Part shown: piece after piece, positions 1 through 64,000 of the stretch | Position numbering within the stretch: the stretch's first letter is position 1 | How the letters are laid out: every line of letters starts with the position of its first letter | Assembly: GCA_949358305.1 (NCBI GenBank) | Contig: OX442320.1 | Location: 10,432,259-10,496,258, forward strand | Source: Strigamia acuminata | Taxonomy: Eukaryota > Arthropoda > Chilopoda > Geophilomorpha > Linotaeniidae | Direction: 5' to 3' | Length of the DNA stretch: 64,000 nucleotides | Notes under the pieces: generated by a model | What the model was told of the DNA's origin: nothing | Database searches by the model: none | Seen by the model: the letters and a program-made list of their open reading frames with translations, nothing else | Position numbers and translations under genes: made by a program

Positions 1-830
1 ATATTAAAAAATTGATTCATTTCTTGATTAATAATTCTAATTTTTCATTTTCCAGATAATTAAAACTCGAACTTTGATTAAATGACCGAGTTAGCTAAAG
101 TAAGAAAAGCGTGAATTTTCAACAAAATGCTCGTTTTCTTTACGGGAAATAACCCGTACGATTTATTTCTACTCCAGCAAAAAAGGAATAAAATGTAGGA
201 ATCTTTACCACTCGTAATTTACATTTTTATTTCTAATTACGTAGATAACCGGAAAAATTCAGCTTAGTTGGAAAGTTGTTCCGTAAAATAAACTTTTCTT
301 GTTCTAATATTTTTAAGTCTTTTCCTCCGGTCTTTAACCTCCTTTTCTGAAACTAAATTCGAATTTCGGTCAGTACTAACTCTAAAATTGATTGGTACTA
401 AATCAATATTGTTACTCGATTGCATTTTGTCACAAAATGACTAAACTACGGTAACTCTCACTTCTCAATCACTCAAAACATGATTAAACTCAAATAAATT
501 GTTTTCTAATCTCTAGGTTGTCGCAGTTTTCGCGAGAGAAGGACTTTTTGCGAACGAATTGTTTTTAGTCCAAATCTAATGTTTGCTTCGCGATATCTTA
601 TCAAAAACCATCATAAAATGGTCAAATTACATCCGTCGTACAACAATTGTGAGATGCAAATTGACAGGTTTTATACAAAATGTTGAGAATTAATTAGAAA
701 TCAATCGAATTAGATTTTTCAGCATCTGCAACTGCAAAGAAATATCTTTTCTTTTGTTCACAGCTTGCCCCGGCACCGGCTACGGGGACGCCATATTTAC
801 AAACAGCGTGCAATTTGAAGAATTTCACAT
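1..830. other. AT-rich intergenic DNA with a diverged duplicate
   Basis: No coding region is supported. Bases about 20-290 recur in diverged form at about 1715-1985: both copies have a TTCCAG, an AATTAAAACxCGAACTT stretch, GCGTGAATTT and GCTCGTTTTCTTT in the same order. This suggests an old local duplication of about 270 bp. A short GC-rich island lies at about 765-795. Confidence 0.5.
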
Positions 831-893
831 ACCATTCCAAATATCAAAAAGGTGAATCTATGCCAAATTTTTATAGGTTTGGTCGGTAATGGT
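831..893. repeat. Hairpin repeat, copy 1
   Basis: A core of about 46 bp starts CCAAATATCAAAAAGG and ends TTTTTATAGGTTTGG. It can fold on itself (CCAAA with TTTGG), and the flanks extend the stem (ATACCATT against AATGGTAT). A second copy with different but again self-complementary flanks lies at 6698-6755. Function is unknown; it could be a transposon end or a structured RNA. Confidence 0.5.
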
Positions 894-895
894 AT

Positions 896-3230
896 GGGTA
901 TAGGCCGTAAGTTTTTGTAATTCTTGTTTCGTGATGAAAGTTTAAATACTTTCAAAACATGTTAAAAAAGGAAAATGGAAGAAAACAAAGAAATTCCGGC
1001 TTTGGAATTTTACGGAATCGAATTCGAAATAACACACAAAACTACCAGCTAAAATTACCAGCAAACAATAACTTTCATACCAAGAATAACTCTAATGATT
1101 ATTTTGTTAATTATTTTTAAATACAAACCTTTGAAAATCGTAAAAAGCGGCCGCCGTGACGTAGCTGACGTATTCAAACAACAGCGGCCATTGATGACGC
1201 CATCCCATAATGAACGACGAAGCGGATGATTATAAGATGACTCACAGCGTGAACTATCTCGTGGTCATCCGCTGTTTAAAAACGAAGGGATTAAAAATGA
1301 TACAATTTTACGGAATATCTAAACGACGAACTTAAAATAAAGATTTGATGGAAAAATTGTACAAAAAGTTTGCTTAAAATTGACAAATCTTATTGATTTT
1401 CTATCGGAGGGACTACTTTTTCAAACTGCGCGCGCATTTCGTTTACGAAATCGTTTGACGAAACGACAAAATGGCTGACTTGGTAATAAATCAGATTCAT
1501 ACTTTTAGTGGTTTACTTGAAAGGAAGCTCGTGGCAACTTGTGTCAATATAGTGCCAAAAATCATTTTGATGTAAGTTGAAATTGAGATTTAAAAAGAAA
1601 AATTGAATTAAACTAAAATATGTATTTTTACAGATACGAATGGAAGAATGAAATTAATGAAGACAACGAGTCTCTCATGGTAGTGATATCAAAATATTAA
1701 AATAATTCCCTTTTTTGTTTCATTAATTCTTAATTTTTTATTCCAGATACTGTAATTAAAACCCGAACTTCGAGAATAGATGAAATGACGAGTTACGTCA
1801 AGTGAGCAAAGCGTGAATTTCCATTCGATTTCAAATAAAACGCTCGTTTTCTTTCGGGAAAATCCTCGGTACGAAGTTTGCCAAGTCTTACAACTCCGGT
1901 AAATTAGGAATAAAAAAATATACAATTTACGTTTTTATCTCTAAAATTACGTAGATAACCCAAGGAAATGCAGCATATTTGAAATGGATAATCGAAGTCG
2001 TTCCAGACACTAACTTGTAAGCGAATGTAAACAGAAATTTATTCAAATTTCAATAAAGCTCAATGAAGAATTTACTACTTCTACTTTATTTGTCATTTAC
2101 TTCTCAAATTTTTAACGCTAACCCAGGCCAGGACACTTGTGGGCATTCACACACTCACTTTTCCATCTAGCGGTACTTCTTTCTATTTGAACTTTTGGTG
2201 GTCCCATCCACTTTTCTCACACACTTAAGATCACTTTTTAAATATTGACTCGCTCTACTAATGACAAACTCACTCTTACTTCAAGAAATCGTGACAAAAC
2301 ATGTCGAACGAACAATGCGAATCTATGCACTGGAAATGCAAATGCAAAGCTACAGCGTGCAAAACTACTCATTTGCGTATAAAATAAAATAAAATACATA
2401 CCGGTATACAACTATATAAATATAATATAATATAAATATAATAAAAAAAAGATTCCATTGTACTGTCATTTTAAAGAGGGACATTTAACTAAAAGTCCTT
2501 TTTTTTTAACCTAAACATCCATTTTTTAATTATAACAATGTACTATTTTGTATAAAAATTCATTTGTGCATCAAATTTGCTTTTTTCAGTAAAAAACTCC
2601 ATATTTTCGCCTAAAAAGTTTAAAAGACAAAATAAATTAATCTCTTTTTTTTTGGTAAAAACTTTGCTTTTTTAACTCATAAAAACATATTTTTTCCATC
2701 TAAAATTGCTCCAATGACCAGCGATTGCTGCAAATTTCTGCTAAAAAACAAGAGATCAAGTTTCAGCGCTAAAGTTGAGTCTATGCAATCAAATTATACA
2801 ACTGATTCAACCACTACCACACCTCCATTCATAGCAAATTATTTTTATGATCCTGATATACGGAATATATATATACACACATAATAACAGCGTAAAAACA
2901 TGTCAGTACATTTATTTTAACAAAAATAAGCATAAATTTCAATCAAACTTTACGCAGTAATCAAAAAAAATAATAATCAATAATAATAATAATAATCTAT
3001 CAGCTACAAGATCCAACAAGCACTTGCAGATTTCTGCCTGAGGAAGATCTATCTAAAATCATTAATTTATTTTAGTCTAAAATAAATAAATAATTAAATA
3101 AATAAACCCACCCAATATAGGAGGAATAGCGCCTTGCCCCTTGTTTTCGTAGATGCAGTCATGGGTCGACATGTAAATGCTCAAGGCTGTGATAATTCAC
3201 TTTTTGTAAAAGCTACTGAAAGGTAGAAAA
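896..3230. other. Intergenic DNA, no gene recognised
   Basis: AT-rich non-coding sequence. It contains the second copy of the 270-bp duplicate (about 1715-1985), a TGACGTAG/TGACGTAT pair near 1156-1175, and a 9-bp perfect inverted repeat AGCGGATGA/TCATCCGCT at 1221-1273. Low-complexity AATAT runs lie near 2390-2450 and AAT runs near 2970-3000. Confidence 0.45.
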
Positions 3231-3479
3231 TAGTGTGTCAAATCGTATTCAGACTAGTGTTAATTATTGATTTCCTTGCAGGATTAAAGAAATTATTCAT
3301 TCGAGGCAAATGCGAATCACTCTGTGGCCGGATTGAGTATTTTGCTTCACGAAAAGTGGCAAAGAGCATGCGCAATGTTTTCAGATTCCACATTCCTTTA
3401 CAAATCAAGTACGAATTTAATGTACTGATATTTCAAAGTGGTAAATTCCATTTAATATATTCATCTTGTTTTTAGGTGA

Positions 3480-4440
3480 TATCTACAAGAGAAGAAAGAG
3501 GAATGGCAAAATAGGAGAAAATCGCACTCGGATTTCCACCATCCTTTGCTCGGTCGGACCCGACTCGCTTTTCTCGATTTACTCATCGAAGCTGCAGATG
3601 GAGGTCGCAATATGACTGATTTGGACATATGAGAAGATGTCATGTTCGAAGGACACGATACAATTGCCGCTGCCATTAGCTGGGCTCTGTATTTTCTCGG
3701 ATCCCATCCTCATATTCAAAGCAAAGTCCACGAAGAATTAAATCGATTCCGTATTTGGTATTTATTTCAATTTGAGAAATCTAGATTTAGTTGTTGCTAA
3801 TTTGCTCCATTAAGGTGATAATCACACGAAACACGTGTCTTCCGATGATATAAAGGAAGTGAATTATTTAGAATCTGTCATCAAAGTGAATAAATAACAA
3901 TTATTATACTTTTTAATAGGAAAAAAAAATTAATATTTGATTTGTTTACATTCTAGGAATCACTGCGACTTTTTCCATCAGTGCCAATATTTGCACGATA
4001 CTTACAGGAAAACGGAATTATTGCTATTGAAATTGCTTTTTATATTATAACTTAGTTCAATTGTTCAATTTCAGAGGATAAGACCATTCTTTCTAGAGTT
4101 ATAGTCAATGTTTTATCCCACATGTTGCACGGACATTAAATAATTTTTCCGGATCCGGAAATGTTTGATCCAGGTAGATTTCTTACGAAAAATGTGCAGG
4201 AAAGGAACCTCGAACGCGTATGTGCCCTTCTGCACCAAGAAATTACATCGGTCAGTCCAAATATCTCGAGATAAATCACTAAAAACTATTTTACTCATGT
4301 TTTTTAATTGATGTTAGGTCAAACGTTTGCGTGGATGGAAGAAAAAGTGGTTTTGATTCACATTCTGAGGTCATTTCTTAACGAATCAATGTAACTATAA
4401 GGCCGAGAAATGGGATTAAATTGCACTTGAAGCCCGAGAG
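3480..4440 (+). pseudogene. Cytochrome P450 CYP4-type pseudogene (3' half)
   Basis: Translated pieces follow the order of a CYP4-family P450, a haem mono-oxygenase of the ER membrane. About 3565-3757 gives FLDLLIEAADGG and then the I-helix [20 protein letters not shown]. About 3814-3888 gives a segment with YLESVIK. About 3957-4025 gives ESLRLFPSVPIFARYL (the ExxR motif). About 4076-4200 gives FPDPEMFDPGRFL, followed by a decayed haem loop and EEKVVLIHILRSFL. The pieces are separated by AG/GT intron borders. The copy is dead: a stop lies just before the I-helix (DI*ED), another lies before the FPDPE segment, frameshifts break the haem-binding stretch, and the haem-ligating Cys reads Tyr (PRNYIGQ). 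No N-terminal half is recognisable upstream. The family call is from motif recognition; the subfamily is not resolved. Confidence 0.85.
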
Positions 4441-4737
4441 AAATTCCGTGTAATAATTGATTAAAATAAAGTGATTTGAAATGCAAGTAAAAATGCCAAA
4501 AGGTTTTTAATTTTGATTTAAAAAAAATAATTTTTTTTTCATCTAGTTGCAGAACAAATTTACCAGAGTTGAAAATCAGCGCAAATCTATATTTTCTGGT
4601 TAGTTTGGGAGGGAAAAAAACAAACTTACTCTTTACTGTGATCTTCTCTAGCTAAAAAAGCAGGATTTCACAAATAAAGAAACACGCACGCGTACTTCTC
4701 GCCTTCTCGCCATTTCTTCAACTGATAACAGTAGTAT

Positions 4738-4750
4738 GTTGCCTAGCAAC
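4738..4750. promoter_or_regulatory. X-box-like palindrome 1
   Basis: GTTGCCTAGCAAC is a perfect match to the palindromic X-box bound by RFX factors (GTTGCC-N-RGCAAC type). Two related sites lie at 5331 and 5534. No convincing gene start is attached, so a regulatory role is an inference. Confidence 0.4.
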
Positions 4751-5330
4751 CTTAAATTCTCTATTGGAGCGTCGTTACTTGTTTCCGTTGTATTTTTTGT
4801 TTTCTTTCGGTCATTAGTTCCAAGATCCAGGCCGAAATCAATAGAGATCTTTGTTTACTTCGTACATCAAGATGGCAGCCATGGGTTCGCGCTATCCCAC
4901 ACTGCATTGCGCGATGGAATTCTAGCGACTGCATTTGTTGGTGAAGTTCGTTGCCGTGGCCTAGGAAACACGTTCGGTTCTGTAAAATCAATGTTGAAAA
5001 TGATAATTGACACGTTGTAACATGTTGTTTCATATTGTTTTACATTGTTTTCGCTTTGTATCAACGGAACAAAGAAATAAAAGTATAAATCGCTGCTAAT
5101 CTTGATTTTCTTTATTGCGCAATATAAACTGATCACCTGACATAAAAAGAGCTATCCTTGGACTCCACTGCAGCGCATCACTTTTGCAGGGAGCTTCACG
5201 CTCTGTGAAATTGTATTTATTTAATGGATTGTGCTGTGTCAATTTATATTTTGGGTTTTAAGTCATGTTGAAGCTTCTGTTTAGTATGTTCAGTTTAAAT
5301 GAAGCACTCAAATGATGCACTCGGAGTTGC

Positions 5331-5343
5331 GTTGCTTAGCAAC
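5331..5343. promoter_or_regulatory. X-box-like palindrome 2
   Basis: GTTGCTTAGCAAC, one base from the site at 4738, with the same palindromic layout. Confidence 0.35.
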
Positions 5344-5533
5344 TCTCTTGAGATTTCTTTGTTTCCAATTTTTATCATCAGGTGACAGCACGCAGGAATT
5401 TGACATTTTTCTAGAAATGTTATCCCATCACAATAGATTACTATTAGATAATTTAATAACGTTTAAATCAATAGTAGGTGAATGGTGCATTACACATTCT
5501 TGGTATGCATTTAAATGATGAATTTAAAATTTC

Positions 5534-5546
5534 GTTGCTTAGCAAG
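5534..5546. promoter_or_regulatory. X-box-like palindrome 3
   Basis: GTTGCTTAGCAAG, the weakest of the three sites. It lies in the second copy of the local 210-bp duplicate. Confidence 0.3.
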
Positions 5547-5879
5547 TTTTTATCACCAGGTGACGGCACGGAGGAAGTTGGAATTTTTTCTCGAATTTTC
5601 TCTGATTTTTGATTGGTTATTCAGATGAGGTTACGAGGCTGTTTGCTATTTTGCATCTTTAATTTTCCGCTTAGATTTTTATCAGTTTTCATTTCGGCTT
5701 GGAGGCGAAGCGCACGGCGTTCTTACGTGAGTTTATTTCAAATTTTACTTTTTAGCTTTAATTTAGTGGTTTTTAATTCGTGTTTCATGGAATTAATTAT
5801 TAGACGTTTTGCCCTTCTATATTTTAGTTATTTGTACGGTTAATTATATTTTTGGATAGTGTTTTATATCGCTAAGGCG

Positions 5880-6050
5880 AGGGCATATTTAATTAATTCT
5901 CCTTAGTCCTTATTTAATTAGTTTTCCTTAGTCTTATGTAATTAGTTTTCCTTATTCTTATTTCATTAATTTTCCTTAGACTTATTTAATTACTTTTCCT
6001 TAGTTTTATTTAATATTTTTTGAAAATTTAATAAAACTTTATTCTCATTT
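5880..6050. repeat. Degenerate tandem repeat of about 28 bp
   Basis: About six imperfect units built on CTTATTTAATTAxTTTTCCTTAG. AT-rich and non-coding. Confidence 0.6.
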
Positions 6051-6371
6051 CACGGTAATTTAATACTTTAGTTTAACTTTTTATTCGTTATTTTGATTTT
6101 CAGAAACACTAAAAGAATCCCCGAAGGACTAGAGGAATTTCAAAGAGCGGTAGACACTAACAATTTCAACGTGCGGTAGACACGAATTTCCAATATTTTA
6201 TTTCCAAAATTTGTGTTTCTACATTTTACTAATTACTCTTTTTGTATAATTATTTTTATTTTTGCAATTTTTATGTATTTGGATTTTTATTTGATAATTT
6301 TTATATTCCCTTTAGGTTAAAAAAATAAATTCTAACATCAACGTCGGGAAAACATCGTGGGACTTGATTTT

Positions 6372-6405
6372 GGGGGCCCAGAGCGTGGCACACTCTGGGT
6401 CCCAG
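6372..6405. repeat. GC-rich hairpin
   Basis: The arms GGGCCCAGAG and CTCTGGGTCCC face each other across a short loop. It sits in a 130-bp patch (about 6350-6480) that is far more GC-rich than its surroundings and may be a transposon remnant. No protein or terminal repeats were recognised. Confidence 0.4.
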
Positions 6406-6524
6406 GTGTGGTAAAACGGCGGAGTCTCAAGGGGGATGGTTACCCGAGACAAATCCTGAAATGGTCCGTTATAACCCGCTTAAACTTGTGATTTGCCATA
6501 TATTTTCCTTTTAAGGAAAAATTT

Positions 6525-6665
6525 GTAAGTTTTTTTGTGTAAAGCATATATTTTTAATAAAGTTTTATTTTGTAAGTTTTTTTGTGTAAAGCATATATTT
6601 TTAATAAAGTTTTATTTTGTAAGTTTTTTTGTGTAAAGCATATATTTTTAATAAAGTTTTATTTT
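6525..6665. repeat. 47-bp tandem repeat, three copies
   Basis: Three near-identical units each begin GTAAGTTTTTTTGTGTAAAG and end in TTTTATTT. Starts at 6525, 6572 and 6619 give a 47-bp period. Confidence 0.85.
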
Positions 6666-6697
6666 CTATGAGCTATATCATTTCTCCAAAAAATTTA

Positions 6698-6755
6698 CTA
6701 AGTCCAAATATCAAAAAGGCGAATCTATGCCAAATTTTTATAGGTTTGGACTTAG
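6698..6755. repeat. Hairpin repeat, copy 2
   Basis: Same 46-bp core as 831-893 with one base difference (AAGGC for AAGGT). Here the outer stem is CTAAGTCC against GGACTTAG, different from copy 1 but again complementary. Confidence 0.55.
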
Positions 6756-6759
6756 AATA

Positions 6760-7955
6760 AAAAGGGATGGTGGGTGGGGTATACAGATTCCCCATTTTTA
6801 TGTTTTAGTATTTAATAAATGGCAGCAGAAAAGTTTAAAAAACAAATTTTATTCAAGAAATAATGTATAAATTATTAATTTTGTGTAATTTTTTTATCTC
6901 AAAATTACACAAAATTAATTATACACAACATCAAACAATTTTTAATTATACAAAAATTATAAAATTAATTACAAAAATATTTAAACTTAAGTTTTAAATA
7001 AAAATAATAAATAGCGACACTGAAGTCCAGTTGCCGTCCGTCCGTCCGTTAATGTAGAAATTCACCCATTCAACCTATAATGGAAAAGAAATTCAAAATT
7101 AACTCTAAAAAAAAATGTATAAACTTAAATTATAAACTAAAAAGTGAAAATTATTAATTACTTGTTTAAACATTTCTAAAGTTAAAACGCTTTAAATTAA
7201 ACTAAAACAACTGCTAAACGTTAAAAATGCATATTACTAAATAACACTGCCCATAAAGCTGACGGGAAGTGAAATAATAATTTAAAACTAAACGTTCCAG
7301 AATTCTTAACCAAATTAAACTTCTTCGAAACAAAGAACAGAAAACCAAACGCTAAGAACTATTAAAAAAAAGTCTAAATACAAATTAAAGTGTGACAAAG
7401 AGACCACACACTCACCCCAATTCGATGCGTCTTTCCACCTCCGCGTCGAGGACACAACTGAGCCAAACCACGTGAAAAGTGAAAAATGCAAAATAGAAAA
7501 AAAAGGTTGATTCATTTGCATATCCAATCAACTAATACCATGGAAACTTCTAGAAAATATGGGCGGGAAATAGGTCAACTTCCTGCTGGCACAGTCCTAT
7601 TGGAGGAATAAAATTTTAACAAAAACAATAAAAATTAATGATGTGACTAAAAATTAATTTGAAAAAAATATAAAAAAAATTAATTTAATCCATTACTGGT
7701 ATGTTTACTTTAAATAAAGTGCCAATTTACTAATTGCTTAAGAAGAAAAAATCTATTACACACGATTACAACTAGAATAAAATATAAAATTATAAAACGT
7801 TCGTTTAAATACTCAATTCACAGATGACGTTTAAGAAAAAACTTGTAGTTAAATTCACATTACGGTAATGAACTGAAATCATCAGTTTCTAATATATATT
7901 TTTAAGTGAATCACATCGTCAATCGCAATTGCAGTCGACTTTTCTCGTGGGAATG
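6760..7955. other. AT-rich intergenic DNA
   Basis: No gene supported. A short GTCC run (GTCCGTCCGTCCGTT) lies near 7035. A moderately GC-rich patch at 7410-7500 shows no recognisable protein in any frame. Confidence 0.4.
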
Positions 7956-7959
7956 TCAA

Positions 7960-8775
7960 AAATGGTATTTTTATTTGGAAGAAAACCGAAGAACTTTGAA
8001 TTGCTTTGCTTTTCTTCCAGTTTTCAATGCGATTTTTCAACTCTGTGGCGGGGCTTAGCATGTCCACCGTAAGTGGTTGGCGAGTGAATGGAATCGAGCA
8101 AATGTCGTGCAATAATTGCCCGATCCACGATGGTGCCGCTCGGAAGAATCACCGGTTGACCGGTTCTTCCATCACCGTGTCCATCAACAGATCTAGAAAA
8201 AACAAAACATTAATATTACCGGTAATTAAAATGTTCAAATATCGACACAATTTACCCCTGAATTCATCATGCGCATCGCCGTAGTCCACTTCTCGCTTTC
8301 TATTTTCAATTAAAATTTCCTCAACACGCTTTGCAAAGCCTTCGAACTGCACTAAGTTATTTCCAACTGCACTTTTAACTAATGCTTTACTCAATCCCAT
8401 TTGAGCGTCAATAAACAGTTCTTTCTTCTAAGACCGCTGCAAATAGATTAAAATTAGATGATTGTGATTTTTATTTTTCAAACTTAAAACAAGCAGTGTG
8501 ATGTTCATACTTGATGAGCTGCAACTGCTTGTGCAAACCGTTCCGAGTCGAGATGTAAATAAACGTCGGTTAATTGGTCCAATAATTTCTTTGGCTCCCA
8601 TCCATATCGATCTGGGTTTTTCACTTTCACATTTTTACATTTCGGACCACACAATTGTTGCAGAAACGGTTCTTTAATTCCATTTGTCAGATAGTGGAAC
8701 AGATCCACTGTTTCTCGTGCTAACTGTAACTGGCGTTCATCAGTAGCCAACTGTCTGTCTCGTCCGCTGAAGATG
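7960..8775 (-). pseudogene. UBE4/Ufd2 ubiquitin ligase pseudogene, 3' end
   Basis: Three minus-strand exons match the C-terminus of UBE4 (Ufd2), the U-box E3/E4 ubiquitin chain-elongation enzyme. Exon 8775-8511 carries LCGPKC and [20 protein letters not shown]. Exon 8436-8256 carries FAKRVEEILIENR and DYGDAHDEFR. Exon 8192 to about 7960 carries the U-box pieces LLMDTVMEEPV, LPSGTIVDRAIIARHLL and PFTRQPLTVDMLSP. Introns (8510-8437 and 8255-8193) have GT/AG ends. It is disabled: TAG at 8428-8430 near the start of the middle exon, an 8-bp tandem duplication at 8151-8166 that shifts the frame inside the U-box, and a second frameshift near 8086-8098. Compared with the family, a block before LCGPKC also seems missing. 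Upstream (8840-8960) there may be a further decayed exon. Confidence 0.85.
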
Positions 8776-8829
8776 CTGTAAAATATTAATGATGAATTAA
8801 TTTTATCCCAATTGAATGAATTCAAAAAT

Positions 8830-9519
8830 ATTTACTCGAGCTTGTTGCTTCCACGTTGATTTGTTTTCACTGCCCAACTGTCTCTTCTCTATTCTGTGGC
8901 TGTAACATGATAACGCATTTCATCTGGTACTAACTTATTTAAAATCACACTTGCTGTTGTTTTTTAATCTTTACGCAGCAATTTTTACCCAGAAAAAAAT
9001 ATATACGTATATTCTGGGCATAACCCACAATAAGAAAACTATAAATTAACAACGTTACAATGTTATTTAATAATGGTTTTTCTCATAGAAAGGGGCAACC
9101 ATTACGAGTACAATCACATGATCGTATCACCTGACTGAATTTTTTCCAAAAATCTATTGCCGCCATCACCCAAATGTTTCCAGACACAACCCACTGGTAA
9201 TCATAAATAACCAAATATTATTTTATCCTTTGAATTTCAGTGGCCAAAAACGATTAATTAGTAACTAAAATACTCAAAAATTGGAGAGGTGACAAAATTG
9301 AGATTTAAAATTCTGAAAAAAATTAAAGTTGAATTATTTTCAAATTTAGCGCCCAAGTAGTCATTTTGAAGTTTGTTGTCTGTAAAACAACAATATGACA
9401 ATTATATTCACTTGGCAATATCGCAAAATCTCAAAACACCGTGTTTCTTCGAACTATAATCGCCCTTGATGACAAGTCGCTCACCAGGCTGAAGTTGGCA
9501 CCACATTCACATTCACATT
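8830..9519. other. Intergenic DNA left of the minisatellite
   Basis: No intact gene. Bases 9495-9517 carry a short run of TTCACA units leading straight into the 12-bp array. Confidence 0.4.
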
Positions 9520-10717
9520 CGCTGGGGAGCCCGCTGGGGAGCCCGCTGGGGAGCCCGCTGGGGAGCCCGCTGGGGAGCCCGCTGGGGAGCCCGCTGGGGA
9601 GCCCGCTGGGGAGCCCGCTGGGGAGCCCGCTGGGGAGCCCGCTGGGGAGCCCGCTGGGGAGCCCGCTGGGGAGCCCGCTGGGGAGCCCGCTGGGGAGCCC
9701 GCTGGGGAGCCCGCTGGGGAGCCCGCTGGGGAGCCCGCTGGGGAGCCCGCTGGGGAGCCCGCTGGGGAGCCCGCTGGGGAGCCCGCTGGGGAGCCCGCTG
9801 GGGAGCCCGCTGGGGAGCCCGCTGGGGAGCCCGCTGGGGAGCCCGCTGGGGAGCCCGCTGGGGAGCCCGCTGGGGAGCCCGCTGGGGAGCCCGCTGGGGA
9901 GCCCGCTGGGGAGCCCGCTGGGGAGCCCGCTGGGGAGCCCGCTGGGGAGCCCGCTGGGGAGCCCGCTGGGGAGCCCGCTGGGGAGCCCGCTGGGGAGCCC
10001 GCTGGGGAGCCCGCTGGGGAGCCCGCTGGGGAGCCCGCTGGGGAGCCCGCTGGGGAGCCCGCTGGGGAGCCCGCTGGGGAGCCCGCTGGGGAGCCCGCTG
10101 GGGAGCCCGCTGGGGAGCCCGCTGGGGAGCCCGCTGGGGAGCCCGCTGGGGAGCCCGCTGGGGAGCCCGCTGGGGAGCCCGCTGGGGAGCCCGCTGGGGA
10201 GCCCGCTGGGGAGCCCGCTGGGGAGCCCGCTGGGGAGCCCGCTGGGGAGCCCGCTGGGGAGCCCGCTGGGGAGCCCGCTGGGGAGCCCGCTGGGGAGCCC
10301 GCTGGGGAGCCCGCTGGGGAGCCCGCTGGGGAGCCCGCTGGGGAGCCCGCTGGGGAGCCCGCTGGGGAGCCCGCTGGGGAGCCCGCTGGGGAGCCCGCTG
10401 GGGAGCCCGCTGGGGAGCCCGCTGGGGAGCCCGCTGGGGAGCCCGCTGGGGAGCCCGCTGGGGAGCCCGCTGGGGAGCCCGCTGGGGAGCCCGCTGGGGA
10501 GCCCGCTGGGGAGCCCGCTGGGGAGCCCGCTGGGGAGCCCGCTGGGGAGCCCGCTGGGGAGCCCGCTGGGGAGCCCGCTGGGGAGCCCGCTGGGGAGCCC
10601 GCTGGGGAGCCCGCTGGGGAGCCCGCTGGGGAGCCCGCTGGGGAGCCCGCTGGGGAGCCCGCTGGGGAGCCCGCTGGGGAGCCCGCTGGGGAGCCCGCTG
10701 GGGAGCCCGCTGGGGAG
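9520..10717. repeat. 12-bp GC-rich minisatellite, about 100 copies
   Basis: The unit CTGGGGAGCCCG repeats about 99-100 times with no mismatch that I can see along the whole run. It is about 83% GC in an otherwise AT-rich region. Because 12 is a multiple of 3 and the unit has no stop codon in several frames, it produces long spurious open frames (Leu-Pro-Ser-Gly, Pro-Gln-Arg-Ala, Gly-Ser-Pro-Leu) on both strands; I do not treat these as genes. Each unit contains GGGG tracts and a GGGAGCCC near-palindrome, so G-quadruplex or slipped hairpins are possible. The right end abuts the copia LTR exactly. Confidence 0.97.
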
Positions 10718-11290
10718 TGTGGTGGTATGCTGCAAAAACAGCACAGACTAGGCAGTGGAAACGCTTAAAAATAAGCCAACACGTACGATATAGCACGCAC
10801 GAGACGTGCGGCACGTCGTGTACGCGAATTCGAGCCGGTTCTGGTCGAATTTGCGTGGTGTCTGCACTTATCTACGTGCAGACACAAGAAACGAATTATT
10901 TATAAACAAAATAAACGATTTATTAACCTAAAACTTACGAAAACAGGATTGAAAAGCACAGGAGCACACTTAGCAGTGTGCGTCGCCATCTTGGAATAAA
11001 AGGCAGTGCGCTCTGGTGACAGAAGCGAGCGACTCACAGGTATAAACAGATAGGCGATGCATGATGCCCAGTGTGTTAAGACACAGTTAATGCAGGCACC
11101 ATGCATTTCCCTTACAATATAAAGTAAATATACGGAAATATACTGGTAACAACCAGTTAAGTAGGAAATAAACACTAAATCATTTGGGGAAAGAAAATAT
11201 AACAACCAATGATGTGAAAAAGTTCAGGTAGCGTCATTACGCATCGAAAAAGCGTTAAATAAACGTCCGAAGTGGTTTCAAGGACCAACA
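10718..11290 (-). mobile_element. Copia 3' LTR
   Basis: 573-bp LTR read on the minus strand from TGTTGGTCC to ACCACCACA (TG...CA ends). A polypurine tract (GGAGGGAAT) at about 11291-11301 precedes it in element orientation. Its first 258 plus-strand bases appear identical to 63743-64000. It contains AATAAA-type signals on the minus strand. Its low-coordinate end lies directly against the 12-bp array. Confidence 0.9.
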
Positions 11291-11336
11291 ATTCCCTCCT
11301 TCGATGTGCAATGTCGATATTAACAGTTCGATGAAA

Positions 11337-14300
11337 TTATTTCGAGATGAAGATCCGGGACAACAAATTTCGGAGGCGTTCGGAACTAAGCCATTTCGTG
11401 AAAATATCCGAAACATTTATTTCACCCGGAATTTTGCGGAGTTCGAAGCATCCGGCAATATGCCATTCTCGAAGCCAATGGAACTTCACTCGAATATGTT
11501 TGGTTTTCGAGTTCTCGATGTCGTTGTTCGTGAATTGGATCGAGGCGAGGGCATCGGAGAAAATAATCGGTTTCGATAATCGGTTTAACGGTGGAAAGAC
11601 TCGATAGATACTGTCCAACCAGTATAACTCTTTAACGATTTCGACTAGTGCTACAAATTCGGCTTCCATGGTGGAACAGGCGACGCTGGTCTGCTTTTTG
11701 CAGCTCCAGCCAATTGGCACACAACCGATATAAATGATGTATCCTCCGAAGCTTCTCGATGTCGCAATGTCACTCGCCCACGACGCATCTGTGTATCCCC
11801 ACAGCTGACTGGAATTACACCCCGAGAGTTCGATCGAGAAATCGCTCGTGTTCGCCACGTATTTGAGAACTTGGAGCAAACACTTGATGTGGCGGTGGTC
11901 GTAGCAGTTATTATACTGCGATAAAGCGATGACCGAATATAATATGTCGGGACGAGTGCGAGAAGCGAGGAATAATAACGATCCGATGAGCGATCGGTAC
12001 GGAAAGTCCGGGAGATTATCCAACGAGCCTTTGACGAGCGTGGTCCCCGGTGTGACAGGCACTTTAATGAGTGCATCTGACGAAACGTTGAACTTTTTAA
12101 GAAGTTTGTCGATGTAGGAGCGTTGGGACATGAAAACTTTCCCATCGCGACGCACGAATTCTACCCCGAGTAATTTGGTTATTGGTCCGAGGTTGACGAT
12201 GTCGAATTTGCTGGAAATCAGCGCCAAAATACGGTCTCGGATACTCTCCGACGCGTAAAACACGACGATATCGTCCACGTAGACTAACATAACAGCCGAA
12301 TGTCCAAATGCGTAAACGCAATTACAAGCGGGAAATTTCTGGAATCCGAGGTCGGTTAACGTCTCGTTGAGCTTCTGGTACCACATGCGCCCCGACTGGT
12401 GAAGACCGTAAAGTGACTTGGTTAACAACCAGACGTTGTCGGGTGAGGTGCATGTGGCGCCGGCGGGAATCCGCATGTAAATTTCGTGGTCGAGGTCGCC
12501 GTAAAGGTAGGCACACTTGACGTCGAGGTGGAGATCCCTCCATCCTAGTAAAACGACTAGGAGGCAGAAAAAGAATCGGATGAGCACGAAGTTAACCACC
12601 GGACTAAAAACTTCATCGAAATCAACGCCCATTGTTTGGCGGAAACCTTGTGCGACAAGTCGAGCACGGTAGCGGTGAATTTTCCCGGTGGCATCCGATT
12701 TCAACCGAAAAATCCATTTACACCCGAGGATTGTCTTGTCCGGGGGTCGTGGAACTTCCTTATAAACTTCGCGTTCCTTGAAAGTCGTGAGCTCCTCATC
12801 GATTGCCTCGGTCCACTTCGGTGCCTCGGGTAGCTTAACAGCTTCGGCGTACGTGGACGGCTCTCGAAAACACATAAGGACGCGATGAACAGGTTGCTCG
12901 TCCTGCAATTGATGTTCGAGGTTGCCGAAAAAGAAAATGTCCTCCTCATACGGAAGTTGGTGAGCGACGCAATATCTTTCGATGTCCCCTCTCGACCTTA
13001 AGCGGACACCGTGCTCCGGATAGTAATAAACGTCGACCTTGATTTTGCCAGGCGCTTGTTCTTTCCGGAGATGCTCTTCCCTCCTCCATCCGCTGAAGGG
13101 CGTATCTCCACCAATAAAACGATAGGGGCAGTGAAGAGCGCGTAACGGAGCGAGGGGCGGTGCAGGCGTTGCAGCGGCCGCTGGTAAGGCGGCTGCCTTA
13201 TCGAGGAGATCATCGAGGAGATTATCAAGTGGATCATCTTCGGGGTCGTGCTCGAAATCACGTTCGGGATAGCGTTCGAAAAATTGTTCGATATCGTGAT
13301 CAACGTCGAGTTCACTATCGCTGGCCTCAGGGGTGTGAGGTTGACGAGCCAAAGCATCGGGACGTAATCTCCTCCGAGGACGGTAAAGCGGAAGTGGTGG
13401 GTCAGGCGTGACGTCCAAATCGATGTCCTCCGGTACATCGTCCGCAAACAGAATAGGAGGAGGCAATTCATCAGCAATGTCCTCTTCGACCTCCTCGAGG
13501 ACGGAGCGATATGAAGCGACTGATGAAGCGCTTGATGGAGCCCGATGGCGGAATTCATCATCGTCATTAGATGATTCATCGTCGGAATCACGACGTCGAC
13601 GTGACCAGGGGACAGATGGGAAAGCGCCATCGTCAAAAGTGACACGAGACGGTGTAGTGACGCGAGAAGGCTCCTCCATGAATGGAGCATTTTCGTAGGG
13701 ATCCGGAACGTAAAACGGCGAGCGTTTGAAATTCTGACGTTCATCGATTTGAACGTGAACGGATTCCGTGACGGTGTTCGTAGCCGGATTCTAAACCCGA
13801 TAACCGCGAGTGTTGGAGGCGTAACCTACGAGGAATCCTTCCCACGCCCGTGGATCCATTTTGTTGCGCCCGGGTGCGGTGAAATGCACCCAGCATTTAG
13901 AACCAATTTTTCGGAAATGTTTGACAGAGAGGGCACGCTGGCGCCATAAAACATATGGAACTTCGTCGTTAAGTTTCGAATGCGGGCTGCGATTTTTAAC
14001 GTACGAAAATGTCACAGCGAGTTCAGCCCAAAGTGTGTGTGGAAAACCGGTTTCGGAGGTAACGGAGCGAAGATAGTCGCCCATCGTCCGGTTTAGGCGT
14101 TCGGCGACCCCGTTCATTTGTGGGCTTCCGGGATTGGTCCGTTGTGCGACAATGCCCTTGTCAGCGAGGTAACGGTCAAAAGTCTTAGAAATAAATTCCC
14201 CGCCGCGATCCGTGCGAATTGATTTGACGCGAGAATCCGTAATACGTTCAACGCGAGAGACAAAGTCTTTGAAAGTTGTGAAGACGTCGGATTTGCGTGC

Positions 14301-16277
14301 AATCGGAAAAATCCACGAATATCGGGTCGCGTCGTCAACAATGGAGAAGGCATAATCAGCACCGCCAATCGAAGTCAGTCTTGACGGGCCCCAGACGTCC
14401 ATGTGCAGCAACTCCAACGGTTTGGTTGTCGAAGGTGTGGGAATCGGTTTATGCGAGGCGCGCGTGGACTTGGCAATGCGACATGAGTTGCAGGAAAGTT
14501 CTTGTCGAACCGCAGCCGGATCGAGTCCATAAACTTGGGAATTGTTCGCCAAAGTCCGCATGGCTTTGGTGTGGAGATGGCCCAACCTGGCGTGCCATAA
14601 TCCCGTGGCATCCGCAACGTTCGCAGTCGGCGTTATAACCTTTTTAGGAGGTGGGACTGCCGTAGTCGTGGCAACGGGAGACGGAGGAGATGATAGGACG
14701 TTGGAATACATCCGGATCTGTTGTGGTTTAGATCCGGCAACAGGATTGGGGATGATCGGGGAAGGAGAAGGCACGAGTAGGGTGTTGGGAGAGATAGGTA
14801 AGCGGAAGTCGGTCATTTCAACGTTTGATATTTTCTTCGACTTCTTTGAGGGCATCGCGGGAAAATCTTCCTCCTTCGTGATGAGAGTCATCGGCGCAGT
14901 AGTCGGAGGTGACATTGGGATGGGCGGTGTACTCGAAACAACAGTCGGCGACGCAAATGGCGAAATTAGTCCATCTACGAAGTAAAGTCCTGACTTTTGC
15001 TTCGCCCGAAGAACACTTTGTTTGATATCCGTCCCATATGTATGCAACTCCGAATTGTAAATGTGTATGTGATGCCCACATTTATCGACTCGCGAAACCG
15101 AAATTAAATTAGCGCCGAAATCAGGTGCGTACAAAACATCGCGGAGAAGTACGGTGCATTCACAGCCATCGATGAGTGACTTGACTGGAACATTCCCTTT
15201 TCCGGTAACTTTGGAGCTTCCTTGTCCCAATTCGATATTAAAAGGGACGACCTCAACAAAGTCCAAGAACCACGATTTAACGTGTGAAACGTGGTCGGTG
15301 GCGCCGCAGTCAACAATCCATTCGTGAGATTGGACGAAATGAACGGTAGGAATCTGGATCGCAGGTGGTGCGGACAGGAGATATGCTGCATCTCGGCGCG
15401 GGCGTGAAGACTCGCGAAACTGTCCCTGTTGCTGTTGATTCGGGTTCACATTCGGATTCGAGCCTTTATTGCGGCGTCGACTCTTGCTGCGAGATCGTGT
15501 CTGAAGCGTAGCTACTGGCTGTTGCCCCGTTGTTTGCTTGCGAGGATGCTGGCACTTATTGGCGTAGTGTCCAAGCTCGTTGCAATTGAAGCAACGCACC
15601 TGCGCAAGCGGGCGCGGAGGTCGCGACTGGTTACGTCCTTGTCGCCCAGTAGCATAAGCGGAGGAATTACCGGAGTTTCGGTTCGAATGCGACTTTAATC
15701 GTAGATATTCCGACAACAACTGATCGGAGACTTTAGCCGGGGTAAACTCTGCCAGCGGCCAATGATAAATGGCAAAAGTTGCTTGGTCGTATTCGTCCGG
15801 AAGAAAGTCTAAATACTGGTACGCGTGATGTCGAGGGAGGATGTCTTCACCGACGTCTTTAAGTTGGCGGACCATAAGGTCAACGCGGCTGAGGAAATCG
15901 GCCATTTCTTCGCCGGGCTCCAACTTGAGCTGCAGGAACTCACGGCGCATCGCCGCTTGGCGGGCGAGAGAGCTGGGGGCGTAAATTTTCGCTAAAATGT
16001 CCCACGCCTGTTTCGGAGTGGTGCAACCGTCGAGGGCCGACTGTTTGGCCTGCGAGACGTGGCAATAAATGGTCCCCAGCGCTCGGGCTTTCCGACGTTG
16101 CCATTTTCGCCAAACGTCTTCATCGACGTTGGCTTTCACTAGTTCCTCCGTTTCGGTGACGTGGTGCCATACGCCGTCGGACATCAATAGCATTTTAATT
16201 GCACGGTGCCAGTGTTCGTAATTGCCGGTCACGAGAATCGGCACATGGCCTGACGACTGGTCGGTGGCCTTTTTCAT
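11337..16277 (-). pseudogene. Ty1/copia gag-pol with one internal stop
   Basis: A single minus-strand frame runs from ATG at 16277 to the stop at 11337, about 1,645 codons, interrupted only by TAG at 13791-13793; both halves are in the same frame. Domains in order: copia Gag; CCHC zinc knuckle (CX2CX4HX4C, residues about 229-242); aspartic protease with DCGATDHV (about 323-330), where DSG is usual; a Ser/Pro/Thr-rich linker of roughly 110 residues; integrase HHCC zinc region and DDE core (MDVWGP, RTDRGGEF, NGVAERLNRT); reverse transcriptase with LVAQGF, HLDVKCAYLYG and YVDD; RNase H with YTDASWA and STMEAEF. The domain order PR-INT-RT-RH defines copia rather than gypsy. The stop falls at the end of the integrase region where family members usually have Trp (GYRV*NP). 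The long intact frames and identical LTRs mean the copy is young. Confidence 0.95.
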
Positions 16278-16940
16278 GATTGCACGGAGAAAAATGCGTA
16301 GAAATGGGAAATTGACGCACAATCGACGCACAATCGACGCACAAACGAAGCACAAATTACGATGCGAAGCACTTTCCGTAGCACTGTCAAAGCGGAAACC
16401 AAGAATGGGCAATTCCTTCTGAAGGAATTAAATAGCTTTCGGTTGCCAGTCTGAGAGGGTCCGTTCGACTTCCTGGAGCCGCGGGAAACCTCACTTGTAC
16501 CACGACAAGCACAACCGAAAAATACAACGGCGCTTGCCCGGATTCGGACGAAGGGCGCCGAGGATTCTAATTGTCCCACACCAAAATTCCCACTTAAAAT
16601 TAACAAAGGTAATTCGACTCTGAAAGGCAAAATAAGGCGAAATTGACGAATCAGTCGCGGTGCACGTCGCAACACGCGATCCTCGTGTGAAAAACACGGA
16701 TATGTGCGATTTTAATCGAAAAATCGCGAAAAACGAACGAAAATCGTCGATACTGTCGCTATATTTCCAGTCCGGCGGCTTTTGGCCAGGCCATAAGGCC
16801 AAACGCTACCGAAACGTTACCTGGTATTTTATCATGTTACCTCGATCTAAATGTTCCAAAACCGAGGAGTTTTTGTACCAGTGCTGAAAACACATAGGGG
16901 GGGGGTCTCTTATTTGAGACGCAGTACAATATTTTGTGTC
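16278..16940 (-). other. Region upstream of copia gag
   Basis: In element orientation this is where a leader and 5' LTR should lie. It has a CG/AAAA-rich texture like the leader at 63.4-63.7 kb, but no LTR sequence and no primer-binding site (no CTCTGCTACCA on the plus strand). The element therefore lacks its own adjacent 5' LTR. A nine-G run lies near 16896. Confidence 0.6.
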
Positions 16941-16943
16941 AGG

Positions 16944-17430
16944 CGCCACACAATGAGCTGCGCATGCGCTGTGCCAATGAGATGCGAGCTGCGCATGCGC
17001 TGACCAAATGAGCTGCGAGCTGCGCATGCGCCGAGGCATGCGCTGACCGAATGAGTTGCGAGCTGCGCATGCGCTGACCGAATGAGCTGCGAACTGCGCA
17101 TCATGCGCTAAGCCAAAAAGCTAAGAGCTGCGCATGCGCTGACCGAATGAGCTGCGAACTGCGCATCATGCGCTAAGCCAAAGAGCTAAGAGCTGCGCAT
17201 GCGCTGACCGAATGAGCTGCGAACTGCGCATCATGCGCTAAGCCAAAGAGCTAAGAGCTGCGCATGCGCTGACCGAATGAGCTACGAACTGCGCATCATG
17301 CGCTAAGCCAAAGAGCTAAGAGCTGCGCATGCGCTGACCGAATGAGCTGCGAACTGCGCATCATGCGCTAAGCCAAAGAGCTAAGAGCTGCGCATGCGCT
17401 GACCGAATGAGCTGCGAACTGCGCATCATG
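16944..17430. repeat. 65-bp tandem array rich in GCGCATGCGC
   Basis: About five regular 65-bp units (from about 17100) and earlier irregular ones, built from GAGCTGCGCATGCGCTGACC, GAATGAGCTGCGAACTGCGC and ATCATGCGCTAAGCC. The palindrome GCGCATGCGC occurs about nine times. It fits 11 of 12 positions of the NRF-1 consensus and is an alternating purine-pyrimidine (Z-DNA-prone) sequence. Confidence 0.9.
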
Positions 17431-17786
17431 GAAACAAAAAATTGAAGAGGAAATCGATTATATAAGTTGTTTTAACACGCACACATCTTGAATAACATAT
17501 TTAAAACCTGACATATGTGCAATACTGGTCAAATGATAAAGAAAGTTAAATGGAAGCATCACAATAACAACAATTTTACAACAAACGTTAGATTTGAAAA
17601 GTGAAATTTATTTAATTGTCCTTTTAAAAAATGTTTGTTTAAATTTGGAAAATAACGGCACTGCTTTTAAATATTTAAGAAAAAATTTAAAATGTATTTA
17701 ATCAATTAATAGTAATTACCGTATTGAAACAGCATTTGTTTATGAGTTCTCAGGTGTGTTTAGTATACTGTGACTAACTGCAAAAG
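17431..17786. other. AT-rich spacer
   Basis: Nothing recognised. It lies 3' of the caspase-like gene and is probably its 3' UTR and flank. Confidence 0.4.
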
Positions 17787-19183
17787 TTATTTATGATTAT
17801 ACAAGTGGCAATCATTGCAAAAATAAACAAATTTTGTGAGTGTGGATTGTAAACAAGAAATACATTTTGCATATGAGGAACGGAAACAAGAGATTCGATC
17901 TTCCTTTCTGAACGTCCGTGAATTCACGATGGTCAAAATATTCAATAAATCCACGTCACTTACTCCGATCACAACATGATAAAGTGTATAAAAATAATCT
18001 GTGATAGAACAAAAAAGAGTAAAACAACAATTTAAAAATCCAAAATTTAAATTACCCTCAGCCGTAGAAAAGGCGACAAGAATGTCAGCATATTGGGGTC
18101 CTTGAAACGCTCCACTCTGCTCGATCAACTTGGAATCAAACGCAAGCGCCTCGTTTTGATAATTCTTCAAAATCTGATTGATTTTGATAGCTTCGTCGTT
18201 TCCTTGACATGTCCCCAGCAAGCCAATGAATGCAGACTGACTTTCGCCAGTCCTGAAAGCTTCACGGTTCTGTGATTGCTGGAATAGATATTTTGATGCT
18301 TTTTTCAGGCACTGGATGGAGTTGTCACTATCATCATTGCCACCATTATCATCATCATAATAATCATCATAATCATCATGCGATGACGACGACATGCTGC
18401 AAATACTCTCGTCACTACTTCTTCGGCTACCCTCGTTCGTTTGTTTGCTATCAGTTTGCGTGTTGGAGATCGATTCGTTGTTGTCCTCGGGGTCTACAAT
18501 GTCTTTCAATACGATTTTGTCGTTTGAAGTCGTCACAAGAATTTTATCCGGTGATTTTTCAACACAATTCGAGGACATCGCAATCTCAGTCTTCGAGTTT
18601 GTGCTGTCTTCAGCTTCCTTGTTTAAGCATGGAATCTTCCCTTGAATGATGTTCGTATCTTGCATTTTGATCCCCGTATCCAACTCAGCTTTGGGATCTG
18701 CCTGAATAAAGAAGAGTTTCGGCTTGCCTTTTAGCGAAGGGCACTCGGCGTCCGTGAAATTTTTCCACAGCTCTGAAATGGGGAATAGTTTGTCCCGTGA
18801 ATAAAGCAGGTTTTGATCACCATATGAGGAAACTGCACAAGCAAATACGTCGTAATCTTTGTGATTCTCCCGTTTCGCCACTAAATAACAAAAACAAAAA
18901 AAAAGATAGAATAAATGACGTCACAAACTAATCTAACTTATTAATTACAATCGTATAATACATCCATAATCTCGGCGTAGCTCGCATTTCGAACAATAAT
19001 AATATCAGACCTAGTGAAACCCCAATGCAACAAAATATCAGTAAATAGACATTCGTCTAAATCTGCTTGCTCCCGTGGTGCCAGACCTGGAATGTCATAA
19101 ATGTAATGATTAAATATGACAGCTCTTCCCCTTCTCTGAAAATTCATCCGGTAATCGAAATCGAGTTTCAATTCTGTGTTCAT
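17787..19183 (-). CDS. Catalytically dead caspase-like protein
   Basis: Three exons give a caspase fold: 19183-18949, 18880-18056 and 17998-17787, with introns of 68 and 57 bp (GT/AG). Exon 1 (ATG at 19183) has the p20 start: YRMNFQRRGRAVIFNH and a conserved PRxxxDxD. Exon 2 has KDYDVFACAVSSYGD and CPSLKGKPKLFFIQADPK. Family members have SHG (catalytic His) and QACxG (catalytic Cys); here they read SYG (about 18824) and QADPK (about 18698), so both catalytic residues are replaced. About 200 residues of linker follow, Ser/Asp-rich with an Asp/Tyr run (about 18340-18400), then p10 with YADILVAFSTAEG and, in exon 3, DVDLLNILTIVN and STLTKFVYF. The p10 part between ST and DLL is shorter than usual. 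The 57-bp intron has no stop in frame, so retention would also give a protein. No prodomain is visible. All frames are open, unlike nearby pseudogenes. It may be a decoy or regulator like other inactive caspase homologues; that is inference. Confidence 0.85.
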
Positions 19184-20518
19184 GCTTGGTTACCAGCTGG
19201 CAAAAGGCTTTTAAAACCAGTAATCGGCTGTCGACGGTTTTTTAAAATGTTTATTATCCTATATACATTGGGTTCTTTTATTAACAACAAAATTGCATTG
19301 AATTTTAATATAATTCCAATAAATTTAAATTGTATTTCTGTAAATTAGAATTGATTTTCTGTAAATTTGAATTAATTTTCTGTAAATTTGAATTAATTTT
19401 CTGTAAATTTGAATTAATTTTCTATAAATTTGAATTAATTTTCTGTAATTTGAATTAATTTTCTGTAAATTTGAATTGACAGTCAAAAATTTTTAATTGT
19501 ATTTTAGCAAATAGGAATTAACTTTCAATAAATATTAAACAGTAGTAATTGCAATTGAATTATGCTCAAAGACACGTTTTTTCACCTATTTTTTAAATTG
19601 AATAAGATGTTTAAAAGACAACTAGCTATTTTACATTCTTCTAGCTTCTACAAACAGAGTCGATCGCATAATGCAAATAACACTTTCAGTCCCACTGCAC
19701 CACTAATCCGATAATTGGCTTCAGCTGCATTCCCAGAAGGAGAGCTGAAGCCAGGTCATGTGACAATAATCTAACCCTCCTTAAATAAAAGGTCAATGAC
19801 ACTAAATGTGAAAGATAAACATGTTAAAATTGAATACAAAATATTAAATTGAGTTTTACAGAATAATAAAACAATGAAACACCAAAAGGAGTATATAAAA
19901 TCAAATAAACGACATTAAAACACTAGAATAATTGGATAAACCATACAACACTAAATGCAAGGTCAGCAAATATAAATGAAATATAAATGAGCAAATGACA
20001 GTGAATATTACATCAAAACAAATAAAAATACACAAATGTTAAATGTAGAATCAAAGGAAATAAAATACACAAATATTAAATAAAATCAACACATTAAAGG
20101 GAATGTGAACCTGGAGTAAAACGCCAGTTTTCACAGTTATTGTATTACATTTGTCTTATATGTTTTATTAAAATTGAAGCAAAATCCAGTTAAATGTTTA
20201 AAATGTTCACGTAAAAATTCGAAATTGTATCTTTTTTTATAAATAAATAAATTACTAATATTCATTTTCTATTTTTATTAAAGCATTTAATCCTTTTCAG
20301 AGTCTCTGTTGTACAGATAAAGATTTTTGCAGAGTTTGGAGAAAACATACAGCAAAACTGCACTTAAAATTGAAGAAGTAAACTGGAGTTTATTAAAATT
20401 GTATTTTAATTTGTACTTTTACAAATTTTAGTTTTATAGACAGGAAATGATTTTGTTTTTTGTTTTAAAAATAAACTTAAACACAAAATGTTTAATTTTT
20501 TAATGCAGCTGTACTATT
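19184..20518. other. AT-rich intergenic DNA with a 22-bp repeat
   Basis: Bases about 19345-19480 are about six copies of GAATTAATTTTCTGTAAATTT. The rest has no recognisable gene. A short complementary pair (GGCTTCAGCTGC / GAGCTGAAGCC) lies near 19718-19752. Confidence 0.5.
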
Positions 20519-21586
20519 TTACATGAAAATGCGGAGAGTAGAGGTGACACCATGCCTGCAGGAGGGGCACTGTGGAGTTGCTTGCGCACGGCGGGCATCG
20601 TCCAACACACGGGCGCTGCAAGTAGCGCAGAAATAAGCGTGCAAACAAGGTAGCATCAGTGTGTTTCTGTCCTGAACAAGACAGACTATACACTTAGCCT
20701 GTACCCCCTCCTTCGCATCCACTACATTCGAAGATCTTGGATTAAACCCCCCGGAAGTGCTGCTGGTGGTTCCAGACGGCGCTCCAAAGCTGGTGTTTGG
20801 CTTCAAACGGAAGGGATTAGTCGCGTTGGTCAGATTGGCGGACCGAAACACCTTCGGGGCTGTCGTGGTGGCTCTAAATCCAGTTTTATTCTCTAAAATA
20901 CCCGGTTGATTTTGAGTCGTGAATGGCATCGTTCCGAGCATGCTCGAGAGAAACCAGTCCGGCGCCGGTTGATTTGTTGTCGTTCCAAACATCGATTTAT
21001 TCTGATTCGCAAGTGTACTTCCAAAGTTATTCGCGCCACCTGAGGGATAATTGAAATTAAAACTCGACTCGGCCGTAGACAGGAAGGGTGTACCGAACGT
21101 CAGGGGTTTCGCCGCACCAAAAGGTGTGTTATTTTGCTGCTGCATCGGTTGCCCGAAGATGGACGTAGTATTCGCCATCACATCAAAAGGATTCGTGGAC
21201 CAACATAAAGGTTCATTCAGATTTTGAAACAAGCCGGTTGTCGGAGTGGTTGTACTGCTACAAAAAAACGACGGTTGCGCCGCACCGAAACCCCCAAAAG
21301 TCCCCGGTTGAGGTCCCTTCCGATTACTCTGATAATCTTCCAGCATTAGTTCCTCCAAGCTCTTCGTTTCGTATTCCTTCATGACCGTTATGCATTGATG
21401 CCTTATGTTAATCGTCGCGTTTATGCCGTTCTTCATCAATGTATCGATTCCATCCACTGCATTAAACTTGATCGTGGTCCCGTTTGTATCGGTCGCCGAG
21501 CAAAATGGCGCGTTCTCGAACCCGAACCCGAATGGCGTCGATTGAAAACTGTTGGTGTCGCCGAAAGGATTGTTATATCCGGCCAT
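20519..21586 (-). CDS. Nup98-like FG/GLEBS protein with C-terminal RING
   Basis: Single-exon gene of 355 residues. The first ATG is at 21586 in good context (AAAAATGG); upstream codons are open but have no ATG. Residues about 41-92 match the GLEBS motif of Nup98, the segment that binds the mRNA-export factor Rae1/Gle2: VDGIDTLMKNGINATI, HQCITVMKEYE and KSLEELMLEDYQSNRKGPQ. Around it lie about eleven FG dipeptides (TPFGFGF, GTFGGFG, SIFG, SMFG, TSFG). Instead of the Nup98 autoproteolytic domain, the last 57 residues form a C3HC4 RING (C-X2-C-X11-C-X-H-X3-C-X2-C-X16-C-X2-C), most like the Neuralized/IAP type, ending TLRIFM. All eight zinc ligands are present. The likely role is an E3 ubiquitin ligase tethered to nuclear-pore or Rae1 partners; this is inferred from the domains. 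It could be a retrocopy fused to a RING exon. No lesion is visible. Confidence 0.85.
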   Translation of the reverse strand: MAGYNNPFGDTNSFQSTPFGFGFENAPFCSATDTNGTTIKFNAVDGIDTLMKNGINATINIRHQCITVMKEYETKSLEELMLEDYQSNRKGPQPGTFGGFGAAQPSFFCSSTTTPTTGLFQNLNEPLCWSTNPFDVMANTTSIFGQPMQQQNNTPFGAAKPLTFGTPFLSTAESSFNFNYPSGGANNFGSTLANQNKSMFGTTTNQPAPDWFLSSMLGTMPFTTQNQPGILENKTGFRATTTAPKVFRSANLTNATNPFRLKPNTSFGAPSGTTSSTSGGFNPRSSNVVDAKEGVQAKCIVCLVQDRNTLMLPCLHAYFCATCSARVLDDARRAQATPQCPSCRHGVTSTLRIFM

Positions 21587-22085
21587 TTTTACTGGTTCGT
21601 CGGTGCAAAATCCCACCAGTGACAATATGTAAAAGTGCGAAAAATTATTATTGAATTTCGTCACCGTTTAATTGCATTAATACCAAGTAACAAATACCCA
21701 TCAAACTTTAAATCGTAAACCATCTATGTAATTTATTTGGAACAATAATAATATTATTTTCTGAATAATATTTGTCTTAAAATGATCAAATGTCATACAG
21801 TAAGTGATGATAATTTGATTTGATTTTGCTGCCTAAGTCAAAAGTATGTTGTATTAATAAATACAACATACTCCATTGGAAGAATTTATGCAAGATACAA
21901 TTTCATTTTTCTTTTAATAACTGATCAACTTCCCATTCCCATCCCAAAAATTAATCACCCATCACGTTAAATTCAATCAACAACACCAACCTACAAACAA
22001 ATCAGCCAAACTTACTAAATTCTTTGAATCTTTGCAACTCGCTCAACATCTACACTTTAAACAATACCACGAAACCATTCTACTA

Positions 22086-22290
22086 ATGACATTTAATTCA
22101 CACATTTATTGTAATTAGAAGAGTTTATGCAAATACAATTTCATTTTCTTTTAATAACAACTGAAAAAAATTTCAAATAACAAAAAGTTTAATTGACCTC
22201 ATCATTCGGTGAAGTGAGTCAGTTGATGACAAATCAGTCAATGACTCCGTTCATTTCTCTTTTAATAACAAAAATTTTAATTATGTGACC
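22086..22290 (+). repeat. 205-bp dispersed repeat, copy 1
   Basis: Contains ACATTTAATTCACACATTTA, GAAGAGTTTATGCAAATAC, CATCATTCGGTGAAGTGAGT and GACTCCGTTCATTTCTC in order. It recurs nearly unchanged at 23858-24060 and in part at 23755-23857 and 24110-24215. Confidence 0.85.
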
Positions 22291-22989
22291 CGATATTTTG
22301 ATGAAACTCATATAAGCGAATGATTTAATCAAAATATCACATTTATTCGCCTTTTAAAATTCAGCTTGAATTGATGTTTTATTCATCAAGGGGGAAAAAT
22401 CGTGCAGGAGGAAAAGACGTGGAACAAAAAAAAATTAACTCTACCATAAAGATGACTTGATGCTTATAAAAATGAAATTTGAACTTTATTTTTTTAAGGT
22501 TTTAAAAATTGATAATTTATTAATAACATTTGAAGAAGAAAAATGATAAATATTTATGTAAACTGAGAAAATTTCTTTAATTTTTCTCTTTTTTTCTAAT
22601 TCTCGGTGCACAAAATTACTAAATAAGAATGTAAGGTTTTAAATATTGTAAATAATAAATAAATAAATAAAGTGGATTTTTGTCAAAAGAGAGAAGGGGA
22701 ACGAAGAGAATTTGCTGTGGGCCAATATTGAAAAGCTGACGTTTTCTGCTTGAAAGAAATATAAGCTGGAGTTTGGTAAAAAGCCAATATTGAGTCTTCT
22801 AACAAATTAAAAACTAAAATAAGAAAATTCAATTTACAAATGAAAAGCTGGGAATAAAAATATTGTAATTCTTACTGGCTGAAAAAATTTGATAAGCACA
22901 AAACTATAAATAAAAAATAAACAACATTTAGTATTATCTTTTTAAAAAAAGATAGTCCACAAGGAAGTTGAAAATCTTTGCAAATCAAA

Positions 22990-23735
22990 ACAGCTGTTGC
23001 TGTCGGCGTCCGGCCGTGTGGACGACCGCTGGCTAACATTTAGGAATGGTTGGGGTGAACTGCAGACGCCCGCGGTCAGCGAGCCCAAGGAACGACGCGA
23101 CTGGCGAGACTGCATGGCGCTGGTTCAAATGGCAATCAAACTTCTCGTCGTCACTTGTCCCTGGCCCCTGGGATCGGGATGGAGAGCAGATTGTGTTTCT
23201 GCTCTCATCCAGTAACATGGAGGTTCGGATTTGATGGCTAAGTCCGGCTGGAAGCTGGCCAAAACCACAAAGAAACACAAAAGAGAGAATAAACACAAAC
23301 GTGTGTTTATTCAACAAAAACAAATTGGCAACTGACTGCAAAACAGTCAAACAACAATATGTACGGTCGAAACGGTCCAGGAATAGTCAAATCAGCGCCT
23401 CGAACTCGGCGTATACAAAACGTTCGTTGGGTCGCTCGAAATGGCGATTCAAACGAGCCAAATCATTGGAAAAAGGACGACGGCGGAAAAGATCGTTTTC
23501 CTTCACAAATACTGAACAGATCCTTATGAGAATTTAATCCAAGGCTAGTTCTGGCCTAATAAACTTAAATAGCCGCTAAAACAAACAAAATCAAACGAGG
23601 AACAAAAGATACAAGGGCCAACGCCCGTTATTATCCAACATGGCGGTTTGAGGTTTGTAAACCTCCAAACTTGTGCAAATACGAATTAGAGCGGACATAA
23701 ACTTTATTTTCAATCTAATTTGGACTTGGCAGTCC
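22990..23735. other. GC-richer block, possible solo LTR
   Basis: Starts near CTGTTGCTGTCGGCGTCC and ends near GGACTTGGCAGTCCAAATTATCA, and is clearly richer in GC than both flanks. It is inserted between copies of the 205-bp repeat. The size and TGTTG start are LTR-like, but no target-site duplication could be fixed and no element protein is present. Confidence 0.3.
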
Positions 23736-23857
23736 AAATTATCACTTGGAAACCGTCATTTCTCTTTTAATAACTGAAAGAATTTTCAAATAACAAAAAT
23801 TTTAATTATATATTTTGAGGAAACACGTATTAAGCAAGTGATTTAATAAAATATGAC

Positions 23858-24060
23858 ATTTAATTCACACATTTATTGTAATTAGAAGAGTTTATGCAAA
23901 TACAATTTCATTTTCTTTTAATAACAACTGAAAAAAATTTCAAATAACAAAAAGTTTAATTGACCTCATCATTCGGTGAAGTGAGTCTGTTGATGACAAA
24001 TCAGTCAATGACTCCGTTCATTTCTCTTTTAATAACAAAAATTTTAATTATGTGACTAAT
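23858..24060 (+). repeat. 205-bp dispersed repeat, copy 2
   Basis: Near-identical to 22086-22290 (GTGAGTCTG for GTGAGTCAG). A further partial copy follows at about 24110-24215, just upstream of the CDS at 24328. Confidence 0.85.
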
Positions 24061-24327
24061 ATTAAGAGGAAACACGTATAAGCAAATGATTTAATAAAAT
24101 ATGACATTTCTTTCACACATTTGTAATTAGAAGAGTTTATGCAAATACAATTTCATTTTCTTTTAATAACAACTGAAAAAAATTTCAAATAACAAAAAGT
24201 TTAATCATGTGACCCGATATTTAGATGAAACACATATAAGCGAATAATTTAATCAAAATATGTCATTTATTTCAGACATCTGTTATTGAAAGAACGTTAC
24301 ACATCATCGTAGTTAAACGCATTGAAG

Positions 24328-25170
24328 ATGAGAAAAACAACACCTCTTAAACCTCCGCGGGAACTCATCATGACGGAAGACGAAATCAGAGCTCTTTGGG
24401 AAGGAGAGTTTGAGCCAGATAAATTTGTAAAGCAGAATGAAAATGCCCAAGCAGCCGATCCAAAGCTGGAAGACTCTAAAACAAAACATTCATCTAGTAA
24501 CGTCCCCGTTCTCACAATGGACACTGATGAGACTTCAACAGACTCACTTCGAGAATCACTGAATTATGAATTCAACCACCAGCTATTTTTATCGGCTCGA
24601 GAATTGGCTAAACAATCGGCAAACCCATCAAACAGAGATGCGTCATTATCACCCATTGAGACCTCGGTGAAACTGCCAAAAATTGCAAAAATTGATCCGC
24701 GCCTTTGCAACAAACCATTTTTGTCAACACTAAAGGGACTCGATGAAGAAGACATAATTACGACTAAAAAGTACCCCATATTGTGTGAATTACTGACCAG
24801 GGAACCGCGCATTAAGGAGCCTATGTGTGCACTGACACTGATTGATGAACTAGTGCCAGATAATACAATTGTCTGCTCATTGCCATGGAATCAGGCTACC
24901 CCCTTCAGCGTGGATTGGGCCAGCCAAACGCGACTGTTCGAAACCATCGTCTTTTCAGACCTTCATTTAACCCACTCATTAGGAGAGAAAATTATACTTC
25001 TAGTCAAAGAACATTATCAATTGTTCTTTCTTCAGCATGTGGAGAAAGCAGTGGAGAAAAGTTATGCCACCTCAATTCACCAAGTGAAATTGATATTGCT
25101 AGGTGTAGCGTTGAAATTAATCTACCGCATCATTGATGAGATGCAGGCGGCGGCGGCAGCATTCAAGTGA
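24328..25170 (+). CDS. Hypothetical protein, 280 residues
   Basis: Open frame from ATG at 24328 (an in-frame TTG lies 6 bp earlier) to TGA at 25170, without introns. I do not recognise the family. It starts basic (MRKTTPLKPPRELIMTEDE), with an acidic ALWEGEFEPD patch, a polar low-complexity middle (about residues 35-95), then a more ordered C-terminal half with LPWNQATPFSVDWASQTRLF and two long, probably helical stretches (about 215-275, including HQVKLILLGVALKLIYRII) before an Ala run. No signal peptide is seen; the last hydrophobic stretch might be a buried helix. Its length and amino-acid composition in this AT-rich context argue for a real gene. It lies about 2.7 kb from the Nup98-RING gene on the opposite strand. 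Confidence 0.6.
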   Translation: MRKTTPLKPPRELIMTEDEIRALWEGEFEPDKFVKQNENAQAADPKLEDSKTKHSSSNVPVLTMDTDETSTDSLRESLNYEFNHQLFLSARELAKQSANPSNRDASLSPIETSVKLPKIAKIDPRLCNKPFLSTLKGLDEEDIITTKKYPILCELLTREPRIKEPMCALTLIDELVPDNTIVCSLPWNQATPFSVDWASQTRLFETIVFSDLHLTHSLGEKIILLVKEHYQLFFLQHVEKAVEKSYATSIHQVKLILLGVALKLIYRIIDEMQAAAAAFK

Positions 25171-26957
25171 TAATTAAATCAACAAAGAAATTAGATGTGT
25201 TTACGCGCATATAACGTTTAATTCACAAACTATTCGTGATGGCACTTAACTTTTCTCTATTCCAATTATGATTTGTCAATGTGTATGTTCATTTGCAGAG
25301 ATTTATTTCAAATTTTATTTTAATTGTGAAATTTCCGCTGTTGACCTTTAATTAAAAAAAAAAATAAGAAATAAGAAATTGTATGTCGGTGTAGGAAATA
25401 AATTTAATCAAAGCAAATTTATAAATAACAAATGTAGTTTAAAAAAATAACGCATTGCATAAACAACTCAGAGGGGGGGGGGCGGAACTAGCGGGCCAAC
25501 ACGAAAAAGCGAGAATGGCAGTGGCGTATCGGTGATAAAGCCAAAGCGCGACAGGCTGGGAAGCGACGATCATATTAGTGCGACACAGTCAAAGCGTGAT
25601 AAAGTATTAGCGTGACAATTAGTAAAGCGACTGGACCCAAACTGTTATACCAGAAAATTAAAATTCCACACCCAAACATGTGGGAGTTTTTGACAAAGCT
25701 GCTTGATGATGACTTGACCACAAGACAGTATTCCTCCAGAGTAATAAAAACATGAAATTAGAAATAGTTAAAAAAGTTTTTAAAAGTTTTTAAAAGCAGT
25801 TAAAAATAAATAAAAATAAATGTCGCCCATTAGATGTTTCGTTCATGCACCGACAAATTTGTCCAATAAATTTGCAACAGCTTCTTTCCTTTCATTGTAT
25901 GATTTCCATGAAAATTCAATTCCATCAAATCAAATCAAATAAACTTAATTTAATTTAATCACATTTAATTTAATCAATTGTCAAATTAAACCATGTGTAA
26001 GTAAAGTGTTGAAAATCAAAAATTTTAACCTAAGTTAATTTAATTTATTCGGATTGATTTAATGGTGTGTGTAATGTAAAAATTTGCACATATCAGTAGA
26101 TCGAAACAAACAGCAGCGCCATCTATTGCACAAAATCTTTGCGGAAACAATCAAAATGAGGCAGGTCTACCTCATGGTCTCACTTGTTCAATCAGTCATA
26201 ATAAAAAAAATTCACGTTATTTTAACAACGGCTGGTTATTTATTCTTTTTATTATTCATTTCTCAACCTGAAAAATGTATATTTATTTTAAAAAAACTGA
26301 TAATAAATCCAATAAATGGAAGTTTAAAAGGCCTCCTCTTAATCGATCATCTTTTATCTGTTGATGATGAATGCTAGGAATGATGGTGGCCAGTGTGGGA
26401 GACCCGCAGCCCATCGCATCCTTGGGGAGACGCCATATTGGTTTGTGGGATTAGAGAAATGTTTCAAACGAGACTTTAATCCCTGAAAACGTCATTGAGT
26501 TGGGGTGTCGAAGGTGATGGTGATTGACAGGGAGCTTGTTGACAGGAAAGTGGGAATCAAAATAAATAAAAGAAAAATAGCCCCAAATTGTTTTGCTTCT
26601 ATTTATTACAACGTTACATTTTATCTTTGAAATAAATAAAAAAATTACAGCCAACGAAACAAAACCTTTACATTTTAAAAAACAATCACATATTGTTGGA
26701 AGAGATCACAATTCCCCATCACGCCCCAAACAAACAAACAAAAAAATACAATTTCGAACAAATTATGCGATTATTTAAAAAAAAATAACAACATACCGGT
26801 ACGAGAAAAAAATAATTATTTGCGTTAAAATTACCATACCAATCTTCAACTTTACAAACCTAATTAACATCTCTGAAGTTGCTGAAGTTTATTTTCATGC
26901 ACACCTATGAATTGTCACCAATATAAATACCAGCAAATCAATAATAAATCAATAAAA
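25171..26957. other. Intergenic DNA with a dispersed repeat
   Basis: Bases about 25910-26090 form a repeat (AATCAAATCAAATAAA, AAGTAAAGTGTT, TTCGGATTGATTTAATGGTG) that recurs at about 50885-51080. A GC-rich patch at 25470-25640 starts with a G run and has loose GCGTGATAAAG-type repeats. No gene recognised. Confidence 0.5.
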
Positions 26958-27270
26958 AATACTAAAAAAAAATAAAGAAAAAACTATAATAAAGTGGAAG
27001 AATGATGGAAATTATTTCTTTCGACCCAAAACTAAGTGAGACCAATCACTAAATAAAAGAAGAAAAAGATTTAAAAGTGAAAAATAATAATAATAATCAA
27101 AAAGTAGAGGAAAAAAGATTTGATCGAATGATACAAACACAAAAGAAAAACAAAAGCGCAATTAAAATTCTGAAGAAACAGAACGTGTTAAGTACGTCGT
27201 AAACATTCATAAACACGTACGGACGATTCGTTTAACTATTTAGACACATGATTAGTATTAAATTGCATTG

Positions 27271-28407
27271 TTATGTACGTTGTGTTTGCAATGCGACTGT
27301 GTGAGTGGATATGCTGAAGACACACGACCATTGGTGACTTAACAAACGACTTTCGTACAGATGATTTAATTCTGGCAACACGTATGAAATGTCGTCCCAC
27401 GGATGGCGATAAAGTCCTTGTTTCAAGCGTTTTTGATCCAGGAAATGACCTGAAAACGTTTGGATTAATGCACGTTTGTGTTTTAAAGCGGAAAGCTCCA
27501 AATCAATGCCAGGCGGTTTTACAAAAATCAGCCATTTTCACAACAAAATCAGTAATTTTTCGTGAAAAAATCGTCAAAATCGGTGATTTTTCGTAAAAAA
27601 TCATCAAAATCGGTGATTTTTCGTAAAAAATCATCAAAATCAGTGGTTTTTCATGAAAAATCATCAAAAACAGTAGTTTTTTCATGAAAAATCATCAAAA
27701 ACAGTAGTTTTTTCATGAAAAATCATCAAAAACAGTGGTTTTTTCATGAAAAATCATCAAAATCAGCGCTTATTACAACAAAATCGACGATTTGTCGTGA
27801 AAAATCAGCAAAATCACCGATTTTAGTGACCCCCGGGTTTAATCGGGCTCAGGCCCTTAAACGGGTGAAGCGACAATTCGGAGCTTTATGGTACTTCATT
27901 TATTCGACTAACCAATGAATCCCATACTGCGGCCTAATACAAACAGGCCGTTTAATGTGCCTATATCGAGGTGCTTCCTCTGTTTTTCAAAGAAAAATTT
28001 GTTTGATTTCAAATTCGATTTTTTTTTTTGGGGAGGATGAGGAAAATTTTTACCTAGTGAAACATCCACTGTAACGCAGTAAGTCCATCATGGCGACCCC
28101 AATGAAGCCATCGACATTTAGAATAAGATTTGGTTTCTAAAAATTAAATTTAAATAAAAAATAAAATAAAATAAAATTACTTTTATTTTTACTTTTGATG
28201 TGGTAATTTTTTCCACTTCTAGCGCATAATTCAATACGGGTGTCAATGGGAAATGCTCGATTGTGAACTCTTTCAATATCTGGACTCTCATATCGGGATT
28301 ATTTATCTAAAAATTAAATTTAAATTTGATTTTTTTTTTATTTTTTATATTTCAATCGATTACCGATTTGACTCGATGTTCAATTCCCATAATTAATTCG
28401 CCCTTTT
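27271..28407 (-). pseudogene. ATP-citrate lyase 3' exons, copy A
   Basis: Same exons as copy B (28920-30103), read on the minus strand: the end of the GIEHRVKS exon at the gap, [32 protein letters not shown], the [20 protein letters not shown] exon, and [19 protein letters not shown]. The LDIGTLNG exon has lost 8 bp compared with copy B (near 27977), which shifts the frame, so this copy is broken if the assembly is right. The start of the first exon is in the gap. Confidence 0.85.
27545..27805. repeat. Intronic repeat of about 31 bp in copy A
   Basis: Units like TCATCAAAATCGGTGATTTT and TCGTAAAAAA, several with self-complementary AAAATCACCGATTTT cores. They lie in the last intron of the ATP-citrate lyase fragment. 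Copy B (about 29195-29365) has fewer units. Confidence 0.8.
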
Positions 28408-28607
28408 NNNNNNNNNNNNNNNNNNNNNNNNNNNNNNNNNNNNNNNNNNNNNNNNNNNNNNNNNNNNNNNNNNNNNNNNNNNNNNNNNNNNNNNNNNNNN
28501 NNNNNNNNNNNNNNNNNNNNNNNNNNNNNNNNNNNNNNNNNNNNNNNNNNNNNNNNNNNNNNNNNNNNNNNNNNNNNNNNNNNNNNNNNNNNNNNNNNNN
28601 NNNNNNN
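28408..28607. other. Assembly gap, 200 N
   Basis: Exactly 200 N, a conventional scaffold-gap length. It falls between two near-identical 1.4-kb blocks, so the true distance and even the duplication are uncertain. Confidence 1.
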
Positions 28608-30003
28608 AAATACTAAAAAAAATAAAGAAAAAACTATAATAAAGTGGAAGAATGATGGAAATTATTTCTTTCGACCCAAAACTAAGTGAGACCAATCACT
28701 AAATAAAAGAAGAAAAAGATTTAAAAGTGAAAAATAATAATAATAATCAAAAAGTAGAGGAAAAAAGATTTGATCGAATGATACAAACACAAAAGAAAAC
28801 AAAAGCGCAATTAAAATTCTGAAGAAACAGAACGTGTTAAGTACGTCGTAAACATTCACAAACACGTACGAACGATTCGTTTAACTATTTAGACACATGA
28901 TTAGTATTAAATTGCATTGTTATGTACGTTGTGTTTGCAATGCGACTGTGTGAGTGGATATGCTGAAGACACACGACCTTTGGTGACTTAACAAACGACT
29001 TTCGTACAGATGATTTAATTCTGGCAACACGTATGAAATGTCGTCCCACGGATGGCGATAAAGTCCTTGTTTCAAGCGTTTTTGATCCAGGAAATGACCT
29101 GAAAACGTTTGGATTAATGCACGTTTGTATTTTAAAGCGGAAAGCTCCAAATCAATGCCAGGTGGTTTTACAAAAATCAGCCATTTTCACAACAAAATCA
29201 GTAATTTTTCGTGAAAAAAATCATCAAAATCGGTGATTTTTCGTAAAAAATCATCAAAATCAGTGGTTTTTCATGAAAAATCATCAAAAACAGTAGTTTT
29301 TTTATGAAAAATAATCAAAAACAGTGGTTTTTTCATGAAAAATCATCAAAATCAGCGCTTATTACAACAAAATCGACGATTTGTCGTGAAAAATCAGCAA
29401 AATCACCGATTTTAGTGACCCCCGGGTTTAATCGGGCTCAGGCCCTTAAACGGGTGAAGCGACAATTCGGAGCTTTATGGTACTTCATTTATTCGACTAA
29501 CCAATGAATCCCATACTGCGGCCTAATACAAACAGGCCGTTTAATGTGCCTATATCGAGGTATTCCTGTGCTTCCTCTGTTTTTCAAAGAAAAATTTGTT
29601 TGATTTCAAATTCGATTTTTTTTTTGGGGAGGATGAGGAAAATTTTTACCTAGTGAAACATCCACTGTAACGCAGTAAGTCCATCATGGCGACTCCAATG
29701 AAGCCATCGACATTTAGAATAAGATTTGGTTTCTAAAAATTAAATTTAAATAAAAAATAAAATAAAATAAAATTACTTTTATTTTTACTTTTGATGTGGT
29801 AATTTTTTCCACTTCTAGCGCATAATTCAATACGGGTGTCAATGGGAAATGCTCGATTGTGAACTCTTTCAATATCTGGACTCTCATATCGGGATTATTT
29901 ATCTAAAAATTAAATTTAAATTTGATTTTTTTTTTATTTTTTATATTTCAATCGATTACCGATTTGACTCGATGTTCAATTCCCATAATTAATTCGCCCT
30001 TTT
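28608..30003. repeat. Segmental duplicate, copy B
   Basis: Matches 26958-28407 from the first base after the gap (AAATACTAAAAAAAATAAAG) through TTCGCCCTTTT, where copy A runs into the gap. Confidence 0.9.
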
Positions 30004-30103
30004 TCCGCATGCTGTTGACGAAATCCATGGGGATGGTGCCCGCATCGTGCGCCTCACTAAACTGCCTGGCAGCTGCGTCCAAAGCGCCTCCGAAACGATC
30101 TCC
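28920..30103 (-). CDS. ATP-citrate lyase, C-terminal exons, copy B (partial)
   Basis: Five minus-strand exons of the citrate-synthase-like domain of ATP-citrate lyase, the cytosolic enzyme that makes acetyl-CoA from citrate. 30103-29960: [18 protein letters not shown] and MGIEHRVKS. 29902-29789: [13 protein letters not shown] and [12 protein letters not shown]. 29732-29650: [20 protein letters not shown]. 29576-29502: [20 protein letters not shown]. 29098-28920: [20 protein letters not shown], then SYVLPE. All introns have GT/AG borders and all five exons are open. The motif normally GIGHRVKS reads GIEHRVKS. After LPE the frame runs on for about 33 residues instead of the usual short end. No upstream exon was recognised beyond 30103, so the N-terminal CoA-ligase part is absent here: a 3' gene fragment or a gene cut by rearrangement. 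Confidence 0.85.
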
Positions 30104-32260
30104 CTGAATTTTAAAATAAATTTTAATTTTTCAAAACTTAAAAACAAAATTAAATTTACAATTGTCAGTAATCCAGAAACTAACGATGAAACTAAATCCT
30201 TCCCGCTCGCGCACAAACGATCGTGTTGTGAGCTCCGGACACGACCGGCCTGGAACTTGCGTGGAAGTTGGTTTGTTGTTTGGATAGTGTCGGGTGGTTG
30301 TGGTTCGGTGCAGAGAGAGATATGCGATGGTTACGAGCGAGAATACACGTCTGTAGTTTGGATAAAACGCGCCATCTTGCCAAACATAACGGAAGCTTCT
30401 AATTTAACTAAAAACCATGACTACCGTACTTATTATTTAGCGCCCAAATCAAACGTGGTGAGTATTCGAAGTTTTAAATTAATTAATTGTTTGTCCTCAC
30501 GCAGTAATTTTCGCTAATTTTTCAATCCAGGTTTTAGAGATTTCTATCAGAAAGTTTACACAGCGCTTGCGCGATGAGATGCGCAGAACCCGTAAGTTAG
30601 TAGGCCAAGGTGAGTAGAATAATAATAAAAGTAGGCCGCAGTCACGGTTACGGGCAGCAGCCGGTCGTGGCCGGTCATCGCTTTTTTTGTAATGGCTTTC
30701 AGTGTGATATTATTCGTGTTGATTCATGGTTCGGAAGGAACGTTTCCAAAGCGTGCTACATGTGTTTCAAATGTATCGATGGAAACGAAGCAGACAGAAG
30801 GTAAGAATTTCCTAAGGATTTATTCGTTTCAAAATGCCTTTGTGCTGGTAAACTGGCCTTGAGTTGATTGCGACTTGAACATCCTGGCTCGACAAAGTGC
30901 TCTGGAAACCTCCACTCAGATGTTTATTTATTATTCCGACTATCAAATCGAATCGAACAACATTTTAAAATGCGAGAATTTAAAGTCAAGACGTATGAAA
31001 CACTCAGCCAATTGCCACACAAACAAATTCGAGGTCACTAATTCAAGTTTTATTTATCCCAGTTTAACTGCAAAAATGACATAAGACCATAAGACGATTG
31101 ATTTTACGCTTTAAGATGTCGTTAAAGATTTTTTTTAACTGAATTTAATATTTTGAAGATAATTTAACGAACCAGTCAAAAGGCATCGTGAAACGAAATC
31201 TCCACTCGAGAATCGCGACCTATTCGATCAGTGGTATTTTCCGACTTACAAATATTAAGTCATCAACTGTAATCAGATTGGTTCCTAAGTGATCTTGATT
31301 TCCCCTATGCTATTGACCAGCAGCAATAGAGATATATAAAGAGAGAATCTCAATCATCTGTGATAATTATACAATTAATGAATTTATTTATTTTTAGTTA
31401 CGGAATAAATGTTCGACTTAAGTTTGCCCTTTTTTTCTCACTCTGAAAGTTTTATATGGTACTCAGAGTTATATCAGTTATGTGGGTAATAGTGAATAAT
31501 ATAAATAAATAATATATAAAAGATTCATCTCTGATGTCACCATTTTTGGTAGTAGGGGTTTGGTGGGAAAGTTGTTTGGGAATAGAGTGTAGACGAGGTC
31601 ATTTTAATGGGAAGGATGGGAAAGGTAAAGTAGGGTGTTGGGTTAGCCCCCGTATCGCCCTCCCCTTTCTCATTCTCCACATTCTCCAGTTCACTTTTCC
31701 CTCTGGGTGTCTTGAATAAAAAGCTGAAAAAAAAAAGCTTGTGCTCCACAAGGATATTTTTGACAAGGTTTTTACTATCATATTGAACTTGGTATTTGTA
31801 TGAAGAAGCAGGCTGTTTGATTACAGGTAGGATTTATTAAGCATGAGCTTTTCAAAATGAGTTAAAAACAAATTTATAATTAAGGTATATATCGTGGAAA
31901 CGCAATTGTGTGTGTAATAATTACAAGGAAATAATTAGAAATAAAAATGCTTTTTAAAGGAAATATTAAAATTTAAATGAAAAAATGTGTGATTAAAAGA
32001 AATCAACAATAATTTACTTTATAAATGGAAAAAAAAAATTTATTCAATTCAGTTCAATTCAATTCAATAAAAACGAAATAGAAATAATAAAATTGAAGAA
32101 ATATAAATTAATAATGAAAAATAAATATTAAAAATCAACAACAAAATTCAATTCACTTCAATTACAAATGTAACCGAATGTTTAAGAAATATACGAAATT
32201 GTTTAAAAACAAAAAAAATTCGTTCCATTGGTTTTAAATTAAAATCAATCAGTCAACCAA
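30104..32260. other. Intergenic DNA with possible small exons
   Basis: On the plus strand, 30379-30460 (ASNLTKNHDYRTYYLAPKSN, followed by GTGAGT) and about 30532-30611 (SIRKFTQRLRDEMRRTRKL between CCAG and GTGAGT) look like two exons of an unrecognised gene. A third candidate near 30690-30800 ends in GGTAAG. I cannot name it. The rest is AT-rich; 31530-31735 is a slightly GC-richer patch without a gene. Confidence 0.35.
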
Positions 32261-32790
32261 CAAGAAATCTCGATGGAAATTCGTAAAAAAAGACGAAATC
32301 TCAATCAAAATTCTTAAAAACACAAGAAATCTCGATAAAAATTGTACGACAAAATTAAAATTTTTTAGGCCGAAAAAAAAAAATTTTGCCGTACATTTCT
32401 ACTAACCTAGGTCGACCGAAATATAGCCAAAAAATCAAAAATAAAATAATAAATCAAACACAAATCAATAAATGAAGTAAATAAATAACATAAAATGAAA
32501 ATCAATCAATCAAACAACAAGAAATCTCGATGGAAATTCGTAAAAAAAGACGAAATCTCGATCAAAATTCTTAAAAACACAAGAAATCTCGATAAAAATT
32601 GTACGACAAAATTGAAATTTTTTGGGCCGAAAAAAAAGAATTTTGCCGTACATTTCTACTAACCTAGGTCGACCGAAACATAGCCAAAAATCAAAAATAA
32701 AATAATAAATCAAACAAAAATCAATAAATGAAGTAAATAAATAACATAAAATGAAAATCAATCAATCAAGCAACAAGAAATCTCGATAGA
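32261..32790. repeat. 257-bp tandem repeat, about two copies
   Basis: CAAGAAATCTCGATGGAAAT begins at 32261 and again at 32518; a third, short copy begins at about 32773. Units include CTAACCTAGGTCGACCGAAA and ATCAATAAATGAAGTAAATA. They differ at few positions. Confidence 0.9.
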
Positions 32791-32845
32791 AAAAAGAAAA
32801 GATCAAATGAATAAAAGAATTTAAAAAAAAAATAAAATCAATAAA

Positions 32846-33209
32846 CATTGTAAAATCGTGTTGCAGAGCTGAAATTCGTCCGATAATTGCCGATGAAGGA
32901 CGATTCGTCGCCGCTACATCACCGGCCGATTTTTTTAATTCGTTTTTATTTCACAATCGGCGGCGTTGGCGAGCTCAATTGCGCCCTAAAATTGCCGAAT
33001 TTTGAGCAGAAAATTGTGCCGTAATAATTCATTGGTCCGGCGCACTCTACAGAAAATTCGGCAATTTTGGGCCGCATTTGAGGTCTCCAACGCCGCCGAT
33101 TGTGTATTAAAAACGAATTAAAAAAATCGGCCGGTGATGTAGCGGCGACGAATCGTCCTTCATCGGCAATTATCGGACGAATTTGAGCTCTCCAACGCGA
33201 TTTAACAAT
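32846..33209. repeat. 364-bp foldback element
   Basis: Two arms of about 155 bp (32846-33006 and 33049-33209) are reverse complements at roughly 90% identity, with a loop of about 40 bp. Diagnostic arm pieces are TTCGTCCGATAATTGCCGAT and ACATCACCGGCCGA against TCGGCCGGTGATGT and ATCGGCAATTATCGGACGAA. It is GC-richer than its surroundings. No transposase or clear target-site duplication. A transcript would form a long double-stranded hairpin. Confidence 0.9.
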
Positions 33210-34006
33210 TTAGCAATTTAGCAATTAAAAGAATTTAAAAAAAATAATTCATAAAAATCCTACTGTCACATATGAAGCGGCGATCAAGCGGCGATGAAAT
33301 GTAAACACACGTCAAAACATAGGAAAATCCACTAATAACAATTCACATAATCCTCACTCTTCTCAATCCCAAACACAAACACTTCACTTATCACTTAATT
33401 CACTAAACACAAGTGGTAATCCATTATTCAATAAACACAAGTGGTAATCCATGATAATCCAGCCATGGGCATTACAAAATGATGAAGTTAACTTTTGGGT
33501 TCCAAAAGCCATCAATAGATGGCGCTCAGTTAAAAATATGATTCCTCCTGCAGTATTAGGAAAAGTTGTGATGTCATTTCAGCAATTAGAGAGCCAAAGC
33601 CACCGATTGGTTGGCGCTTTTTTTCAAAATGGCTGTCGATGTCCAAATGAACGAGAAGGAAATGGTTAAGCACGCGGTAAGAAGGTTTGGAATTATAACG
33701 AACAAATAATTTATATTTTTGGGATTCATTCGTGTTTTTGCAGGGAACGAGTCATCAACCGGCGCATTATCACCTGTTACGGGATGACAGTGAATTGCAT
33801 TTGCACCACGTGCGTTCGCTAAAGTAATTTGATTGCGTACGAAAATGGAGCCATAACCCATCTCGAAGTCACCGTAATATCTCAGCGAAATCAACCTTTG
33901 TGAAGCCACCCATGCACTCGATGATCTATTCAGCATTACAATTATGATTGTATCGATATTGTTTTATTTTTTATACATTGAAGAAGCAAAAATATTTTTT
34001 TTTTAG
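33210..34006. other. Spacer with unassigned open stretch
   Basis: Short direct repeats near 33395-33450 (AATAAACACAAGTGGTAATC-type). On the minus strand, 33760-33936 is open and contains RYYGDFEMGYGSIFVRNQIT and ANARGANAIHCHPVTGD, which looks protein-like, but I cannot assign it. Confidence 0.35.
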
Positions 34007-34880
34007 GTTTATTTGGTGAAGGACCAGCAGATAGATGAGAACGGTTGAGAGGAAGACCGAAGACAGCAAGAAAAATAAGTAACACAAATCAAATTATGAC
34101 CACACAAATTTAATTTAAATTAATTACAGCACGAATCGACATGGTACCAAGAAGGAACTGCAAATTTGGCAAATGCACGTTATTGGTTAGCCGAATATTC
34201 AATCCGAAAGTATGGCATTCATTCTAAATTTAATTTATTGGAAATTAAACAAAATAAAATAAAATTTACAGAGCGCGAGAACGGTTGAGAAAAGCGCGAG
34301 AATTTCAATTCATCCCAGATTCGCGACGGAATGAGAAACAACAAGAGTTACACAAACGTCTTCGCGTACGAAATTTACGTTTTCAACAAATTTTCCAACC
34401 ACTAAATTAAAAATTAATTATTTCAGGGGTTGAACATATTTGCCAGTCAAATCGGCGACACGCGTCCGGTGTCGTTCTGCCTATTTAGTCCAAACGGTAA
34501 AATGTTAGCCACGACGTCTTGGACCGGTCTGTGCAAACTTTGGTCCATTCCCGACTCCCAACTGATTAAAACGTTACGAGGACATAACCAACACGTTGGC
34601 GCAATGGTTTCCCACCCACAGTCGACGATTTCCCTCTCCCCGAGTGTTTGCAACATGGCGTCGAGCTGCGATATTGATTTTCAGTGTGACGGTTCGTTAG
34701 CTGTTACGGGGTGAAGAATTTATTAATTAATTAATTATTATTGTTATTAAGTTGGTTTTTTTTAGTGGACTGGATGGATTTGGTCGAATGCAGGACTTGC
34801 GCAGTGGTAGATGTATAATGTAATGTTTATGAAGGGACATTTGAAGTCTATTTATGGAGTGTCGTTTTCACCAAATGGGT
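34007..34880 (+). pseudogene. PRPF4 (U4/U6 snRNP Prp4) pseudogene
   Basis: Plus-strand exons follow PRPF4, a WD40 protein of the U4/U6.U5 tri-snRNP. 34007 onward: LFGEGPADR then a stop where family members have Arg (AGATGAGAACGG). About 34130-34211: STWYQEGTANLANARYWLAE. About 34272-34364: RERLRKAREF and QELHKRLR. About 34427-34714: [34 protein letters not shown] and [11 protein letters not shown]. About 34766-34880: GLDGFGR, DLRSGRCIM and GHLKSIYGVSFSPNG. The copy is broken: the TGA, an in-frame deletion joining MASSC to [14 protein letters not shown] that removes roughly two WD repeats, and a frameshift after CIM, where TAATG is duplicated. The downstream WD repeats are missing. Confidence 0.88.
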
Positions 34881-34932
34881 AATGATGTTAGAAATAGTGG
34901 CGTAATAATTTAATGCATTTCGTGCATGCCGA

Positions 34933-35570
34933 AGTTGTTTTAATGGATCATACATGTAAATTTGAGAAGTTTTGATTGACATTTTAATGAATTTCAATGA
35001 ATTTTGCAAAATATTTTATGAATTTCAATGAATTTTGCCAAAAAATTTATGAATTTCAATGAATTTTTCCAAAATTTTAATGAATTTAAGTGAATTTCAA
35101 TGAATTTCTATTTTATTTTGATTTATTTTGATTTAATTGATTTATTTTGATTTATTTTGATTTAATTTTGATTTATATTGGATTCATTTGTTTTTATTCT
35201 GATTTATTTGATTAATTTTGATTTATTTGATTTGTTTTTGATTTATTTTGCATAGCTTTACGTGTTCGGAAATGGGCTTGCGGATGCCACGATTCGTGTA
35301 TCGAAGTTGAAATCGATGAAGTCGTTCAGTGATTTGAGCGGAATTGACCGGGAAGCCGGTGACGATGTTTTTGGTATCAGTTTGATTGATTTTGGTTTTT
35401 GTAGTTCGTTTTAATGGATCAAATATGTAAATTTGAGAAGTTTTGATCGATATTTTAATGAATTTCAATGAATTTTGCCATAATTTTAATGAATTTCAAT
35501 GAATTTTGCCAAAATTTTAATAAATTTCAATTTAATTTTTCCAAAATTTTAATTTTTTTTTCTTTAAATT
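34933..35570. repeat. Degenerate AT-rich repeats
   Basis: Repeats of TGAATTTCAATGAATTTTGCC (about 31 bp) at 34985-35105 and 35450-35545, and GATTTATTTT runs at 35110-35250. TTTTAATGGATCA through GAGAAGTTTTGAT occurs near 34940 and again near 35410, so a block of about 470 bp seems duplicated around the TAF5 piece. Confidence 0.6.
35263..35400 (+). pseudogene. TAF5 WD40 fragment
   Basis: Open plus-strand stretch giving GLADATIRVSKLKSMKSFSD then LSGIDREAGDDV. It matches the WD repeat of TAF5, the TFIID subunit, where family members read GFADSxxRVW followed by a linker with DLSxIDKESDDV. The Trp of the WD repeat reads Ser. No other TAF5 exon was recognised. It lies about 400 bp after the PRPF4 pseudogene on the same strand. 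Confidence 0.65.
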
Positions 35571-36528
35571 AAAAATCGAGTTTTTTTATTTCAATTTTTG
35601 AACTTTCAATAGCAAGAATTTTGTGATTGTAAAATTATTTATTAACGTTAAATATAATGGCTTTTTTTTTGTTTATTTTAAAAATAGATAGTTTGAGTAA
35701 ATCGATACGAATACAAATACATATGTTTTAACAATGTAATGACGAATTTAGTTTATTTAATAATCTCAATTTCAATTCTTATTTTTAGTATGATGTTGAT
35801 GATTATCTGGGACCTAACTTTAAGGAGTTCACCAAACTTCGAGCGTGTAAGTGATGTAAGTGTGTCATTTTGATTACTTTTCTGGTCTTTTTTATCAATT
35901 TATGTTTTGAATTTACCCCAAAATGAATACCGTATTTTATCATCAATTATTATTTTGGCTTTTTTAGTTTTTTAAATTTAATTTAATTTAATAATAATAA
36001 TAATAATTTAATTTAATTTAATTTCAAAATGGCTGCTATTGCATACCGATTGCTGTTGTTTAGGTTTGGGTTAGGTTTTCGGTTAGGTTAGGTTCGGTTA
36101 GATTTGGTTCCATTTTTGTTTGTTAGTTTTGTGTTTTGGATTTAAATGGCTGCATTGGTTAGGTTTCGATTAGGTTATGTTTCGGTTCGGTTAGGTTTTG
36201 GTTGCATTTTTGTTTGTTTTGGCTGGATTAGCGTTACTGGTTTGGTTTTAAATGGCTGCACTGGCGTTGGGTTTTGTTTTGCTTTGGGCCTGCATTGTAT
36301 TGGCTGGATTGGGTATTGGCCGGATTGGCGTTGGGTTTGGCTTGGGCCAAAATTGTATTGGCCGGATTGGCGTTGGGTTTTGTTGTGCTATGGTGTGGTT
36401 TTAGTTTGGGTTTGTATTTGTATTATTATGCTTTGGGTTGGATTATTGGTTTGGTTTTGCAAAAATGTAATTTATGATTTTGCTGTACACATTTGTCTGA
36501 TTTATGGCTCTGCGGGTGAACAGCTAGT
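35571..36528. other. AT-rich and TTAGG/TTGGC-like repetitive DNA
   Basis: Bases about 36058-36200 are rich in GGTTAGGTT variants, and about 36240-36430 repeat GGATTGGCGTTGGGTTTxG. The first set resembles degenerate arthropod TTAGG telomere repeats, but it is interstitial and imperfect. A short open stretch at 35790-35850 (VDDYLGPNFKEFTKL) is unassigned. Confidence 0.4.
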
Positions 36529-36750
36529 TACTCTGTATTTGTAGATTTAGGCCCAGTTTACAACAACTGAGTTGTTTGGCCATTTTTTTTCATCTATTAC
36601 TTTTTTTTGGGGCGTTTTCCTGGTTGGATAAGTTCTATTTCAGGTTTGGCCTTGCTTGCCTCATGCTCCGGCCATATGAGAAATGCTTTTGTGACAGAAA
36701 TTTCTAATACAATTTCTGCAGTTGTTCACATGGCTGTTTTTATCCTATCA

Positions 36751-36905
36751 CGAATTAGCAAAATTGGATTAACCAATGGCACGAATTAAGTTTTATCAAT
36801 TATGACTCACTATTTTTGTGCGTCATCTAGTTGCATTAAGCGAAGCCGTTACAATTGAGAAAAACCTTAATTCGTGTCATTTATTAATAAAATTTTCCTA
36901 ATACG
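36751..36905. repeat. Inverted repeat in satellite unit (unit 1)
   Basis: CGAATTAGCAAAATT and CACGAATTAAG face CTTAATTCGTG and AATTTTxCTAATACG: arms of about 52 bp with roughly 50 bp between. An inner stem ATGACTCAC/GTGCGTCAT sits within the loop. It is conserved in all units. Confidence 0.8.
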
Positions 36906-37048
36906 AAATATGATTTAAAAACCAGTCATGTGAATCAATTGTAGAATTTGTATTTCAAATTTGTGTAATGAATTTATTTGCTTTTTAAATATTGCAACTT
37001 TTATTGTTCTTTATTAAAGTTCAATTTATTTAGTTTTTATTGCTTTAA

Positions 37049-37455
37049 CCCTCCCCAATCCAACCTAGGGTCAATTTTGACCTCCAAAAGTGTTTTTATT
37101 TTTTTTCTCATTGCATTCAAAGGTAGTGAGTAAACAAAGGAATTTTTTTTGAAAATTTTTATTTGCAATTTTTAAATCTATTATTTTTTTTATTGTTTGT
37201 TATGATGTTCAATGCAAATACATGAAATTTCAGAATGAAAATCCCAATAGTTTTTGAGAAAAAAATAAAATGTCAATTATTTTTATCGCTATCTTCTGAC
37301 AAATGCCGAATTGCTGAAATTTCTTCATAAACATGAAATTCTCAGAGAATAAAATCATTTTCACTCCTCATTTTGGGAAAATTTTTTTCGGCTAGGGGTT
37401 AAAAATGACCCGGGTTGGGTGAGTAAGAAATTTTTTTAAGTTGGGTCTGCGAGGG
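37049..37455 (+). mobile_element. piggyBac-type MITE inside satellite unit (unit 1)
   Basis: A 407-bp segment starts CCCTCCCCAATCCAACC and ends GTCTGCGAGGG, directly flanked by TTAA on both sides (37045-37048 and 37456-37459). The ends CCCTC/GAGGG are inverted, and CCAACCTAGGGTCAATTTT matches the inverse of AAAAATGACCCGGGTTGGG. TTAA target sites and CCCT-type ends are piggyBac features. No transposase. The same segment is in every complete satellite unit, and a rearranged copy lies at 58049-58420. Confidence 0.75.
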
Positions 37456-40400
37456 TTAAGCAATGTTAAGCTTTAGAAATGAAATGCAAACTGTTTTTTT
37501 ATGTATTTGTGAACTTTGCACTGCAGCAAAGTTCAATTTTACCCCTTAATTACTCTGTATTTGTAGATTTAGGCCCAGTTTACAATAACTGAGTAGTTTG
37601 GCCATTTTTTTTCATCTATTACTTTTTTTTGGGGCGTTTTCCTGGTTGGATAAGTTCTATTTCAGGTTTGGCCTTGCTTGCCTCATGCTCCGGCCATATG
37701 AAAAATGCTTATGTGACAGAAATTTCTAATACAATTTCTGCAGTTGTTCACATGGCTGTTTTTATCCTATCACGAATTAGCAAAATTGGATTAACCAATG
37801 GCACGAATTAAGGTTTTCTCAATTATGACTCACTATTTTCGTGCGTCATCTAGTTGCATTAAGCGAGGCCGTTACAATTGAGAAAAACCTTAATTCGTGT
37901 CATTTGTTAATAAAATTTTGCTAATACGAAATATGATTTAAAAACCAGCCATGTCAATCAATTGTAGAATTTGTATTTCAAATTTGTGTAATGAATTTAT
38001 TTGCTTTTTAAATATTGCAACTTTTATTGTTCTTTATTAAAGTTCAATTTATTTAGTTTTTATTGCTTTAACCATCCCCAATCCAACCTAGGGTCAATTT
38101 TGACCTCCAAAAGTGTTTTTATTTTTTTTTCTCATTGCATTCAAAGGTAGTGAGTAAACAAAGGAATTTTTTTTGAAAATTTTTATTTGCAATTTTTAAA
38201 TCTATTATTTTTTTTATTGTTTGTTATGATGTTCAATGCAAATACATGAAATTTCAGAATGAAAATCCCAATAGTTTTTGAGAAAAAAATAAAATGTCAA
38301 TTATTTTTATCGCTATCTTCTGACAAATGCCGAATTGCTGAAATTTCTTCATAAACATGAAATTCTCAGAGAATAAAATCATTTTCACTCCTCATTTTGG
38401 GAAAATTTTTTTCGGCTAGGGGTTAAAAATGACCCGGGTTGGGTGAGTAAGAAATTTTTTTAAGTTGGGGCTGCGAGGGTTAAGCAATGTTAAGCTTTAG
38501 AAATGAAATGCAAACTGTTTTTTTATGTATTTGTGAACTTTGCACTGCAGCAAAGTTCAATTTTACCCCTTAATTACTCTGTATTTGTAGATTTAGGCCC
38601 AGTTTACAATAACTGAGTAGTTTGGCCATTTTTTTTCATCTATTACTTTTTTTTGGGGCGTTTTCCTGGTTGGATAAGTTCTATTTCAGGTTTGGCCTTG
38701 CTTGCCTCATGCTCCGGCCATATGAGAAATGCTTTTGTGACAGAAATTTCTAATACAATTTCTGCAGTTGATCACATGACTGTTTTATCCTATCACGAAT
38801 TAGCAAAATTGGATTAACCAATGGCACGAATTAAGTTTTCTCAATTATGACTCACTATTTTCGTGCGTCATCTAGTTGCATTAAGCGAAGCCGTTACAAT
38901 TGAGAAAAACCTTAATTCGTGTCATTTGTTAATAAAATTTTGCTAATACGAAATATGATTTAAAAACCAGTCATGTGAATCAATTGTAGAATTTGTATTT
39001 CAAATTTGTGTAATGAATTTATTTGCTTTTTAAATATTGCAACTTTTATTGTTCTTTATTAAAGTTCAATTTATTTAGTTTTTATTGCTTTAACCCTCCC
39101 CAATCCAACCTAGGGTCAATTTTGACCTCCAAAAGTGTTTTTATTTTTTTTTCTCATTGCATTCAAAGGTAGTGAGTAAACAAAGGAATTTTTTTAAAAA
39201 ATTTTTATTTGCAATTTTTAAATCTATTATTTTTTTTATTGTTTGTTATGATGTTCAATGCAAATACATGAAATTTCAGAATGAAAATCCCAATAGTTTT
39301 TGAGAAAAAAATAAAATGTCAATTATTTTTATCGCTATCTTCTGACAAATGCCGAATTGCTGAAATTTCTTCATAAACATGAAATTCTCAGAGAATAAAA
39401 TCATTTTCACTCCTCATTTTGGGAAAATTTTTTTCGGCTAGGGGTTAAAAATGACCCGGGTTGGGTGAGTAAGAAATTTTTTTAAGTTGGGGCTGCGAGG
39501 GTTAAGCAATGTTAAGCTTTAGAAATGAAATGCAAACTGTTTTTTTATGTATTTGTGAACTTTGCACTGCAGCAAAGTTCAATTTTACCCCTTAATTACT
39601 CTGTATTTGTAGATTTAGGCCCAGTTTACAATAACTGAGTAGTTTGGCCATTTTTTTTCATCTATTACTTTTTTTTGGGGCGTTTTCCTGGTTGGATAAG
39701 TTCTATTTCAGGTTTGGCCTTGCTTGCCTCATGCTCCGGCCATATGAGAAATGCTTTTGTGACAGAAATTTCTAATACAATTTCTGCAGTTGATCACATG
39801 ACTGTTTTATCCTATCACGAATTAGCAAAATTGGATTAACCAATGGCACGAATTAAGTTTTCTCAATTATGACTCACTATTTTCGTGCGTCATCTAGTTG
39901 CATTAAGCGAGGCCGTTACAATTGAGAAAAACCTTAATTCGTGTCATTTGTTAATAAAATTTTGCTAATACGAAATATGATTTAAAAACCAGTCATGTGA
40001 ATCAATTGTAGAATTTGTATTTCAAATTTGTGTAATGAATTTATTTGCTTTTTAAATATTGCAACTTTTATTGTTCTTTATTAAAGTTCAATTTATTTAG
40101 TTTTTATTGCTTTAACCCTCCCCAATCCAACCTAGGGTCAATTTTGACCTCCAAAAGTGTTTTTATTTTTTTTTCTCATTGCATTCAAAGGTAGTGAGTA
40201 AACAAAGGAATTTTTTTTGAAAATTTTTATTTGCAATTTTTAAATCTATTATTTTTTTTATTGTTTGTTATGATGTTCAATGCAAATACATGAAATTTCA
40301 GAATGAAAATCCCAATAGTTTTTGAGAAAAAAATAAAATGTCAATTATTTTTATCGCTATCTTCTGACAAATGCCGAATTGCTGAAATTTCTTCATAAAC

Positions 40401-43400
40401 ATGAAATTCTCAGAGAATAAAATCATTTTCACTCCTCATTTTGGGAAAATTTTTTTCGGCTAGGGGTTAAAAATGACCCGGGTTGGGTGAGTAAGAAATT
40501 TTTTTAAGTTGGGGCTGCGAGGGTTAAGCAATGTTAAGCTTTAGAAATGAAATGCAAACTGTTTTTTTATGTATTTGTGAACTTTGCACTGCAGCAAAGT
40601 TCAATTTTACCCCTTAATTACTCTGTATTTGTAGATTTAGGCCCAGTTTACAATAACTGAGTAGTTTGGCCATTTTTTTTCATCTATTACTTTTTTTTGG
40701 GGCGTTTTCCTGGTTGGATAAGTTCTATTTCAGGTTTGGCCTTGCTTGCCTCATGCTCCGGCCATATGAGAAATGCTTTTGTGACAGAAATTTCTAATAC
40801 AATTTCTGCAGTTGATCACATGACTGTTTTTATCCTATCACGAATTAGCAAAATTGGATTAACCAATGGCACGAATTAAGTTTTCTCAATTATGACTCAC
40901 TATTTTCGTGCGTCATCTATGCATTAAGCGAAGCCGTTACAATTGAGAAAAACCTTAATTCGTGTCATTTGTTAATAAAATTTTCCTAATACGAAATATG
41001 ATTTAAAAACCAGTCATGTGAATCAATTGTAGAATTTGTATTTCAAATTTGTGTAATGAATTTATTTGCTTTTTAAATATTGCAACTTTTATTGTTCTTT
41101 ATTAAAGTTCAATTTATTTAGTTTTTATTGCTTTAACCATCCCCAATCCAACCTAGGGTCAATTTTGACCTCCAAAAGTGTTTTTATTTTTTTTTCTCAT
41201 TGCATTCAAAGGTAGTGAGTAAACAAAGGAATTTTTTTTGAAAATTTTTATTTGCAATTTTTAAATCTATTATTTTTTTTATTGTTTGTTATGATGTTCA
41301 ATGCAAATACATGAAATTTCAGAATGAAAATCCCAATAGTTTTTGAGAAAAAAATAAAATGTCAATTATTTTTATCGCTATCTTCTGACAAATGCCGAAT
41401 TGCTGAAATTTCTTCATAAACATGAAATTCTCAGAGAATAAAATCATTTTCACTCCTCATTTTGGGAAAATTTTTTTCGGCTAGGGGTTAAAAATGACCC
41501 GGGTTGGGTGAGTAAGAAATTTTTTTAAGTTGGGGCTGCGAGGGTTAAGCAATGTTAAGCTTTAGAAATGAAATGCAAACTGTTTTTTTATGTATTTGTG
41601 AACTTTGCACTGCAGCAAAGTTCAATTTTACCCCTTAATTACTCTGTATTTGTAGATTTAGGCCCAGTTTACAATAACTGAGTAGTTTGGCCATTTTTTT
41701 TCATCTATTACTTTTTTTTGGGGCGTTTTCCTGGTTGGATAAGTTCTATTTCAGGTTTGGCCTTGCTTGCCTCATGCTCCGGCCATATGAGAAATGCTTT
41801 TGTGACAGAAATTTCTAATACAATTTCTGCAGTTGATCACATGACTGTTTTATCCTATCACGAATTAGCAAAATTGGATTAACCAATGGCACGAATTAAG
41901 TTTTCTCAATTATGACTCACTATTTTCGTGCGTCATCTAGTTGCATTAAGCGAAGCCGTTACAATTGAGAAAAACCTTAATTCGTGTCATTTGTTAATAA
42001 AATTTTGCTAATACGAAATATGATTTAAAAACCAGTCATGTGAATCAATTGTAGAATTTGTATTTCAAATTTGTGTAATGAATTTATTTGCTTTTTAAAT
42101 ATTGCAACTTTTATTGTTCTTTATTAAAGTTCAATTTATTTAGTTTTTATTGCTTTAACCCTCCCCAATCCAACCTAGGGTCAATTTTGACCTCCAAAAG
42201 TGTTTTTATTTTTTTTTCTCATTGCATTCAAAGGTAGTGAGTAAACAAAGGAATTTTTTTAAAAAATTTTTATTTGCAATTTTTAAATCTATTATTTTTT
42301 TTATTGTTTGTTATGATGTTCAATGCAAATACATGAAATTTCAGAATGAAAATCCCAATAGTTTTTGAGAAAAAAATAAAATGTCAATTATTTTTATCGC
42401 TATCTTCTGACAAATGCCGAATTGCTGAAATTTCTTCATAAACATGAAATTCTCAGAGAATAAAATCATTTTCACTCCTCATTTTGGGAAAATTTTTTTC
42501 GGCTAGGGGTTAAAAATGACCCGGGTTGGGTGAGTAAGAAATTTTTTTAAGTTGGGGCTGCGAGGGTTAAGCAATGTTAAGCTTTAGAAATGAAATGCAA
42601 ACTGTTTTTTTATGTATTTGTGAACTTTGCACTGCAGCAAAGTTCAATTTTACCCCTTAATTACTCTGTATTTGTAGATTTAGGCCCAGTTTACAATAAC
42701 TGAGTAGTTTGGCCATTTTTTTTCATCTATTACTTTTTTTTGGGGCGTTTTCCTGGTTGGATAAGTTCTATTTCAGGTTTGGCCTTGCTTGCCTCATGCT
42801 CCGGCCATATGAGAAATGTGTATGTGACAGAAATTTCTAATACAATTTCTGCAGTTGATCACATGACTGTTTTATCCTATCACGAATTAGCAAAATTGGA
42901 TTAACCAATGGCACGGATTAAGTTTTCTCAATTATGACTCACTATTTTCGTGCGTCATCTAGTTGCATTAAGCGAAGCCGTTACAATTGAGAAAAACCTT
43001 AATTCGTGTCATTTGTTAATAAAATTTTCCTAATACGAAATATGATTTAAAAACCAGTCATGTGAATCAATTGTAGAATTTGTATTTCAAATTTGTGTAA
43101 TGAATTTATTTGCTTTTTAAATATTGCAACTTTTATTGTTCTTTATTAAAGTTCAATTTATTTAGTTTTTATTGCTTTAACCATCCCCAATCCAACCTAG
43201 GGTCAATTTTGACCTCCAAAAGTGTTTTTATTTTTTTTTCTCATTGCATTCAAAGGTAGTGAGTAAACAAAGGAATTTTTTTTGAAAATTTTTATTTGCA
43301 ATTTTTAAATCTATTATTTTTTTTATTGTTTGTTATGATGTTCAATGCAAATACATGAAATTTCAGAATGAAAATCCCAATAGTTTTTGAGAAAAAAATA

Positions 43401-46400
43401 AAATGTCAATTATTTTTATCGCTATCTTCTGACAAATGCCGAATTGCTGAAATTTCTTCATAAACATGAAATTCTCAGAGAATAAAATCATTTTCACTCC
43501 TCATTTTGGGAAAATTTTTTTCGGCTAGGGGTTAAAAATGACCCGGGTTGGGTGAGTAAGAAATTTTTTTAAGTTGGGGCTGCGAGGGTTAAGCAATGTT
43601 AAGCTTTAGAAATGAAATGCAAACTGTTTTTTTATGTATTTGTGAACTTTGCACTGCAGCAAAGTTCAATTTTACCCCTTAATTACTCTGTATTTGTAGA
43701 TTTAGGCCCAGTTTACAATAACTGAGTAGTTTGGCCATTTTTTTTCATCTATTACTTTTTTTTGGGGCGTTTTCCTGGTTGGATAAGTTCTATTTCAGGT
43801 TTGGCCTTGCTTGCCTCATGCTCCGGCCATATGAGAAATGCTTTTGTGACAGAAATTTCTAATACAATTTCTGCAGTTGATCACATGACTGTTTTATCCT
43901 ATCACGAATTAGCAAAATTGGATTAACCAATGGCACGAATTAAGTTTTCTCAATTATGACTCACTATTTTCGTGCGTCATCTAGTTGCATTAAGCGAGGC
44001 CGTTACAATTGAGAAAAACCTTAATTCGTGTCATTTGTTAATAAAATTTTGCTAATACGAAATATGATTTAAAAACCAGTCATGTCAATCAATTGTAGAA
44101 TTTGTATTTCAAATTTGTGTAATGAATTTATTTGCTTTTTAAATATTGCAACTTTTATTGTTCTTTATTAAAGTTCAATTTATTTAGTTTTTATTGCTTT
44201 AACCATCCCCAATCCAACCTAGGGTCAATTTTGACCTCCAAAAGTGTTTTTATTTTTTTTTCTCATTGCATTCAAAGGTAGTGAGTAAACAAAGGAATTT
44301 TTTTTGAAAATTTTTATTTGCAATTTTTAAATCTATTATTTTTTTTATTGTTTGTTATGATGTTCAATGCAAATACATGAAATTTCAGAATGAAAATCCC
44401 AATAGTTTTTGAGAAAAAAATAAAATGTCAATTATTTTTATCGCTATCTTCTGACAAATGCCGAATTGCTGAAATTTCTTCATAAACATGAAATTCTCAG
44501 AGAATAAAATCATTTTCACTCCTCATTTTGGGAAAATTTTTTTCGGCTAGGGGTTAAAAATGACCCGGGTTGGGTGAGTAAGAAATTTTTTTAAGTTGGG
44601 GCTGCGAGGGTTAAGCAATGTTAAGCTTTAGAAATGAAATGCAAACTGTTTTTTTATGTATTTGTGAACTTTGCACTGCAGCAAAGTTCAATTTTACCCC
44701 TTAATTACTCTGTATTTGTAGATTTAGGCCCAGTTTACAATAACTGAGTAGTTTGGCCATTTTTTTTCATCTATTACTTTTTTTTGGGGCGTTTTCCTGG
44801 TTGGATAAGTTCTATTTCAGGTTTGGCCTTGCTTGCCTCATGCTCCGGCCATATGAGAAATGCTTTTGTGACAGAAATTTCTAATACAATTTCTGCAGTT
44901 GATCACATGACTGTTTTATCCTATCACGAATTAGCAAAATTGGATTAACCAATGGCACGAATTAAGTTTTCTCAATTATGACTCACTATTTTCGTGCGTC
45001 ATCTAGTTGCATTAAGCGAGGCCGTTACAATTGAGAAAAACCTTAATTCGTGTCATTTGTTAATAAAATTTTGCTAATACGAAATATGATTTAAAAACCA
45101 GTCATGTGAATCAATTGTAGAATTTGTATTTCAAATTTGTGTAATGAATTTATTTGCTTTTTAAATATTGCAACTTTTATTGTTCTTTATTAAAGTTCAA
45201 TTTATTTAGTTTTTATTGCTTTAACCCTCCCCAATCCAACCTAGGGTCAATTTTGACCTCCAAAAGTGTTTTTATTTTTTTTTCTCATTGCATTCAAAGG
45301 TAGTGAGTAAACAAAGGAATTTTTTTAAAAAATTTTTATTTGCAATTTTTAAATCTATTATTTTTTTTATTGTTTGTTATGATGTTCAATGCAAATACAT
45401 GAAATTTCAGAATGAAAATCCCAATAGTTTTTGAGAAAAAAATAAAATGTCAATTATTTTTATCGCTATCTTCTGACAAATGCCGAATTGCTGAAATTTC
45501 TTCATAAACATGAAATTCTCAGAGAATAAAATCATTTTCACTCCTCATTTTGGGAAAATTTTTTTCGGCTAGGGGTTAAAAATGACCCGGGTTGGGTGAG
45601 TAAGAAATTTTTTTAAGTTGGGGCTGCGAGGGTTAAGCAATGTTAAGCTTTAGAAATGAAATGCAAACTGTTTTTTTATGTATTTGTGAACTTTGCACTG
45701 CAGCAAAGTTCAATTTTACCCCTTAATTACTCTGTATTTGTAGATTTAGGCCCAGTTTACAATAACTGAGTAGTTTGGCCATTTTTTTTCATCTATTACT
45801 TTTTTTTGGGGCGTTTTCCTGGTTGGATAAGTTCTATTTCAGGTTTGGCCTTGCTTGCCTCATGCTCCGGCCATATGAGAAATGCTTTTGTGACAGAAAT
45901 TTCTAATACAATTTCTGCAGTTGATCACATGACTGTTTTATCCTATCACGAATTAGCAAAATTGGATTAACCAATGGCACGAATTAAGTTTTCTCAATTA
46001 TGACTCACTATTTTCGTGCGTCATCTAGTTGCATTAAGCGAAGCCGTTACAATTGAGAAAAACCTTAATTCGTGTCATTTGTTAATAAAATTTTGCTAAT
46101 ACGAAATATGATTTAAAAACCAGTCATGTGAATCAATTGTAGAATTTGTATTTCAAATTTGTGTAATGAATTTATTTGCTTTTTAAATATTGCAACTTTT
46201 ATTGTTCTTTATTAAAGTTCAATTTATTTAGTTTTTATTGCTTTAACCCTCCCCAATCCAACCTAGGGTCAATTTTGACCTCCAAAAGTGTTTTTATTTT
46301 TTTTTCTCATTGCATTCAAAGGTAGTGAGTAAACAAAGGAATTTTTTTAAAAAATTTTTATTTGCAATTTTTAAATCTATTATTTTTTTTATTGTTTGTT

Positions 46401-47938
46401 ATGATGTTCAATGCAAATACATGAAATTTCAGAATGAAAATCCCAATAGTTTTTGAGAAAAAAATAAAATGTCAATTATTTTTATCGCTATCTTCTGACA
46501 AATGCCGAATTGCTGAAATTTCTTCATAAACATGAAATTCTCAGAGAATAAAATCATTTTCACTCCTCATTTTGGGAAAATTTTTTTCGGCTAGGGGTTA
46601 AAAATGACCCGGGTTGGGTGAGTAAGAAATTTTTTTAAGTTGGGGCTGCGAGGGTTAAGCAATGTTAAGCTTTAGAAATGAAATGCAAACTGTTTTTTTA
46701 TGTATTTGTGAACTTTGCACTGCAGCAAAGTTCAATTTTACCCCTTAATTACTCTGTATTTGTAGATTTAGGCCCAGTTTACAATAACTGAGTAGTTTGG
46801 CCATTTTTTTCATCTATTACTTTTTTTTGGGGCGTTTTCCTGGTTGGATAAGTTCTATTTCAGGTTTGGCCTTGCTTGCCTCATGCTCCGGCCATATGAG
46901 AAATGCTTTTGTGACAGAAATTTCTAATACAATTTCTGCAGTTGATCACATGACTGTTTTATCCTATCACGAATTAGCAAAATTGGATTAACCAATGGCA
47001 CGAATTAAGTTTTCTCAATTATGACTCACTATTTTCGTGCGTCATCTAGTTGCATTAAGCGAAGCCGTTACAATTGAGAAAAACCTTAATTCGTGTCATT
47101 TGTTAATAAAATTTTGCTAATACGAAATATGATTTAAAAACCAGCCATGTCAATCAATTGTAGAATTTGTATTTCAAATTTGTGTAATGAATTTATTTGC
47201 TTTTTAAATATTGCAACTTTTATTGTTCTTTATTAAAGTTCAATTTATTTAGTTTTTATTGCTTTAACCCTCCCCAATCCAACCTAGGGTCAATTTTGAC
47301 CTCCAAAAGTGTTTTTATTTTTTTTTCTCATTGCATTCAAAGGTAGTGAGTAAACAAAGGAATTTTTTTTGAAAATTTTTATTTGCAATTTTTAAATCTA
47401 TTATTTTTTTTATTGTTTGTTATGATGTTCAATGCAAATACATGAAATTTCAGAATGAAAATCCCAATAGTTTTTGAGAAAAAAATAAAATGTCAATTAT
47501 TTTTATCGCTATCTTCTGACAAATGCCGAATTGCTGAAATTTCTTCATAAACATGAAATTCTCAGAGAATAAAATCATTTTCACTCCTCATTTTGGGAAA
47601 ATTTTTTTCGGCTAGGGGTTAAAAATGACCCGGGTTGGGTGAGTAAGAAATTTTTTTAAGTTGGGGCTGCGAGGGTTAAGCAATGTTAAGCTTTAGAAAT
47701 GAAATGCAAACTGTTTTTTTATGTATTTGTGAACTTTGCACTGCAGCAAAGTTCAATTTTACCCCTTAATTACTCTGTATTTGTAGATTTAGGCCCAGTT
47801 TACAATAACTGAGTAGTTTGGCCATTTTTTTTCATCTATTACTTTTTTTTGGGGCGTTTTCCTGGTTGGATAAGTTCTATTTCAGGTTTGGCCTTGCTTG
47901 CCTCATGCTCCGGCCATATGAGAAATGCTCCCCAATCC

Positions 47939-48140
47939 AGTAAATTAGTTCCTCTCTTTTAAAGACAAAAATAAAATAAAATAAAACAAAAAAAATAAAC
48001 AAAAAGTAAAATAATAATAATAATATATTTGAATTTAAAATTAAATAAAATAAATTATTAATTGCTAGGCAGCAGAAAATGTTATATGTGATTAAATTAA
48101 CCAATAGTCGTGCCTCGGGCCATTAAATTCCAGGAATTCT
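47939..48140 (-). repeat. 3'-flank block of the duplicated unknown gene, copy 1
   Basis: Contains AAAGACAAAAATAAAATAAA, AATAATATATTTGAATTTA and CCAATAGTCGTGCCTCGGGC. It recurs at 48880-49060 and, more diverged, at 55555-55735. Confidence 0.8.
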
Positions 48141-48851
48141 CTACCAACAATGCTCTTGAATTGGTTGTTACGTTTAATATTTCTTATCTGGCTGTAGCAA
48201 TTGTTCCCGTACAGGAATAAATCAACGTGATGTTTCCTGTTTCTGTGTATGATCGCGTATCTTTCCACGCGATCGCCGACGCGAGATGACATTTTTGCCC
48301 CATTCACCTTTTGGTTTAAAAAAAGCGAAATCAATTTTAAGTGTCTGTACACATACGAAATAAAAGTAGTCGTGAGTTTCTTCATATTCGGCATTTTGTA
48401 TTGCCAGTTCTCTCGCAGCCGAATCCAGAATGTGGTCAACATCATCTGTAAACATTACGTACGGCCCAGCCCGGTACCAAAAATTTGCATGCGACAATTT
48501 TTTGGAATGTCGATATTTCAATTGCATCATAATGCTTACTTTGCACGCATTCGTGTCGGTTATAACTTCCGCTGCCAATGCTCGGATTTTTGGAGCAACA
48601 TCTTTCATCACGTCTTCTATTTCACAAATCCTTTCGTCGAAATTTACAATGTACTCGCGACATTGACCATCAAAGGCACTTTTATGAAGATAATACGGAA
48701 CAGGGATAATCTTGTCAAAATCTTTATATTCGCGGCATTTCCTCAAAAGTTGATCCAAACCCACGTTCAACTTGAAATCCGTAGATAAATCTTCATTTTG
48801 TCTTTTTTCTTTTAAAAACTCAACACATTTCTTGACCTTGTCTCTATTCAT
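48092..48851 (-). pseudogene. Unrecognised gene, probably frameshifted
   Basis: ATG at 48849-48851 opens 209 codons to 48222. I do not recognise the family. It begins MNRDKVKKCVEFLKEKR, has KIIPVPYYLHKSAF and FWYRAGPYVMFTDDVDHILD, and then KIDFAFFKPKGEWGKNV. From about 48300 the +1 frame looks more protein-like (SRVGDRVERYAIIHRNRKHH, DLFLYGN) and runs to a stop at 48092. This suggests one indel (or sequencing error) near a run of A around 48285-48300 in a gene of about 250 residues. Part of its 5' end is duplicated at 55390-55550, and its 3' flank recurs at 48880-49060, so there was once a tandem family. It may be a broken member of an expanded lineage-specific family. Confidence 0.5.
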
Positions 48852-48879
48852 TCTAAGCTGAGAATGAATCTAATTTGGT

Positions 48880-49060
48880 TCTTCTCGTTAAAAGACAAAA
48901 AAAAATAAAATAAAATAAAAAAATAAACAAAAAGTAAAATAATAATATATTTGAATTTAGAATTAAATAAAATAAGTTAATTAATCGCTACGCAGCAAGA
49001 CGTGATTAAATTAACCAATAGTCGTGCCTCGGGCCATTAAATTCCAGGAATTCTCTTCGT
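48880..49060 (-). repeat. 3'-flank block, copy 2
   Basis: Near copy of 47939-48140, including the end that would encode ENSWNLMARGTTIG before a stop. It lies immediately 5' of the gene at 48851, as expected if another gene copy once stood upstream. Confidence 0.75.
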
Positions 49061-49860
49061 CAACGTTAGTGTTTGTTCCACTTCTGACTTTATAAATAAA
49101 ATAATCAATTTTGAATTTGTAACAAAAAGTTTTGCAAACAAAACTAGAACCACTGAATTCAATGATCAAAATAACCAAAACGACTGAACTCAATTGTCTA
49201 AATTGACAAAAACGACTGAATTCAACGTCTTAAATGACCAAAACGACTGAATTCAATGTCTCAAATGATCAAAACGACTGAATTCAACGTTTCAAATGAC
49301 CAAAACGACTGAAATAAATCTCTAAATTAACAAAAACGAGTAAGATAAATGTCTGAATTGGTCTAAATTAACCAAAATGACTAAAATAAATGTCTAGATT
49401 AACAAAAATGAGTAAGATAAATGTCTTTATTGATCTAAATTAACCAAAATGAGTAAAATAGATCTCTGAATTGGTCTAAATTAACCAAAATGAGTAAAAT
49501 AGATCTCTGAATTGGTCTAAATTAACCAAAACGACTAGAATAAACGTCAAAATTGGTAAAGACGAAAAATAAATTCAAAATTTTACTGCTTGAAACAGTG
49601 GGCACTGACCGTGAACTGACCATGCAAAAGGTTCGGTGTGATCGATGATATTCTTCACCATTACAACAGTGGGGGTTGGAATAAATCTAAATATATCTTA
49701 AAATATCTATTCATTTTTTTTCAGATAAAGAACATGTTTCAAGCAAAATAACCGAAAAGTTTAGAACATACAGTATACTTAACACCAAACGAGAATTAAA
49801 CCTCTCCCAAAAAACTATTTAACACCAAGCGAAAATTAGACCACCAATTAAACTTTGAGC
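49061..49860. other. Spacer with 33-bp degenerate repeats
   Basis: Bases about 49150-49560 repeat GACCAAAACGACTGAATTCA-type units of about 33 bp, drifting towards TTAACCAAAATGAGTAAAAT. No gene. Confidence 0.6.
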
Positions 49861-49900
49861 TGCACTTGACCGTTTTATAAATAAAAGCAATTCCTTCATT

Positions 49901-50142
49901 TATTCGTTCTTTAATTACATCAACATGATTATAATAAATATTGGCGTCACCCCGAGTGTGAATAAAGTCATCCTGCATCAAATTCGTCACGTGGACGAGC
50001 ATATATAGGTGAGGAGGAAGCAACAGGCGATGTTGAAATGGGCACCGAGATCCATGTTGGCCGATCTTTGGTACAACTGTCACGTTAATTCGCTCCCGGA
50101 AACGTAAAATTGAGCCAAAACATGGCAAGACGGAAGCGCCAT
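49901..50142 (-). pseudogene. Thymidylate synthase pseudogene fragment
   Basis: Read from 50142 on the minus strand: MALPSCHVLAQFYVSGSELT, stop, then QLYQRSANMDLG and FNIACCFLLTYI, and after a frameshift HVTNLMQDDFIHTRGDANIY then YNHVDVIKERI. This is the catalytic part of thymidylate synthase, which makes dTMP from dUMP. The nucleophile Cys (PSCH) and FIHTxGDAxIYxNH are kept. A TGA at 50080-50082 stands where Cys-Gln usually follows LS, and the frame shifts after LLTYI (near 50010). Similarity stops after KERI, and no other exon was recognised. Confidence 0.85.
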
Positions 50143-52304
50143 CTTTGAAATGTCTAAAACAAATAGAAATAAAATCAAATTAATCGATTGGAACTTATCG
50201 TCTGTGTAATAATTGAGAGCATTTTTTTAGTGAAATCAAAGCATGACAATCCAGCAGTTGATACTGAGAAGCCATAATGGCTACGGTTGTTTACATCAGA
50301 CAGTTCTGTTATTAGCCGATATTATGAGAAAAAATAAACAAAGAAAAATTTACCAAATTTACAAAAAACACGAAATGTTTATTTTTGTTTAATATTTGTG
50401 TGATGATTTTTTTGTTGTTTAGTTTTCTCAGAATTTTAGCCAATCACAAAGCGGCATTTTGTAAACAAATAGACGCCATTACTACTCTAGAATATCTGCT
50501 GGACCTGTAATACGCAATACAGTAGTGTCATCTTCTGTGTATATTTAGCATTATTCGTTTCCATGTGTGAACCGGTCGCCAACTCGAAGATGGTTATGAT
50601 GCAATGGAAGTGATCGAAAAAAAGGAAGATTATCCGCTAAGTATCAAATTCGGAAGGCCGAAATTAATAAGGAATACTCGCCTACATGTTCCATTCGTAA
50701 GAAATTATTAAATTGGATTATTAGAAATTTATTATAATTTAAGTAATTTCTCTTCAACAGATTTGACGCTATTGTGTCGCAACTGAGCCCAAGTTGTTCC
50801 TAATGAATGTCGTGAGTTTTACATTAAATCTCATAAAGATTTTAATATGTTTTGTAGATTGTGATGATTTTTTTGTTTTGTTTCAGTTTTCAAAATAAAT
50901 TAAATTATAAAATCAAATCAAATAAATTTAATTTAATTTACTCAAATTTAATTTAATCAGCTGTCAAATGAAAACATGTTAAAAGTAAAGTGTTAAAAAT
51001 CTAATTTGTAATTTAAATTAATTTAATAATTAATTCGGATTGATTTAATGGTGGATTTAATGTAAAAATTTTCATATTCGTCTGTTTCACCAGTAAAATA
51101 TTCGATTTTTACTATTTTCCACGACTCGGCAGTATCTAACGACCAGCCCCGAGTATACGAATTTAATCGAGACAAATTCATCGCCAATTTTCTAAGTCTG
51201 AGATCAAGTCTGCAAGAATGTTTTTCTCCTTAAATGAGATAGCTAGTGTAAAATAGCGAAATGTATTGACTTAACTCAACCAATTAATATCCAATTTTAT
51301 TCTTTCAGACCCGAAACTCATCATAACACCTTCGAGCTTAATTCTGACCCGAACGAGCTAGTCTATCTGATCACGGACCAGAGTATCGATCAGATAAGTG
51401 AACCGAATTTGAATTAATGTGAACAATAATATTAAAAACATCTACTTTTTAATTTCCAGGGCTAACTTTCAGATAGTTCTCAACAGTTGACACGTGCAAC
51501 TGACTGATCTAATTTGTGTTCTACATTAATTTAATTATTTATGTATTTTATTTAATATGAGGTAAATTGGTTTCATTGTTTAAGAAATGTGTGGTTTATC
51601 TTAACTTTATTTCAATATTTACAAACGTGATGTTTTGTAAATGATAAAAAATAAATCTATTTATGAAAAGTTGATTTTTATAATCAATAGAGAGTTTGCG
51701 CTCCGGGTGAATTTATTTTTTATGTTTTAAAATTATCCTTACGTTGAACATTAGAGACAATTCTTGTAATTTACTGGTTTAAAACAATGAAGCACATTTA
51801 TTATTGCAAATTTAAACCAAATGATAGAGAAAACAATGACATCGAAGCAATGAAATTAAAATGTCAGGAATGAGTTCGCTGCTAATCTAAATTGTAAGGC
51901 CGCGACGTAAATATTGGAAAAATACCGAATTGGCTGCCCTATATTTTATTTTAGTGTTAAAAACGATACACTAAAGGTCTTTTGCTTAACCATATAGTAC
52001 TAAAATAATGTGTCGTGGGGCAAAATAAGGGAAAAATGCATCCTGCAAACTCTCTATTTTACAATTAATTTCACAAGCATTTAAATGGTTAATTAAAAAA
52101 AAAATAATTTTGTAAAGTTTATGTTCATAACACTTTGTAAAGTGTCCTTTACAAAATTAAATTTAAAGATAAATTTCATCTTTAACAAAATTTGTAAATT
52201 TAATTTACAACTTGTAAATATTAAATTTACAATTAATTTACACAATACATTTAATCCAATAAAATCTGCTTTTTCTTGCAGTGGTCAGGCTGTAAAATGA
52301 TTAA
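50143..52304. other. Spacer with a dispersed repeat and unassigned exon-like stretches
   Basis: Bases about 50885-51080 repeat the element at 25910-26090. Plus-strand stretches that look coding but are unassigned: about 50600-50698 (AMEVIEKKEDYPLSIKFGRP), about 51120-51228 (QPRVYEFNRDKFIANFLSLR) and about 51309-51417 (TFELNSDPNELVYLITDQSI), some with CAG/GT-like borders. They could be exons of one unknown gene. Bases 52080-52260 are AT-rich with AATTTACAA repeats. Confidence 0.35.
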
Positions 52305-54985
52305 TTACAAACTAATAATTGGTTTCACAATTTTAAAATAGACTTTCCACACAGAATCTAAGTTGGACTCACTGTCCAAATAAATAGCCGCAGCTATAGA
52401 TACAAATATATTGCCCAAAACTTTGAATATTTCAGCTTCCTCCACATCGAAACAACCTTCTTTCTCGATTAAAAACTAGAAAAAAATAAAATAAACAGAA
52501 TTCAGATAACGTAATCTAAGTTTAAAAACACACCCCACTACATACATTATCTCCATCTGCTAATGCAAGAAATTTACTTCTGATATTAACCAAAATGGGA
52601 TTTCTTGTATTCGAATAATAATTGTGCACATCCGCGGCCAATTTTCCCAATTTTGTAAACGCAGTATTTGTCACAGCTAATTTTGCAAAAGTTGTATTGT
52701 TAACTAAACCTGATCTAATATCAGCTAGCTCCCGGGGTGGAAATGTCTGCGTATCAGCAAACAGATGCCAGGTAATCAAATAATCTTTCAAAAAAAAATA
52801 GTTGTTCAATCTATAGATTTAAAAAAAAATAGCTTTAAATTTTACTTTCCACTTACCTAAAATTGCATTTCCGAGAAATTTGAGTCTGTTATAACAACCA
52901 ACTTCTAATTTATTACTGTAGTGTGAAGGATAAGTTATTGCTTGAATGAGAAAGGATTTATCTCGAAACACGTAGCAAATTTCATTTTCAAAATTAGACA
53001 ATCCCATTAATAGTTCATCAGGTATACATTTTTCTGGGTTGGTTAAAGCAACCTTTATCACATTCGTGTTTGTCTCGCCAGGCTGAATATCAAGTCCGAG
53101 AAAAATGAGAAGAAACTGGGCTGATTCTGATCCAGCATACAACAAGTGTGCTCCCACAATCGCCTCAACACAGTCGGCTGCGTGTTTATCAGCGATTAGC
53201 TGATACTCGGTCAAATTCATAACAATTCCTCCTGTTTCCAAATGACCGATTTTGTCACCACATTGGCCGATATATTTTGCATTCCCACTGTTTGCCGCAA
53301 AAGAGCGTATCTTATCACATCTTCCTTTCTTCAAATCATAACCGATAAAATATTTCCAAGAGTCGAAGGGCAGTCCTGCACGCATTAACCTGAACTCAGA
53401 GCTGATGTTTATAACGAAACACGGTGGTAACCAGTTAGTAGCTGGTGAAAATATCTCACATTTTAATAGATTAGTTAACCCTTTATTCTCAGCTATCTGA
53501 TAGAGATGTGAACTCGACACCAATGCATCTCTTCTACTGATCAAATTACCCTCATCTAGTGCTGGGAACTTGTTGAAGAGGTGGACTGTTACCACAAACC
53601 TCAGATAAGCGCTCCCTAAGAATTTTAGCCGTCCCAAATCGAAGCAATCATTTGCTGCGCACGTGGTTAGTGCATTCAAAATCACGTGTTGTCCTGGAAG
53701 ATTTTCATAATTAGTTAACAAAGAACCGTGTTCGATTTTATAATCGAATTCCCAGTTGTTTTCATTCATAACCGATAACTCACGGTATCCCTTTTCCGTT
53801 ACAGACCATTTCTTGTATGTTAAATCTTCCGAATCTAGATCTTTCAACAGTACATACCCTGCCATTTTCCCCAAAAATACAGCCGCTAAAATTAAATCGT
53901 TCAGACGGTATATGATACTGGGTATCATCATTCCATGTTTTAAGTGAGATGCACTAATCGGTAAAACGCCGCATAGTTCGGGCACCAAGAATATGTGTGT
54001 GTTCATGGTTTCACCATCAATAGCCATATTTTTTTTCTCGTCCTTTCGGTTGACCTTGTTCGAGATCATATTTAGTTCATTGTTGGTGATCATTTTGGCT
54101 GCTAGTAATGGCTGATCCATGTTTTGAATTGCCACTCCGTACTTTTGTTGGAAATAATCTGCGCATGATTTGAATCCGCAAGATTTATACACTTGGGTTG
54201 TAAATGGATGCGATGGAGAAATTGTTTTCGTAATTTGTTCCACGATGAAAAATACTTTATCGCTTAAATACAGTGGAACTACCACTCTGTTCACAAATTT
54301 TGTTTCATCACATTGAAACTGCTTTCTTTCTTCTGCTGAGGGTAAACCATCAAACGCGTAATCACATACATCTTTAATTGTTTTCCAATCCACATCAAAC
54401 AAAGGCGGTTCATCCGCGGTGCCATCTATAAGTTTCATAAATTTCATAATGTCAACAGATAGAGTCACATTTCAGTTAAACAGTTTAATAATGCGAAAAT
54501 TTTTTTATACTTACCAATAAGCTTTATAAGTGGAAGGACAAAAAGTGCCATATTTGAACCCAAAGGCTGAAAGTCTATTGGATATGAATTTATTTGCAAA
54601 AAGTCGAAAAAAAAACGTCTATGAAATTCTGCAATCCGGCTTAAATCTCTCTCTTCAAACATTACATTATCTACCGTTCCGAATAATTGGGTTAATTCAA
54701 CCCAATGTTTTCCATTTTTTGTGAATATTGGAAAAGGTGAAATCTAATGTAAAGTTCCAACAAGAAGTTTAAGATATAAAATAAAAATATGTGCAAGTGT
54801 AGTAGTACAAGTAGTACCTTTGGCAATCGGTCTGATGTAATTATGGCAAATTGTCGATAACTCGTTTCGGTATCGTGAATAGTTCCTCCGATACGTTCTC
54901 TTGTTTGTTTCGAAGGTTTTACACAAATTAGATACATCGAGCAATTTGTATTTGAGCATGGACAATCTAGTAAAGGTGGAGCAAC
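52305..54985 (-). CDS. Dicer-like gene lacking helicase, RNase III residues altered
   Basis: Minus-strand exons 54985-54818, 54743-54515, 54425-52857, 52784-52546 and 52475-52305, with GT/AG introns of about 70-90 bp. They cover the Dicer platform/PAZ and both RNase III domains. PAZ and connector: NMDQPLLAAK, FLVPELCGVLPISASHLKHG, PSIIYRLNDL. RNase IIIa: RLKFLGSAYLRFVV, FPALDEG, ADCVEAIVGAHL. RNase IIIb: YVFRDKSFLIQAITYPSHYS, RLKFLGNAIL, then DYLITWHLFAD, DIRSGLVNNTTFAKLAV and KVLGNIFVSIAAAIYLDS. The catalytic first motif is normally LEFLGDxxL; IIIa has K and S, and IIIb has K and N, for the two acids. The IIIb second motif (GDIFES normally) reads GNIFVS. Only the IIIa second motif (D and E of ADCVEA) is intact. 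No helicase or dsRBD is found. Exon 54743-54515 needs a +1 shift near 54670 (VDNV then FEERD). It is either a decaying paralogue or a non-cleaving one. Confidence 0.88.
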
Positions 54986-55389
54986 CTAAAAAAAACATAC
55001 AAATTTTAAATATTTCGGGAATCATTAGTCTAATTTGATCAATTCTGACATTTTAAATAACCATCTAAGCTTATGATAGAAAAACTGTAAAATCGTTATT
55101 CTATAAAATCTTTATAGTTACGAAATTCTGTACCAGTTTTTTATATAATTGACGTCGTTTTGAAATATATGGTTGTGTGTTTCCTGGAGCTGCTTCGTCC
55201 ATCTCAACGGTGAATAAACTACTTGTATGTGTGTTCATGGCTGCTGATTTTATTAGTGTAGCTGAAATTTATATCAATTCAAATGTGATACTCCTCCTAT
55301 TGGCTAATAGCTACAGGCCGCTTAGTGATAGTATAATTGAAATTAGAATTCAAAAAATGAAAATAAAATGATCGAATTGTAAAATTACA

Positions 55390-55735
55390 ATCTTTATATT
55401 CGCCGCATTTCCTCAAAAGTTGATCCAAACCCATGTTCAACTTAAAATTCGTGGATAAATATTCATTTTGTCTTATTTCTTTTAATAACTCAACACATTT
55501 CTTGACTTTGTATCTATTTATTCTAAGCTTAGAATAAATCTAAATTGGTTTCTCTTTTTAAAAACAAAAAACAATAATAATAAAATAAAAAAGAAACAAA
55601 TAATAATATATTTGAATTTAGAATTAAATAAAATAAATTAACCAACGGCTATGCAGCAAAAAAAAAGACGTGTGATTATATTAACCAATAGTCATGCCTC
55701 GGCGCCTTTTAATTCCAGGAGACAAAAATTAGCTG
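55390..55735 (-). pseudogene. 5' remnant of the unknown gene plus flank block, copy 3
   Basis: Bases 55390-55550 match 48721-48860 (the first 40 or so codons of the unknown gene) and 55555-55735 match 48880-49060, in the same order. The ATG-equivalent codon is changed (CTATTTATTC for CTATTCATTC), and the flank copy has lost its open end. It is a diverged segmental duplicate of about 345 bp. Confidence 0.75.
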
Positions 55736-57393
55736 TTTGACAAGTGTGCCAACTGTACCCTCTACTGTCCATTTCTCCTCAGTCCGCTGTCCATTTTCCT
55801 CTTCCGTTGTCAAGTTTTTTTTTCATGAATTGCTTTTAGCGATTTCCGATTTATTCAGTTGCATTTTTTTTCTAATTTTTAATTTTCATTTTTTTCTAAT
55901 TTTCAAATTTTAAACTTTTTTCTAAATTTCAAATTTCAAATTTCAAATTCCTAGTTATTCAAATTCCTAGTTCATAATTAATTTTATTCTTTAATTAATT
56001 TAGTAAATTTAATAAACTCAATTATTTCTGAATAAAATGCAAGTATTAATATATATTCTATTAACTTGAAGTACTAGCAGTAGTGGAATTTAATAATTTT
56101 CTAGGAATGGAGTTAAGTTTGTTTATTTTTTCGAGTCTGATGATTCTGGGTGTCTGTATACAAATAATCATTCTTATTTGCCAGTGTATTTGTGAAGAAA
56201 AGCCAGTGCCTTTACAACTTATTTAAACAACAACACAAACTTAGCAGTTAGCAATCCCCTCCTTCTTGTACCTTATTAGGTGTCGTCATTTCTATCAACA
56301 CATATTGGACATTCCAATTGTACTTATATTGAAATATAATTAGAGGGTTAGTAATATCTTTGATACCATCCGTTATTACCAAAGATATTTTAGTTTTATA
56401 ATCTTCAAAAACTGTTCTTATAAATTTTGTTTTCTTGAAATTGAAGTAATTTAGTGATGGTCAGCAAAATTGTATACTATTAGTTTTCCTGAAACAAAGT
56501 AATATTAGGAATAAGTTGAGTTGTGGCATCGTTAATGAATTTGCAGCAAAAATTAACGTGGCGAGAATTTAAAAATAATACATTGAAGGATATTCCTGTT
56601 CCTGTTTCTTCATCAAATAAAAACAAATGTGGTCGAAAGATAAACTTGGCCCTGTATGCCTGTATTTTTTACATTGTAATATGTTGTATGGAGTCAGCAA
56701 TGAAAACAAGGGGTGACAACAATTACAAAATATTCATAGTTAATCAATAAAAGTTATTGTTCTTATTGTTATTGTTTAGTCCGTATTACTTCTTGTTTGC
56801 TTTATTTATTTATAATTTAACTTAATTGTTATATTAATTATGTATTTTAAAAAAAATATACAAAGTCATAAATGTATTTCTAGTATTATAAAAATTGTTT
56901 CGAATGTACAATCACGGTTTTCAAAGTTGTTTGTGTTGTAGTTATATAATGCGATCCTGACATATTGTGTGGCCAATTAATTTTTTTTAAATATAATTAA
57001 ACCTTAATCTTATCATTTACAAATTCAAGTATTTAATAAAACCATTAAAACGAAATTTAAAAACCTCAAAATAGCTGTTGTGGCATTTTCTGTTTAACTA
57101 GCGCTTTTCGCTTTTCTGTCATTCCCCGTCAAACTTCCCGCGTTCTAAAATAATAATAATAAAATCACATTTTCAGTAAAAACAAAAACAAGTTTAAAAA
57201 TAATATTTCTAAATTATGTAAAATTTTACAATAGACAAAGTATGTAGTTACATTTTTAGAAAAATATAATAATTTCACATTTTTGCTTTTTAGTTAGATT
57301 CTTCTTTTAAAAAAAGTATATAAGAGCAAAAACAGAACAAAATTAATCAACATATTGAAAAATCTAAGCCAGTCTATTGATGTCAATTGAGTG
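55736..57393. other. AT-rich intergenic DNA
   Basis: TTTCTAATTTTTAATTTTCA-type low complexity near 55860-55960. A 75-codon open frame at 56523-56750 (+) has one hydrophobic stretch (LALYACIFYIVICCM) but no recognisable family. No other gene. Confidence 0.4.
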
Positions 57394-57933
57394 ATGTCCG
57401 CCCAGAAAACACTAGCCAACGAGTTGATTACAAGTATAAAGCAGTTGTTAAATTCAGCCGTTAGTTCTACAAGTGCCTTTTCACATGCATGTACATTCCA
57501 CGACATGAAGACATGTATGGATAAAAAAATTGAGACTACACAACAAATTCTCGATAAGGTTTTCGAGATTGGTAAGCATCGGGTGGATTTCGGTGAAGAA
57601 GACAAAATAACCATTGGACATTCTATTCCTAAGGCTAGTTTAGACATAGATTCGTGCGTATCCCACGCGACTGATGGCTGGGGCTATAATTCATTGAATT
57701 CGGCTTGTAAGCAGCGATCAGCTCTACAGTTTATGCTCGACATATTTGGTGCTTTTCCATCAGAAGATCAGAAGACCGTCAGAAGAACACTCAAAGAATC
57801 CGGCATCGGTGTAGCCATCGAAAGGTGCAACCGCGTTATTCAGAAGTCGATGAATAACCCCGAGTATAATGTTGAGATTGATATTCCTGAAGGAGTGCCA
57901 CCCTCCCACACCTGGTGGTTTCAGCAAAGGTAA
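57394..57933 (+). CDS. Hypothetical protein, 179 residues
   Basis: Open frame from ATG at 57394 to TAA at 57931-57933. The stop follows CAAAGG and overlaps a possible splice donor (GTAATA), so more exons may follow. I do not recognise the family. It starts MSAQKTLANELITSIKQLLN, has Cys residues at fairly regular spacing (HACTFHDMKTCMDKK), an IRx-like helical region, DGWGYNSLNSACKQRSALQF and a Pro/Trp-rich end (IPEGVPPSHTWWFQQR). It is soluble-looking with no signal peptide. The composition is far from the AT-rich background, which supports a real exon. A MITE begins about 110 bp downstream. Confidence 0.55.
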   Translation: MSAQKTLANELITSIKQLLNSAVSSTSAFSHACTFHDMKTCMDKKIETTQQILDKVFEIGKHRVDFGEEDKITIGHSIPKASLDIDSCVSHATDGWGYNSLNSACKQRSALQFMLDIFGAFPSEDQKTVRRTLKESGIGVAIERCNRVIQKSMNNPEYNVEIDIPEGVPPSHTWWFQQR

Positions 57934-58048
57934 TAATCTTTACATACTATAAAAATCAAATTTTTTCTGTATTATCTAGATCCTTATACTGCTTTATTAT
58001 TCAGCTGACATGTGTGTTGTGTTTAATACTTTTACTAAAACATGCATT

Positions 58049-58420
58049 AGCCTTCCCCACCCCAACCTATGATCAATTAAGACCTCCAAAGTGTTTATTT
58101 TTCTCAAAAACGATCAAGTTTTTCATTCTGAAATTTTATGTATTTTTATTTTACATCATAACAAATAATAAAATTGATAATAAATAGATTTAGAAATCCC
58201 CAAAAATTATTTTCACAAATATACTTTGTTTATTTATTACTTTTGAATACAATGTCAATTGTTTTTGTTGCTCTCGACAAATACCGAATTGCTTAAATTT
58301 CTTCATAAACATGAAATACTTGGAGAATAAAATCATTTTCACCCATATTTTGTAAATCTTTTCTACATGGGTAAAAATGACCCGAGTTGGATGAGTAAGT
58401 GATTTTTCTTAGGTTGTCAT
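58049..58420 (+). mobile_element. MITE copy with inverted core
   Basis: The ends match the satellite MITE (CCTTCCCCACCCCAACCTAT on the left; AAAAATGACCCGAGTTGG then ATGAGTAAG on the right), and the middle-right part is colinear (CAAATACCGAATTGCTTAAA, TTCTTCATAAACATGAAAT). The segment about 58098-58198 is the reverse complement of the corresponding satellite segment (TTCATTCTGAAATTTTATGT against ACATGAAATTTCAGAATGAA). So this copy carries an internal inversion of about 100 bp. Its right end runs straight into the next tandem array. Confidence 0.8.
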
Positions 58421-58890
58421 TGACCGTAGACATGGCAACCGCTTAACCCAAGCCGTGATCTTAGAATGACCGTAGACTTGACAACCGCTTAACCCAAGCC
58501 GTGATCTTAGAATGACCGTAGACTTGACAACCGCTTAACCCAAGCCGTGATCTTAGAATGACCGTAGACTTGACAACTGCTTCACCCCTCAAGCCGTGAT
58601 CTTGGAATGACCGTAGACGTGACAACCGCTTCACCGCTTCAAGCCGTGATCTTGGAATGACCGTAGACGTGACAACCGCTTCACCGCTTCAAGCCGTGAT
58701 CTTGGAATGACCGTAGACGTGACAACCGCTTAACCCAAGCCGTGATCTTGGAATGACCGTAGACTTGTCAACCGCTTAACCCAAGCCGTGATCTTGGAAT
58801 GACCGTAGACGTGACAACCGCTTCACCCCTCAAACCGTGATCTTGGAATGACCGTAGACTTGTCAACCGCTTCACCCATCATCCTGGAAT
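58421..58890 (+). repeat. 46-50-bp tandem array, about 10 copies
   Basis: Units GACCGTAGACTTGACAACCG, CTTAACCCAAGCCGTGATCT and TAGAAT (46 bp); some units have CTTCACCGCTTCAAGCC and are 50 bp. They share GACCGTAGACxTGxCAxCCG with the 50-bp array at 59114. Confidence 0.9.
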
Positions 58891-59113
58891 GACATTATGG
58901 CCAAATAGGCAGTCTGGCCTACCGTAATGCGTGTATGTGAAGAAAAGAAAGTATTATATTCATCAAGTAAACTTTACAGTAAGCTAATAATAACAAAGGC
59001 AATAATTCTTTTATTTTTGTTTTTTATTATTATTCACAGTATACAGAAGAAGAGAGAATATGGACATTGATTCAAATAACTCAAGTCATCAGCTCAACCA
59101 GTCTTCTTGAAAC
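58891..59113. other. Spacer between two related arrays
   Basis: Non-repetitive, AT-rich. It contains GGCCAAATAGGCAGTCTGGCC near 58911 and no gene. Confidence 0.5.
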
Positions 59114-62100
59114 GACCGTAGAGATGCCAGCCGTTTCTGCAACTCAACCCGTCATGTTGGTAGAACCGTAGAGATGCCAGCCGTTTCTGCAACCCAACCC
59201 GTCATGTTGGTAGAACCGTAGACATGTCAGCCGTTTCTGCAACTCAACCCGTCATGTTGGTAGAACCGTAGACATGCCACTGCAACCCAACCCGTCATCT
59301 TGAAACGACCGTAGAGATGCCAGCCGTTTCTGCAACTCAACATGGCATTTTGGAACAACCGTAGACATGCCAGCCGTTTCTGCAACTCAACATGGCATTT
59401 TGGAACAACCGTAGACATGCCAGCCGTTTCTGCAACTCAACATGGCATTTTGGAACAACCGTAGACATGCCAGCCGTTTCTGCAACTCAACATGGCATTT
59501 TGGAACAACCGTAGACATGCCAGCCGTTTCTGCAACTCAACATGGCATTTTGGAACAACCGTAGACATGCCAGCCGTTTCTGCAACTCAACATGGCATTT
59601 TGGAACAACCGTAGACATGCCAGCCGTTTCTGCAACTCAACATGGCATTTTGGAACAACCGTAGACATGCCAGCCGTTTCTGCAACCCAACACGGCATTT
59701 TGGAACAACCGTAGACATGCCAGCCGTTTCTGCAACTCAACATGGCATTTTGGAACAACCGTAGACATGCCAGCCGTTTCTGCAACCCAACACGGCATTT
59801 TGGAACAACCGTAGACATGCCAGCCGTTTCTGCAACATAACACGGCATTTTGGATCGACCGTAGACATGTCAGCCGTTTCTGCAACTCAACATGGCATTT
59901 TGGAACGACCGTAGACATGTCAGCCGTTTCTGCAACTCAACATGGCATTTTGGAACGACCGTAGACATGTCAGCCGTTTCTGCAACTCAACATGGCATTT
60001 TGGAACGACCGTAGACATGTCAGCCGTTTCTGCAACTCAACATGGCATTTTGGAACGACCGTAGACATGTCAGCCGTTTCTGCAACTCAACATGGCATTT
60101 TGGAACGACCGTAGACATGTCAGCCGTTTCTGCAACTCAACATGGCATTTTGGAACGACCGTAGACATGTCAGCCGTTTCTGCAACTCAACATGGCATTT
60201 TGGATCGACCGTAGACATGTCAGCCGTTTCTGCAACTCAACATGGCATTTTGGAACGACCGTAGACATGCCAGCCGTTTCTGCAACTCAACATGGCATTT
60301 TGGAACGACCGTAGACATGTCAGCCGTTTCTGCAACTCAACATGGCATTTTGGAACGACCGTAGACATGCCAGCCGTTTCTGCAACTCAACATGGCATTT
60401 TGGAACGACCGTAGACATGTCAGCCGTTTCTGCAACTCAACATGGCATTTTGGATCGACCGTAGACATGCCAGCCGTTTCTGCAACTCAACACGGCATTT
60501 TGGATCGACCGTAGACATGCCAGCCGTTTCTGCAACTCAACACGGCATTTTGGATCGACCGTAGACATGCCAGCCGTTTCTGCAACTCAACACGGCATTT
60601 TGGATCGACCGTAGACATGCCAGCCGTTTCTGCAACTCAACATGGCATTTTGGATCGACCGTAGACATGCCAGCCGTTTCTGCAACTCAACATGGCATTT
60701 TGGATCGACCGTAGACATGCCAGCCGTTTCTGCAACTCAACATGGCATTTTGGAACGACCGTAGACATGTCAGCCGTTTCTGCAACTCATACCGTCATTT
60801 TGGATCGACCGTAGACATGCCAGCCGTTTCTGCAACTCAACATGGCATTTTGGAACGACCGTAGACATGCCAGCCGTTTCTGCAACTCAACATGGCATTT
60901 TGGAACGACCGTAGACATGCCAGCCGTTTCTGCAACTCAACATGTCATTTTGGAACGACCGTAGACATGCCAGCCGTTTCTGCAACTCAACATGGCATTT
61001 TGGAACGACCGTAGACATGCCAGCCGTTCCTGCAACTCAATATGGCATTTTGGAACGACCGTAGACATGCCAGCCGTTTCTGCAACTCAATACGGCATTT
61101 TGGATCGACCGTAGACATGCCAGCCGTTTCTGCAACTCAATACGGCATTTAGGAACGACCGTAGACATGCCAGCCGTTTCTGCAACTCAACATGTCATTT
61201 TGGAACGACCGTAGACATGCCAGCCGTTTCTGCAACTCAACATGGCATTTTGGAACGACCGTAGACATGCCAGCCGTTCCTGCAACTCAACATGGCATTT
61301 TGGAACGACCGTAGACATGCCAGCCGTTTCTGCAACTCAATACGGCATTTAGGAACGACCGTAGACATGCCAGCCGTTCCTGCAACTCATACCGGCATTT
61401 AGGAACGACCGTAGACATGCCAGCCGTTCCTGCAACTCATACCGTCATTTTGGAACGACCGTAGACATGCCAGCCGTTCCTGCAACTCATACCGTCATTT
61501 TGGAACGACCGTAGGCATGCCAGCCGTTCCTGCAACTCATACCGTCATTTTGGATCGACCGTAGACATGCCAGCCGTTTCTGCAACTCAACATGGCATTT
61601 TGGATCGACCGTAGACATGCCAGCCGTTTCTGCAACTCATACCGTCATTTTGGAACGACCGTAGACATGCCAGCCGTTCCTGCAACTCATACCGTCATTT
61701 TGGAACGACCGTAGGCATGCCAGCCGTTCCTGCAACTCATACCGTCATTTTGGATCGACCGTAGACATGCCAGCCGTTTCTGCAACTCAACATGGCATTT
61801 TGGAACGACCGTAGACATGCCAGCCGTTTCTGCAACTCAACATGGCATTTTGGAACGACCGTAGACATGCCAGCCGTTTCTGCAACTCAACATGGCATTT
61901 TGGAACGACCGTAGACATGCCAGCCGTTTCTGCAACTCAACACGGCATTTTGGAACGACCGTAGACATGCCAGCCGTTTCTGCAACTCAATACGGCATTT
62001 TGGAACGACCGTAGACATGCCAGCCGTTTCTGCAACTCAATACGGCATTTAGGATCGACCGTAGACATGCCAGCCGTTCCTGCAACTCAATACGGCATTT

Positions 62101-63291
62101 AGGAACGACCGTAGGCATGCCAGCCGTTCCTGCAACTCATACCGTCATTTTGGATCGACCGTAGACATGCCAGCCGTTTCTGCAACTCAACATGGCATTT
62201 TGGATCGACCGTAGACATGCCAGCCGTTCCTGCAACTCATACTGTCATTTTGGAACGACCGTAGACATGCCAGCCGTTCCTGCAACTCATACTGTCATTT
62301 TGGAACGACCGTAGACATGCCAGCCGTTCCTGCAACTCATACCGTCATTTTGGATCGACCGTAGACATGCCAGCCGTTTCTGCAACTCAACATGGCATTT
62401 TGGAACGACCGTAGACATGCCAGCCGTTTCTGCAACTCAACATGGCATTTTGGAACGACCGTAGACATGCCAGCCGTTTCTGCAACTCAACATGGCATTT
62501 TGGAACGACCGTAGACATGCCAGCCGTTCCTGCAACTCAACATGGCATTTTGGAACGACCGTAGACATGCCAGCCGTTTCTGCAACTCATATCGTCATTT
62601 TGGAACGACCGTAGACATGCCAGCCGTTTCTGCAACTCATATCGTCATTTTGGAACGACCGTAGACATGCCAGCCGTTCCTGCAACTCATACCGTCATTT
62701 TGGAACGACCGTAGGCATGCCAGCCGTTCCTGCAACTCATACCGTCATTTTGGAACGACCGTAGGCATGCCAGCCGTTCCTGCAACTCAACATGGCATTT
62801 TGGAACGACCGTAGGCATGCCAGCCGTTTCTGCAACTCAACATGGCATTTTGGAACGACCGTAGGCATGCCAGCCGTTCCTGCAACTCATACCGTCATTT
62901 TGAATCGACCGTAGGCATGCCAGCCGTTCCTGCAACTCAACATGGCATTTTGGAACGACCGTAGACATGCCAGCCGTTCCTGCAACTCAACATGGCATTT
63001 TGGAACGACCGTAGACATGCCAGCCGTTTCTGCAACTCATATCGTCATTTTGGAACGACCGTAGACATGCCAGCCGTTCCTGCAACTCATACCGTCATTT
63101 TGGAACGACCGTAGGCATGCCAGCCGTTCCTGCAACTCATACCGTCATTTTGGAACGACCGTAGGCATGCCAGCCGTTCCTGCAACTCATACCGTCATTT
63201 TGGAACGACCGTAGGCATGCCAGCCGTTTCTGCAACTCATACCGTCATTTTGAATCGACCGTAGGCATGCCAGCCGTTCCTGCAACTCAAT
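59114..63291 (+). repeat. 50-bp satellite, about 83 copies
   Basis: Unit CATGGCATTTTGGAACGACC, GTAGACATGCCAGCCGTTTC, TGCAACTCAA. Variants alternate in blocks: GAACAACC early, GAACGACC or GATCGACC later, CATGxCATTT or TACCGTCATTT, GTTTCTG or GTTCCTG, GTAGACATG or GTAGGCATG. A few units near 59260-59290 are shortened. The block structure suggests higher-order repeats. Apparent minus-strand reading frames are by-products of the repeat. Confidence 0.97.
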
Positions 63292-63295
63292 CTGT

Positions 63296-63395
63296 CAAGT
63301 CCGCCTACTGTAGTCAGGCATCCGCTGTGACATCCGCCTACTGTAGTCAGACATCCGCTGTGACATCCGCCTACCGTAGTCAGACATCCGCAATT
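63296..63395 (+). repeat. 33-bp repeat, three copies
   Basis: TCCGCCTACTGTAGTCAGGC then ATCCGCTGTGACA, repeated three times with single-base changes, at the end of the 50-bp array. Confidence 0.85.
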
Positions 63396-63399
63396 AATT

Positions 63400-63740
63400 A
63401 TCCAAAAAAAATAATTAGGATATCCAACAAACATGGCCTTATCCGCTAGGCCAAATGCTACTTTTGGCCTAATCCCTAAAAAAGTTATGGGGTTTATATG
63501 ACAGTTAACATTAAAAAGTATACAAATGGAAAAATGCACTCCGGGGTGCTAAACAGCGGGTTACACCCGTTTCTCGATGATAACGTCGTGTAGACGTCGT
63601 CGCATGTCGAAAATCGGTGTAAATCGGCGAAAAATCTGAAAATATAGAAAATTTCCGCAAAATTCGCGAAAAAATCGCGAAAATTGTGGAAAATTAAGGA
63701 AAAAACGAGGCCCTGGTGTCTTTCCAGGCCTCTGCTACCA
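63400..63740 (-). mobile_element. Copia leader with primer-binding site
   Basis: On the minus strand the LTR end is followed after two bases by TGGTAGCAGAG (63740-63730), complementary to the 3' end of initiator tRNA-Met, as in copia-type elements. The CG/AAAA-rich leader then runs to about 63.4 kb, where it meets the 33-bp repeats and the 50-bp array. No gag follows. Confidence 0.8.
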
Positions 63741-63742
63741 AT

Positions 63743-64000
63743 TGTGGTGGTATGCTGCAAAAACAGCACAGACTAGGCAGTGGAAACGCTTAAAAATAAG
63801 CCAACACGTACGATATAGCACGCACGAGACGTGCGGCACGTCGTGTACGCGAATTCGAGCCGGTTCTGGTCGAATTTGCGTGGTGTCTGCACTTATCTAC
63901 GTGCAGACACAAGAAACGAATTATTTATAAACAAAATAAACGATTTATTAACCTAAAACTTACGAAAACAGGATTGAAAAGCACAGGAGCACACTTAGCA
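63743..64000 (-). mobile_element. Copia 5' LTR, cut by the window end
   Basis: All 258 visible bases appear identical to 10718-10975, in the same orientation. The adjacent primer-binding site marks it as a 5' LTR. Confidence 0.92.

Follow-up and report, generated by a model that had tools for sequence, protein, structure and literature searches.

An intronless gene that joins a Nup98-type GLEBS motif and FG dipeptides to a C-terminal RING was found in the 64,000-nucleotide stretch of Strigamia acuminata DNA analysed here (hereafter the window), which sits on contig C9 of an assembly of 237.5 Mb in 157 contigs. The favoured reading is that a tandem duplicate of Nup98 acquired a RING and was then retrocopied and amplified, and that the encoded protein would dock on Rae1 and ubiquitinate Rae1 or its cargo. 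Taken as a whole, this history and function were given an even chance of being right.

Domains of the predicted protein

The gene consists of an uninterrupted ATG-to-stop frame of 355 amino acids on the minus strand (21586..20519; 355 codons plus stop, intronless), supported by translation, Pfam and genomic copies. The original prediction of a single 355-codon frame holding GLEBS, FG dipeptides and RING was confirmed by translation and Pfam, and the strand, which it had left out, was minus. A chance or spurious frame was ruled out by the Pfam and PDB matches, the FG shuffles and the genomic copies described below, since five full-length copies in the genome (the window's included) run without internal stop.

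Residues 48-85 matched Nup98_GLEBS (PF21240) with 75.4 bits against a curated cut-off of 27, covering the model nearly in full (2-39 of 39). Residues 35-90 matched the solved Nup98 GLEBS peptides 4owr, 7byf and 3mmy (E<1e-18, sequence against PDB), and the length of the PDB peptides was matched as well. From these matches, residues 36-92 (21311..21481, minus strand) were assigned to a Nup98-type GLEBS, predicted to form the hairpin that binds Rae1/Gle2. At residue 81, an Arg nearly invariant across 46 sequences was replaced by Met, both in the window copy and in a spliced GLEBS-RING gene on contig C11 (see below), a change that could weaken binding.

The C-terminus matched zf-C3HC4_3 (PF13920) over residues 297-349 (40 bits, curated cut-off 27). 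The full set of eight C3HC4 zinc ligands, as read at this end of the frame in the original prediction, was complete (C299, C302, C314, H316, C320, C323, C340 and C343). Searched alone, the C-terminus found its best PDB match in the RING of MEX3C (5zi6, E 2.2e-5) and matched BIRC2/3 weakly (E 0.04-0.05). PF13920, the PDB matches and the family in the same genome placed the RING at residues 297-355 (20522..20698, minus strand), including a tail that resembles those of MEX3/IAP-type RINGs. This tail, after the last ligand, ends in LRIFM and is presumably of the kind seen in dimeric MEX3/IAP RINGs, while Ile300, Pro341 and Arg344 (the latter after the last ligand) occupy what we take to be E2-contacting or E2-activating positions of known RINGs. 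A single-sequence structure model of the RING was uninformative (mean pLDDT 41.5).

Between both domains, alignment showed a Nup98-derived, FG-containing linker with no constraint detected (residues 93-285; 20732..21310, minus strand), followed by a junction stretch leading from the Nup98-derived end to the RING (residues 286-296; 20699..20731, minus strand; alignment with the C11 gene and Nup98). In place of this junction, the counterpart exon of Nup98 continues into FG sequence. The frame contained 11 FG dipeptides, in line with the roughly eleven first counted; 10,000 shuffled versions of its residues averaged 2.5 and never exceeded 8. PF13634 was present in 42 of the 46 scanned proteins and was not reported for the window protein (E up to 1). 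Only 7 of the 18 aligned FG dipeptides of Nup98 were kept; since 11 were lost and the stretch is unconstrained, the proposed role at the permeability barrier of the nuclear pore is unlikely. Selective loss of FG dipeptides was itself unsupported, 7 of 18 being near the 9 predicted from 71% per-residue identity. Pfam found no S59 autoproteolytic domain in the window protein, the domain that closes normal Nup98.

A spliced fusion gene, related retrocopies and the probable source of the RING

Searching the genome for the GLEBS family returned 11 matches, 10 of them above cut-off. The host Nup98-Nup96 gene was located on C11, from about 7390.1 kb, with a GLEBS exon, an S59 piece (41.8 bits) and a Nup96 piece (55.3 bits), and the genome's two S59 (PF04096) matches both fell inside it. 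Directly upstream lay a second gene (C11:7387422-7388965) of seven coding exons with GT..AG introns; its exons, joined at the GT/AG sites, gave an intact 371-aa GLEBS-FG-RING protein. This gene was collinear with Nup98 until the beginning of the exon that reads GGFNAGTSLFNQ in Nup98, and its own corresponding exon diverged from GGLNAGIS onward into linker and RING. Judged by this collinearity, it is a tandem duplicate of Nup98, truncated and closed by a RING in its final exon. The chimera of Nup98 and RING first read in the window was borne out. Retroposition was rejected as a required origin of the fusion, which is present on C11 in intron-containing form, in a spliced tandem duplicate adjoining Nup98. 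Two more degenerate GLEBS pieces (29.3 and 22.8 bits) were seen upstream of the spliced gene (G000:C11:7385459-7386162), hinting at additional rounds of tandem Nup98 duplication.

The C11 gene has an 82-bp intron in its 5'UTR (7387279-7387360; intron ends by eye) that is absent from the window copy, although the 5' untranslated stretch itself aligns between both (21587..21722, minus strand). Five of the six C11 coding introns could be checked by eye and all were missing at the exact join; the sixth join (exon 2/3) falls in a shortened stretch of the window copy. The suspicion of retrocopying was thereby upheld, an intron-containing relative being present and the checkable splice joins removed exactly. 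This pattern marks the window gene as a processed retrocopy belonging to the C11 GLEBS-FG-RING lineage, with retroposition after fusion. The surroundings of the window copy showed no poly(A) remnant and no convincing target-site duplication, only direct repeats of 9-10 bp; the flanks of this copy have been moved by later duplication. The source need not be the present C11 gene, because the GLEBS-exon DNA of the window copy was 88.6% identical to the Nup98 exon but 82.1% identical to the C11 GLEBS-RING exon, and the 3'UTRs of the window copy and the C11 gene matched for a few bases only (by eye). Synonymous distances among the window copy, the C11 gene and Nup98 were all about 0.2, so duplication, fusion and retroposition would be of similar age.

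Five intact full-length copies were recovered: the window's on C9, an identical one on C3, two on C5 and one on C18, the last three being 97-98% identical to the window copy (97-100% among the copies). A copy on C12 was broken by an extra base and a stop, another on C13 was decayed, and fragments of the retrogene occurred on C5 and C18. As flanking DNA is common to the copies, they multiplied as DNA; on this comparison the retrogene reached at least seven places through DNA duplication, and in five the frame is intact and full-length. Genome comparison delimited the unit common to the C5, C12 and C18 copies (C13 partly) to 20136..21826. To the left, the other copies have a common flank that departs at 20136 from that of the window copy, with one of the C5 copies deviating once more. 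Because the other copies continue to share flank beyond 20136, a mobile unit ending there was rejected. A 10.2-kb stretch around the window gene (16759..26956, tested as 16759-25541 and 25600-26956) recurred on C3 with 100% identity; the C3 copy may have arisen by duplication very recently or be duplicated only in the assembly. Tandem repeats of 2,511 bp on C18 (L015 and L016, in G000:C18:60001-80000), each with the promoter side and the first 18 codons of the retrogene, adjoin one complete GLEBS-RING copy.

A search of the genome gave at least 116 matches (E up to 1), 89 of which matched the RING part alone and lay outside the GLEBS-RING copies. Among the 87 tested (the two omitted being second pieces beside another match), 12 had a MULE transposase domain on their own strand no more than 3 kb upstream; random positions, in a control for which three contig sizes were guessed, averaged 0.06. 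Eighteen stretches holding such places were retrieved, and two frames, 640 and 759 aa long (L043:1322-3241 and L044:892-3168, other loci of the same genome), encoded MULE-type transposases that have a RING at the C-terminus in addition to the MULE domain. Four loci (L036, L037, L039, L040) carried a stretch homologous to the tail of the MULE-RING transposase; L033 and L034 had only a short weak match to it. Exon 7 of the C11 gene was closest by DNA to the RING locus L030 (76% over 161 bases), and tblastn found no MULE tail at the five loci nearest by DNA (L030, L038, L041, L031, L035). Homology places the RING of the GLEBS-RING genes in a multi-copy family, some members of which are C-terminal on MULE-type transposases. 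A transposase-related RING is thus supported, whereas its direct capture from a transposase is an inference, no MULE tail having been found at the five nearest loci. A MEX3-like frame with KH and RING exists separately in the genome (L047). A ubiquitin-ligase domain on a DNA transposase merits a study of its own.

Several other features were observed in the window. An effector-caspase-like gene (17790-19189, minus strand; Peptidase_C14 by Pfam, upstream exon by eye) carried a long acidic insert and, compared with caspase-7, Tyr for the catalytic His and Asp for the catalytic Cys (SSYGDQ, QADPK); by these substitutions it is a pseudo-caspase or a decaying gene. A copia-type element (11340-13790, minus strand) had a methyl-CpG-binding-like domain (PF01429, 25.1 bits, cut-off 21) upstream of the reverse transcriptase, found also in 6 of the 120 listed among 371 copia-element relatives, two of them named Araneus ventricosus. 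A divergent Dicer gene (52308-54743, minus strand; PAZ and RNase III domains in 52822-54471, outer exons by eye) had Drosophila Dcr-1 and vertebrate Dicer as its closest solved structures. Tandem arrays occupied 9520-10717 (12-bp unit, about 100 copies, 100% match), 36500-47500 (unit of roughly 1,022 bp, the spacing taken from frames and repeat arms) and 59107-63290 (50-bp unit, about 84 copies). Apparently broken fragments, read by eye, resembled UBE4B (7885-8831, minus strand), PRPF4 (34418-34711, plus strand) and CYP4 (3633-3797, plus strand).

Selection and proposed function

Comparison of the window copy with the C11 GLEBS-RING gene (NG86, Fisher test) showed constraint on the RING, with dS 0.287, dN 0.108 and dN/dS 0.37 (p 0.017; 12 synonymous differences in 50 sites, 16 non-synonymous in 160 sites). 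The GLEBS alone was not significant (dN/dS 0.50, p 0.18), GLEBS and RING together gave p 0.007, the FG stretch displayed no constraint (dN/dS 1.11, p 0.79), and the ratio for the whole frame was 0.78. All six indels between both genes were multiples of three. Polarised by L030, the RING counted 4 synonymous and 1 non-synonymous changes, a count biased to slowly changing codons. Polarised by Nup98, the GLEBS took 1 synonymous and 5 non-synonymous changes on the retrocopy branch, and the FG stretch 5.5 synonymous and 38.5 non-synonymous ones (parsimony, 175 codons), a possible non-synonymous excess (p 0.007-0.054 depending on the mutation model). The C11 branch had 5 synonymous and 8 non-synonymous changes in the FG stretch, and the difference between branches was not significant (p 0.10). 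Read from these rates, the RING is kept, the GLEBS is probably kept, though not provenly on the retrocopy branch, and the FG linker is free or pushed to change.

That the frame is intact and hence maintained, as argued originally, gained from the RING conservation and the six frame-keeping indels; the lesion-free argument itself is weak, given how young the copies are (97-100% identical) and that two others are already broken. Youth and breakage would also suit intronless copies, the window's included, that are largely functionless and drifting to decay, even if the C11 gene may work, an alternative we think unlikely and yet worth real weight. Among the four distinct intact retrocopies, the 26 variable coding sites (10 synonymous, 16 non-synonymous) did not split significantly away from neutrality (p 0.06-0.23), and coding sequence was more variable (26/1068) than the flanks (2/240 and 6/369). 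Drift would equally account for the lack of any sign of constraint in the FG stretch, and in the GLEBS on the retrocopy branch. It sits poorly with the frame kept by 6/6 indels and with the RING constrained between window copy and C11 gene. Nor would drift predict that non-synonymous variation spares GLEBS and RING, where it made up one of 7 variable sites (the other 6 synonymous) against 15 of 19 elsewhere (4 synonymous; p 0.005, grouping post hoc).

In the favoured history, the 5' part of the host Nup98 would have been duplicated in tandem upstream of Nup98, the duplicate shedding part of its N-terminal FG region and its last exon acquiring a RING from the multi-copy RING family. An mRNA of this GLEBS-FG-RING lineage would then have been reverse-transcribed and integrated in intronless form, and DNA duplication would have multiplied the resulting retrogene, of which the window holds one copy. 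In the protein, the GLEBS hairpin may dock on Rae1 (Gle2), a beta-propeller, and would there compete with Nup98 and further GLEBS proteins. The RING at the C-terminus, probably a MEX3/IAP-type dimer, would recruit an E2 and ubiquitinate Rae1 or Rae1-carried proteins, and the FG part would serve mainly as a flexible spacer. Targeting of Rae1 is plausible. The GLEBS of Nup98 binds Rae1, according to passages of PMC8790125, and two RING E3s have been found bound to Rae1, directly or in complex: PHR/Highwire (passages of PMC4806438) and TRIM34 (passages of PMC13189347). The start of a section heading in the latter describes the E3 activity of TRIM34 as 'not required', so binding to Rae1 need not mean its ubiquitination.

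A decoy resembling TRIMCyp has a small chance of being the better account: the GLEBS, with or without Rae1, would bait invading elements or viral proteins directed at Rae1-Nup98 and the RING would mark them for destruction, an arms race driving both the amplification and the fast change of the linker. The multiple recent copies and the possible non-synonymous excess in the linker would be expected of it, and several viral proteins attack Rae1-Nup98 (passages of PMC8790125 and PMC13189347). The presumed bait, the GLEBS, however changes little among copies, the linker excess is weak (parsimony on 175 codons, not significant against the C11 branch), and the viral contigs scanned held no relative. 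We give only slight credence to a GLEBS competitor without ligase function, which would titrate Rae1 from Nup98/Bub1-type partners and use its RING only to dimerise or for self-turnover; the GLEBS spans nearly the full Pfam model and the length of the PDB peptides, but the RING, not the GLEBS, is best conserved and retains its ligands and E2-contact-type residues. A self-made degrader, in which a transposase-related RING captured by the Nup98 duplicate would have yielded a Rae1-targeted ligase, later retrocopied and amplified as a rapidly changing decoy against invaders that use the Rae1-Nup98 export route, which it would destroy in the way of a TRIMCyp-like restriction factor based on the nuclear pore, is a long shot. 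A viral or endogenous viral origin was set aside, as two scans of viral contigs gave no relatives.

Occurrence elsewhere and comparison with known systems

A search of about 5.8 billion proteins, covering lengths of about 195-621 aa, found 45 homologues, all 45 with a Nup98 GLEBS and none with a RING; in the Pfam scan of these 46 proteins (query included), RING families appeared only in the query. A longer Nup98-RING protein could be missed in this length range. Querying for homologues of the RING region alone returned 4 candidates, of which none was scored, and a full-text literature search, a weak test of absence from print, found no paper describing a GLEBS-RING fusion. The original prediction, which knew of no such fusion as a standard family, thus agrees with the homologues, viral contigs and literature searched. 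The domain combination is real and apparently undescribed, and forms a small amplified family with a traceable birth. Chimeric retrogenes and RINGs shared with transposases are already known; the combination and the predicted target are new.

One genome contains normal Nup98, the spliced fusion and the retrocopies together, so that the assembly of a new gene from a duplicated nucleoporin and a RING with transposase-borne relatives can be traced. If Rae1 is bound and the ligase active, the protein would be a natural targeted-degradation chimera against the mRNA-export and spindle factor Rae1, and a defined module for Rae1-directed degradation.

Compared with known systems, the GLEBS and FG region of the window gene is collinear with the exons of host Nup98, from which the gene differs by the lack of S59 and Nup96, the loss of part of the N-terminal FG region, fewer FG dipeptides and a RING at its end. 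The MULE-RING transposases carry a C-terminal RING homologous to that of the GLEBS-RING genes, which in contrast lack the transposase domain. As in MEX3C/IAP-type RING E3s, the RING of the window protein is C-terminal and its last ligand is followed by a hydrophobic tail (the IAP matches being weak), but the protein has a GLEBS targeting module instead of KH or BIR domains. PHR/Highwire and TRIM34 have a large or a TRIM architecture, unlike the window protein, and we know of no Nup98-type GLEBS in either. TRIMCyp arose from a retrocopied bait joined to an existing E3 gene; the window gene resembles it as a retrocopy-related chimera of a host bait and a RING E3, and differs in that the whole fusion was retrocopied, whereas in TRIMCyp only the bait was.
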